Of a stretch of 64,000 nucleotides of DNA, positions 1 through 64,000 are shown one piece after another. Each line of letters opens with the position of its first letter. The stretch's first letter is position 1. The translations under genes were made by a program, and so were the position numbers. This DNA is from Xiphias gladius. Lineage: Eukaryota; Chordata; Actinopteri; Istiophoriformes; Xiphiidae. Location of the stretch: the NCBI RefSeq assembly GCF_016859285.1, contig NC_053411.1:4848316-4912315 (forward strand). The letters run 5' to 3'. Under the pieces are notes generated by a model, which ran no database searches, was not told the DNA's origin, and saw only the letters and a list, made by a program, of their open reading frames with translations.

Positions 1-989
1 AGGATATATTCAGTTAATTAAATCATGAGTTTTATTTTTTGTTATTATCCATCTCTTGTGATAACATTGTACTCACCAAGGTAATTGCTGGGATCTGGGA
101 CAGTGCAAGAAAAAAACGCATTTGTGACATCAAGCGGGTTGTAAACCAGCTGATAGTTTAGCCACATTCTCTAAACCACTGTATCTGGGGGTAAAACCGA
201 AATCGAGGGCACCGTAAATGCCATTTGTCATCAGACTGCTTCTGTTCCTGTGTTTAGTAATGTCACCGCATCCCCAGATGTTAATTTGGTGACTACAATG
301 TAATAATAAATGATCAAAATAATAGACAAATCAACCTTTCAGTAGATCAAAGTTGTCGGAAATTGGAATTGTTCTTTAAGGCCTCGGGGCTGCTCTTGCA
401 CTATACAGCAGAGGTCCATCTGCCATCTTTGGCTGTGCTGATGTCTCATCGTTATTATTATTCCCTTATTGCAGATATACTGGTATCAGCAAATGTGTTA
501 ACAGTAACAAGAAAATATACTGTAGTTCAGAAATGCCAAAGACATGAGGTCACTTAGAAACACTGTCTCCATTTCATAGTTTTAACACAGGACAAGCGCT
601 GAAAAGTTCATTTTTATGCCGTAAAACGGTGTGTATTTTATCTGTTTATGTAAAAAGAATAATATTGGCTGATATATCAATATATGACATTGTAACCCTC
701 GGTATCGGCCGCAGAATTCCTGCATTGGTCGGGTCCTTTATTTAGCGTGAAAATGTACTGAACGGCAAAAGCAACTATAATGACAAATTTACCATCTCAG
801 CCAGCCAAATACAGCCTAATTTGATAGTTCTGAATAATGAGTGATAACCTTTGAAACGTAGCGTCTGAGGAAGCACGATTTACTGTTAAAAAGCAGAAAA
901 CTGCCTCAAGACTTCATGTTGATGACGGAAGGGAGCCTGGGTTAGAGCCGGTCCCAGAGGACACAGTGGTGAGGGATGAGGGGACTCAC

Positions 990-3900
990 CGAGACATCGT
1001 CGACAGGGCAGAGCAGCAGGTCTCTGTGGGGGTCACTGTGGATCTGGGCCTTTCTCTGAAACACCACAGCCTCATAGTCCAGTGGCTCGATAATCTTTGG
1101 CTGCTCCTGAGAGGGGAAGACAGGCAAGAATACAAACGCTTGTCGTTTCAAATAAACAAACTAGACCTATTTGATCACATGTTCTCATTATTTTGTCTTG
1201 ACTGTGGCTCGGGCAAGGTCCACACGCCCCCACTCGTGGAAAGCAGTTAACAAGGGCTCGACCACCGAGAACCTTTCACCACCCGTGTAACAGCAGAGCT
1301 ACAAGAGATCAAAGAGACAACCGCAAAGGTCAGAGGGCCGTCACGGTACAGGGAAATGGTTGCTCAGAGAATTGTGGGTGGATGAAAGAAAAAAAACAAA
1401 AACAGAAGATTGTGAAAGGGAGGCAACTGAGAACAAACATGTAGGCAAAGACAGACAGGGGAGAGAAGGTGAGACAAAACGGTGGGAAAAGAGACTAATT
1501 ATAATAGTTGACTTGATGGAAAATGTGCAGTGAAATGAAGATCATCGTCTTTACCCAAAGTATATGAAATAATGGAAAAAAACACAACAGACATTTGCCA
1601 CATGCATGTTAGCTAAATAATGTATCTTCCTCTTTTGAGTTTCATAGAGAAGTGGATGATATGAAATCATCTTCCCCATTATATCACATAAAGGCCTACA
1701 GGCCAAAACCCAACCTTCCACAACTAGGTCAAGATGTGATCACAAGTATAAACCTAAACCACTCGGAAAGATTCAGAATTAATTCCAAGAAAGTGCCACT
1801 TTAAGCTCAAGCTAAGCAGAGAAGATGGTGATGAATAGCTTAGCCAATAAGCCTTGGCTGAGCAACACCAAGCCGTTTGGACTCAGGCAGAGGAAATCAG
1901 ACTGTATGGATTTGATCAGCTCCTGTGCCACATTACTGAGCCAGTGCCACCGAGTCTGTAGCCAATACACGCGGGGCAGCCGACGTACGGCTTTGTAGAG
2001 GAGTCACTGTGGGGGGAAGGACTCCAAAAACCCAGACTGTGCCCTACAGCTGGGAAAAAGTAAAATCAGTGAGTGATTTTCTACCGTACACTCCGTCATA
2101 TTTCCACTGAAGTGTCGAGCAGCTGAGATGCAGAGCGGTGTTTTCCTACTGTTGGACTCGGCAGAGTGAGAAAGCCAGTAATAAAGTTATGCAGTAGTTT
2201 GGCTGCTGGTTTTTTTTTTTTTTTTTCTGCTGATCTCCCCTCCCAGCACTGGGTATGTTTACATGTGTAGTTATTCTGGATACCAGCTGTTATCTAGGTT
2301 GAGGTCTTCTTTTGAGAGATCCAGTTTAACAGTTTGTGCCCAACTGGCCCCCGTAAAAAAATACTGCTTTCCCCTTTTTTTCCGCTTAAGGCTCGGAAAA
2401 CTTATTTTCTCAACTGGCTTCTTACTAAGAGTGATGGGGTCCAACATGAACACACAATTTTCTGCCAAAGTTTGAACAGTTAGGGGTTATTTCACATGAA
2501 GTGCCTCAGACTTTAAATCAAGTTCAGGGGTTATAAGTCACTTTAAAGTTGAGAGAATAAGTTAATTCCATATTGTCTGACAGTATCACATCTATACTTT
2601 ATATTGTGTATCAGCGAGCTCCAGCTTCACATTAAAGCTAGATGATGTTTCAAACATCATCTAGCATTCAAACATTCTAACAAGCATTCTAACATTCAAA
2701 CCCAAGACACCATGTTTTCACGGCTGCTTCATTCCATCAAACAGAAATATGCGAGTTGTTGTGTGCATCATTTTTACACGCACTTCCTCAATTTTCAGCC
2801 TGACATGTTTGGTATCCTTGGAAACTTTGGGATCTCCCCTGGAACTTGAAAAAAATATATGCTGTGGGTTTGAACGATGTTTGGCTGGAAAGTTTAAGGG
2901 GTTAAAATCTCCCCCTTGTTTGTGCACAAGCCACTACGGGAAAGAAAGAACGTTTTCCTTCCATGTTGTCTAACCAGCAATTTGGCCCCTGAAATCCAGT
3001 AAGCTGGTTACATGTACATGTTCGCTGCAAATCTTTCCATCAGACCCTGACTTTCTTAGTTGTCCACATAAACCCTGCGTCTCACATTTTTTGGAACCAC
3101 TAATCTAAATAAAATCTTCCCGACCCTATTAATACTTGTGAAACGCAAAATTTGGTATTCGTCAATATCTCTGTGTCATTTAGCATCACTCTGATCTTTT
3201 TAACTACAGGCCCACTACTCATTGGACAACCAGCAGCCTGAGCAGCAGCAAAACACAACACCTCCAAGTCTGCTAAAAGCATTAGATATGGCTGTGCCGC
3301 GCCTGCACCCGAAGCTGCAGCTCCGCTTCCTGTCATGTGCAACAAGCTGAACCGCAGAGTCAGAGGCAACTGCTCCGCAGCGCACAGTGGCTCGGCTGCA
3401 GCACTGATCATATTACAGAGAAAGAGAGAGCGAGAGAAAGGGAGGGAGGGGAAGCAAGTTGAGAGAGAAGAAAAGACAGATGAGAAAAAGTTCTGCTTTT
3501 CTTCGTAGAAGAGGAAAGAAGCTGAAGAATCACAAACAGTTAGCTGTGAAGCCACAGACTCACTGATTGAGAAACACAGAGAAACAGAGAGAGATGCTAA
3601 ACCACTAAAGGACATGGCCTAACACTTGGGTGTAGCCGTATGATGGATGCAAATCAACGCACTTTCCCATCTTATTTATGACACGCTCTCTCCTGTCAGC
3701 TATCAGTCTGGCTGGAGAACACTCAAACGCCAATCACTGAGTACAAAGCACAACTCCCAGTCTGCCGTCGGGGGACTGTGACGAAGGTGGCGACGATGAT
3801 GGTGTTAGCAGGGGTGCGCTGCCAGACGTCTGCGCCCCCCCTTACAGCTCGGCAGATGTAAGGCACTCACGACTCCAACACGACCAGGTGGATTTTACCA

Positions 3901-6900
3901 CGTTGGCTCTAGGAGCTTACGCCTACACACAATGGATGAGTGCGCAAACACACAATGACATGCAAGTCACATATAGTATGAGGCCGCTCAACTGTCCCAC
4001 AGCTGACCCTAGTAAGTGCCCTGGTCTGGGTGTATATGAGCAGCACGGACACACGGAGGCTCATTCGTGGGAAGAAAAGGAGCCTTGCAAGCTTCTTTTA
4101 TCCTTTTATTACTCCCCATCTATTCCCAAAAAAATGTATTAATATATAAATAGAGCCACCTTTTTGCATTAACATGATTTCACATTAGGGGTGTGCTCTT
4201 AGGTAAAGGATTTAAACACCAAATATATAGAAAATGATTTAGAATTTAAGTTTCCAAAACGTCTCGATATATAGCTAAAAAATACACTGTTTTTCTGTTA
4301 ATTAGACAGTTGACTAGCTTAACTTCATTCCTTTTTTATTGTTACTAGCAAATAACCGACTAGAAGTGTGTTGTTGTCCAGTGAAAACGCTGTGTCCCCA
4401 AAATGTCAACTTTCCATTACACAAGAAAAAAAAGCCTCACTTGAAGCTTTGTGACGGTGCATTTTAACCCCACCCACCAAACCCCCATATCGCATTTAAT
4501 CCTTCTGTATATTTAACAACTTCACCAAAAGATGACCAAATATAGAACTGTATGGTTTCACTGGACAGGGATGTGGTAGGCTACACGGCAGAGGGAAATG
4601 TCAACCGGATTGAGTGTTTCTACTAACTGCATACTGACGTGCTTGGTTGGGCATAGAATCACATGGAGGCTGATGTTTCCGTGTCCTCTGCACGGCAACA
4701 GATTACATTTTTATTTGCATAGCAGAGGTTTACAAACCTTCTCTGTGCTGCCCCCATTTGGAAGCTTAAACCCCTCCCCCCTCAACAAAACCCTTAAATA
4801 GATTTCATTTTTATATACTGGTAATAATACAACACCAAGGAAACTAATTATAAGAGGAGCCAAGTTGAAGTTAATGAATTAACATTATCAAGGATACAGT
4901 TTAAACACACAAAGGACACAAGCCGTAATTACAGTATCCTCAGAAATAGATAGACAGCTTGATATTTGAAGTAGCCTGACCTGACATGACAGAAGGCACC
5001 TATACATCACAGGCTTCACAGAATTTATCTTTTTAGAATCAAGTGCTCCAAGAGATGGGGACTGTATGGTCCCTTCCATTGATCTGGCTGATAAATCCTG
5101 CCCACTGGTTCCCCAACATCTTTATGTATAAATAGACAGGCAATCACAGACACAGAAGAGGACCTGACAACGGTTATTCAACAGATTTTTCTATGAACTC
5201 AGGGAAAACCAGTAATCAGACACATCAGCTGATGGAAATTCCCATGAGGCAACTTAATATTAATTGGCATAAGGTTGGTTTACATCATTTAGAGAAAAAA
5301 AAAAATACATATTATAAAGCTTTATTTGACTTCCTGCTTGGAAACATGTCAAACCTGTTTGTTCCCGAGAAATCTAAAAGCAGACACTGGACGGAACTGA
5401 CTGACTTGATAGAGATGGAGAAGTCAAGAATGAACACACAAAACACGCAGAGAAAGCATGGTCACAGCATGCCTGAGGGAATCCCCATGTGAGAGGAACG
5501 CGGGCCATGCACCCTCCACAAAACAGGGTTTGTTCTCAGTTACCAAGCCAACCGTTGACTCCATAAAATGAGCTGCCAAAACCTGCTACTCTCAAACAGG
5601 AAAACAGAAAAAAAAAAAAAAAATCACAACAGAACACAAATAATACACATGACTACAAACAAGAAAACAGACACACACACACACACACACACACACCTTT
5701 GTTGTGGAAAATCAGAACCTTATCACAAGATTATTATGCTGGGAAACTCTTGACGTCACTCCTCTCGAGAGGATCATCATAAGACTACAGACTACGGACC
5801 TCAGAATCCCAAGGGAACAAGAGTTTATCTCATACAAACTCACCCAGCTTCCACTCTCTAAACAGTCCAAGATGTATGACTGTCGTGATTTCAGGCGGAA
5901 GTTGCAGTTTGTCACTGTCACATAGTGAGAAAGTGTCTCAAGTTATCAGGTGGTTTCAGTTGAACCAGAAACACACCAAGATATCAGCAGGCCAGCGGCA
6001 ATCTGCAGTGACATCTCGGGAAGATTGAAGACAATGTCATGCCTTTGAATAAATGACATGAAAAGGATTTCACACAGACACAAACACACACACACGGGCG
6101 TGCATACACAGGCACACAAATGCTGTATCAGCTGGATCCTAAATGCTATTCATCTCAAGCCACTGCGCCTAATCCCTTCTCATTACTGGGGTCCCAGTCC
6201 CAAGCCCCCATCAGTCCCCGTCAGCCACCGGCACTGCCATTCATTCGAAAGGAGGAAAAATAAACCATTAAAAAGCTTCTGCTGTGCACACCCGTCATTG
6301 CCACATTAATTATGAAGACATGCATCAACTGTCGTCCTTTCTTTTTTTTTTTTTTTTTACACAGTGTGCAGAAATAAAGAGGCACGCGCGCGCGCAAACA
6401 CACACACGCGCGCGCAAACACACACACACACGCACAGCTCCAAGGCAAGGACAGGGAAGCCATGCTGCAGCTGTCCAACTGGCACTGCTCCTCATCCGCC
6501 AGCACACAAAAGGAGCCGCAAAAGACCGAAAAGCCATGTGTTTCCGTGGACAGTCCTATTAACCCCCTGACGCTGGCGATTTCGAGAAACCAAGCCCGCA
6601 CATCGGAGTTGGATTCACGGCACGTTGTCTGCTTTTAAGGTTACACAGTGTGTGGCACCGACAAATGAGGCTGTGTAATTGTTTCCGTGCGTCCAGAGAC
6701 GCAGCGGAGCTTCGCGGGAGCTGTTGGGTTGTTGGGACAAACGCAGTGAATGAAAACTGGTGAAAAGAAAAAAAAAAAAAAAGCGGAAATAAGAGAGTCA
6801 GATGAATCTGTGGATAAACGAGAAAGAACGGCGTCTAATTAGAGAAAGGCTTAGCCTGGCTAAAGGGCACCGAGGGGAGCGGAGTTAGCAGGCTAACCAG

Positions 6901-7071
6901 TTAGTTACAGTCTCCCAGTCAGCTAAAATGACCGCCGCCGGTCCACAGACAGCGGGCTCGGCTCACCACAAGGTCCACGGTGCTCCTCACAGCCTCCGAC
7001 ACGCTCTGCCTGACTTCCGCGGCCGTCCCGGGCTTGCTCAGCCTCTTTGTGAATTTCCGCACCTCGGACAT
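990..7071 (-). CDS. dock11: DOCK-D family Rho GEF, first two coding exons (dock11-like), partial
   Basis: DOCK-D (zizimin) proteins are large exchange factors for Cdc42/Rac-type GTPases. Two exons are visible. Coding exon 1 (7071 down to 6967, 35 codons) starts [20 protein letters not shown] and ends at a GTGAGC donor. Coding exon 2 (1106 down to 990, 39 codons) follows a TCTCAG acceptor, reads [20 protein letters not shown] and continues to PVDDVS before a GTGAGT donor. Both exon ends are codon-complete, so they join in frame. Of the family, SEAVR and SDPxRDLL look most like DOCK11 while EQPK is DOCK9-like, so the paralog call is moderate. Only the conserved N-terminal extension is present; the PH, DHR1 and DHR2 domains must lie left of position 1. 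Intron 1 is about 5.9 kb. I could not place exon 3 within 1-989. The start ATG is the first in the conserved frame. Confidence 0.75.
2637..2665. repeat. perfect 14-bp inverted repeat with 1-nt spacer
   Basis: GCTAGATGATGTTT at 2637-2650 is followed by a single C and then its exact reverse complement at 2652-2665. Directly after it comes a short run of near-repeats of the form ATTCTAACA/ATTCAAAC (2665-2700). It lies inside the dock11-like intron 1. Confidence 0.85.
5671..5696. repeat. (AC)13 microsatellite
   Basis: Uninterrupted dinucleotide tract in dock11-like intron 1. Confidence 0.9.
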
Positions 7072-7299
7072 AGTGCTGCTCCGGTCAGAGTCCACGGGGA
7101 GAATATGGGCATGCCGCGGCACCGGTCGGGAGCGGGAGCGGCAGCGGCAGCGGCGTTGTGTGACAGCCAGATGCGGGGGGTTTGCGTCCGAAGGGGAGCC
7201 AGCCAGCGGTTTTCGCGTCGCGAGGCGGGGCTGGTGCTGCTGATGAGAGGAGACCAGAGAGGGTTGGCGAGAGCGAGATGCTTCACTCTTACTCACTTC

Positions 7300-8590
7300 C
7301 GTTTCTCCTTAGTGGAGCGGCGTCATCAAAGATCGTTTATGTACGAAAAAAACATCACAGCGGGCGCTGACCTGACAGTTTCTGTTACAATTTTTTCAAA
7401 ATAAATGTGTCTCCAAGACTAAAAGCATTAAAAAAATAATAATAATCAATTCGAACGTGTTTTAAAATAGTTTAATACTCAACTGAATTAGGGCAAATGT
7501 GCCTCTTTTGGTGTCAATGAATAATGGCCTTATTTCTGTGCAACATTCTTTTTATTGACACGGTTTCATTGCTGTTTAAAAGCTAAATACTGCAGGAATA
7601 AAGTAAATCTAACGACTCTGCGGAGAACTTATACTATCATTCCTGTGAGTTGTGATAAAGGTTGATATGCCAGTGACAAAAACCTAAACTTAAACTAAGT
7701 AGGGTCACTCCACAACTGCTGTGACATGTGAAGTGTTGGTGAACAGGAGATCGACTCATTAGAGAGCTGGAATTGTTCAATGCTGAACTTGAATTTATCA
7801 AACAGCACAACCCAGAATTTAAGAGGGATAATAACAAACATCCTTTACTCTCTCCCAGGTGCTTCGTTCTGTGCAAGTTTTAAATTGTTTAATTGAAAAA
7901 AAAAAAGGTTGTATGCTGTATCAAATATTAAATCTCTTTTCTATAGTAAAAGAATAGGCAAACAAAGCAAAGACGCGTGGTATAGCTTCACTATGTCCAG
8001 TAAAAGTGGGAAACAGTTCAGTGTAGGACAGGATTATAACATGGAAGTATGTCGATGTCAGTCAAAATTTACAATATACTGCCCCCTGGGGGAAGAGGTT
8101 GCAAATTGCAGATATATGGCATTGAACCGTTAAAGTCATTGTTTCCAAGCAATCAAAAAAAAGAAGCCGCAAAGTAGCAGGTTTAATGTGAGGGTTGTAC
8201 TAGAAAATCATTACATTTCTCATTTTCATAATATTGATGTTGCTGGCTCACATATGCAGCATATACACCAAACGTATAGAATGTGTAGGCCTCGGACATT
8301 TTTGTGGTATTGAGCTGCAGCCCGTTTCACAATGGCCATCTTTTGCACTGAACAGATGCTTCACGGCTGCCTCTGCCGACTAGGAGGCAAATTTTAGGGG
8401 CAGAGGTACTTTGCACAGTTGTCAGTATGAATGTAGAGATTCTCAGTATAAGAGGATATAGAAAACAAAAGTGATGAGTACTAAACAAGCACTGAACTCT
8501 AAATGGGTTTGGGAAGAAACAAAGAAAAGCTGAAATACTGATTACCATGGTGATGCAATGAAGAGGCTTGAGTATTTCAGGAAAATTTAA
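7300..8590. other. intergenic, dock11-like 5' end to haus4 3' end
   Basis: Both flanking genes are on the minus strand. The left edge holds the GC-rich putative 5' UTR/promoter of the dock11-like gene, including an ETS-like CGGAAGTG on the minus strand near 7295-7302. The rest is AT-rich, with short open frames only and no recognised element. Confidence 0.45.
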
Positions 8591-8596
8591 TTTATT
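8591..8596 (-). promoter_or_regulatory. polyadenylation signal AATAAA for haus4
   Basis: TTTATT on the plus strand, about 185 bp past the haus4 stop codon, is the canonical AATAAA hexamer on the coding strand. Confidence 0.6.
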
Positions 8597-8779
8597 GAAG
8601 TGAATGAAACAACAGTTTAAAGTTAGGAGCTCTAATGGTAGCCTTCAGTTAACACACTCACTACTGTACATGCTACATGCTACATGTGTCAAGCGTCCAA
8701 ACGCCAGCATGTCATTGTGAGCAATGACATGCTGCGAACAGGTAATGGCCGGCTGTTGTCCCAGCATCAGACGTGATCT

Positions 8780-11700
8780 TCACTTGTTATTGTACTGGGT
8801 GAACTCCCTCAGAGCCCAGTTTTTCATTTCTATCTCCTGCCGTAATCTGCAGTACTCTTCGGCCAGGGCCTCAAACTCTTTGCCCAAGATCTCAAAGGAG
8901 GCCAGTTTTAACTCCACAGACTGCTTCTCCACCTGACAGGCCTTCAGCTCAGACTCCAACTTTTCCCTGAAATTGAGATGTAACAGAAAAAGGTTTTTAG
9001 AAAAACTGGCCACGTGATAGCTCCTATAATTACTTTTCTGAGGGCTTTAATAAGGAAAAATCCAAAGAACATGACAAAGACGTGTGAGAAGTAGTATGAC
9101 TTTCTTCAACTATTAGTTGCCCTTCAGAAGACAGCTATGACCGAAGTGTTCCTGTGGAGAAATATGAATAAAATTGCCATTACGTGACAAAACTTAGAAA
9201 TAAATCAGATAGACAAAAAGTCTCTTGCCTTATCTTTCTATGAGCAGATATTAAGTCAGCTGTGTATGTGTCCAGCTGGATTTCCACCATCTCAGCCCTT
9301 TGAAGGGAAAGAAAAACAAGTATGAGAAACAGAAATGCATGTATGACTTATACATCTTCTTCTTTTGTTATTTGATATCGCCTCGTATCAATAACTTAAT
9401 GTTCAGTATGATTTACAGTAACAATGAACTGATATTTTGGCACTGCATGCTATAACTGAGATCACCTTTAAAAGAAATATTATAACAAAAAAGACATGAC
9501 GAGTATTCCCAGTATTTAGCTGATTGAGAAGTTGGCATTTTATGGGGATTTTTCCCATCACGTCACTTAACTCAACTGATAAATTAGTGACAGAATAAAA
9601 ATATCATGGTTTAAAATGCCAGTGTGTATAGGAAAATACTGAATATTGGGTACTAGTATCAAAACTAATGCATCCCTAACTTACATGGATACTCTTTTGT
9701 GCCTACCAGCAACACCATTTTACTTGAGATGTCTGTTCTTCACAATAAACGATATTATAATATTAGAGTTGGATAGTTTAAAATAATGCAAAGTTCCAAG
9801 CATCTAATGCTTGCACGCCATAATATAATAAGAATTTGAGTTTATTGATCTAGTAAGTCTTCTGAGTAAGGACAAATAATTGTCTGCAATGTCTAATTTA
9901 TTTATGTAGGTGAAGTATTGAACTCTGCTTACTTTATCTTCTGTAAGACTAATTCACATTTGCCTTCAAAGTAGTCCAACTTCTTCCTGTCCAAATCTGT
10001 CTGGATCTTCAGCCTGTGGTCCAAGATGAAAGACTGGAGAAGCTGAATACACTTTGTCAGCTCCTGGCAAGGGAACAAAAGAACAGAACAATATTGTTGT
10101 GACAAAAGTAACAGAACATGAAAATTGTTAAGTATTTTAGTCTGGAAACAATTCCCAGTGATTGGGTTTCTTCAAGTGATGCAAACACCACAGAATGCCC
10201 ATCATTATATAAAGTACTCTGTATGTGGCAACCTGCAAAAAACAGAAATTTAGGTTAGTTTAAGTTAGGTTCCTCTACTTAACTAAATACATTTATAGGA
10301 GGACTTACAGAGAGGTAGAGTTGAGTCTGTCTCAGCAGGAGGACTGTGTTTTCCCTGCAGGTCTCCTTCAGACTCTCTGCTCTTTTCTTCTCTTTGTCCA
10401 GCTGGACTGACAGATGGCACAACTTGCTTTTCTTCAGACCCTCACTATCATTCTCTAGAAGAGATTACAAACCAACACCCTGTGCGTGATGCCCATGCAG
10501 ATCAATCAAGTGATATAAAAAGGTTGTCAAAGTGAGTGATAAGTTAAATTTTACTGGTAACCAGAGATAAATCAGCATTTTGTGACTGTACCCCATTCAG
10601 GTTGATAGTAACAGAGGAGGTTCAGACACTTTTTCTTCAGATGTTTCTCCAGCTCTCTGGGTAGACTCTGTTTCATTCTTTGTACATTCTGGTAAAGATA
10701 AACATAGCATTGGCATGGGGAAAGCACACATGGCCTGTATTAATAATTCGTATAACAGTGGTTTTATTTGAAATTTGTTTCCCCGAACAATATGTCTACT
10801 GTACATCTTTGTGCTGAGAAATCATACCAACTTAATTTTTTATTTAGGCATTACAAATTCAGAAACGACACATTTATACCAAAAGCAAGATTTTTTAACT
10901 CTGTCGGTGAATGCACTGTAGTTTTGACTCACCTTCTCTGACGGCATGAGCTCCATCACCTGTTTGGTGTTCAGGCCCAGAACAGAGGGCTGGTCCTGGT
11001 TGGTAGTGCTACTGGGATCTAGCTGTCTGACACACTGGGCCACCAGCAGACACTTCTCCATCGTCTCATAGAACTACACACACAAGCAAAGCAAGTGATA
11101 TATTACAGATGTAATTTTATTACAGATAAGTTTCATCCTAATCAGTAAAACGCTGCTGATATCTGTCTCCTCTTGTCACTTTGGTAAAAATGAACATACA
11201 ATGTGCAGTTTAACAATATCATAATATATGATAGATTTCTGGGTGCTGAAGTTCAAATGTTTTAAGCAGTTACCTTTAGCTGCAGTTTGGACCTTGGAAC
11301 GCCAGAGCAAGTTGCGTAGTGTGGCTTTTATGACTACAAATAGGTATGTTTTCGGTTGATCACTTCAGCTGTTTGTGCAATTGTAGACTGTGCATAAGAA
11401 AAGTACCATGTTCTGGTCAGGGGGTACAGTGGCATGGTGCTTCCTGACACAGTGGTCCTGGATCATCTCCTGCAGCCCTCGGTGGAGGCTCTCAGAGCGC
11501 AGCCAGTGACGCCTCTGGCTCTGCAGCTTCTGTTCAGCCTGGCAAAAAGGCATCCGTAAGCGCTCACAGATACATAAAAACTGACGAACTCAGACCTCTG
11601 TAGGAAGGGAAAGATTCCCCCTAGGTGACTGCAATTCTAACTGGTTACCAGTAGAGGTCGGTGAGTCGTAAACTATTCACTGTGTCATTAAATACAATTA

Positions 11701-12180
11701 ACTTCTCCTCATGAAGTGGCAAATCCAGCATATGGCCGTTCGGGTCTAACCACAGTTTAGTTTGAACTGCATCAGGTAATACTGCACTTTGCAAAGCAAG
11801 TGCGCGTGTAGGTTATCAAATGTGGGCGGTAGCATCGCTGAGGGCTTCGTGCCCTTGTGAGCGTAGTGCTGTCGATACCTTGTCCAGCTCTGTCTTCAGC
11901 GACACAGTGAGTCCGGTTTGGTCCACATGTTGAGCCAGGGTGGCCAGGAGCTTACAGAACTGGGGGTTCCTGGTCAGATCCTCCTCCGTCATGTCACACA
12001 GAGGGAAGGAGGCGAGAACTGGGTGGGAGTGTAGTAAATACAGTAAGCGCCATACGTGTATTTTGCCAGCGTAAGTCTTTGCAGCAGTTAACGCAGTAAA
12101 CTTGTTTTCTTACCCTGTTGACGCAAGCTGTCGCCCTTCCCAAGCGACGACACGAGTGTAAACTCGGCACCAGCGGACAT
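8780..12180 (-). CDS. haus4: HAUS augmin-like complex subunit 4
   Basis: HAUS4 is a coiled-coil subunit of augmin, which recruits gamma-tubulin to existing spindle microtubules. Nine coding exons join in frame to 369 residues (human about 363): 12180-12114, 12018-11879, 11538-11407, 11073-10933, 10688-10592, 10454-10309, 10063-9933, 9297-9229 and 8966-8780 (stop). Family landmarks in order are LRQQ then PLCDMTEEDL, HWLRSESLHRGLQEM, LGLNTKQVMELMPSEK, LKKKCLNLLCYY, and the C-terminal LGKEFEALAEEYCRLRQEIE followed by KNWALREF. The start ATG at 12180 opens an exon whose one-base overhang fits the next acceptor exactly. All introns are GT-AG except the one after 9229, which has a GC donor (AAG|GCAAGA). 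The gene runs tail-to-head toward the dock11-like gene and is divergent from fxr2. Confidence 0.93.
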
Positions 12181-12330
12181 CTTTCAGCTCCAATGTCTTC
12201 CTTATTAACCCAGCGCAACTTGTCTATTTGTGGATTTCTCGTGGCTTTTCCCCTGCTAGCACAAACACGACACGAAAATGAATTGAGTACTTCCCGAATC
12301 AAGTTGCGCGCCTCCGCATGAACCGTGCCT

Positions 12331-12335
12331 ATTGG
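12331..12335 (-). promoter_or_regulatory. CCAAT box upstream of haus4
   Basis: ATTGG on the plus strand is a CCAAT box in the minus direction, about 150 bp upstream of the haus4 ATG in a GC-rich stretch. NF-Y sites at this distance are common in cell-cycle genes; the assignment is inference. Confidence 0.4.
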
Positions 12336-12459
12336 CTAACTGAAGCCGCGTGACCAACACAATCACAGTGCGACTATGCCAAGTACTGCCTGCCTGCGAG
12401 AACTGCATGCCGCTCGCGGGAGCGCGCACTGCGAAAGCGGAAAATGGAATCACTCCTAA

Positions 12460-14000
12460 GAAAAGTTACTGTTTAATAACAATATAATCTCCATTCCCAT
12501 TGGTGGTGATACATGATATGTAGTCTGGATTTGCCTCAAATTTAAAAACGAATTAAAGGTTGTCTCTCATAATTTACAAAGACTGTTTTTAATTGTACAG
12601 GTTTCGTGACATAACAAAGATGACAGAGGCGAGGGAAGTCCTCATGGCCGGACTGGCAAAAACAACACAGTGCTCCTGCACATAACACTGCCTGACATAA
12701 AATGATACAGAATATCATACAAATCCAAATAATATTAAAACCAGCAGAAATCCCTTCAACAAGCCTTATATGTCAACTTAAAACTGAAAACAAGTGACAA
12801 GCATTAGAAGTAGACACCAACAATCATTTACTAAAATAACTCCAAATAACTCAGTCAGGGGGTTCATGGTGGATTGAATAAAGGAGAATCATAACTATAC
12901 TGGTTGTGGTAACACTACACACATTAACTACACAAATAAGGAATGCATAATATGAATGAGTGTTGGGCTTAATTTAGAATGGGCAGAACTATAGACATTC
13001 TATCTTCACACACAGACCAAGTGTCTCATGTTATTATCAAGGGGTTGTAAATGTGTGTGTGCCCATAAATGCTCCACTTCTCGCAATCGAGCACTTGATT
13101 GTAGGTAAGACATGCACATATGTTACACCGACCATTCCTCAAACATATTCTCCAAAGTGAGTGTGTGTGTGTGTGTGTGTTTGTGGGGTGGGGGGGTTCA
13201 GGAACATCACTGATGTGGGGTGGAAAAGAAACATGCTCCCTGAATCATACCCTTCAGTGTTTTATGTCCATCGTTCCTTTCCATCAGACCTTAAGGTGCG
13301 TGCTAGGGCTGGCGTTTCACTGCAAGGTTTGTGCTTTGCATGTAGATAGTGTCCCTCATCATGTTTGAACGCTGGTCACCGTTCTTCTTGTCATCATCAT
13401 TTTAGGTCTGATAGTTGCTAATTCTAAATTCTTTCATATGCTCAATTTTAACAGTTGTGTCAAGACATTCTACAAGGTTGTTTAGATGTATAAAACAATG
13501 AGCTGTGCAGGCCCTGTATAAGTCCCATTGCCTTCTGTCCATATTGAATCTGGTGTTCCACAACTGTGAGTAGTCCTGTACTGTGTGCTTTTTCTACCAT
13601 GATCTCTGCCCTCTCATGTTGGCTTCTCACAGCTGTTTCCTCGAACAGTCCTTGCCCATATCTGGTCTTCTTGGCACCGCATTGTCGTTGTTTTGTAACC
13701 ATACTCTAACCTTCCTTTGCCCACACAGTTTTATACTTCTTTACTTATTATTCAATCGCAATACGGTGCGATAGACTAGATGTGTCAAAAAGCATAAAAG
13801 AAATCCCTTGTCCAGTGTGTGTGTTTCTCTGCAGTCTGAATATCGGTGTTTCTACCATGATATAACTTTTGCTCGGTGCATAATACGTATAGTAACTTCA
13901 CTGTAGTGCTGTTTACACAATGGCTGGTGATCCTCACTCATCAATGAGTGGGCAAAATTAGATATGAGAGCCAGTCAATTTGTGTAACATTATAATCGAC
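12460..14000. other. intergenic between haus4 and fxr2
   Basis: About 1.5 kb between two divergent genes. It contains a short (GT) tract near 13161-13182. An 80-codon open frame on the minus strand at 13460-13702 has an amino-acid composition that is not obviously junk, but I recognise no domain. Nothing else is supported. Confidence 0.4.
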
Positions 14001-14010
14001 ACGGAATAAA

Positions 14011-14157
14011 ACCAATGGATCGTGTTAGGATGCGACTCTCTGCGTTTTATTGGTCACACTTACGGACCAACCCTTATTTTCTGAACCAATTAATGAAAGC
14101 TACAGTTGATTGCCGAGGTCTTTGACCAATCATAAGCCTGGTTATGCTAATGGGCGG
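14011..14157 (+). promoter_or_regulatory. fxr2 promoter: four evenly spaced CCAAT boxes, octamer-like site, GC box
   Basis: CCAAT occurs at 14012-14016, 14086-14090 and 14126-14130, and inverted (ATTGG) at 14049-14053. The steps are 37, 37 and 40 bp. They are followed by ATGCTAAT (octamer-like, 14144-14151) and GGGCGG (14152-14157). The array is 0.7 kb upstream of the fxr2 ATG and ends where a long 5' UTR could start. The sites are seen directly; NF-Y binding is inference. Confidence 0.6.
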
Positions 14158-14866
14158 GTCTTTTTCATTGAGGGGTGGGGTGTTCGAGGTCATTCAGTCC
14201 CTCTCTGATTCACTCTATCAGCGTGTGTTGAGGGGACGGGTAGTTGGAGTAAGGAGTCGCCGGGCGGTAGTGCATCTCAAACGCTTTTTGGGAAAGAAAC
14301 GCCGCTAAAAAATTGCACCATAGACTGAAGAAACGACCCCCGGTGACGACTTCTGTGAAATTATTCAACGCAACGACTGCGCCACACGCACAACCATCAA
14401 ACGCAGCCAGGCTATCAAATGCTAGCCAGCTAGCATCTCTAAAAACTGACGGGATCAAGGTGTTGATAGCTAGCCTCCCAGCTAATTATCCATCAGCTAG
14501 CATCCTCCTGCTGTAGCATCATTAGCTTGTTTTTCTTCCTCGCGCACGTCGAGACTTCACTACTGCTCGTGGCGGTGCCTTTCAGCTTGCGAGCACCAAA
14601 TCCCACATTCAGACAAAAACAGACAACGGAGCTTCCTAACTGGCTGCTGCTGGAGAGAGCGTCTGCGTTGCATTAGTTGACACCATCACACCCATCTCCC
14701 CAACCCCTTCACCTCTGCCCCTCTCCCTCCACCCGAAACACTGGAAATCCACAAGCGGCCGGATAGCGGCGAAGGGCCGGCGAAGCTGGGGGTGGTAACG
14801 TTACCGGACTCGCAGGGAGTCGTAACGGCTACAGACAAGCACAGCCGTGGGGATCTACCGACAAGT

Positions 14867-17441
14867 ATGGACGGACTGGCCGTGGAAGTTCGCGGCTCGA
14901 ATGGGGCCTTCTACAAGGTAACCTGGTTACAGTCGCAGTTTTTAGTTGTCGCAGTTAAAAGTTTTGTTTCATGAAAAACTGCGAGATTTCTTTCTTCTGA
15001 GCCCAGCCCTAGCTAACCATTACTCGGCTAATGTTAGCTTAGATCCAGTCCTGACGAACAGGGATGGTTTTGCGTTCCATTAGGGTTGGCCATTGTGGGG
15101 TGGGTAGCTAGCTCCAGCTAGCTGTTAAGCTAAGTACACTTGTCATCATCAAGTATGGCCTATATTTGGTCGTTTTTAGTTAATGTCAATATGATAACAA
15201 GTTATACCATTGGAAAAAGATTCCCATAGTTTTGAAATGGCATACAGTATTATTCATAACATATTACTTAGTCTCTAAATGTGGAATGCAAACATTTAAA
15301 ACAGACGCGAGCAGCTCATCAGGCAGCTGTTGTGCAGTTCCTACGCACAACTGTGATGAGATGCTACATCAAAGCTCACATACTTCATATTTGTTTTGTA
15401 GCCCAACCCACGTCCTAGCTACATACATGTTTATTTCTCTGACAAGGAAGTGTAGCTTTCTGTTTCAATTCTGTCTCATTTTCAAAAGAAAGTCTACTTT
15501 CATATTCAGACACATGATTTGAAGTCTTTGTTGATGCTGTGTCACAGCTTGCTTGTTTTTTTTTAAACATAACATTAAGATGGCAACTTGGTGACTTCAA
15601 AAGAGAGCTCGAATATAGATTTTTTCATTCAGTCAGTCAGCCATACAGATTTGGGTTTTGATGAATATTGTGGGTTCTAGCATCATTTTGGATTTCAGAT
15701 GATTTTAACAAAAATTCTGATGGAGGTAGTCCCAACCTGAGGCTAGACCATGATGATTGGAGATAAGCAAATGACCCAATTCATCCTCTCCCCGATTTCT
15801 AGTCTTAGGTATCAGAGGCATCTCGTGTTTTAATTTGTCTCAGTTTAACCACATTGTTTTCACCCATGTGTTCCTGCTCTCTATTCTGCCTTCGAGCATT
15901 CAGTTGGTCAGTCGACCACATGGTGGTTTAAGGATGAGACTATATTTACTCTCCTCGTGCTGCTTCACCTGTCGTTCTGTTTTACAGGGTGACAGTTCAG
16001 CTCTGGCATGAACAAACACTTTCCACTCCTCTCTTTTACGTCCATTATCTCACAGCTCTCATTTTGTGGATGAAATGGACACTTAACTGTGTTAGTGATA
16101 TTCTAAATGTCATATTCCCTGAGATATGTTGTCCTTGATGGGTGAGAGTGGGGCAAAAGCTTTACTGCTTTTTTCTTGTTGTGATTGACACACAGGGTAA
16201 AAGGATTTTGCTTTTTAAGTGTACCTCATTCACCTTGGTGTCACATTGAGTCAGTTAGTTTCTTCCTTTTAACTGAATCAGGATAATATTTATGAACCTG
16301 TCAGGAAAGTGGCACTTTGTCCTCTTTAAGGTTTGCACTTTTTGCAGCAGCAAGTGCATCTCAAGCAAACTAATAAAAGACTAAATGAGGCTATCTAATT
16401 TATCATCTCTTTTTACATCTTTATTTTTATTTTGTTATAATTAGGCCAATCAGATGAATACACCTGAACACACTGGCTACTTACTGTATGTTGAAAATAT
16501 TCAACTAACCCATCCAATCAATTTTCACGGGGAAGTTTGCTAACCTGGCTCCGCTGGTCCGAAAGGTTTTGGTGACCACGTGGACCTTTGTGTGGTTGCT
16601 GGCCTGATGCAGCAACGTCATTACAAAGCTGCCCGTGACCCCCCCCCCCTTTCCACAGTCATGTCATGCTAGAAAGAGGGCTTGCCTGCCCTTTGACCTG
16701 GTAGTACTTGGTGGTGGCAGTACTAACTGAACATGCACATGCAGCTGTCTCCTGATGTGACCACTGGAAATTGGAGGATGAGCACTTTTTCAATCAGACC
16801 CGTTGTCATTGCTGGCTTCTTTTCCAGAAGTTAGCCAGCTCTAGTGCCACTGCTACCTAGGCAATGTGAGCAGCAGACAATAAGTAGATACCATTAACAA
16901 AGACCTTGTCAGAACAGTAGGCAGCGGTAATTGATAATCAGAGTTGTAGTGAGAGTGGACTGCACAGAAGGTGTAAATATCTCTGTGTCTACGCACACAT
17001 TTCCCCTGATCTAGGCTGAAACCCTAACCCACTCTTCTAGTGCAAAGACAGCGCATTCCCAGCAGGTGAATCCACACTCCCCCTCCCAAACCCCAAGCAT
17101 GATTGCAGTTGAAGACACTGCCTGACCTCTCTGTCCCATATACGGTAGTGTTACACTGAGAGACATGCCACACCCACCACTTTCCTCTCATCTTGTCATT
17201 GCTGAGCACTGTGGGTGCTGGTCAGAGTTTATGGCATACCATTACAGATTTGGGGATGGTTATGATAGACGAGTAACATGTTTAAGTAATCTCTCTCGTA
17301 AGAATTGTCTCTGGGCTGTCACATAATCTGTCCAGATAAGTAAGGCTGAGTGAGTAGCCCGTTTCCCCATACATATACCCTCATGAACATGCCTCATATT
17401 ATTGTCTTCCAACTTACAAAGAGAAGGCTCACGCATTTTAA

Positions 17442-17503
<62 letters not shown>

Positions 17504-20500
17504 CTATGTGAGTGTGTTTGTGCGTGTGTGTGTTTGTGTGAGAGAGAGAGATTTCCAGGCTGTCTGTGCTGTCAGGAGGAGTCAGTGTTCCTCGTCACTT
17601 TATCCAACACAGAATTCATAGCCATAAAACTGTGTCAGTGATGTGATGTCCTGGCTTCCAAAAAGCCCTAGATGCTCTTTTTCAGCAACAGTAACAGTAT
17701 TGGTCTAGCAGGACTTAAAACTATAAACTACTAGGACTTGTCTATTTGTTTACATTTAAAATCAAACGCTCACAGCCCCACCCCTCATCACTGTCTCGGT
17801 CTTGTGCATTTATGGGAATAAAATTCTTTCTCTCTGCTTTTCTTTTAGGGTTACATCAAAGATGTCCATGAGGACTCACTCACAATTGTTTTTGAAAATA
17901 AGTAAGTTTGCTTTCTCTGTTAACATCTCCTGTATGTCTGCTTTATGATGAATAGTCCTTAGATGGCAAAAAGAGGCTTGAACTCTGGTAATTGAGTGTT
18001 ACTATGACGGATCCATGCTGCTGCTTTAACCAGGCATTCAAAAATGTCCTCTTCAGCACCTGTGCTTGGCATTCAGCTGTCCAAACACGTCTCTTAACAG
18101 TTTTTTTACCTCCTGCTCTGACCCCCCTGCCCCTGCCATCCTGGTAGCATGCTTTCCTATACTCCTAGCCCCACCACCCGTTTCTCTGGTCCCTCTTTAT
18201 CTGCTTGGCTCAGAGTGTAGATTAGGGTGCCCCTAAAAATAGTGACTCAAGGTATGCAGGGTTGGAGGAGTGGCAGTATAGTGGCCTGTGTCGTTTTTGA
18301 GATGGTTTCTTCCCCTTCCTTCTCCATTTACTTTCTCTGAGCACATGGAGGTGTTGGAGTAGTTGGTTGTATAATACCGTGAATGAATGAAACACCTTTT
18401 TTGGTCTAAATAAAATTGTTTTTCAATCTAAGATTCAAATTTAGTTTGGTAGGCTTTATTTAATGTCACTGAATGAACATAGGAATGATCGTATTTTCAT
18501 TTTATGTATCTGGAGTAGTAGTATCAAGTATCACTTTTGAAAGTAATTTACTTAACTTGATTGCTCTCTGCTGAGCTATTTTCAAGTTCTTACTTAATAT
18601 AAAAGGACATCATACAATAAACATAGTCACTTGCTGTCCAGACACAGTTCCTCGAATTCCTCATTAAACCTAATGAGCCCATTGTAATTTTTATTTTCGT
18701 TATGTCTGTTAATTTACTGTAAAGCAGTGAGTGGGTGACCCTCATGCCATTGCAATCCCAATATGACATGAAAAACAAAAGAGCTTGAATCTAGACTATT
18801 TGAACTTTTACTGAATTCAATTTTGATACCTGTGATTGTTGATAAGCTGACAAATGTTTGTGTTTTATCTCTCTCTTTATCTCGTTTCGCCATAGCTGGC
18901 AGCCAGAGAGACAGTTGCCCTTCAGTGACGTGCGGTTGCCTCCTCCAGCTGACTACCACAAGGATATTGGTGAAGGAGAAGAAGTGGAGGTGAGGTGTGC
19001 CGCTTTGGGTCTCTCTGACTCAGCCCATACACTGGAGTTTTCACTAACCTCATATCTCAAGGCATTGGTGTCTTTGCACTTTATCAAATGGATCATTATT
19101 GGATAGTACTGACTTTTACTGTCATTTCCACGACATCCATGTGGCTTAAAAAAATCTAAAATGAAACTATCTTCATTTATCCCTTTTAAAGTATTTGTCT
19201 AACTGTAAAACAGCCCAAACAGCTTTTGGTACATGATGGTTTAAAAATTGTTTTAAATTTTATATGCATATTTTTGCATTGCATTGCTTTTGGGCAGCTT
19301 ATTAGAAAAAGACATTATATGCAGATTGGCTATGTAAAATGTTACTGACTGGTGTGAAAGATTAATATATTGCTTGCGTTTTGTACAGTCAGACTGAAAT
19401 TGAATCTACACAAGCTGTACACTCAACTCTTTGTTTTGCACCATCTCATACTATCATTACAATATTCAACAAGTTTACCTCACATATTATACATTTTATC
19501 CATATCACACAGCACTGGATAGTTGTACACTATATATCCTGTTTTCTTTACTCATCACGAGACAGTGGATTTGTAGGATTACATTCATGTCACAGTATAG
19601 GTCTGCCGTTTGCTTGCTAAATATGCAGCTAACGCCATGTTCACTGTCGTTGCATCTGGGTTTCCCCTACAAACTGTTTGTAGCACAATAAATGAGTGTA
19701 ACGGTTGTAGTTTTTTTGTCACTGACTCAGCTGTCATTCACCGTGTGTCTCCTTAAGGTATACTCCAGGGCCAATGAGCAGGAGCCATGTGGCTGGTGGC
19801 TGGCGCGAGTCAGAATGATGAAGGGAGAGGTAAGTAGTTACTAGGAACCAAGGAACACTATCTTTAAAAAATGAGATGAAAAGCGAATTAAAGATGGAAA
19901 AAAACTGAAACTTTATTCACAGATTAATTGCTGAAATTTACTAAAGCAGAAGAATTACCAGAAAAAAACAGCATATCCTCTCTACTCTGGAGACATATGA
20001 TTTTCCTTTTTATGGTGATTTCAAATCCTCTTTCCACCTCTGCATGTCTCCATTAATTCAGACACCACAGTCACACAACAGAAAATTACAAAGAACAACA
20101 TGATGCAGTTTTGTTGTCCCGTCATGCGTAAAACTCCATTTTAAGAAACTCCGTGTTTTTGTTTTTTAATCCTGTCTAATTTGCTTAGTCGTCACAGTGC
20201 CTTGGATGCTGCGGTGCGCTGAAGGAATTGTTAGTTCCTAAGTTTTAGTGAATGGGGCTTAAATTTCTTGGAGCTATTTAATTGAAAAGGATTAACATTA
20301 TTGAGAAGATGATACCTTGTGTCAGTGATAAAATCCAGCCAGGTTAGCTTTGTCTCAGTATTTAATAATCAGTAATAGAGGCTAAGCAATTATCTTTCAC
20401 TTTGCCTCTGTTGTATTGCCAGGAACTGTTTATTGAGCTCTGAGTACTGCAGTATACTGTATTTAGAGTGAATACAGGCATGTAGTAAGATAAGTACTGC

Positions 20501-23500
20501 TGGGTAATGAGCTCGACGAGTCAGTTTGTCCTGATGTGGTCTGACACTGTACTTTCAAATTATATTTCCCATATACCCTGTGCTGCTTCTTCACACTGAC
20601 TTGTGCCAAAATGGATTTGCACCAGACTAGTAAGCACGGTGGGCTTATTTTGAGGTGTTTTTCAAATTTTCAGATAATTTTAACCAGTACTGGCTCTTAC
20701 TCACCAGCATGAGCTGCAGGTTGAATAGTGGGTCAGTGGGATATGGAAAGGACAGCTTTGCAGTGCTACAGTGCCAAGGGAGTTGCTGCTGGTGTAGTGC
20801 TGTTATTCAGAGCAGCCCGATAAGAGCTTGCAGGAATGTCTAGCATTGACTGATGGCTTTAATACTGTCCTTTGAGCATGGAGTGTGCAGTGTTCATCTC
20901 ACTGGCTCACTCTTTTATGCTTCCCCTTTTTCTTTGTCAACATTTTTTCATCTTTTCTCTGTATCTCAATCTGGCATGCCTTCTTTGTTTCATCCTATGT
21001 TTCCTCTGAAACAGAAGACTGGCATAGGTGTTTAACATTATTAAGTAATGAATAAAGCTATAGATTAAATGCATGTTGATGTGTAGTATAGATTCTTTCC
21101 ACCTAAGAGATGACATCAAATTGTTTTTAAATTGACAGCTAATTCTACATCTTTGTATGGATTGAATACAGCAGTTCTGCACTGTATATATCTTGGCCGG
21201 ATGGTGTTTTTTTTTTTTTTTCCCAATTCACATTGGTTATCTGAGCTGTCAGACTGACTTGTGTCTGATATTTCTGCCTATATTATTCAAAATTGGTATC
21301 TCTTGTGCTGTTTTCAGTTCTACGTGATTGAATACGCAGCATGCGACGCCACATACAATGAGATTGTCACATCAGAACGCATCAGGCCCCTCAACCCCAA
21401 CAGCCCTTCCTCTCGGAACTCCTTCCATAAAGTCCCCATCCCTGTCCCAGAAGACTTGAGGGACATGTGAGTGTCTTTACATTGTCAGGTTACATACTGT
21501 AGATAGTTCTTCAATTGATATATAATAAAATTGGCATAGAAATTTTGAATTTCGGTGTTCTTGGGTATATGAATGTATGATTTTACATGTCTAAACACAT
21601 TTCTTTGAATGTTAAGTTCTCACATCACAAGTTGTTTCAGTGAGCAGTGTTGTTATAATGGCCCACTGCTGCCAAATGAATAACGAGGCTGACTCTCCTG
21701 TGGATTGTTTTCTTATCGACAGCTGTGCAAATGACAACATTCACAAAGACTTCAGGAAAGCTATCGGAGCCAACTGCATCTTCTACAGTGCCCAAACACA
21801 CGAACTCATCGTGCTGGTTAGTACTTCGAATACACACTTGTGCTTGGTATCACTTCACGAGCAAGTTAATGTCCTTATTAGATAGCCACAGATGAGGAAA
21901 TAATATAAATGAGCTATAGTAACTCAAACAGTAACGTAAAAATCAGAAAGGTTCAAATGAACTGTATGTTAGGGATATTCTGAGTATTCCTAAAATATCG
22001 TTAGGTCTGTACATTTTAATCTAAATCATGACACATACATTCACCAAACACTTTATTAGGGACACAATATTAATATTGGGTAGGGTCACCTTTTGCTCTC
22101 AAAACAACCACAGTTCTTGGTCCATGGATTCCACAAGGTGTTGGAAATTTTCCTTTGAGATTCTTGTCCATGTTGACATGATTGCATCACATCATTACTG
22201 CAGATTTGTCAGATGCACATTCATGCTGCCGATCTCCTCCATACCAAAGGTGTTCCTTTAGACTCAGATCCGGTGACTGGGGAGGCCACTGAAGTTTACT
22301 GAACTCATTGTCATGTTCATGAAACCAGTTTGTGGCAACTTTTTTTGCCTTGTGACATGATGCTTTTTAATGCTGAAAGTAGCCATTACAGGATGGTGAA
22401 CTGTGGCCCTAAAGGGATGCACATGGTCAGCAAAAAATACTCAGATAGGCTGTGGCATTCAATGATAATTGATTGGTATTAAGGAGCTTAAAGTGCCAAG
22501 AAAACAATCCCCACACTTTTACACCACCTCCAGCCTGGACTGTTGACACAAGGCAGGTTGAGTCCATGGATTCATCTACGTGCCTCAGCAGAAACCCAGA
22601 TGCTTCAGACCAGGCTATGTTTTTCCAGTCTTCACCTGTCCAGTTTTGGTGAGCCTGTGCCCACTGCAGCCTCAGATTTCTGTTCTTGGCTGACAGTAGT
22701 GGAACCCGACGTGGTCCTCTGCTGTTGTGGCCCATCCACCTCAAGGTTCAACGTGTTGTACATTCTGAGATTCTTTTCTGCTCACCACAGTTGTAAAGAG
22801 TGGTTATCTGTAGCCTTTCTGTCAGCTGCAACCAGTCTGGCCATTTTCCTCTGACCTCTCTCATCAACAAGGTGTTTCCGTCTGCAGAACTGCCGCTTGC
22901 TGGATGTTTTTTGGCACCATTCTGAGTAAACTCTAGAGACTGTTGTGAGTGAAAATACCAGGAAATCAGCCATTTCAGAAATACTCAAACCGGCCCATCT
23001 GGCACCAACAATCATGCCATGGTCAGAGTCAATGAGATCACAATTTTCCCTGACACATATCTGCATGATTTTATGCATTTCAGCCACATAATTGGCTGAT
23101 TGCATGAGTAGACAGGTGTACAAGTGTTCCTAATAAAGTGCTTGATGAGTATATCTTACTTCCCCTTCCTGTCTCTCTTCAGTGCTTTTAGATAAAACAT
23201 ACAATGTCAAAATTCTGAATCAACATTTGAACAACTTTGTCTCTGGTACTCCTCTGATTGACAAACACTAACTATTGACAATATGAATGCAATAATTATG
23301 TTCTGAAGTAACTTGTAAGTTGTAACGTAACCCCTTCTTTATAATCTTCACAGTCTACAAATGAAACCACAGTAAAGCGTGCAACTCTTCTGAGTGACAT
23401 GCATTTTCGCAGCATCCGTACCAAGCTTATGCTAATGTCCCGCAACGAAGAAGCCACCAAACATTTGGAGGTAAACATACTCTTTTGATACACATGAACA

Positions 23501-26500
23501 TACCCTGTCAAATACAATTAATTTACCAACATTTGTCAGTGTTAGTTTAGACACTAGCCATCCATTTTGGCTCACTTAATACATTTGCACTTGAGCAAAG
23601 TTTGTTTTTCCCCTCCCAGACAAGTAAGCAGTTAGCGTCAGCATACCAGGAGGAGGTTAGGGTCAGGGAGGACCTGATGGGCCTCGCCATCGGCTCCCAC
23701 GGTGCCAACATCCAGCAGGCAAGGAAGGTCCCTGGTGTAACAGCTATCGAGCTGGAGGAGGAAAGCTGTACATTTAGGATCTACGGAGAGGTACACTGCT
23801 CGATGAGCTTATGTAATTTTGGATGTCCTGAGCATGTCTGTTCTTGTCCCAATGTATGGAGAGATATACCATAGTGTAATATGGTCATTAATTTGTGTTG
23901 TGTTACAGACCCCAGAAGCAGTGAAGCAGGCTAGAGAGTATCTTGAGTTCAAAGAAGACTACTTTCAGGTACCCAGGAACCTTGTAGGTGAGTGAGCAAC
24001 ATAAATTTTCTGAGGGAGCTCATTTTGTTGGTGACAACATCCCACTTCATCACAATAACATAGTCCGTATTACCACACACATACACTCCTATCATTGACA
24101 TTATGCCATTCTTTTACTATTCCTTTTTTTTCTTTCTCCCACAGGAAAAGTCATCGGCAAGAACGGCAAAGTCATCCAGGAGATTGTGGACAAGTCGGGC
24201 GTGGTCCGTGTCAGGATTGAGGGAGACAACGACAAAAAACTTCCCCGGGAGGAGGTAGGCAGGCAGGGGGCTGGCAGGGACGACACTGCCAGCAGCAAAG
24301 AGGTGAATGGACCGTTCGGCTGGTCTCCCAGTCCCCTACAATTGCCCCCCCCCCCCCCGCTCTCCAAAAAGCAAAGTTACTTAACTGCAGCAGGGCATAG
24401 AAGTCCCATGTGCTGTGTGCTTCGACACTGTTCCATTCTGCTGCTTTGTCTCTCTTGTTTTGTCACTAGCACTTACGTTTTCATTACTTTCAATACACAC
24501 AACCCACTGCACAGCATATGTCAGTTATGTTGGGCGTGTGTGGGCAATTAGCTATGCATTGTCTCTGATGGGTTGATACAATATGTTTCTGTTATGTGTG
24601 CTTCATGTGATTTTTAAAGCATACTAATCATTCCAAAAATGATCTGTAATTCACTAATGAAAATGTTCTTTTTGAGTAAGGTCTGAACTGTTTCCAAGTC
24701 AGTGATATCTCTCAGACAATGGGGCTCAGTATTTAAAGTGATGATTATCTGTTTCCCTAAAAAAACACAAGAGTCAACTCTTCATCTCCCCCTCTCTGTG
24801 TTTTATCAGGGTATGGTTCCCTTTGTGTTTGTGGGAACTAAAGAGAACATCAGCAATGCTCAGGCTCTGTTGGAATACCATGTGTCCTATCTCCAGGTAA
24901 GTCGCTTCTCCATGTTCGCCAGTAGATGGTGGCACTGGCCTTTTATCTGTTACTGTCACTCAGAAAAGTTCAGATAAAATAGAACTGCATGCTGACAGCA
25001 TTTCTGTCGTCTGTACATTGCAGCCATCTTTTACTTTGAATCTCTATATATATTCTGCTCCGAATATCCGGACATTTGGTAGAGGAAATATGTTTCTTAG
25101 AAGCACAGTTCCTTCATGTTACATTTGGGGAAAGGACAGGGTGCTGTTGGGAAGTATGGGCGTATGTGCAGGGTCATTTCGTATTGGTCACCTGTTTCCC
25201 TCCTGCCCCAGTGCCACATGAGGAAAGCTGCTGAGAGCACCTCATTTTGCCCTTACCTCATGTTCTTTTATAAATAGCCCCTCTCTCTGGGATGGGGTGA
25301 AGGGTACGCTGGAGTTTAGATTACCAGCTATCTGGACCCTGAGCTTCCAAAAATAACATCAGACCCCCTGCCCTGCCTCATTTCCTTCACACCTCCCTTG
25401 AGTTTCAGCTGTCGTTGGTGGAGGCAGCTGTCAAACTGTGAAGTGAGACCCCCTCCTCCAAATCACCCACGACTGAAACACCATAAAAACTGCTGTCAGT
25501 GCACTGCTGCCATTACACACAAATGCCCCCCCCCCCCCAAAAAAATCTATGAGATGACTCATGTGGCTCCGCTGAAAAATGAGAAATTGTGGCACTCCTA
25601 AAAGACAAAAGTAGCCTTAAAAAAGGATTTCTTTTAAGTGACATCAAACATGATAAACTATGTAACATGATAACTTTTGCTTTATCCTGGCTGTGTTTTT
25701 TATTTTTATTTTTATTTTTTTTAAGAGTGCTCTGGGTGTGGGTATTGGTTGTCAAAATGGGTGATGTGGTGGTACAGATGATTACTGGCAAAGTGATATT
25801 GCCCCAGTTGGAGATTTAACAGACACTGAGTCTGTTTGAAGCTTAATGGACTCTCATTGTAATTATTTTCCCATTTTTAGGGTACGAGACAAATCTTAAC
25901 CAAATGAGCCAATCTGTCTAATCGATTTGGAATCTTTGAATCTAAGTGACTGAGAACATTTGAGCCAGTAAACAGACTCTTTTAACTATCCTTAAACCAA
26001 GCAATATGGTACTCATTTTGTCTCTGTCCAAAAATATTAAAAAGTGAGGGGACAGTTTCCATCAACACAGTGTAATTTTATATCTACCTTGTCATTAAAG
26101 GCACATCCAGAAATTGTAAGAAAACTCTTTTTCCTCATTTTAAACATGGCTGAGGTTTGGAAGAAGTGGGAATCTAAAAGAAGTGCATGTTCTGCCAAAA
26201 TGGTCATGTTTGGGGTTTTGTGAGGGCTCAGTCCATCGGGTTGGGGGACTGAACTTTATGCATTACTGCCACTTAGTGGTAGAATGATGGGCTCAAAAAG
26301 AAGCTCAAAACCAGCCCAGGGCTACAGCAGATGTTAGTTGTAAGACCGTCGCTCAGCTCCAGCTTAATACAACAGAATTTGTGTGTGCCATTTCATAGGC
26401 TGAACAAACATGTAAAAGTGAAACAATCACAGTCTACCAGATTAAATGTCAGAAACAAAATCTGTGAGTTAAAAAAAACATTCTAATACTGCAATACATT

Positions 26501-29471
26501 TGCAGATGTAAAAATAATGTTTTGAAGCATGTTTTTAATCATCACAGAACCTAACATGTTAAGTCAGGGCAATCCTTTTTTTGGTCCCTACACTTGGATG
26601 ATACTGTCGTAAATTGTAGCATGCATGCTTTGTTTGTAGTTAAACCTGATAATGTCTGTTGTTCAAATGATCTGTACAAGGTGGTAGCACTTAAAACACT
26701 TGTGGAGGGGGCCTGGGTCACTTTATCCTGCTAGACGCTCAGGGATCTTATGTTTCAGCAAAAGCTGGAGAAGCTAAAAAAAACATTTTGCACGGTAATA
26801 GCAGCAATTACAAGGTATGGGTGCCATTCATTACTCACTTTGATGGCAGTTTATGCGGGTACTTTTTTTTTTTTTTTTAATGCGTTTTACTTATGGCTTT
26901 TTAAAATTGTTTATCTGCACTACTATTTCCCAAGCGTTTCGGTTAAACAACAGGTGGACATCAAGGTGTAGGACAGGATGCAGGGAGGGAAGGGAAGGGG
27001 ATTTTGTTGAAACATTTCATAAACCATGTGTGGAATAACTGTTTTCCCATCCCTGCCTTGTGTAGGAAGTGGAGCAGCTGCGCCTAGAGCGTCTCCAGAT
27101 TGACGAGCAGCTCCGTCAGATCGGCGTGGGGTACCGCGCACCTCCCAGTCGAACTGGGGGCCCAGGTGTTGAACGGGAGAAAGGCTACCTGACCGATGAG
27201 AGCAGCAACTCGCTCCACACCTCCCGCACGTATGGGGGCCGCGGCAGAGGACGCAGGGCTTCCAACAGCCAATACTCTGGATATGGTGAGAATGAATGAA
27301 TGAATGAACTGAAACATTACTTTGATTTGATTCATAATCAGTCATGGTTGTGGTTTTTGAGAGTAATGTGGAAAATAAAAGATAATTCTGTCATTTAAAA
27401 AGTCATACATGTACGTATGTTTGTAATTGCTTTTTACATTACTCATCTCTGCTTGATGCAGGCACAAACTCCGAACTGTCAAATGCTTCTGAGTCGGAGG
27501 ATGTCAATGAGCGAGATCAGCGGCCCCGTGGCATTGGCGGTGAGGAGAGAGGCTCCCGACGGGGTGGCAGGGGCAGAGCCTCCAACTCAGGACGAGGCCG
27601 TGGAGGGCCAGGGTCCAAGCCTTCCAACTCGATCAGCTCAGGTAATTAAAGCCCAACTTCAGGTTGCAAACCGCCACTCTTAAGATTACTGGTCATATGT
27701 TTTGTGTCAAAATTTCACCCTCTAAGTGAGTTTTGAGAGATTTTCCAAGTAGTCATTACAGCAGTGTAACGGTGTGTCGAGGTATTCAGAATATGGGTTT
27801 AGAATCTTTTCAGTTTCTTAAACCAGCCTTTTAACTTCACACTTATTTATTCTTACTAATCTTACCATAAATTAATACATTCAACAATGCTGTGATCCAG
27901 TAGTTTGAGAAATTTGCCCCTAGCTGATTGTGTTTCTTATGATTTACAAACCGGCAATAATTGAAGTTCAAACTATGGTCAACTGAAGAAGAGGATTTCC
28001 TTTGTCACGTGGTCTTACAATAATTTTAAGATGAGAAACAGAAGCTCGGGTATGGTGCTGCTTAGCAGGTGTCCAAGTCTTTTCAAGAGGCAGCTGGCAG
28101 CGGACTTTTGTATTTAAGGCTAAAAGGTGTGCTCCTCTTGCATGAAGTGAGGAGAGGTCACCTGAGAGTCAGAGGGAAATTTTTCGGAGTATGTGCTCTG
28201 GTGAAATGTAAAAATGTAGTACTGAAAAACATGCCTGTGTAAGTCAGCCTTCAAGCCACCACACTGTAGAATTGTCTTTATAATCAGCTATAGAAGGATA
28301 CTGACAGTATGAGTTTTTAATGAGACAGTCTTTGTGTTAAGAGTATATGAACAAAATGTGAGAAGATTAGGGAAGTGTAGTTGCAACACTAATTTTTTGT
28401 GGCATTCTCAGTGCTGAGGGACCCAGACAGTAACCCATACTCCCTGCTGGAGGGTGAAGGAGAGCTAGCTGACACAGACATCAGTGAAGGCACGGGAGGC
28501 GACCGCCGCAGGCGCTCCCGCCGCCGTCGCAACGACCAGGAACCCAGCGTAATGGACGCTGCTACAGAGTCGGACAGTCAGGCCGGCCCCAGTGAGAATG
28601 GACTGGGTGGGAATTTAAGCGTTGTTTTCTCATCTGTTGCATAATGATTTGTGAAGACATAAAGTGTTGCATTGTTTCTTAGTAGGAATGCACACTGTAA
28701 ATCTCTGAAATGAAAACCAAATGCTTGTTGATGAAAGTAGAAATTCTGAACTGCGACATCAAAGAAAGTAAGCCATATTTTTCTCACTTGGCTTTTAGAT
28801 GAAGAGGCCCGACCTCAGCGCCGCAACCGAAGCCGCCGCCGCCGTAACCGTGGCAACCGCCCAGAGGGAGGTTCAGCCAGCCGTGACAGACAGCCAGGTG
28901 AGAGTGGTGAGTCATTGTGTTTCACTTCTTCAGTTTCACCTTCGGAATGAACAGTATATTCTGTATCAGTATAAGCTGTGATCATTTCAATTTAAACTGA
29001 TACCTACTAGGCAGCTTGATTGTCTTTGGTATTTATTGTTTATTTAAATTGCTACAGTGGTGCAGGTAGTCTTCCTCAAAGCGATACTAGGGCATTTTGT
29101 ATTCGTATCTACAGTGTATGTACCATGTAGCCCCCAGCAATTGTTCTAGCTAACAGATTTCAATGTCTCCAGTGACTGTTGCTGACTACATATCCCGTGC
29201 TGAGTCCCAGAGCAGACAGAACCTACCCCAGAAAGAAAACCACGCTGGCCCCGAGCCCAAGGTACAGACAGAAGCACACGTTGATCTCGGCCTTAGTTTT
29301 GTTGACATGAATGAGATTAAAGGACCGATCTCACCTTTTTTCCACCTTTCATACCCACAGGAGAACGGGACCAGCGTCAAGAAGGATGAGCGAACACCCT
29401 CTAAGCGTTCCCCCAGCAAAGGCATGACCTCAGCCAGTGAGAATCTGACCTTGGTCAACGGGGTCTCGTAA
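14867..29471 (+). CDS. fxr2: fragile X-related protein 2 (FXR2), complete, 17 coding exons
   Basis: FXR proteins bind RNA and polyribosomes and control translation and mRNP granules. Exons: 14867-14917, 17849-17901, 18896-18989, 19758-19829, 21318-21466, 21723-21816, 23354-23470, 23620-23790, 23909-23987, 24145-24254, 24810-24896, 27066-27285, 27462-27641, 28412-28606, 28799-28897, 29173-29261, 29361-29471. They total 1971 bp and encode 656 residues (human about 673). Domains in order: tandem Agenet/Tudor from [19 protein letters not shown]1 with the GSHG loop ([15 protein letters not shown]), KH2 with the GKNG loop ([15 protein letters not shown]), leucine-rich export signal [11 protein letters not shown]-type [10 protein letters not shown], arginine-rich [17 protein letters not shown], and C-terminal NGVS. 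The [11 protein letters not shown] and arginine-rich segments fit FXR2 rather than FXR1 or FMR1. Exon sizes such as 117, 171, 79, 110 and 87 are those I recall for this family. The in-frame region upstream of MDGL has no ATG, which fixes the start. Confidence 0.96.
14918..17848 (+). other. fxr2 intron 1
   Basis: 2.9 kb intron after the first coding exon. It ends with a perfect (GT)n tract at about 17446-17500 that continues imperfectly to 17541, roughly 300 bp before the exon 2 acceptor. No other element was recognised. Confidence 0.7.
17446..17500. repeat. (GT)n microsatellite, about 27 units
   Basis: Uninterrupted GT tract with an imperfect GT-rich extension to about 17541, in fxr2 intron 1. 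Confidence 0.9.
22038..23151 (-). mobile_element. Tc1-like DNA transposon, inactive, inside fxr2 intron 6
   Basis: The 1.1 kb element is flanked by TA dinucleotides (22036-22037 and 23152-23153) and has inverted ends sharing the core CACTTTATTAGG (left from about 22049, right ending near 23141). On the minus strand, 23123-22782 encodes the N-terminal DNA-binding part ([17 protein letters not shown], then [15 protein letters not shown]). 22744-22427 encodes the catalytic region ([53 protein letters not shown]). The two parts are in different frames and the second stops early after LNATAYLSI, so no intact transposase of about 340 residues is made. The family is the common teleost Tc1 group with the CACTTTATTAGG terminus. 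Confidence 0.9.
24897..27065 (+). other. fxr2 intron 11
   Basis: 2.2 kb intron between the exon ending HVSYLQ and the exon starting [11 protein letters not shown]. It has homopolymer tracts (C-run near 25526, T-run near 26863) and no recognised gene or element. Confidence 0.7.
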
Positions 29472-30919
29472 AGAGACGGCCCTACCCTGGCGAACCCAAG
29501 TCTAGAGCAAGACTCCATGGCAAACTCTGTCCCTGCTTGCATTAACTTAAAACTTAAACAGATGAGTGAAAAGTACCTGACAAAATACCTGAATTCATAC
29601 TATGAGAGTGAAAAAGTACAAAAAAACGACAAACGCATCTACTTTAAAAACACACGTTAACGGTGTATGCTATCCTATCTATCAGTACGTAGTGCTTATT
29701 TAAAAAAACAACTAGCTTGCCAAAAAAGAGCTGGTGGATATGACTTGATTTTTAAAAATACTGAAACACGAGAAACAGGACGAGACTTTTTTTGTTTTTG
29801 AAACAGTTGTCTTTTTTTGTGTCCTTTGTTTTTTTTTTTTTTTTTTTTTTTTTTGTTATGTTAATTTTGTTCATTGTTTATCACTGGTTTGGACTTGGCG
29901 GTCGCTCTCTCAACCAAAACAGACGCGTCTCTTAACAGTGTTAAAGTACAGACAGGAGAGATGTAAGCTGTAGGGAGTGGCGTACGAGCAGACAGTCCAA
30001 TAGCTTATGTGACGCGATGTTCGCACACTGAACCTGGGAGTGGAGAAAGACGGATTGGAATATTGATAGACATTGTGCCTTGAATTTGAAAAAAAAAAAA
30101 AAAATAATAAAAAAAAAAACTTGAGTTTTTCCATTCAGTTTGTTTTTGTTTCCTGAGAGGAAGAAAAGAGGGAGAGGTGTTCTTCCAGGGTTTTTTTTTT
30201 TTTTTTTTTTTTTCCTTTCATTTTTGGTTCCAAGGAGAGAACAAACCTGTGAGGGAGACATGAGTAAAACGAGGGAAAAAGAGGAAGAGGAAGTGGCTGG
30301 CCAACGTGAGGAAAAGGAAGTCTGGTGCCAAACACGAAATTCAAGGCGCTTGTCCTCATTCCGCGTAGAATGGACAGCGTTAGGGTCAGTGCGTGCGTGT
30401 ATGTGCGTGCGCGCGTATATGTGTGTTTGTGTGTGCAAAGTTGAGATTTGGCAACCACAAAACTAAACTGGGAGGGGTGAGGTAACGTAGCCCTGGGCGG
30501 GTCGCATGGTGAGGCATCTCTATTTATCAGCAGGCCTGAGGGGGTTGTCAGGTGATGTGTCACTTCCTCCTCGCACCTGTTTTTAGGTCTTTCGAGGGTC
30601 CGGGGTGGCACCCGTACAGCCTAGTAAACAAGACAGGCTGAGACCAGACAGACGGCAGACTTGAACCATAGATTTAGACTTAAAGAGAACTATACCGTGC
30701 CTCTTTCTCTGTATCGGAGGGGGCGGCGGTGCTAGCTTCCAGCCACACTAGTGTCTTGATAAACCCCTGCAGCGCGCAGCTCCGGATGCACACGAGGGCG
30801 ACCACCTTTCTGGGACGGGTGCTGCTAGTGGGGGAGGGCCTGGAGACTGCAGACTGTGGGATTGGGACAGCTTCAAATGACATGAGAGCCACATGACACA
30901 CAGGCCCACACTTACAGGT

Positions 30920-30951
<32 letters not shown>

Positions 30952-31188
30952 CAAACACACCAGGCGCGTGCAAGTCGGAGTGGTCGCCCGCGTGGCACAA
31001 AGTAGAGGACTGCAAAGGAAAACTTTCAACAAGCGAGGTGTCTGTCTTGTACCTGGCAGTTTGGGTTGGCAAATGGAGTAAGAGAGGGACTTGAAACCTC
31101 AGTGGCTCTCTGCTCATGTTGTTACTGTTGTCTTGGTTACCGCTCTCAAGTTTTTTTTGTTGCTATTTCCACATCTTAGAAAATATGA

Positions 31189-31194
31189 AATAAA
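31189..31194 (+). promoter_or_regulatory. proximal polyadenylation signal, fxr2
   Basis: AATAAA in an A-rich context 1.7 kb past the fxr2 stop. Confidence 0.5.
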
Positions 31195-32044
31195 AAATTG
31201 AAGTGAAATCAACTTCTTCTCTGGAGATGAACTTTGATTTCTCTGTCTTGTGAGTTTGCAGTCTATTTTTCTAACTTGCATGGCATTTAGTTAACGAGTA
31301 GTAGGTGGTGTCTGTCCTGTGCATGAGGAAAGGGTGTTATTAATCTGACTTACAAAGCCATTGTCTCATTCACTAGAATTGCTGCTAATGTACACATTGA
31401 ATGTCCAACTAACGTAGAAACTCTACCTTGAAGAGAGAGAGAGAAACTTAAAAAAAAAACACCCCACCCCACCCCCATCTGCCCAGAACATCCCCCGTTT
31501 CTGTCGGTGGATGTGAGTCAGGAAGGGACCCGTTCCTTTGCTCACAAGTTTCAGAGTCTCATGAAGTATTAAATGACAAGGGCAAAATTGTGCATGACAA
31601 GCAAGCGTCCACATGACCAAAGGTTTTGAGAGACAGATGAACGGGAGTGTGGTTGAATCGAGATGACCCTGATGCTGCTGTTATGCATTTCTGCTCACCT
31701 GTATGTTGTGTTTTTAGAGGATGAACGAGCACTTGAGTATTTGTACCTTGGTTCAGTTGCATGTGTGTGAGTGGAGGACGTAGCCCTACTGGTATGTTTG
31801 TGTTTTACCTTTATACCTCATTGTGTGAGTACTGTATTCCCTTACGTATCTGTGTCCCTCGCGTCCTGTTGAAAGACTGCTGGCTGCTGTGCGTGTGCGG
31901 GTGCGTGTGTGTGTGTGTGCGTGCGCGCGTGTGTGTGCGTGCGGGTGGGTGCGCGTGTCTGTGTGCGTCTGTGGATGCTGGTTGTACAGTCGACTCCTCA
32001 CTGTCAGATTTTGTCTCTGGTTTTCTCACTCATGTTCTGATGGC

Positions 32045-32050
32045 AATAAA
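32045..32050 (+). promoter_or_regulatory. distal polyadenylation signal, probably fxr2
   Basis: AATAAA followed within 20 bp by the GT-rich TTGTTTGGT. Confidence 0.5.
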
Positions 32051-32799
32051 GGACTTTTCATTGTTTGGTATACATTTTTTCAAAACAATTTGTTCTTTTT
32101 AATACACGCCCAAACTCTTGACACAGCCGCCAGAATCCAAAATGTCAAGTGAAGGCCGTAATATAATTACTGGAGTAATTTAATTTATGCGAAATGACCT
32201 CTTGCAGAAAAGAAATGGAAAATAACTCATTACAGTGATAAATTTGTCTCAGGCTATTTTAATCAATCCTAATTTTGCATAGAAGCATCGGTGACGTCAA
32301 GCTTATTACTGTCATTTTAGCATTGAGTAGAGCTGGGCCTTATCCACATTACCCTTGTGTGACAGTTGTAGATGGGAACGGGCCGTTGCTAAACGATGCC
32401 TTTTCGTCCTCTGTGGTGCTGAACAGAGACACGTTTCCTCGAATGCCGACGCTGAGCTGCTCTAATGGACCCATTCAGAGTCGCTGTTCAGCCAGGGGAC
32501 ACTGCCCTCTTGACACACAGCAGAGGGATTCAGCGACTGTTGAGCCCCTGGAAGGTGGAGCATCGTTTCCTCTTAAGTGAAGGTATCTGCCCGTAAGAGG
32601 TGGAACTTGGGACTCCTCATTGGACTTAATTGTTTTTTTTATTTATTTATGAAATCAAGAGAAAAACAACAAAACTAACAAATTCAAACAAATCTGAACT
32701 AACTGATCTAGATTAAGCACAGAGATTAAAACAGCAGGAGAAGGATACTAGAGGTCCATGGACGCTGAAGATCCAGGGTTACAATTTAAGTATTGGCAA

Positions 32800-33400
32800 A
32801 CTATTGGCCACTGTTTTTAAAAAAAAAAAAAAAAGTCACGTAACATCTGGGCTGCTGTTATTCAGTCAGCATTTGGTTGACACTGAAACAAACTGTTCCG
32901 TGTTTCTTGAGGGAAAAGAAATGAGTGCTTTTGGCCATCACATTTAACACCATCCTCACCATGAAGCGTGGGGGGGGGGGGGCTGCCGCCGCTCTGCAGC
33001 AAGCCCCGGAAGGCCTTTGACGGTAGAGGGTGCAGTACCCGAATTCAGCAAAAAAATCCTGGGAAATCTCCCGAGGGGGGACCTGACGCGTGCAGGGTCG
33101 AAAGAGTGGGGCTCGAGCGGAACGCCAAAAGTTACCCCAGGAACGGCTGCGAAACAACCGCGTTGAGGATCCGGAATCTCCGGGGCCAGAGTCGAGATCT
33201 CAATCTAATCCAGGATTTGCGGCAGGACCCCGGTCCCCATGGAACATTTGTAAAGTTTTGCAAAGAAGAATTGGGAGAGAACGTGCAGCGTCCAGATGTT
33301 CAAAACTGACCTGTCCCCACACGCGCACAGGCCAGGCTGCATTTGCTGCCGAAGGAACCTCTGCTATATATTTAAAGGGGGCAAATTTCATGCTATTAGT
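32800..33400 (+). mobile_element. degraded Tc1-like transposon fragment
   Basis: Three stretches match the plus-strand order of a fish Tc1 transposase gene. They are CACCATCCTCACCATGAAG (about 32949-32967, before a G-run where the family has a GGTGG repeat), AGATCTCAATCTAATCCAGG near 33195 (family DLNPIE motif, here read as DLNLIQ), and TTTTGCAAAGAAGAATTGGG near 33255 followed by CCAGATGTTCAAAACTGA (family FCKEEW and end region). The reading is interrupted and the catalytic glutamate position reads glutamine. Ends are approximate. Identification rests on remembered family sequence, not on an alignment. Confidence 0.6.
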
Positions 33401-34762
33401 GTTTCTCTTCGCTTGGATTAGTTCACTTGCAACAAACCTTGAGAACTATTTTTTCTGAGTCAAGTGTTGCGGACTAACATATACACACTTTGATTTACCT
33501 ACAGTTGTTTTCATTTCCACATTTATGTGTCATTCCTGCAAACCGGTTGATTCTGTTTGGATCAGCGTTCATCCTTATTTTATTTTAATTTTTTTTTCCC
33601 CCATGGAAAACTTCAATGAAGCTGGGCAACACCTTGAAACTCAAAATTGGGACTCCAGGATATTTTCGGAGGAAGCCGCAGTGTAAAAGATCCTATCATC
33701 CCTACAGTCGGCTCTGTGACTTCACTTCTACCAGCCTGTGTCTCCCTCTGCTGGAGATTTACTGTCATGGTCGGAGCCACTAGATTTGGTGGTTAACTGC
33801 TGAAAAATACTTTTATAAAAAAAAACAAAAAAAAAACTTTTAAATTGTATATTACTAAAACTTAACCACGTTAAGGAAAAGTACACACACATTCTCAGTA
33901 TCAGCCTTGAGACATGTATTCTCCTGGCGCTGAAGTTAAAAACAGCTGAGTCTCTTATGCAGCTATCGCATTTCATCAGACTTTTTTTTTTTTTTTTTTT
34001 TTTTTGGCTTGGGCTCACAGAGACATATCCATCGGGCATGCTTATAAATTTCCCTTTTGTGAAATATCAGAAAAGTCCCCAGCACGAGGGGCAAATCCCA
34101 GAGGTCTGGCTCCTCTCGGTGTCCAGCCGCCCAAGTCTCCAGGCGGCAAACAGTGCTCGAGGAGGATGCGCAGATCAGATTAGATCCTTTATGCCTACGA
34201 GAGTCTGTTTTTCTGGATTCTGCCTCCTATCAAAGCCAGAAAGTCACATAAGTGACTCGGTTTTGATCCTTTTTTTTTTCTCTTTTGAGGTATTTTAATA
34301 GCATCCTACTAGAATTCAGTAGAGCAAAAATATGCTCTACCTGTACCTTATGTTGTACAGGAGGCCCTTCATAAAACTGCATAAAGATGCAGAAAACTGA
34401 CTGGAAAGCTAGTTCAACGTGCAACATAGATCCTTTCCACCATCATTATATTCTAGTACATCTTACATTGTTGTTAGTTCAGCACAGTTCTCTTTCCCAT
34501 GAGAACTATTCCTTCATATGGGAATTTTCATCCTCACAAACAGCCTGCTCGCTTGACACTGTGATCCTCTGCCAACACTAAGCGCCTCTGGTTAAAATTA
34601 TATTTAGTTATCCGCTGCGATCTCTGAAGATTAATCTGGTAATAATGCATACATTTATACGATCCCCTCAACCTGGATTAAATAAACAGTTTTACGAATG
34701 AATACAGGCCAGTTTGGAGTTCGTTGATTTAGTAACATTTGGATTTTTGAACTGCTTTCTCT

Positions 34763-34817
<55 letters not shown>

Positions 34818-36790
34818 TGTGTCGCTGTTACACCAGAGTAAGGTGAATTATGTGACATCCATTCAAGTTGTGGGGTATTTCTTTGTGAATAGCAGGATGT
34901 ATCCGTGATCCCCCTAATTTCTTTACAGGTCATCAAACAAATGTATAAGAATTGATTTTGTGCTTCACGAAACACACACCAGTCAGTAGTATTTATATAT
35001 AGTCACTAGTATTTTACACTTATTTCTCTCCATACGAGCCAGTGGTGCGGGACATCCTGATCATCGACGTCAGCCATTGTGGGCTACACATAAAGTAGAA
35101 ACACCGCAAATGTTTTCAGCCTCTCTGCGATCATAGACATGGTGGGCTCACCCTTTGCCAGCACCCGTGACGACGGTGGAGCCGAAGACCTAATCAGGCA
35201 GCGTCGGGCAGTTTGCTTGGGTCATGCACAGAAGGCGGACATAGATCCTCAGAAAGCTACAGTTTTTCGTTTGTTTTTTTTGGTCTCCGCGAATAACAGT
35301 GTCAGTGGGTTGGTCCGCCACTTTGGTCCCGAGGAGTTCGACAGATATTGGATGGGTCGCCCTATAAAACTAACCGTCTCCCTGTTCAATGCCCGGATGT
35401 AATGCTAGTCAAAGGAGATGAGTGGGCCAAGATGAGTCCATAGTCGATGTGAGGATACCTATGAGACAACGTGCCGCACGACACCGAAACAAAAGTCTCC
35501 GCCTTACATTTTGTCGGACGTGTAGACAGGCAATAGTTTGATAAAACATTAGGTCATAACACGTTAAAGTGTCACTTTTTTTTTTTTTTTATCTTGCTGA
35601 CAACTTCAAATGTTTCCACTCACGGTGTCACAGTAAGGAACGTAAGGTTACGATGACACAGGAAGGACTCTCTAGTGACAGCAGAGTTGATTCCATCATT
35701 TGACGGTGTAGTTTATTAGGTGGTGGTGATGATGTGAAGCGGGTGAAGGAGACTCGGCTGACACCGTGTTGATTCCATATAAAGGTCTATTACAAAGAAG
35801 TGCAGCGTCAGATCAAGTACCTGCAGGTCTGCTCGTGAGAGGGTGTGAAGCCGATGAACCGCTCTGAAAATCAGCCTTGACCACCGACCCTTAAATAGGG
35901 CAGTGGTTTTCCTGAGAACCGTCACTAACGTGGTTTCGATCACAAAGCATAAACCTCCTTTTCAAACTATGAGGCAAACTCTGGGGACCTTTGACCTAGG
36001 GCCTCTGAGCAATGCCTCTATTTCAACACATGGTTTCAATTCTACATATATGACCAAACACCTCACCAGAGAGGCTAAATTAGGATTTCTTGGATGTTGG
36101 GTGTAACATCTGACTCACAGTGGCCACATGAAGTCCGAGGAAAGAATGTTTAGGCATCGAGTTCGTGTCCTTACACGTCGAGCTTTTTATTCGCAGTACA
36201 AGTTGCCGCCTCAGCCTTCTCGTATCGTAGAGGCGGTATCTCGGTGTTTGCGCGGAACTAAAGATAGACATGGGTGACGATAAGTAGAGAATCGGATCGG
36301 AATCGATGCGCGCTGTGAGGGAAGAAATAAACGTAATGAACCGGAGACATGAATGGTAAAAAGATGTAGCTGTAGCTGATAGTCTGACAATTTTGACAGA
36401 CTATAAAACAACACATTTTGATAAGAGAAGACACGATTTAGGTTTCGATTTCATGAATGAAAACAGAAAATGTTGTTCAATTTCAATTTATGAATGTAGT
36501 ATTTAAACAAAATCGGGTTAGTAGCATCTATGAATAAACTTGTAATAAACTGTTGTAATAAATCAATTGTAATAAACAATGTAAATTGATCTCAGAATGC
36601 AGCCTAACAGTGCGTGTTAGCATCTCACTGTCAGAACATATAAACCCACACTTAATTTGTTTTGTTTTTTTTTGTTTTTGTTTTTTTTACTGGTGATAGC
36701 AAACTTTTGACACAACATGCGCACCAGGACACACCTTCATGCACCCACGATAGTAAATGAACAGCCTTTTAAAGAAAACGCTCCTTCATA
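33401..36790. other. intergenic, no gene recognised
   Basis: Contains T-runs (33981-34004, 35577-35590), a (GT)n microsatellite at 34767-34814 and several open frames of 60-110 codons without recognisable domains (for example 35139-35402 plus and 35716-35943 minus). I see no supported gene. Confidence 0.4.
34767..34814. repeat. (GT)24 microsatellite
   Basis: Uninterrupted GT tract in intergenic DNA. Confidence 0.9.
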
Positions 36791-36796
36791 CTTGAC

Positions 36797-36841
36797 CCAA
36801 TCACAGTCCGTACTTTTTGAGCGACACGTCCAGCCACCAAT
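36797..36841 (+). promoter_or_regulatory. two CCAAT boxes, promoter of RBM4-like copy 1
   Basis: CCAATCACA occurs at 36797-36805 and again at 36837-36845, 40 bp apart. A non-coding first exon probably starts shortly downstream and ends at 36931 (GTGAGT donor); the coding exon acceptor is at 37451. Confidence 0.5.
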
Positions 36842-37471
36842 CACATTCATACCTGTGCGCATATCGTCGTCCGGTATTTACCGTTTGTCATAGTCGGAGT
36901 TTCGACATCGTCGTGGCGCCGTCCACAAGCTGTGAGTACTATCACTTTCATGGGTTTCTCTGTTCGCTCCCGTTGCTTTTTATCATCACTGTAGTTTTAC
37001 ACGTCTTCATACGGGACTGCATGTGGCCTAAACTGAGTTTTATTTGGTTCTGTCACGGGTGACAAAATGGCTAACGCCTGGCACTTAACGTTAGCTTGCT
37101 AATAGACTCCATTCAAATGGCACGGGCCTAGCTAGCAGCTCACTGGCCAGGAAGTACAAACACTGAAACTTCTTCGACTCCAGACTTATCTGCGTCAGCC
37201 GTATTCGAAGTCGTACAGTTTTTACACTTGTAGCAAAATTTCAACGATAGTAAGAGTGAAGGTAAGCATGCCATTTGCTGAAAGATTTGAATTATGCTTC
37301 GCTCTGGCGGTCCTTGGAGCTGCAGTCGCCTCGATTACAAGCTTTCTATTTCCTGATAATGACGTTATCTAGTGACCATGTGCTCCCACTGGTTACTTTC
37401 TGCTACTACACGGTGGCCTGTGTTAACTCACCCCGTCTTTACCCCTTTCAGAGAAGTACACTGGAGCAACA

Positions 37472-38607
37472 ATGGTGAAGATTTTCATCGGGAACCTGTC
37501 TCAGCACGCTGGGAAGGATGAGGTTGAGGCTCTGTTTACTCAGTATGGCACAGTGACAGAATGTGCCAAGTACAAAAACTATGCTTTTGTCCATATGGAA
37601 GACCGCAAGTCTGCCACGAAAGCCATCCGTGAGCTCCATCTCTATAAGCTGAACGGTAGGCCCATCAATGTGGAGCTCAGCAGAGGGAAGAACCAGGGCC
37701 CTGTGAAGCTCCACATTGCCAATGTAGAGAAGGGAGCTGACGACGAGCTCCGTGCTCTCTTTGAAGAGTACGGCACAGTCGACGAGTGTTCCATTGTCAA
37801 GGACTTTGCCTTTGTGCACATGGCCAATTCTGATGAGGCCATGGATGCCATCAAGGGACTGGACAACACTGAGTTTCAAGGTAAGTGAATTTGATATTCC
37901 CCTATTACGAATGAAGGGATTTGAAGTTTGTGGGGTTTCCTCATTGTTAGTATTTAGCCTTTTAGATTTGAGGGACAATGTTTTTCTCTCTCTCAGGGAA
38001 GCGCATACATGTTCAGATATCAAAAAGCAGACCCAGAGGGGCACCCGAGGAGGAGGCCTATCCACCTCCGCCAGGCAGAGGAGGCTATTTTCCTCCTCAC
38101 TACCCAGGGGAGAGACCCGAGCCTCCTTACAGAGGCCGCATGTCCGCTTTCCCGCCTCCACCTCCGCCCCCCCCTCCCCCGAGACGAGCACCTTATCCCG
38201 ACCGCGGCTATGGCGAGCGAGAGGGCTACGGGGTGGTCGATTACTATGAGAAATACAGAGCCCGTCCTTACAGCACCCCAGGCTATGATGACAGGCGTGC
38301 CATCCCCCCGCCTCCGCCTCCTCCCTCGGCACTGGTTAGAGAACGTCTCGGAATGGGGTCCCTTGACCCGTATGAGCGGCGCCCGCTCCCCCATCCTCCT
38401 CCGTCCTACATGCCTAGGGACCGAAGCCCTATCGGACGAGCCCCCATTCCGCCTGCCCCGTCAGCTGGTAACGGGTACTCCTATGAACGGTCCCGGCTCT
38501 CTCCAATGTCCAGACCGCCGATGTATGCAGCCCCCCCCCCCAGGGAATCCTTTCCAGAGAGATTGCCTCCGCCGCCGCCGCCGCCACCTCGCTATGCAGG
38601 CTATTAG
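37472..38607 (+). CDS. rbm4: RBM4-like RNA-binding protein, copy 1
   Basis: RBM4-type proteins regulate alternative splicing and translation. Two coding exons, 37472-37880 and 37997-38607, give 339 residues. RRM1 (about residues 1-70) has RNP2 KIFIGN and RNP1 [11 protein letters not shown]2 (about 78-145) has LHIANV and KDFAFVHM and ends [20 protein letters not shown], the RBM4 signature. The CCHC zinc knuckle that follows RRM2 in mammalian RBM4 is missing. Instead there is a tail rich in proline, arginine and tyrosine with [33 protein letters not shown] and [15 protein letters not shown] and YERxRLSP also occur in the related RBM14, so the exact ortholog name is uncertain. A 5' UTR intron (36932-37451) and a 3' UTR intron (38630 to about 38906) flank the coding part. 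The paralogous copy 2 lies 8 kb downstream on the same strand. Confidence 0.9.
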
Positions 38608-39580
38608 GCTCCTGAGAGTGTAATACAAGGTGAGAATGGAGAGAGGATGTTTCATGGCATCGTAAATTACATTGATAGACATGACTGAAAAAATATTCAA
38701 GTGAATGTGTACCGAAATAAATGAGAGGTGAATCCGTAAATTGACGTAGACTCACGCTTTAAATCATCACCATCAGTCAGAGCTCTTAATTCCTGCTTCC
38801 AACTGGTAGAATCCTAAAATATTGCTGCTTTAACATCAAAGATCAGTCTTGCGCGATTCCTGAGTAAAACGCGCTCCTTGACATGTGTGGTGTGCTCTCT
38901 TTTCAGGTTTAGAATATGACAAGATCGTCGTTGTCTGCTGATGCACGTGGCGCTATACATCTCCCTCGTCTATGGCGGATTGCGTTGCGTTCGCCTGAGA
39001 CTTACTGGAAGATACTGTATTGCGGACAGCCCCGTACTTAAAAACATACGATTCCATCTCTACAGTTCACGTATTCTTCTGAGCTGTTTATGCCTTTTCT
39101 GTTCCTCTGCTTGTTTTACTGTTCAAAACCTTAAAATGTTTTTCAGACTAGGATGCTGGCTTAGGTGCTTAGTCTATTCCAGTGTGATGCAGTACTGCAA
39201 AAACTGCACACTCTGCTTTTCAATCTTTCTAAATGAATAAGGCCTCTGGGGATTTTTGACATAATTCATAACAAGGGAAGATTATTGTGTTCAGAATAAG
39301 GTTGGTGGTTGATCACAGAATGCTCATCAAATTCAGTTTAAAAAAAATTCAGTGTAGAGGTGCTTTAATATAATACTTGGTGTGACAGGTAGTACAATAA
39401 TCTTTAGATTTGCGATATGTTAGCATGACAAATCAAAAGTTTCAGTGTGGTTTTGTTCTTTTTACACTTTGTGTTATCTTTTCTTGCGAAAATAGAAACT
39501 ATAGCACCGTTATGTATGATTTTATTTACTTTTACAAGTTGCTTTTCATTTGAAGGCTTTTTAATAAACAACTGAAACCA
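38608..39580 (+). other. 3' UTR of RBM4-like copy 1, with an intron
   Basis: The UTR starts with 22 bases and then a GTGAGAATGG donor at 38630. The acceptor CTCTTTTCAG ends at about 38906. The next exon starts with a block resembling copy 2 (GATCGTCGT then CTGATGCACGTG). AATAAA at 39563-39568 is the likely polyadenylation signal. Confidence 0.7.
39563..39568 (+). promoter_or_regulatory. polyadenylation signal, RBM4-like copy 1
   Basis: AATAAA about 0.95 kb past the stop codon. Confidence 0.6.
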
Positions 39581-39589
39581 AAAACGCCG

Positions 39590-42500
39590 TTTTAACTGTC
39601 AAATTATTCCACGCTGAGTAGGCCTTTTAGCCTAATGACTTGGCAGATTGCCTTTATTCACCAGACCAGATGCACCTAATAATGCTCAGGCGTTTAACTC
39701 ATAACACGCTTTCAGTTTAATTCCACACACCCTTCAGTTATCAGCTTGACACATGGTAGGTGGTGTTGTCTCTGTCCCGTTCATTTTCAGTGAAAATGAT
39801 GGAAAATATGTGTGACTTCTAAGTTCTTGGTTTGCGAAGCAGCACCTGATCTGCATTCCATCGAAATCTTGTGTTGATGCGTGCTCATCTGAGCAACCAG
39901 GCTTGCGACGCGAAGTGAGGGGAAAAAACGTTTGAGCAGCTGTTCTGATATTGACGACTTGACGGAGGTTGAATTGATTAATGTTTAAGTCATTGCCAGT
40001 GGAAAATGCATGTATGGAAACTTCAACAAAAAGTAGACTTTGATAATGACTTCCCCTCTAAGACCCTCAAAGTTAATAGAGCTCATGAAATCTGTGGCTG
40101 TCCACAGACCCAGAAGTGACACAAAATGGCCTAACAAATTTACTATAACTTCCGTTTCCCGTATTCTCCTGTGGCTACACAGACGTTTTTAAGTTGCGTC
40201 CATCAGCTGCTATGCGTTGTCCTTGGAACAGAGGGAGCTGCATCTTTCGTCAGTCAGCGTCTAGCATTGCCTACCTTGTGTCGAGCCGATTAAAGTTGTC
40301 TCCTAGAAGTACAACAATTACCTGAGCTTTACGCTGGCCCATGTTTCTGTCGTTTTGCGACAATTGTTCTGAAGTCTTGATTTGAATTCTTCATTTCTCT
40401 GTCACCGAGTTCACACTACATATTGGTCACGCTATCTATTACTGTCTTAACTCTCAAAATGTATGACTTGATATATGTACCATAAATTGCATGCAGTCTT
40501 GGTATTCTTAGCATTTTTGCTCTTTGTAGGTTGTTAGACTCTATGCAGGAGTTGCCGGCTCATGGTAAGTCATCTGTGGAAGACGTCCGGCATCCGGAAG
40601 AAAAGAGGTAGCTATTGTTTAAACGGTACTACATAACACCTATTACTAACGCACTAAATTGTTTCCTGCCTCCCTCTTGTGTTCTTGGGTTATACTGCAG
40701 TTTCCATACCCTTGATAAAGTCAACATTTTACAATTGTAATTTCTAAATTTGGAAAATGTGAAAAATTAAAAATATAATTTTGCATTTTGCCGAAATGTT
40801 AAAGTGAACACAAAATCCTCATTGGTAAAAAGAGAATTTGTGGTCACTGACTATTTATATCACACTGTTAACACTTTATTGTATTTTCTTTTTTTCTTTT
40901 GGAAAAGAAGATACTTGAGCTTGTACTTTCTCTTCAATTTTGGTCTTAAACATTTGAAAAGCTGCAATTTCTTTCAGCAAATTACTGAACAGTTGAATTA
41001 TAGTCGGTGCCTATTATTTTATAATGCAAACTAGTTAGAGGGTAATGGAGAAATGATGGAAATGTTTTTTGATTTTGTCAGTGATGAGTAGGATCGCTGA
41101 TCCTGTGTCTTTGTCCACAGCGTTGTCTCTGCTCTGGCGACTATAGTGGGTCTTGAAGGGAATTCACAGGACTTGGTGGTTTTCGAACATTATGGGATCG
41201 GACAGTCCTGTGGTTAAAGGTAAGGCATAACAAGTTCACTATGAAGTCCATAAGAGACTTGTCTATTTTGCAAATATTGATTGACGTGTGTGTTGTGTTT
41301 AAAGGAAGTGGATTTGGTCCGGTTTGGTCCATTGGTTGGTGAGCTGGATTGACTGTCCCGGTTCAGTCCTCAGAATATTTGTGCGCTGCAGCAGATGACA
41401 CCAAAATAATGGGGTTGGACTCAGTCCTACAGATTGGTTCTTACTGACTCAGGACATGTCAAACTTGAAAAAGAGACTTTTTTTTAAAAAACCTTACCCC
41501 CATCCATACCAACTAAATGATGAAACTGAGATATGGCTGAAACCATATAGTGTTAAAATTATGATTGTGTTTTGGTACAGTCCCTAAGGCCCGGAACATT
41601 TACTTGAAACCTATGCATGACTTTTTATATATAACTGTTATGTTTTGCTGTTAATTTATATTTTTGTCTGTGAACTTATATTTGTGAACCTACAACTATT
41701 TCATACACTATGTCACTGTGTAAGGGCAGCTGCACACAATATTTGTAGCACTGACTTTAATAAATTGTACTTTTTAAATAATTTTCTTTGCTTTTTAAAG
41801 AAAAATAAATATCAAAAATAGATATATCTTCAATAGTTGGAGCGTGTTCATCCCTGGTGGGTTATTGTGATTCTAGAAAGAGAGATTTTGTTTGGATCTA
41901 TTCTGCAAGTCCATTATATGGACTGGGCTGTATGACTTTTAACTCTAGTGGTTAAGCTGACTAAGAGAGGCCTCCCAGTTTGACACAAGCTTTGTTGTAG
42001 TTAACAGTCTCACTGTAAAAGTTGAGTCTGATATTGAAATATGTGTGGGGGGGGAAAGATTCCCTTGTGGGATATAAATACAGGAATTACAAATTACACC
42101 ATTTTTAATCAACTCAGCTGTAATGTATCCTGCAGTAACAGTTTATTTTGTAACAATCTATTTATCACTATGAGTTAATGTCACTTGATTTATCATAACT
42201 TTTGGCAATGTTCAGCACTGATAAGTGAGAAAAACTGACCAGCAGTAGATCAGTGCAGGGCAAAAAAAGCTAAAACAAAACAAAAATAACTAAATTATGC
42301 TTTCTGTATTTACTTCCAGCTGGATCTTAAGTGCAGTAAATACTGGTTGAAAGGCAGGATACATCCTGGACAGGTAGTCAGCCATAGATGGGTACATAGT
42401 GTAGTTGCTCTACTTGGTAAAAGACAACAAAACAAAAGCAGTCTGAATTACTCAACCTAACACTTAGTCAGTCCTCTACATGCACCAAAGAATGGGTGTC

Positions 42501-44200
42501 ATTTTCTCTATTCCCTTTTTCTGAAGTTTTGTTTGCAGGTTCCCTGTAAGCACACTTCCTTCTTGTTGAGATGGGAGTTTCAAGAAATCACGAGTGGTTC
42601 TTAGAGTCTCGATACTGTGTTGACCGGAGGTTGTTTTATAGGGTTTGCTGGACTGCTGCAACTGCAACCTGCATGACGATCTAAAACGTTTGGACCACAA
42701 TCCAAACTTTTATTGCTGGTGGTGTCGTAATTATTGGACCCTGCGGTTGTCACCACCCGCAGCAACACTGTTGTCACTCTATTCAGTTTAGTAAGAGAAG
42801 GATTCTGCAATCAGTGCGGACTTTGTTCTAAGACTATTAGAAAACAACACCCGTTTCTGGACCCGATTCAAACCCAATACCTGACCTTTGTTTCTCCATC
42901 ATCGATTTGTGCTGATATTAGCTAAGAGGGCTGGACCAAATATGCTGAATGAAATATGCTGTTATTACACAAATCTGGTTTTAAGGTGATGCACTGTCTC
43001 ACCTTTGCATCTGTATTTGTTGTTGTTGTCTTATGATGTCATGCTGAGTTGAGGACCTAATAAACATGCCTGCTCTTCAAAGTAATGAAGTGAATCTATT
43101 TACCTAACATTACTTCAGTACAATTTTGAGGTATTTATACTTTAGTATTTCTATCTTATGCTACTTTTATACTTCCACACCAATACATTTTAGAAGGAAA
43201 TATACCTTTTAGTCTACATTGACAGCTATAGTTATTAGTTTAGTTAATGCATTCTGGATGAACAGTTTTATCAGCTTATATAAAGTAGTTAAAATTAGCT
43301 CTAACTGGACTAACAATAATGTTTAAAATACTCCTTACACATTACCGTGTCAGTACTAATAACACCTATATATTATATAATAATACATTACTCAGAAAGG
43401 GACCAGTATGCAAAACAAGTACTTCTACTTTGGAAACATTAAGTATATCTTACTGCTAATACTTTCTCTAAAATTTTGAATGTAGAACTTTTACTTGTAA
43501 TGGAGTAATTTTACCTGTACTGATAGTCTTCCCTGCTGTAAGGAAAAGAATACTTGACCACTTCTCCCACCTCTGCGTCAAACTGATATAAAGTGCACTG
43601 GTTTCCAGGAATTCAATGCCAAGAAGATTATATTAAATTTTGCTTTTGTTTTTTGTCTAGCCCATTGCAACCTGGTCTTACAAAAAAAAAGAAAAGAAAA
43701 AAAAGAAGAGGCGCTATTTCATCTCAAGCAAATCTGGAAGAACCTGTTTCTAAAAGACTCAGTGTTAAACCAGTCTGTTTTGTGTTTGGGGAAAGTGCTG
43801 TATAAATGATTGCCATGAACGTCTAGTGACTGCGACAAGAGTTTCCCTGAATTGGTTGTCAGACCTGTGGCCGATATACAGTATTTAACAACAACATTCA
43901 TAAAAATGTTATCAAAAGCAATTTAATTACGTCCAGTTGAAAATGCAGAAACATCTAGCTTTAAGATTTTTTAGCATTTACATATTAAAAGTTGGGGTTA
44001 CTAAGAGCACAGCTTTTGAATATATAGACACTGAGTAATAGATATAAGTTGTATAATAATACTATGATTTCACATTACAAAAAAGGGAAGTTATCCAAGT
44101 ATGGATGAACTCTAATGTATCAGTGACACAGAAATTTGTTCTGCTTTCAATTCTAAGTCAATCAAAAAACTAAAACAAAAGTCACATCTCAACATCTCAC
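39590..44200. other. intergenic between RBM4-like copy 1 and tifa
   Basis: No protein gene is supported. The stretch is AT-rich with short open frames. It contains the spliced-transcript candidate described at 40530-41790, and AATAAA hexamers without a matched gene (for example in TAATAAACATGCC near 43060). Confidence 0.4.
40530..41790 (+). ncRNA. possible spliced transcript of unknown type (weak)
   Basis: Splice-like signals line up in one direction. An acceptor (CTCTTTGTAG) precedes 40530 and a GTAAGT donor follows 40564. An acceptor (TTTGTCCACAG) precedes 41121 and a GTAAGG donor follows 41219. An acceptor (TTTTGGTACAG) precedes 41581, and AATAAA lies at 41759-41764. No first exon was found. 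One frame stays open across the first predicted junction for about 43 codons and matches nothing I know. It could be a lncRNA, an alternative 3' end of the RBM4-like gene, or chance. Confidence 0.2.
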
Positions 44201-44217
44201 TGACTGGTGATGGTTCA

Positions 44218-44766
44218 TCATAAATGACACAGAGTCTCATCATTCTCCAGGGGAACAAGTGCTCTGAGCTCCATGACAGGTGTCACACTAGGCACACACA
44301 TGCATGTCTCCCTGGACGGAGGCATCTCCAGCACCTCAAACTCCACCTCAAAGCTCCCCATGGCCTCGCCGGACTCACGGGTGATCAGCATTTCGTACTC
44401 TCCAAAGCGGAGCAGGGCCTTGTCGGGGAGATCCATCCTCTCCAGGTAGCCCAGAGCTGAGCTGTTCACTGAAAGTCGTCCCCTCTGGCTCAGGTTCTGG
44501 ATGGTGAACAGCATGTCCGGGCTCTGGGCTGTGCGATAGGCGTGGAGGGCCAGCTGTTTCCGGGACACCCGGGGGTCGACCAGGGCGTAGGTGCAGGCCT
44601 GGGCATCCCGGCCTAACCTGAGAGGGACATCTGCTGGGTGACTGCTCCTCTTCCCCAGAGGAAGCATCCCGTAGAGGCCCTTGCAACTCTGCTGGGGGTG
44701 GTAAAGCTTGATGTGTAGACGAGTCAGGAAATCCTCCTCTGTCTCCATTGTCTGGGACACATTCAT
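44218..44766 (-). CDS. tifa: TRAF-interacting protein with FHA domain (TIFA)
   Basis: TIFA is the cytoplasmic adaptor that oligomerises after Thr9 phosphorylation (ALPK1 pathway) and activates TRAF6 and NF-kB. A single coding exon gives 182 residues (human 184). The ATG at 44766 starts MNVSQTMETEEDFL, placing a threonine at residue 9 in an acidic TEE context as in human TIFA. The FHA domain follows: LRLGRDAQACTYALVDPRVS with the GR phosphate-binding arginine, then NLSQRGRLSVNSSALGYLER and LLRFGEYEMLITRESGE. The C-terminus has VPLENDE, matching the PxExx(acidic/aromatic) TRAF6-binding pattern seen in human TIFA as PTEMDE. A 5' non-coding exon probably ends at 44957 (CATACAG|GTAAGG). The gene lies on the opposite strand between the two RBM4-like genes. 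TIFAB is excluded by the Thr9 region and the TRAF6 motif. Confidence 0.93.
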   Translation of the reverse strand: MNVSQTMETEEDFLTRLHIKLYHPQQSCKGLYGMLPLGKRSSHPADVPLRLGRDAQACTYALVDPRVSRKQLALHAYRTAQSPDMLFTIQNLSQRGRLSVNSSALGYLERMDLPDKALLRFGEYEMLITRESGEAMGSFEVEFEVLEMPPSRETCMCVPSVTPVMELRALVPLENDETLCHL

Positions 44767-45119
44767 CACGAAAAAAAGCCCCTGATGAACTCAGTAAGGG
44801 GTTAACCTTCTGTGACGAAAGGCTCTTGAGACAGGAAAAAAAACACACACACACACACGTTAGGAATGCAGTGAAATGGGGAGACTTACCAGTCAAACAA
44901 AAGTAAAGTAACACAACAAATATATAAATTCCTGCTGTTAAATGTTTGTGCCTTACCTGTATGTTGATCTTTACAAAGTGGAGATACAGATAAGGTGTTT
45001 TTACACAGCCCTCAGAGGAGACTAACTGACGGTGTTGCTGCTGAGGACGGATGAAGACAGCGGCACTCGCGCTGCCTGCTCCCTCAACACCCAGTAATCA
45101 CGATGCTGCTTTCAAGTGC

Positions 45120-45900
45120 CATGACGGACTCATGTACATTTTGGATCACGCATAGTGGTGGCGAATGGAAAGGAAAAGTCTCCCTTTGGGTTGCTGCTTT
45201 CTCTTTCACATCATTGTAAACGCAATGTAGTTGTGTTCCAGACTGTAACAATAAAATAAAGCAAGTTGAAGACTTTCCCTGGGAAATTCTAATAGTAATT
45301 GTAATTTCACCGTTCTCTGACTTTAACAAACTAATTGTTTATTGGAAGATTAATCAACAGATTATTCAGTGATAAAAACATTATTATTTATTATTATTAA
45401 ACCTGATTATTATTAATGTTGTTGCAATGCTACTCCGAACCATTGTGCTACATGTGCCACCAGCCATTAAAAAAAAAAAAAAAACTCCACTCGACTCAGT
45501 GCTACCTCTGTTACAATGTTTATTTTTTGACTTTTCTGATTAAACGTTTCATGAATGGATCGGTGTTCTCTAACATACAATTTCAATATGAGCACCTGAA
45601 CGTGGCACTAAAGCTCCGAAAATTCCCCGATGATGCAACTTGAGACAGAAAGGATATCACTACGTGGTTTTACATTTATTATACCCTGCGGTATTTATGG
45701 TACGTAGCGGGAAACTAAACCGTGAAAGTTAACTGTCACACATTAATCCAGGACGTACTTTGCATTTCCATTAGTTTCCTGCACACGTATTTGTCTTGAC
45801 AATTATTTGGGGCCGAACATGGAAGCTAAGCGTGTGTTGATATTATCCATTGCCCTTCGATGATTACTGCGCCCCCCGGACGGTGGGGTGCAGTGTGGTT
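45120..45900. other. intergenic between tifa 5' end and RBM4-like copy 2
   Basis: Divergent interval of about 0.8 kb. No gene seen; it has an A-run near 45468 and ATT-rich sequence near 45380-45415. The right end becomes GC-rich toward the RBM4-like copy 2 promoter. Confidence 0.45.
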
Positions 45901-46569
45901 GTGACCCGCGAAAAGCGCAGGCGAAGAAGAAGGGAAAAAAAGGCAGGCTTGAAGGCAAAAACTAAACGGAAGCTGGCCAGAGGAAGTCTCTCGAAAGAGG
46001 TTTGAATTCTTCGTTGAGGCCGACCGGTAAAAAGGTAACATTGAATGTACAAGCCGGAGATTTGATAATTACAATTCAACGCAGTTTAAATTCTTGAAAT
46101 ACCTACTAACCTTTGCCTGTTCGCCAGCTCGCTGCTTTGCGCTTAGACTGCGGCGCTTTGTGTAATAGCGTGGCTTGTCCGGCGAGCTAACCGTAGCTAG
46201 CAGCTAGCACAGGCAAATTTGCAAAAGCAAGACCTGGAGTTGCGTTTAGACTTGGCTTATTATCCAGGTATTACAGCAAAAGGAATACAAATGTTCTAAT
46301 GTTAAAATAGGTTTGATAAAGTAGGTGAAAATTAGTTGACTTGCGGCGTTAGTTAAACCGACGTCAGCCATTTTGCACTGAATGGCCCTGCTTAATTCGC
46401 AGCTGTGACTATAGTATAAGAGCAAAGATTTTAGACATATTTCTGTCCATACTCTAAAATTGTATCCACAAGGTAAACGCCATTAATTTTAATGAAAAGT
46501 TTCGTTTTCTTTGTCCACCCCTATATTTCCCGTTTTCTCTAAATTGCCTTGGGACAGGTCTTTTTAACA

Positions 46570-47725
46570 ATGGTGAAAATTTTTGTGGGAAATCTGCCCC
46601 GAGAGGCAGATCAGGATGAAATCAAGGCACTCTTTACTCAGTACGGCACAGTCACAGAATGTGCCATCATCAAGAACTACGCCTTCGTCCACATGGATGA
46701 CCGCAAGGCCGCCACCAAAGCCATCAAAAGTCTGCACCTCTACAAGCTCCACGGCACACCGATCAACGTGGAGGCCAGCCACGGGAAGAACCAGGGCTCG
46801 GTCAAACTGCATGTAGCGAATGTAGAGAAGGGATCTGACGAAGAGCTCCGTGCTCTCTTTGAAGAGTACGGCACAGTCACAGAGTGTGCTGTTGTCAAAA
46901 ATTTTGCTTTTGTACATATGTCCAACTCAGATGAGGCCATGGATGCCATCAAGGGACTGGACAACACTGAGTTTCAAGGTAAGAAAGGGCCATCGTTTGA
47001 AACAACTTAAAGTAGTTGTGAAGTCGGTCTGTGTGCGCCTATATTGAACCTGATTATGTAATATGTATTTTGTTTAATTTTTTTTGAAATTAGGCAAACG
47101 CATCCACGTCCAGATTTCCAAGAGCCGTCCCAGACATGATGAACGGGATGACTACCCCCCTCCTCCCCCAGACAGAGGTGGCTACTGGCCCCCACGCTAT
47201 CCAGGAGAGAGGCCCGAGCCTCCCCCACCCAGCTACATGAGAGGCCGCCTTGGCCATATACCCCCAGGTTACCCAGCCCCTCCTCTGCCGCCCCCTCCCC
47301 CTAGACGAGCTGTTTATCCCGACCGTCCCTATGACGGTGAGAGGGACAGATACGGCGTGGTAGATTATTATGAGAAGTACAGAGCACGTCCGTATGGCAT
47401 GCCCTCCTACGAGGATCAACGTGCTGGCGCCCCTCCCCCTCCCCCTCCCCCCTCTGCCGTCGTACGAGACCGTCTTATGAACTCGTCGCTCGACCCGTAT
47501 GAGCGTCGGCCCCTTCCACCTCCTCCGTCCTCGTTCTATCCCCGAGATCGCAGTCCCCTCAGGAGAGCGCCTAGCACGCCAATGCCCCCCGCCAGTAATG
47601 GCTACTCCTACGAGCGCTCCCGACTTTCTCCGGTTTCCCGGGTCCCGGCATATGGAGTTCCACGCGCCAGGGACCCCTACGCAGAACGGCTGCCCCCCCC
47701 ACCGCCGGCACGCTACGCTTATTAA
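46570..47725 (+). CDS. rbm4: RBM4-like RNA-binding protein, copy 2
   Basis: Tandem paralog of the gene at 37472. Exons 46570-46978 and 47094-47725 give 346 residues; the first coding exon is 409 bp in both copies and the intron sits at the same codon (GAGTTTCAAG|GTAAG). RRM1 has KIFVGN and [11 protein letters not shown]2 has LHVANV and KNFAFVHM. It starts [20 protein letters not shown], closer to mammalian RBM4 (MVKLFIGNLPREA) than copy 1. The tail again lacks a CCHC knuckle and carries [42 protein letters not shown] and [13 protein letters not shown], ending RYAY. The ATG at 46570 is chosen because it aligns with copy 1; an in-frame upstream extension to 46549 lies across the acceptor (GGGACAG, ending 46557) and is not part of the mRNA. 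A 3' UTR intron starts at 47747. Confidence 0.92.
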
Positions 47726-49030
47726 GCAAGGCCCCGACATGTGAAGGTGAGAACAGGTCAGAGTTAGATTGGTGTTCTTATCTTTTCTGAAATTGCCCTT
47801 CGTCCCTATAAAGGCAGACGCAGCCTGTGACCTGTTCCGCACGCTCTAGATCTTTTGGGAAAAACAAGTTTTGAAAACGCATGCGTACGAAGTGGTATTC
47901 AACGAGTTGTAAATACGTTGGTAATGCACATCTGTGCACTAACTTGGAATTCAGCTAACACCAGTTTTAATTGTGTGGCATAATCCGACGAAGGCAGACT
48001 GTCCAGTCTGGGATCTGTTTGACTGGAAAACGAGTCTCGACATACAGAACTTGAAAAAAGTCAACAAGTAGGTAGAAACGATGGAACAGCGGACTTTGTA
48101 TCAACAGTTGCAGACAGTTCATTTGTGTCATTTGCTCTTTTTTCAGGATCGTCGTCCGACTGCGTCGCCGCTCGCCGCCTCCTGATGCACGTGATACTAT
48201 CCACTTCCTGTCTGCGGCTGAGCGCGTTACGTTCCCCTGAGATGCTCACAGGAGGAACTGAATTGCCGACGTCCACGTCTGTTTTTGCTTTTATTATTTT
48301 GGGACAATTTTTACTCGCATTTTTTTCCCCTCATTGTTTTAGTTTGTCATTGTGCTGAAGTATTTTTAATGCTTGACGTCTGAGTTAGGCGTTTTTTTTA
48401 TTTTTTATTGTACCTTCTACGTTTAAATAATTAGTGTTCTGATGTGGTGTGTAACCTTAGAAAGCTGACTCAATTCAGCAGCAGTTTTTAGGCGATACTT
48501 GTGACTGTAGATTTAATTCAAATTAATCATGTTTGGTATTAAATCTAGTTTGCACGTTGGTTCCATTATGTTAAACTTTTCATCGAAAACTAAACCTCCA
48601 TGTTGCGTTGCTGTAAAAATTTAAAATGCTAAGACACATGTAGAAAGTAACTCTTAATGACACAGTTACGAAAAAGCGTTCACATCTACCTGTCCACTGT
48701 CGATCTTTTTTAATAAATCGCATTTGTGCAGTAATGTTGTGCTCGAAACCATGCCCTGCGCTAAAACACCATCAGTATAACCGCTTGAATGGATTTTAAA
48801 TACTCTCCTAGGATCTTTCGAAAATTTAAATTTAATTATTATCCCTACATTTCTGATGAAATCACGCATAACGAACCTGTTAAAATCGTCGTGCTGGCTA
48901 AAGAAATATCTCCTCTGTCTTCTCTGAAATACAGCTGTTATCATTCATCAGCGCACGTTCTACTTTGTCCCCCTCAGTGCCAAAACTGAAACTTGTTCTA
49001 ATAGCTTAAGCGAATAAAGGAGTAACACAC
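47726..49030 (+). other. 3' UTR of RBM4-like copy 2, with an intron
   Basis: Twenty-one bases after the stop there is a GTGAGAACAG donor (47747). The acceptor TCTTTTTTCAG ends at about 48147 and the following exon begins GATCGTCGTCCGACTG, similar to copy 1. AATAAA at 49013-49018 is the likely end. Confidence 0.7.
49013..49018 (+). promoter_or_regulatory. polyadenylation signal, RBM4-like copy 2
   Basis: AATAAA about 1.3 kb past the stop codon. Confidence 0.55.
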
Positions 49031-49039
49031 TCCAGCCTT

Positions 49040-51100
49040 ACTCAAGCAAGTGAGATTTCATAGATGAGACTAGTTTACCATGAGTCTGGGGGGAGGTGAC
49101 ATCAAAGGCTACTGGAGACCTTCAGAGTCAACAGGTAAGTCCAGAGCTTTAAGGACTACTGGGACTACATGGCATACAGCCCATGCTCACATTAAACTGT
49201 TTTACAGGTAAATATTACTACTTATGTACTACACAGGGTTGTAACAGTTGAAATTAACTTTGATTATTTACAGGACCAGGAATGTTACCCAGTTAAGTGT
49301 ATTTTCCACTCATTGCCTGTACACACAACTCCATTCAGCTGTAAAATCTGCTGTTCTTTATTGTCAGTGTTTGCTGGAAAATCATTCTAAACTATATATA
49401 TAGTTGTCCTTTTTCCAGCACTGCCACCAAATTGAATAACAGATTTGAAGACAATGGTTGGCTTCGGGGCAAATATTTTCAAAACTGGAAATCAGAGAAG
49501 CATTTAGGATAGCTAGGTTTCGTTTAAACTGGACAAGAGATAAGATTTTGACTGAATGGGCTTGAGGAAAGCATCAGAAATTCTAGATTTTATTTTACAG
49601 ATGTGATCAGTTTGAGCAAAAGTTAATACAATGGAATTGCTATATTAACTGATCTTACACACAGTTTGGATGGAGCTGAGAAGTTTACAGTAATCTGCTT
49701 TGTATTGCCATTTTGGATTCTGGCCTGCATGAATAAAAATATTTAAAACAACAACACTGACTCCCTTTTAACTAATGTACTGCCGTTAAAACTGTAGATG
49801 TCTCTTCCGGGTCACATCATTGACACTGCTATAATGCATTGCATTAGCTACAATTTAAGGTTTCTTAAATGCACAATTCCAACTGAATAGTTGGTCGATT
49901 AAAATACTCTTATTCTATAATATTACTAGTGATAATTGGGGTCAGGTATGATTATACTAGCACTGCTCTACCAAAACTGCTTTTTCTGAATAGTTTGAGT
50001 TATATAAATATGGTTTTTTATAAAACCTTTTTCACTCAGCAAACTCATTGTCTAACAAGCTGCTGTATAAGAACTTGCCTGAATCAAATAGTCAAAAATT
50101 GGCAAAATGACATCAATTAAATATTGCACTTACTATAATTAATACTTTAAATTTCCCTTTCTTACTTATTCCAAATGATATAGCAGTATAGAAAAGTAGT
50201 TTTCCATACTACAAGGTTCAAGTTTTAGTTCTGCTGCCACTATACAATACAGAATTCAACAGCAAAGGAACACATTCGGTTGGTACTATAAAAAGACTGA
50301 GGTTTGCCACCCAGCTGTGGTTAACATGACACTTAAGCTCTGCTGGTCTTTTTTTAAAAGGTAAAAAATGTAATCATGTAGGGAAAGAAGAGAAATCTAA
50401 ATGATTGGTTTATTTGTCAGGTTGGAAGGTAGATTTTGAATGTCTTTCATATTAATGTTTTGATTCAGATTTTAGTGTTCTCTCGTTGTGTATTAATACA
50501 GCATCAGCGGGTGTAGTTTTGTCTCCCTTTAAAAAGTTTTACTTTAATTTTTCTTAACCAACAGATACCAATGAAGACCAGCAGGGGGAACATGCTCATA
50601 ATAAACTTTCCGCACATTTGTTTGGTTGTGTGGTTTGGTCAAAATGTTATGTTGTCCAGTAAAATATGTTAGTTTATTGAGTAGTTAAGGTGTGTTCAGT
50701 CTTCAGAGCCATAATTGTATGCAGAATATAATCAGCCAACTCATCTTATAGGTAGAGACAGTGAGTATTAAACATCGTTGTCGCACAGTAAGTACTAATT
50801 GTATCTGTAGATATAAAAAAAAATGAGTCAATGAGTAGTTTTATCATTAAAATTGAAAGGTGAGCACAACAGATCAGCCAGAAAATGTGTCCATGAGTAT
50901 TTTCTGTTGTGAGACATCACAGTTTCCCTCTCAAACAAATGCAAGTTCATGTTAAAAAACAGGTAGACAAACTGAGAAGATTCGTGGGCATATTGGATAG
51001 CTTAGCTGAGCTGTAGGCCTGCCTTCCTGTGGTTGATACCTCACTTTTAGCTGATACTGACAGCACTGTTTGTCACCAAATGGGAAATAACAAGTAGGGC
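49040..51100. other. intergenic between RBM4-like copy 2 and receptor cluster
   Basis: AT-rich sequence, convergent interval, with no gene, known repeat or clear regulatory site that I can support. Confidence 0.45.
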
Positions 51101-51142
51101 ATCAATGCTTATGCATGCCCACTCTTGCATGCAAGCACATAT

Positions 51143-51307
51143 CAGGTGTTGTCAGACCACAGTGTGCTGTCTCTTCTGTCAAACAAGTGATCTGAACCTC
51201 GCAAAACACTTTGACTGCTGCAGACCTCCACCTAACTCTCACTATAAGGGACCGTGGACAACCCATCAAATGAACCTTACTGGCTCCTTGTACATCAAAC
51301 ACCAATC
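51143..51307 (-). repeat. receptor-cluster 3' flank block, copy 1 (behind gene A)
   Basis: Starts GTTGTCAGACCACAGTGTGC and ends near TACATCAAACACCAATC on the plus strand. The same pattern recurs at 55228, 60928, 61101 and 61791. It lies about 95 bp beyond the predicted polyadenylation signal of receptor A (51401-51406), so it is genomic 3' flank rather than coding. Confidence 0.75.
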
Positions 51308-51553
51308 AGAAGCTAGATTTAGTCTGTCAGACAGGAAAATACAGAAACAGATGAGAATTACAATACACCAAATTATTGCAATTCAGAATAAAGCAAGATT
51401 TTTATTAAAGTAGATTTTTGGAGAAAGCGGTGGCAACAAAGATGGTGGCAAGGGATAGTAACTCTTCCTACACACAACTTGCAGAAAATCCACAAGTTTC
51501 TATGAAAAAGCATCAGTCCCACTCCGAGCTGCGGTTCCAGTGGTTTCCTGAGT

Positions 51554-52510
51554 CTATCTGGTGGCAGTGGAACAACGTTCGGCTCCAGCTCTCTCTCTGT
51601 GATGCAGGCCTTCTGCTCCTTTTTGCTTTTGGAGGGAAACTTACTTTTGTGGACTGTGTTCTTCTTTATGAGCTATATGACAGAGACAAATGCCCAGTCA
51701 ACTCATTAATTCAGCATCATTGTCCTTTAATGTTACTGTTAATAGCATTTTGGCACAAAGTAAGTTTGGGATTATTCCATCCTAGTGACACAAATATAAG
51801 CAAACTAAACCAAAGATAGATTCAGTAGCTTTCAAAAGTACCTGTCGGAAGTTTCCTGCATTTAATGGCCAGACCAATGGTGACCATTACAAGGAAAACA
51901 GTCACAACACCAAGGATCACACTTGTCAGCTTTGTTATTCCATCAGGCTCTTCTACAGGAGAGATCAGGAAACTAAACTCTAGCTCCCTTAGTGACCAAC
52001 ATTAAAGTCTCAAAGAAGTGAACTGAAAGCAGACTCTCATTATTTCCCGTTTTACTTTGAAAAATGACTCCAATGCGTGTCGGTTCGTTGTTTTACTTCC
52101 TGTCTTTCTTTTCCCCCGCTTCATTGATTGTCTGTCCCGTTGTGTTCACCTATTCCCTATTACTCCTGCCTCCCTTGCACAGTATATGTAAGTCTCTTGT
52201 GTTTCCTCCACTACAGCCCAGAGTCAGATAAAGCCACATCCTTCATTTGGAGAAAGAGAGTAGAGATGTTGGATTTCATTTCAATTTTTCCCTCCTGAGC
52301 TCCACTACAGAATAAAGCAGGGTCAATGAAGCTGTAGCTTGAGGAAATGCAGCGGGTCTTGGTTCTGTTGAACAGTCTGAACCAGATTATCTGAGTGGGA
52401 GAACTGGAAAAGTTGGAGCACAGCAGTGTGACTTCTTCACCAGACTGGACCTCCAAATGATAATAAAACAAGTTTTTGAGGCTTATCCTGTTTTTGCACT
52501 GATCACACAA
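51554..52510 (-). pseudogene. Ig V-set receptor A, broken copy
   Basis: Partial member of the minus-strand receptor family. The V exon (about 52460-52217) reads [39 protein letters not shown] and VALSDSGL, then stops where relatives read YFCGF, so the second canonical cysteine is lost. The transmembrane exon is intact at 51952-51842 (111 bp): EPDGITKLTSVILG then VVTVFLVMVTIGLAIKCRK. In the tail region (about 51680-51554) the short linker exon is fused to the middle of the tail exon, removing the ITIM-coding part, and a 2-bp insertion shifts the frame before the normal end. No leader exon was found; a Tc1 element lies directly upstream at about 52690. Together this supports a pseudogene. An AATAAA (51401-51406) survives downstream. 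Confidence 0.8.
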
Positions 52511-52689
52511 GCACCTCTAAAAGATTAATATTAAAACATGGTATTACAAAGATTACAGTCATGCAGGCTGAGACTGGATGTGAAGCACTCTCCTGAATTG
52601 TTCCATCACGTTTTCTACTTATTTTAATACCGTGCACCTGTAATATCCTCCAATAAAGGTTTAGATTCCTTTAAACAAATCACAGAAAT

Positions 52690-53390
52690 GTATGATTTAG
52701 GGAAACATGATTTCCTCAGATATCTTTAATTGAGACATGACTTGCTTATTCTACAAAGATCTGCTAAAATGGCCTCGACAAAAGGATTGGTACCCCCTTA
52801 GAGGTGGTGATGAATAAGTGGATTGTAGTGATATTTGAAGCAGATTATTGTCTTCAGTCAATATCACCATATTTCCAATCTTTTAATCAGTCATTCAGTC
52901 TGTTTAAATGGGGGAAAGTCCTCCTTTGGCACTCTGTAATCATTGTGTGCACCACAGTGAACATGGACAAGGGAAGAAAAGAAGAGAGTTGTCTGAGGAG
53001 TTAAGGAAAGGAAGTAATTGCCAGGCATGGTTAAGGTAAAGGCTACAAGACCATCTCCAAGCAGCTTGTTGTTCCTGACACCATAGCTGCCAATATTATT
53101 AAGAAGTTTAAGGTTCAGAGAATGGTAGCCAACCTCCCTGGACGAGACTGCAAGAGGGAAGATTGAGATTGAGACCAGATTGAACAGAAGAACAGTTCGA
53201 ATGGTGGAAAAATAACCAAGGAAAAGATACAAAAGATACGTCAATACAACAGTAAGTGTCAACAGTGTTCAGTCGCACCGTAAGGGGCTTTCCGGATGAA
53301 AGTGGACTCCATGGAAGAAGACCCAGGAAGAAACTCTTTTGAAAGAGAAACATAAAAAAGCCTGACTGATGTTCAAGTGCATGTTGACAC
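52690..53390 (+). mobile_element. 5' part of a Tc1-like DNA transposon
   Basis: Plus-strand sequence matches the order of a common fish Tc1 element. GGATTGGTACCCCCTTAG (52784-52801) is followed by ATTGTGTGCACCACAGTGAA (52942-52961), GGCTACAAGACCATCTCCAA, ATTATTAAGAAGTTTAAGG, GTAGCCAACCTCCCTGGACG and AAACATAAAAAAGCC near 53350. Translated, the centre is the helix-turn-helix region of the transposase (YKTISKQL, IIKKFK). Frames are interrupted and the catalytic half is not recognisable beyond about 53390, so it is a truncated, dead copy. It sits at the 5' side of broken receptor A. Ends approximate. Confidence 0.8.
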
Positions 53391-53714
53391 AACATGTCAA
53401 TACATATCACAGTGGAGATGGATGGGGACTGCACTCGCTGCAGTTTTGCTGTGGTCTGTCATGTCTTCAGTATGTACAGTCTGGAGCAGTGTGAATGGCT
53501 TCATAGGAGGATGTGCAAGTGTCACGCTACGTTCTCTCACACTTGTAGAAGAGATGATTCGTAAACAACATGGAGTTCACTAATAATACCTTTAGAAAGC
53601 AGATATGAGGAGATTGTTAAGAGTCTTACTGTTTTTGCCAACAACGGTAACTTGTATACAATGTCAACACAGCATGAATGAAACCTCTTATATTCTGATG
53701 CGTCCAGAGTTTTG

Positions 53715-53800
53715 TCAAATGGTGGCACTGGAGGACAGGTCAGCGTCCATCAAAGATACTGGGCTTGATCCTCTGGGGACCGTGAACATCTAATTTCACA
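53715..53800 (+). repeat. fragment of a teleost interspersed repeat (probable)
   Basis: CATCAAAGATACTGGGCTTG followed by ATCCTCTGGGGACCGTGAAC resembles a widespread fish repeat whose usual form reads CCTCTGGGGACCATGAATG. The family name is not known to me; the match is from memory. Confidence 0.35.
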
Positions 53801-54287
53801 ACAAAACATTTCAGAACAAAATGGCCTTTCGTTTTTCAAATGACCTTTGTTCACTGGCTGATGAAGGAACAACTACGGTCTAAACTGGAGGGTGATTTTT
53901 AGGCAAAATATGAACACAAAAACACAGTAATAAAGTGCAAGAGAGCTTAATACACTCTGAAGTCTGTATACAAGCCCTCATGTTATCCAGTGACAGTGGT
54001 GCAGATAAATTAGATAAATCAAAAAATTGATTTATTTGGACTGACATGTAAAGTAACTCCTCCACCCATAGAGGCACACATATTATATGAAGTCCTGCAG
54101 AAGATTTTCCTCAATCTGAAGGTGTGGGGGCTGCCTTCAAAGGAACATTTCCTGAAAAACAAGCTGCTGCTGAGTGAGCTTCACGAAGACTGATCCACTG
54201 ACACATTTGCGTGGATGGAGCAGTCACACATTTAACTCAGTAACATACAAACAGTGTTTTCACAATGGACATTTGCAGCTGGAGCAG

Positions 54288-54296
<9 letters not shown>

Positions 54297-54347
<51 letters not shown>
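54297..54347. repeat. (CA)n microsatellite, about 25 units
   Basis: Uninterrupted CA tract after a short CT run. Confidence 0.9.
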
Positions 54348-54349
<2 letters not shown>

Positions 54350-55227
54350 CTTGACTATCTTCACTGAAGCATTTTGTGAGAGGAGCAGTCACATTTGAAC
54401 TTTTTCTGAAGGTTACATTGTTCAGTTTTTATCGACACTGGCTCAGGGAAGTGTTTCCAATATTTGTTAAACCAATTTGTGAACGACTGTAAGTGTAACG
54501 TAATTCAACTGCACAACAAGTTCTACAACTTAAATGACCACATTGGTTGCTTGTCCCCACCCTTGGTTCTTTGTCGCCTTGGTAACAATAATAAACACGC
54601 GGTTAAGGTTGTGGAAGTAGGGTTTATTACAGGCTGATGCATTAGACTGCATTAGTATTAGAATGCAGTAGTAATGCAAGATGTAAATATAAATAAAATG
54701 TAGAATTGTTTTGCATGTTCTGGTGCTTTTTATGTTAGTGGACCTTAGGTCACTGAATGGAAACAAATGCTTATTTGTATTAGCAATGAAAGCAGCATTA
54801 ATTGAAACGACAGGGCGGATATTAGTAAAGGTATCAAAAGAATATGAGTTCATTCCACTAGACTGATATTAGTAAAACAGATAAAAACCTCTGCTCTTTG
54901 ATACAGCAAGGCTGGGTTTTGTTGTACTGAACAGTTTCACTATTGTTCATTTGATGCAAATGCATTTAGCCCTCTGTTGTGTGTGGTTATGATGCAGGGG
55001 GCTGAAGGCCGAGCTCACTCATGACACATACAGACACCTCACTGATACAGACAGTGCTGTCTGTATTCAGTTTCCCCATCGGTGCATTTTATGTTTTTCT
55101 AAAACCTTCTGTTTAGATGTGGCCTGTTTTGCCAGCTTGACGGAAGCCAGTACTGCGCTGTTCAATGCTTCATTTCAGGTTTTACTCATAAAGCTTTGAG
55201 TTAACAGAGCTCAGGATTTTCCCCCCC

Positions 55228-55386
55228 AGGTGCTGTCAGACCACACTGTACGGTCTCTTCCTGTCAAACAAGTGATGTGAACCTCACACAAGACTCTCAC
55301 TGCTGCAGACCTCCACCTCTTGCTCTCAGAGACTCTGATCGGTCGTCAGTGTCTTTATCGGCTCCTCCTCCATCAAACACCAATCG
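55228..55386 (-). repeat. receptor-cluster 3' flank block, copy 2
   Basis: Reads GGTGCTGTCAGACCACACTG at the start and CTCCTCCATCAAACACCAAT at the end, collinear with 51143-51307. It is 1.35 kb beyond the stop of gene B, further than the roughly 235-250 bp seen for copies A and D. Confidence 0.75.
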
Positions 55387-55724
55387 TATTCTTAAGACAA
55401 ACATGTTATTGACTACGCCTGTGCTCTATCTCCTGTGATAAAGGTCTGTTGTACACTATAACAGAGCAGAGCCATCGTTGATGTGAGTAGTCACACCTGT
55501 GCTTTTCCAGCAGTGACGGCTGAAATGTCTGCTGTGAAAAAGGCCCAGACCGGAGGCAAATATCATGAGTCCAGTAAAATCAGTTCAGTGAACAACACTG
55601 GAAACCTGTTGCAGCAGGTGAGGCTGTGCTCTGTACGCTAAGAGTAACATCAGGTCGAAAACCTTGTATGTCTGTCAGTCAGGCAAGTCTTCCCACTCAC
55701 CATCTGACTCCCTGCGCACACACA

Positions 55725-55764
<40 letters not shown>
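55725..55764. repeat. (AC)20 microsatellite
   Basis: Uninterrupted tract between receptor copies. Confidence 0.9.
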
Positions 55765-55768
<4 letters not shown>

Positions 55769-56633
55769 ATGTAGCTTACAGCAGTTGCTCTTAGCAGTCA
55801 TTTTTTGCATTACTAATACTATTAATGTTAACAAGCCACTTGCAAGCATGTAGCTCAGCACTACATAGCGATAACCAAACAATCTATAGTTGGCCTGATG
55901 TCAGACTTGGCTCGGTTCCCCATCCTGCTTTCAATCCAAAGACTTCCCAAAATCTTTCATCCTTTCTTCCTAAAGTTTAAGCCGTCCACAGAAGCTGTCA
56001 CTGAAAAGCCAGTTTTTGTCAGAGTATTTGCATTCGTATGCGTTTACTTTATATGTATTTATATATGGGACCATGACTGTGGGTGTTTAGAAAGAGATGA
56101 ATCTATCATTACGGGAACGCTCAGTGATAACATTCAACCCTCAATATCTTCCCACAGAGGAAAAAAAACCCCCAGACTTATCTCCTGGTGTCATTCTTTG
56201 GATAGAACAACACCTTGTTGTTTGTGGTTATGATGCATAGAGTTGAGGGCCAGTCTTCCTGTGGATGCTTTAATTTTCAGCTTTGTTACCACAGTGGAAA
56301 ATGCCAGTATGCGAGCACTGATAGTTGTTACCAACAGTGGATGGCTTCTGTATCTTTGTATTTTTCATCCAGATATCTGACATATAAATATAGACACATA
56401 GGTGATTAAATTAACACTTACTTTACTTTTTATCCTTCTTTGTGTTTTCCACAAACTACTCATTTAAGAGGCTGATGCTTTTGTGTACTTATCAGACTGT
56501 GGTCAGACACTTTTGGCCTAACAGAGCTTTTCTCTCAGATACAGATGTATAATGAAATGATCATGACTTTACTTACTTTGAGTAAGATTGTAAACTCAAG
56601 CATGGATTGCAAATGTTTCGTGTACATAGAATC

Positions 56634-56639
56634 TTTATT
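56634..56639 (-). promoter_or_regulatory. polyadenylation signal, receptor B
   Basis: TTTATT on the plus strand (AATAAA on the gene strand), about 100 bp past the stop; receptor D has the same CTTTATTA context at the same distance. Confidence 0.65.
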
Positions 56640-56739
56640 ACACTTTTTTTTTTACAGTGATGGTAACTCCTCCGGTCCACCAACCTCCAAAACCCCAAAA
56701 GCAGATTGATATGACAAAGCATCAGTTATACTCCTGAGT

Positions 56740-57967
56740 CTATCTGGTGGCAGCGTACACAACATTTGGCTCCAGCTCTCTCTCTGATGCAGTCTTAAGG
56801 TTTCTTTTTGGTTTTGGATGGAAACTTAGAGCCACGTAGTTCAGGTCCTCTGTGCCCACATTCTGTAAATGAAAATATCTAGTCATTCATTTCACACAGC
56901 TGAGTACGTGAGAAAACAGAAAACCGTTACTTTAAAACTGAACTGAAGCAGAGAACGTATAAAAACGACTTTGATCAATCATAATCTAAGGCTGGATTGT
57001 GATTACCTCACTGGGTTGTGGATTCTGCCCCCCTTTATGTGCTAAATGACAGAAAACAGTACATCTGGTCAGTTCACCTTTTAAAAATATTGCTCTCCAT
57101 ACTTTTTAAGTTTAATTTCAGTTGTGCAACCTAAATAAAAACATAGAATTACCTGTGTGGCGTTTCCTGATTTTGAAAACCAGAACAATGACAACTATAA
57201 TGAGGAAAATAATTAGACCTCCCAGGATCACACTCGTCGGATTTGTTAGTTCATCAGACTCTTCTACAAGAAAGACAATTAAATTTAGCTTTTTGTATCA
57301 TATTCTACCTCTTGTGGGTTGAGATCAGTTCTTCTTTTGACAGTGACTAAAAAAGGCACATTATCAGCTTCTTTCCAAGACTTTACAACAATCTTACCAT
57401 GAACCTTTAAATATGTTGCACTGTAAAATACTGGGAGTTCTCTGGGGTTACTATTTCTGCGAAAGCCACACAAATAGAGTCCAGAGTCAGATAAATCCAC
57501 ATGTTTGATCTTCAGGAAGATGGTAGTGGTGTTGGATGTCATGTTAAATCTTTCATTGCAAAATCCATCACAGAACGAAGCAGAGGAATCAGAGCTGAAC
57601 ATGGAGGAGATGCAGCTGGCGCTGGGCTCGTTGCCCAGCCTGAACCAGGATATGTGAGAGACTATAGCAGAAAAGTTGGTACACAGCAGTGTGACTTCTT
57701 CACCAGACTGGACCTCCACAGTGTGAAACTCAGAAACTGAGGCAGAGATCCAGCCTGAAACAAACAACAAGTAATTTGTTCATAAACTTGTGTTTCAACA
57801 GGAACCAAACAGTGCATGTAAATGATCTTATTAATGAACAGTTTGTAAATTTCAGTTCCGGCAGATTACTGTACCGAAGAAAGGTTAGCAATCGCCGTAT
57901 CGAGAAAAAATGGGAAGGTATACTTACTGAAGGTGCAGAGTAAAGCTGTTACCAAGCTGACGTTCAT
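56740..57967 (-). CDS. single-V-domain Ig receptor B with ITIM-like tail, complete
   Basis: Five exons join in frame: 57967-57928 (leader), 57754-57398 (V domain), 57263-57153 (transmembrane), 57041-57007 (35-bp linker), 56862-56740 (tail and stop). The product is 221 residues. Signal peptide MNVSLVTALLCTFS. V-set domain from WISASVSEFHTVEVQ, with cysteines in VTLLC and DSGLYLC, the tryptophan in HISWFRL, and additional cysteines in SASCIS, SFC and GFC. Transmembrane segment ILGGLIIFLIIVVIVLVF has no charged residue, so no ITAM-adaptor pairing is suggested. The tail has DLNYVALSF (ITIM pattern LxYxxL) and ends NVVYAATR. It is likely a type I surface receptor of leukocytes, probably inhibitory, but the family name (NITR, CD300-like or other) cannot be fixed from sequence alone. 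All introns are GT-AG and phase 1 or codon-aligned as in copy D. Confidence 0.85.
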
Positions 57968-57999
57968 TGTTGTGCGTACAGCAGCACTGCACCACTGCA

Positions 58000-58685
58000 A
58001 CGTCAGTAACTGAACTGTGCTCCAGTAAGAGTGGTCTGGGCGCACAGAGGCGGGATTTTCTTTTGTTGATCCGGCCGCCCAGAATGACAATCTAAATGCT
58101 TTCAACAAAGAGGGCTGCAAAATACTAGCTTCAAGAAGAACAGCAGACGTTCATCATCTTGTTGGAAAACACTTTAGATAATGTAGGTAATGTTTCGGCA
58201 AAAGTGATTTAGCAGTCAGTTTGTGTGAGTCTATGCAGCATAAGGAGGTGTGATCTTTGATGTTGTTTGCCTTCATCAACTCTTCTTTTCCTATATCAGC
58301 ATACCTTATACAGTAGTCCTATTAATGACATATCCAACAAATGTTTTCACTGAAAGCTCATTTATTAATTGGAGTAGCCGTTGAAACATCACTGCATAGA
58401 GATTTAACCCCTACTGTGGGCATTATGTTGAGGACGACACACAGCCATAATGAGCTTCTCTGCTGAGTTCGACATTTTCTACATCAGGACGCCTCGGAGG
58501 TGTCTCGTCATGCTTGTATATACCATGGCCACTCACCACAGGAACACTCAGAAGCTGTTCTTATGTTGTCACAGACGTTCTGGAAGTTTTTATGGAGTCC
58601 ATTGACGCCAGGGGTAGCCAAGGTTCATCTGTAAGAGTTGAAAAGCTGGTAACGTCGCATGACACAGACTGTTGTGACCTCCAGT
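58000..58685. other. spacer upstream of receptor B up to the assembly gap
   Basis: Holds the presumed promoter and 5' flank of receptor B. No exon or repeat of the receptor unit was recognised. Confidence 0.5.
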
Positions 58686-59185
58686 NNNNNNNNNNNNNNN
58701 NNNNNNNNNNNNNNNNNNNNNNNNNNNNNNNNNNNNNNNNNNNNNNNNNNNNNNNNNNNNNNNNNNNNNNNNNNNNNNNNNNNNNNNNNNNNNNNNNNNN
58801 NNNNNNNNNNNNNNNNNNNNNNNNNNNNNNNNNNNNNNNNNNNNNNNNNNNNNNNNNNNNNNNNNNNNNNNNNNNNNNNNNNNNNNNNNNNNNNNNNNNN
58901 NNNNNNNNNNNNNNNNNNNNNNNNNNNNNNNNNNNNNNNNNNNNNNNNNNNNNNNNNNNNNNNNNNNNNNNNNNNNNNNNNNNNNNNNNNNNNNNNNNNN
59001 NNNNNNNNNNNNNNNNNNNNNNNNNNNNNNNNNNNNNNNNNNNNNNNNNNNNNNNNNNNNNNNNNNNNNNNNNNNNNNNNNNNNNNNNNNNNNNNNNNNN
59101 NNNNNNNNNNNNNNNNNNNNNNNNNNNNNNNNNNNNNNNNNNNNNNNNNNNNNNNNNNNNNNNNNNNNNNNNNNNNNNNNNNNNN
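58686..59185. other. assembly gap (500 N)
   Basis: Exactly 500 unspecified bases, a round number that suggests a gap of unknown true size. Open frames reported through it are meaningless. It lies at the 3' side of receptor C. Confidence 1.
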
Positions 59186-59334
59186 CTGTTTTAAAGCAAC
59201 ATGAAGGTAAACAATAGCTCTAGCAAGAATGTAATAAGTAACAAAATTTCATTTACCATGAGTTAAACAGACAATAACACAATTAGAAATGAAGGGGAGC
59301 GTAATTCAGTTCCTATACAATTTTTTTTTTTTCC

Positions 59335-59714
59335 CTGCTTGCAGAATGAAGCGTGGTTAACAGAATTGTACACGTAGGAAATGCAGCTGGGCTGGTTTCT
59401 GTCGACCAGTCTTAACCAGATTATCTGAGTAGGAGAATTGGAAAAGTTCGAGCACAGCAGTGTGACTTCCTCACCAGGCTGGACATCCACAGTCTGAGGC
59501 TCAGACACTGAGACGCAGATCCAGCCTGTAACAAAGATTTCACTGTCAGCCGATAATGTAACAAACCCAGAACAAAAGTAGTAGCAACTAAACTCAGTTT
59601 TGCTGGTCCTTACATTAGACTTAAAGTAGCCATTAAGTACATTTTGAGAGACATTCATTGTCAGTACTTACTGAGGCTGGAGAGAAGTAAAGCTGGTGTC
59701 ATAGTAAAGCACAT
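59335..59714 (-). pseudogene. Ig V-set receptor C, partial copy next to the gap
   Basis: Leader exon 59714-59672 (MCFTMTPALLLSSLS, GTAAGTAC donor) and the first part of a V exon from 59525: [40 protein letters not shown], then QPSCISYVY and HASFC. Homology ends at about 59335 at a poly-A run on the gene strand, before the DSGLYFC segment; transmembrane and tail exons are not seen. The missing exons could partly lie in the gap, but the V exon itself is cut before the gap, so the copy is most likely non-functional. Confidence 0.75.
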
Positions 59715-59719
59715 CTTTG

Positions 59720-60920
59720 TGCGTATGAATGTCTGAGCCTCAGGAAGTAGGTTTCATTAAAGAGAAAGGTGGGGTTTTTTTCTGAGTATAGACAACTGAG
59801 AGGCACGTCTTTTTTCTGGAGCACACGATTGACCTGTGCGCCCATGCTTTCAGTCTTTGTCCTAAGGCAGGTGGACCACATTCTGAATGCAGATTAAATT
59901 CAGATTGATCTTCTTATGAACTCCTGGTTAAACAGCCAACAAGCATATGTCGAAAATGCCGGAAGGGGTAAGAAAGTCAGTAATAGTCGCAATAACATTT
60001 ATCTAAATTTTCAGCTGCCTTTGTATCAAACAGGCTAGAGACACACCTTTATTCCTAATTTCCCCCACCTCCACCTTTTTCATTTGATCTGTTGGTGCGT
60101 AAAACGTCCTTTTATTTTCTGACTTGCTATACTTGTAATTTGCTGTTCAGGCTTTTTGTCTTAATGCATACTCAAATTCCCTCCATGTTGATAAATTTAG
60201 GAGAGCCTACATTTCCACAGCACTAATTCTGTCAGTACATCAACAGAATCATGCCATACTCTGTTCCTATGAGTTTGCCCTTTGTCTTTTGTCCTTTCTT
60301 TCTAATAATTTCAAGCTGGTTCTACTTTGCCATTTTGGGTATTGTGCTTCCACCTGGCCTTTGACAATTATAATGGCTGCTAAATTTGATGAGCCTCTTG
60401 CTGTATTACCTTCTTGAAGACTCAGTTGTTTCTGTTCAGAAAGACTCAGCTGCTTTTGGAATCACCAAATGGAAGCCTGAGTGTGTTGTCCAAACACTAA
60501 TGGGAAACTCTCATACTCTAATTTGAGGACCTTAGCAATGTAAATTGTGCTTTAAATGGAGTCTAATTTGCCCTATACAATTAAATCCTGATTTCTTGCT
60601 GGATCACCAGGGAGACACGTGTTCCAGAAAGCACATAGATGCAATCTGCCTGGCCGGACATGAAGCATGATAACGGCTTCACTTGACTGTAGCCATATTT
60701 CAAATCGGATCAAAACAGACTGCCATACAAGTAGTTATTAGGCTTTTACGGAATACCTCATCACTACAAAGATGTTACACACTGGTATCTGCTCCTGTCA
60801 GCATATCTAACTAGGGACAAATACAGTCTTGTGGAAACATTTACTGCATTAGTATATCTTTTATCCTAAGTCTTAATACAAATGTAGGTTAAACAAATGC
60901 AGTCTTACGACGCATGAGAG
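59720..60920. other. spacer upstream of receptor C
   Basis: 1.2 kb without a recognisable exon, repeat unit or promoter motif. Confidence 0.5.
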
Positions 60921-60927
60921 CTCAGCT

Positions 60928-60990
60928 GTGCTCAGACCACACTGTGCTGTCCACAACTCCTCCCTCCAGTGCAGACTCTCCCTGAAGTAG
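60928..60990 (-). repeat. receptor-cluster 3' flank block, copy 3 (short)
   Basis: GTGCTCAGACCACACTGTGC then GCAGACTCTCCCTG, collinear with the left part of the other blocks. A TTTATT (61055-61060) lies just to its right, in the position where a receptor polyadenylation signal would be, but no receptor exons follow. Confidence 0.6.
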
Positions 60991-61100
60991 AGGCCCATTA
61001 TTTTATCAACGTTACACAGGAAATTGAGCCAGTTTTCATTGTTTCAGATCAGGTTTTATTAACCAGAGTTTGACTGGAGATGCCTCATGAGTTTCACCTC

Positions 61101-61233
61101 AGTTGTCCTCAGATCGAGCTGTGATTTTCTGTCAAACAACTGGCGCGTCCTTCACTCACTCGCTTCCTCCCTCCTTGCAAGGACTCAGTATAAGGAATTG
61201 TATCATTAGTGGCTCCTCGTCCATCAAACCTCA
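61101..61233 (-). repeat. receptor-cluster 3' flank block, copy 4
   Basis: Contains TTTTCTGTCAAACAACTGG and, at its right end, GTGGCTCCTCGTCCATCAAAC, matching the ends of the blocks at 55228 and 51143. Confidence 0.6.
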
Positions 61234-61591
61234 GACGTGTTTTTTCCCCCCTGTAGATTATGATCAAAGACAAACCAAATTTTAAAGAATAGAGACTGAG
61301 AGCAAGAGAAATGCATGCAAGCATGTGATAAGCAAAAGTAAACACTAGCAAGAAAATAATATTTTTCCCTTAATACTGAGTTTTAGACAAATTCTATTTT
61401 AAACAAAGCGATCTTTAGGGCTGCAGACTCCCGGTCGACTGGTCAACTGGTCGAAAAACGGTAGGTTGTCTGCGTTAGGATGCTGCGTCAACTTTCATGT
61501 TTAACTCTTGAGGCTTTGAGTGTATAATTCCTAAATAGTTCAGGTGTTGCGATCACCAGTTGATATAGTTCTACTAGTGTGCACTCTTACT

Positions 61592-61630
61592 CTGTTTTCA
61601 AAGATTTGCTGTCTTTGAAAACAGCAAATC
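61592..61630. repeat. two overlapping perfect inverted repeats
   Basis: CTGTTTTCAAAGA (61592-61604) pairs with TCTTTGAAAACAG (61612-61624). GATTTGCTGT (61603-61612) pairs with ACAGCAAATC (61621-61630). The two hairpins share bases and exclude each other. They lie between receptor flank blocks, about 420 bp beyond the receptor D polyadenylation signal. Confidence 0.8.
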
Positions 61631-61790
61631 ATTTAATATTTGTGGTCATGGCTGAAGTCTTCCTGTTGTGACTTTATTTTTGACTAAATAAACCAGGGTG
61701 CTGGTTTATTCCGTTGTTATTTTTTTTCTTGACTTTGTCTTTTCAACAGTCTGTGTACAGAGGATCATATTATTTAGTCAAGAACAAGAG

Positions 61791-61927
61791 CTCAGACCAC
61801 AGTGTGCTGTCTCTTCCTGTGTTTCTCACTCCCCCTTCCCTCCCCCCGACAGACCATTTGACTCTCCCTATGAGTAAGTTTGACAGTCATCAGTGTCCTG
61901 TCTGGCTCGTCCTTATCAAGCATAAAA
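61791..61927 (-). repeat. receptor-cluster 3' flank block, copy 5 (behind gene D)
   Basis: CTCAGACCACAGTGTGCTGT then CTCTTCCTGTG, with TCAGTGTCCTGTCTGGCTCG near the right end. It is about 125 bp beyond the receptor D polyadenylation signal, the same arrangement as behind gene A. Confidence 0.7.
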
Positions 61928-62051
61928 TATGTCCTTGTTGCTCTCACATGAAGATCGGATGCAGACAATAAGAAAGACAGAGACTCTGTCCAAGAAAGTG
62001 AAAGACAGAAACATGAGCCAAAAAACGCCAACTCTCCACGTATACAGAAAC

Positions 62052-62057
62052 TTTATT
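62052..62057 (-). promoter_or_regulatory. polyadenylation signal, receptor D
   Basis: TTTATT on the plus strand, about 105 bp past the stop of receptor D, in the same CTTTATTA context as receptor B. Confidence 0.65.
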
Positions 62058-62158
62058 ACAAAAAATATTTTTGCCACAACCCACACAGAAAAGCAAAATA
62101 GCAGATTGAAGAAAACGTCATTAATACTCCGGGTTCCAGTTCCCGTTGCTTCCTGGGT

Positions 62159-63501
62159 CTATCTGCTGGCAGCAGAAATAACACGAGTCTCCACTTCTCT
62201 CTCTGATGCAGGCCTCCTGCTTCTTACTGTTTTTGGAAGGAGGCTCAGCGCTGCAGAGTTCAGGTCATCAGAGCCCAGGTTCTAAAAAAAAAGTATTTAG
62301 AGTCACACACTGCACAACACACTGTTGTTCAGAAACCAGCACAGAATCTGTAAGGCCCATGCTTCCTGGAGTAAAAATCCCTTTTTCAGGACATCCAAAC
62401 AGTTAGTATTTCAGTCGTTTAAGTTATGTTTCAGCATTTGAACGTGCTGCACGTGCGATTATGGTTCAGCATAGTTCAACAAGGGTTATTTTACCTGGTT
62501 TCTTTCAAGATGGAATTCTTCATTTGCAGATAAATGACAAAAGACGAAAAGTCTGATTAGTTAAGTATGACTGAGCAGATACAGTGTGGACTTGTCACAA
62601 CTTCATACAACGTACAACCCGATGTGTAACAAAAAATACATCAGCTTTACCTTTCTGAAGTTTCCTGATTTTAACGGCCAGAACAATGATGACTACAGTG
62701 AGGAAAACAGTCAGACCGGCCAGGATCACACTCATCAGGTTTGTCTCTCCATCAGGCATTTCTACAATAAAAATGATAGATTAAGCTCTGATTTTTCATC
62801 TGGTGGCTCTAGTCATGGTTAATGCTGAAATGACACGCCCTATCGTGACATGCACAAGGGAAAAATCTTAAGAGAGAAAAGGAGAACCTTACTTTCAGTC
62901 TCAAAATCCACTCCATCTTTAGATTCACTATTATCTGCAAAAATCAGGAGGACTAAATTATTTGACAAGTATTGCTTTCTTGTTTGTCTTAGTGCTGTTT
63001 TCACTCTACTGTGACAATAAATTCTAGATACATTATACTGTAAATATGATGAGGAAAAAGAAAACTCTGAAACAGGTTAGACTTAAATACAATCTTACCT
63101 TGAACATTTAAATGTATTGTATTATTAATGATTATGTTTTTGATGATGTAAAATCCACAGAAATACAGTCCTGAGTCCGATAAATCCACTCGCTTGATTT
63201 TAAGAAAGACAGTGGAGACGTCGGAGCTCATTTCAAATCCTTTTTTAAATCCATCGCAGAATGAAGCTTCGCTATCAGACCCGTACATAGAGGCGATACA
63301 GCTGACCGTTGTTTTCTCATCAAGTCTGGACCAAAATGTGTGAGTTGGCTCCTTGGAAATGTTAGAGCACAGCAGTGTGACTTCCTCACCAGGCTGGACC
63401 TCCAAAGTCTGAGACTGAGACACTGAGACAGAGATCCAGCCTGAAACAAAGAGCAGAGACAAGAAGAGAAATAAAGCTGTTATCGAGGTAAAGTTCCTCA
63501 T
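62159..63501 (-). CDS. single-V-domain Ig receptor D, complete, tail tyrosines lost
   Basis: Five exons join in frame: 63501-63099 (leader plus V domain), 62934-62893 (42-bp stalk), 62761-62651 (transmembrane), 62517-62495 (23-bp linker), 62281-62159 (tail and stop). The product is 233 residues. Signal peptide [21 protein letters not shown]-set domain from [20 protein letters not shown] with cysteines in VTLLC and DSGLYFC, and an extra pair in VSCIAS and ASFCDGF. Stalk [14 protein letters not shown] is absent from copy B. Transmembrane [19 protein letters not shown] is uncharged. In the tail, where B has LNYVAL and VVYAAT, D has LNSAAL and VISAAS, so both tyrosines are serine. Leader and V domain are in one exon, unlike B and C. 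Likely a type I surface receptor unable to signal through tail phosphotyrosine; ligand unknown. The 23-bp linker acceptor is the least certain boundary. Confidence 0.82.
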
Positions 63502-63548
63502 TGTGCGTTTAATCGTGTCACTGCCGAGATCGTCTGAACCACCAAGCT

Positions 63549-63570
63549 CTTATAAAGGGGCTTGAAGGGG
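63549..63570 (-). promoter_or_regulatory. TATA-like and GC box upstream of receptor D
   Basis: The minus strand reads CCTTTATAAG about 50 bp before the receptor D ATG, with GGGGCGGGG on the plus strand just beyond it. The spacing fits a core promoter with a very short 5' UTR. Confidence 0.45.
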
Positions 63571-63574
63571 CGGG

Positions 63575-64000
63575 GTGTCTGTTGTTTTTAATCTTGCCCA
63601 TCACACCTACCTGCCATTGTAATGCAATGAAATGTCACATCTGCATCAGATGCTGAGACAAAAGTTGCCACCAAGAACTGCAGAATAATAAGGATCAACT
63701 TCTCAGCGGCTCCCACTGTTTTATACAAGTATCGTCACCTAATCCAACTTTCAACAGTCTGGTAAGACATGAAATATGAGAGGAAAAACAAAGCGAAGGG
63801 ACCTGTGGCATCACACCTTTATGATCGATGCTGTTTTCTATGGATGCATCGTCTGGGTTCATTCTGAAGATGTTCAGTGGGACAGATGTCATGTGTCCAA
63901 TGATCATCCACCAATGAATGGATCCCAGATAATAATGTTGTCAATGGATTAATTCACTCTACATCCTCAAGAAAGTCGTATTCCAAATGTCTGTTTCAAT
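63575..64000. other. flank upstream of receptor D
   Basis: No exon, repeat unit or known motif recognised up to the window edge. Confidence 0.5.

Follow-up and report, generated by a model that had tools for sequence, protein, structure and literature searches.

To which receptor family does a tandem cluster of single-V immunoglobulin membrane receptors in the swordfish genome belong, and how have its copies come to differ? The cluster lies near the end of a 64-kb stretch of Xiphias gladius DNA (the window), and a sequence-only reading of that stretch had compared its layout with novel immune-type receptors (NITR) and CD300-like receptors without assigning it to either. Our preferred reading, to which we give a probability of roughly 0.63, is that the copies, named A to F, are V-only type I inhibitory receptors of the NITR locus that probably evolve by exon-level exchange.

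Anatomy of the six copies

Four related copies on one strand had been reported, and we recovered all four, on the minus strand. The cluster does not end at about 63.5 kb as was thought, since two further copies on the same strand, E and F, lie just beyond the 64-kb window, and a NITR cluster comes next. The six copies comprise the following features (window numbering):

51560..52465, minus strand: copy A, pseudogene (tblastn and direct reading)
56732..56892, minus strand: tract common to B and the E/F tail exon, 92.6% nucleotide identity (blastn)
56740..56862, minus strand: B tail exon, 123 bp, with the ITIM LNYVAL and NVVYAATR
57007..57041, minus strand: B linker exon, 35 bp
57153..57263, minus strand: B transmembrane exon, 111 bp, phase 1-1, uncharged transmembrane segment
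57398..57754, minus strand: B V-set exon, 357 bp, with an extra C-x13-C pair (AG/GT; Pfam V-set 40.9 bits)
57928..57967, minus strand: B leader exon, 40 bp (ATG and GT donor)
59341..59714, minus strand: copy C, pseudogene (tblastn and direct reading)
62159..62281, minus strand: D tail exon, 123 bp, no tyrosine
62495..62517, minus strand: D linker exon, 23 bp, shifted acceptor (predicted)
62636..62650, minus strand: final run of D-E identity, at whose 3' end the amplified 5' part would give way to an older 3' part
62651..62761, minus strand: D transmembrane exon, 111 bp
62893..62934, minus strand: D optional stalk exon, 42 bp, frame intact with or without it
63099..63501, minus strand: D fused leader and V exon, 403 bp
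65699-67653, minus strand: copy E, open model, canonical splice sites, ITIM
69850-71804, minus strand: copy F, open model, canonical splice sites, ITIM

Gene models are open for B, D, E and F. In B, the five exons (40, 357, 111, 35 and 123 bp) have canonical splice sites and a frame that is open throughout, and the description of this copy as complete stands. Its tail carries the single consensus ITIM that had been noted, together with a second tyrosine in a non-consensus setting (VVYAAT); in E and F the ITIM reads LNYAAL. The Pfam V-set scan, which covered B, C and D, gave D 46.3 bits and C a score of 26, exactly the cut-off of 26. Pfam V-set domains in B and D, followed by transmembrane and tail exons, agree with the proposed single-V type I receptor, and the transmembrane segment is uncharged, as had been read.

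D is complete only in part. Its linker has no AG where B and E use one, and the next AG yields an in-frame 23-bp exon; both tail tyrosines are lost, leaving the entire cytoplasmic part tyrosine-free. The supposed common set of leader, V, transmembrane, linker and tail exons holds for B and not for D, in which the linker acceptor has moved and a single exon encodes both the leader and the V domain. The stretch encoding the core of the D signal peptide is the counterpart of the polypyrimidine tract that precedes V in a copy on another contig (C109). The equal transmembrane (111-bp) and tail (123-bp) exons of B and D were correctly seen.

A and C are broken, as previously described. In A, the V region (52214-52465) has a degraded start and a TAG in place of the tyrosine before the second cysteine, and the tail remnant has lost its start and carries an indel further along; the 111-bp transmembrane exon that had been noted (51842-51952) is there, flanked by AG and GT. 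C retains only the leader (59672-59714) and the first half of V (59341-59526). A gap of 500 N lies near it (58686-59185), and the remainder of C is either lost or inside that gap.

The array holds a 4.15-kb repeat with 98.4% identity (blastn), and the near-identity of E and F may stem from an assembly duplication. Divergence among D, E and F is too small for a selection test.

Separate histories of the V domain and the tail

The V domains and tails of the cluster copies have separate histories. Between B and E, dS is 0.61 in V, 0.36 in the transmembrane exon and 0.033 in the tail, so that the tail exon of B is close to that of E/F (dS 0.03) despite distant V domains (dS 0.61), whereas between D and E it is 0.013 in V and 0.55 in the tail. 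This decoupling is significant for both pairs (Fisher p of 2.3e-5 for B/E and 7.6e-7 for D/E). Along D and E, identity is 96-100% per bin until 15 bp beyond the transmembrane exon and 74-79% thereafter.

We infer unequal crossover and gene conversion as the causes of these patterns, and the tract shared by B and the E/F tail exon is a putative conversion tract. By the same comparisons D is, to all appearances, a chimera with an E/F-type V on a cytoplasmic part without tyrosine; since D-type tails occur elsewhere in the genome (contigs C108 and C8 in a genome-wide tail search), its tail represents an older class. The earlier picture of birth-and-death evolution is right in that open and dead copies coexist, but it misses the movement of tails independently of V, the chimeric nature of D, and the continuation of the array to E, F and the NITR cluster.

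A precedent for paired receptors arising via gene conversion is dog CEACAM1 and CEACAM28, for which the relevant passages of PMC2110893 describe a near-identical ligand-binding N domain, differing tails and regional conversion with a sharp boundary. The gene families are unrelated, and the alternative tail of the dog pair is reported there as ITAM-type, whereas that of D is free of tyrosine.

Possible kinship with NITR and other families

The array ends with F at 71.8 kb, only ~2.6 kb from the NITR cluster. The nearest NITR (74.4-75.5 kb in window numbering) is on the plus strand, its V and I lying in different frames; five NITRs of the V+I single-exon kind, in which both domains share a frame, follow on the minus strand at 83-121 kb, and one of these contains a stop. 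The chromosome also carries MEN1, at a distance of 3.3 Mb. This contiguity and MEN1 linkage fit the medaka chr18 NITR locus (PMC2442602). The sections of that paper on NITR of the medaka chr18 and zebrafish chr7 type use, as an operational criterion, a V-domain gene in a cluster containing I-domain NITR genes, and describe V-only members that group together. A-F adjoin I-domain NITR genes. Further likenesses to the NITR described in those sections are the N-terminal V domain (Pfam V-set in B and D; AlphaFold models with a V-like fold at low to moderate confidence, pLDDT 62.8 and 67.2), the uncharged transmembrane segment, a dual-tyrosine cytoplasmic exon including LxYxAL, and birth-and-death evolution. 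NITRs have either an ITIM or itim tail behind an uncharged transmembrane segment, or a charged segment; B, E and F have the first arrangement, while D departs from the NITR pattern in lacking a cytoplasmic tyrosine.

The group is unlike NITR in its extra C-x13-C pair, in the exchange of tails between copies, and in having neither an I domain nor a canonical FGxGT J motif. The introns exclude an I domain between V and the transmembrane exon in B (134 bp) and D (164 and 131 bp flanking the stalk exon), being too short to hold one. The V ends of B (FYSATYLKV) and D (NNTIHLNV) lack the FGxGT motif; their final residues resemble the J consensus, with the glycines absent. According to the same sections of PMC2442602, J or J-like sequence follows V in nearly all medaka NITRs, and the six-cysteine I domain occurs in many, not all, NITRs, its absence being allowed.

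The extra cysteines and the missing I domain and J motif would also suit a separate, non-NITR teleost family that by chance lies beside the NITR cluster and has converged on the same tail plan, which we consider unlikely but the strongest of the alternatives. The extra cysteines, at V positions 48 and 62 (14 residues apart) and flanking a predicted C'-C'' hairpin, were found in 4/4 family V domains tested and in 0/20 others. In a V tree of 24 rows, including 4 of the family and 10 NITR, the family forms its own clade (99/99), whose sister is a single long-branch NITR (NITR23_L066 on C23) at 83/75; good support is confined to 5/21 inner branches, the NITR V domains do not form one clade, and this tree gives the group no position within NITR. 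Outside the family, TRAV-like genes on C15 gave the best matches in a V search (29-37% identity, best E 8.4e-6), ahead of the sole NITR match (30%, E 9.4e-4); by tblastn, the V of B shares 28-34% identity with the V domains of local NITRs. Against chance adjacency stand the direct contiguity of the two arrays, the published grouping of V-only NITRs and the shared tail plan, both tyrosines being present in 2/3 NITR tails compared. A search of two 8-kb loci aligned the B tail at E 0.001 with one NITR-type tail that contains a stop of its own, but no tail from the local (C12) NITR cluster is among the 11 matches up to E 10 in the genome-wide search, so that the tail likeness is one of plan rather than clear homology. 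Two local NITRs were read by eye: both enter the transmembrane exon in phase 1, and one also leaves it in phase 1, again as in B. The best PDB match of B is NITR11, but this does not discriminate, since the top 60 matches of D and of a local NITR V control hold no NITR. Overall, genomic position and the published V-only NITRs support the proposed likeness to NITR, and the tail plan does so more weakly. A-F are best read as a group at the NITR locus that is divergent, has V only and bears ITIMs, although sequence does not prove membership.

Kinship with CD300/pIgR-like (CMRF35-like) receptors, the other earlier suggestion, is highly improbable. The single V, transmembrane segment and ITIM agree in layout only. 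In CD300-type domains a second disulfide joins the C and C' strands, with a cysteine right after the core tryptophan; in the cluster V domains that residue is Phe, Ser or Thr, and the extra pair sits around the predicted C'-C'' hairpin instead. Rearranging TCR/Ig V segments carry an RSS heptamer after the last cysteine. We rejected this identity for the cluster, in which the V exon continues to a GT donor and the gene goes on to a transmembrane exon.

It is also improbable, and clearly more so than a separate family, that these are mostly decaying relics of which one or two copies matter, with D, E and F recent copies being lost. Such decay is seen in A and C, in the shifted linker acceptor and tyrosine-free tail of D, and on C109, where 8/8 V copies lack the B-strand cysteine, 5/8 have a frame break and 5/5 tail matches have a TAG; B, E and F argue against it, having remained open with canonical sites and an ITIM in their tails.

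A proposed model of tail exchange and its meaning

We return to the preferred reading, V-only NITR-locus receptors evolving by exon-level exchange. We observe the anatomy of the copies, the decoupled V and tail histories and the contiguity with NITR; the steps that follow are what these suggest. A 4.15-kb unit would have been amplified in tandem, yielding the 5' part of D, the whole of E and the whole of F. Where the edge of this amplification met an older copy, in the intron immediately downstream of the transmembrane exon, D would have received an E/F-type V on a tyrosine-free tail. A separate short conversion may have replaced the tail exon of B with one of E/F type, or have run in the opposite direction. 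On leukocytes, B, E and F would each present one V domain carried by a short stalk, and would signal via one consensus ITIM (LNYxAL) and the second tail tyrosine, recruiting SH2 phosphatases. Catfish leukocyte immune-type receptors (LITR) belong to another Ig receptor family, have several Ig domains and map to a different locus. Their ITIM tails are described in the relevant part of PMC4810170 as recruiting SHP-1 and SHP-2, the mechanism we propose for this cluster. If expressed, D would bind the same ligand as E/F; it would be silent because its tail has no tyrosine, and might act as a decoy.

A bolder version, which we hold as speculative and a little less probable than a separate family, is that this is a tail-exchange locus. 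D and E/F would be a matched decoy and inhibitory pair for the same ligand, produced when crossover occurred in the intron that follows the transmembrane exon; ITIM exons would have spread by conversion, and the cysteines flanking the C'-C'' hairpin would be the hallmark of a novel class of V-only NITR with a covalently closed CDR2 hairpin.

The preferred reading would give a set of single-V fish receptors with no assigned family an address, the NITR locus, and would supply a mechanism whereby ligand-binding and signalling modules can recombine. In clusters of this kind, a tree built from V domains alone would assign copies to the wrong signalling class. Should D be expressed together with E/F, this locus would be a compact example of how a silent partner arises for an inhibitory receptor.

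Receptor copies within and beyond the window

The cluster of single-V immunoglobulin receptor genes proposed by the sequence-only reading holds, with corrections. Copies A, B, C and D lie on the minus strand, starting at 51.5 kb. B is complete, as described, with exons of 40/357/111/35/123 bp entered in phases 0-1-1-1-0, canonical splice sites, one open protein, an uncharged transmembrane (TM) segment and an ITIM in its tail; A and C are broken, as first claimed. D, also reported as complete, has an open frame but neither a separate leader exon nor the linker acceptor of B: whereas B and C keep a separate leader exon and intron, leader and V are fused in D into a single 403-bp exon, and the AG used in the linker of B and E is gone, the next AG giving a 23-bp exon in frame. 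Skipping of this exon is predicted to give a short tail and then a stop. An optional 42-bp stalk exon is present in D, as in E and F. Nor does the cluster end at D, since two further copies, E and F, follow in the adjoining sequence, with LNYAAL...NVVYAATR in both tails.

58686-59185: assembly run of exactly 500 N, close to copy C, probably an unsized gap
65699-67653 (window numbering, beyond its end), minus strand: copy E, open model, canonical sites
69850-71804 (window numbering, beyond its end), minus strand: copy F, open model, canonical sites
C109, a 59-kb contig (loci L017-L019, L023-L027, L046): array with eight V copies and matched tails
C108 (L048): D-type tail exon; a TM remnant lies on the same contig
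C8 (L049): D-type tail exon

A search of the whole genome (690.8 Mb) with the V domain of B gave at least 38 matches with E values no higher than 0.001; only the best candidates were scored, and all counts are lower bounds. Family matches fell in at least six places on C12, the contig on which the window occupies positions 4848316-4912315, and on C109, where at least eight V copies are spaced at 6.5-8.2 kb, plus six shorter fragments. The matches listed further include a family fragment on C110 and a broken family copy on C18; those from outside the family are TRAV-like genes on C15 (29-37%), a single V on C3 (32%), both named by eye, and one local novel immune-type receptor (NITR; 30%). The B-strand cysteine is missing from all eight C109 copies, a frameshift is common to four, a fifth (L023) diverges around the second cysteine, and the V domain is open throughout in three; all five matched tails carry a TAG. 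These copies look like a dead branch amplified as a repeat.

The leader intron is missing from D (window 63400-63501), E and F. The coding stretch for the hydrophobic core of the signal peptide in D, as in E and F, is the counterpart of the polypyrimidine tract 5' of V in the one C109 copy compared.

Separate histories of outer domain and tail

The notable point of the cluster is tail exchange. A 4.15-kb unit is repeated at 98.4% in self-comparison, and the E/F pair could be an assembly duplication. In an alignment of D, E and F scored in 100-column bins, D matches E at 96-100% per bin from the TM exon upward, and F at 95-100% until the F copy of the unit ends. Identity between D and E then falls to 74% and 79% in the two bins containing the TM-exon 3' end and the linker exon, past which the two are mostly unalignable (tail exon 67-76%), whereas E and F remain 99-100% identical where D diverges. 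The last stretch shared by D and E covers the 15 bases of intron directly behind the TM exon. Synonymous divergence between D and E is 0.013 in V, 0 in TM and 0.55 in the tail; between B and E the pattern is reversed (0.61, 0.36 and 0.033), and B shares a tract of about 160 bp with the E/F tails. Fisher tests on synonymous differences, with rounded counts, gave p values of 7.6e-7 (D/E) and 2.3e-5 (B/E). Because purifying selection on the protein is a poor explanation for low synonymous divergence in one exon, we infer from the sequences that D arose by crossover, in whichever direction, and that the B tail probably reflects a short conversion with an E/F-type tail, again in either direction.

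The D tail belongs to a second class, found on C108 and C8, where Asp occupies the position of the ITIM tyrosine, the last tyrosine being retained; in D both tail tyrosines are lost, leaving none in the cytoplasmic part. Beside the C108 and C8 tail exons there was no V match above noise.

Relationship to the NITRs

The genes before the array are as follows.

8780-9046, minus strand: flanking gene
23551-28644, plus strand: flanking gene
37436-37888, plus strand: flanking gene
44218-44790, minus strand: flanking gene
46552-47010, plus strand: flanking gene

Pfam matched six of the seven flanking frames scanned, naming HAUS4 and an FXR-type gene (FXR_C1) and, in the 14 kb before the receptors, two paired-RRM genes and one FHA-domain gene, which we take to be RBM4-like and TIFA-like, respectively. 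Open frames at 22427-23129 (minus strand) presumably represent a Tc1/mariner-type transposase remnant.

On the plus strand, the NITR closest to the array sits at 74.4-75.5 kb and carries V and I (a six-cysteine domain of many NITRs) in different frames. NITRs with both in one frame occupy 83 to 121 kb on the minus strand, where five matches cover V and I, one of them interrupted by a stop, and a sixth is incomplete; their I-domain ends are exemplified by CAVASCGHILFGNGT. In a second NITR cluster, on C23, V and I are in separate frames at all three places read. Menin has nine matches, all of them on C12 and 3.3 Mb from the array, and the array position is consistent with the NITR cluster of medaka chr18 and zebrafish chr7. 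One V domain of the C23 cluster (C23:8878439-8879489) carries FWIRLVSGT, like the FWxRL stretch of the receptor family.

Our preferred reading, tail exchange included, has a probability of about 0.63: the genes would be a divergent set of V-only receptors at the NITR locus, which narrows the 'unassigned family' of the sequence-only reading to that locus. By sequence they are candidate NITRs at most, the V domain of B being 28-34% identical to local NITRs. A separate receptor family, not derived from NITRs, is a less probable alternative, at perhaps one chance in four. In the V tree the receptor family forms a clade (99/99) with weak ties to other groups, the C23 gene above being the sole NITR to group with it, weakly. 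The canonical J motif and the I domain are both absent from the family. Among the 11 matches listed by a whole-genome tail search, none was an NITR tail of the C12 cluster. Of the three NITR tails compared, two have the dual-tyrosine plan, and the alignment of one NITR-type tail with that of B reached E 0.001. Structure searches fail to discriminate between families. The weighting reflects this weak tail evidence and a nearest NITR that is not of the single-exon type. On the side of the V-only NITR group, PMC2442602 describes V-only NITRs forming one group and counts all V-domain genes inside such clusters as NITR, and by that operational criterion the present group would be called NITR.

The family has a mark of its own, an extra cysteine pair (C-x13-C), found in every family V domain used for the tree, four in all (B, D, E and a single C109 copy), and in none of the 20 others; direct reading adds A, C and F. 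In the B model both residues flank the C'-C'' hairpin, which suggests that the pair may close CDR2, at a low model confidence (pLDDT there mostly under 50).

Proposed working of the receptors

B, E and F would each place a V domain on a stalk, above an uncharged TM segment and one consensus ITIM. PMC4810170 describes ITIM tails of another fish receptor family that recruit SHP-1 and SHP-2, and links NITRs to NK-cell allorecognition; by analogy, the B/E/F group may work like those SHP-1/SHP-2-recruiting receptors. The V domain of D is 96.5% identical to that of E/F. With no tail tyrosine, D may merely be a decaying receptor. If instead it functions, D would be predicted from its sequence to bind the E/F ligand but not to signal through tyrosines. 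Dog CEACAM1/CEACAM28 offers a direct precedent for a common outer domain with differing tails, as in D and E/F: PMC2110893 describes one outer domain with two tails, produced by regional conversion.
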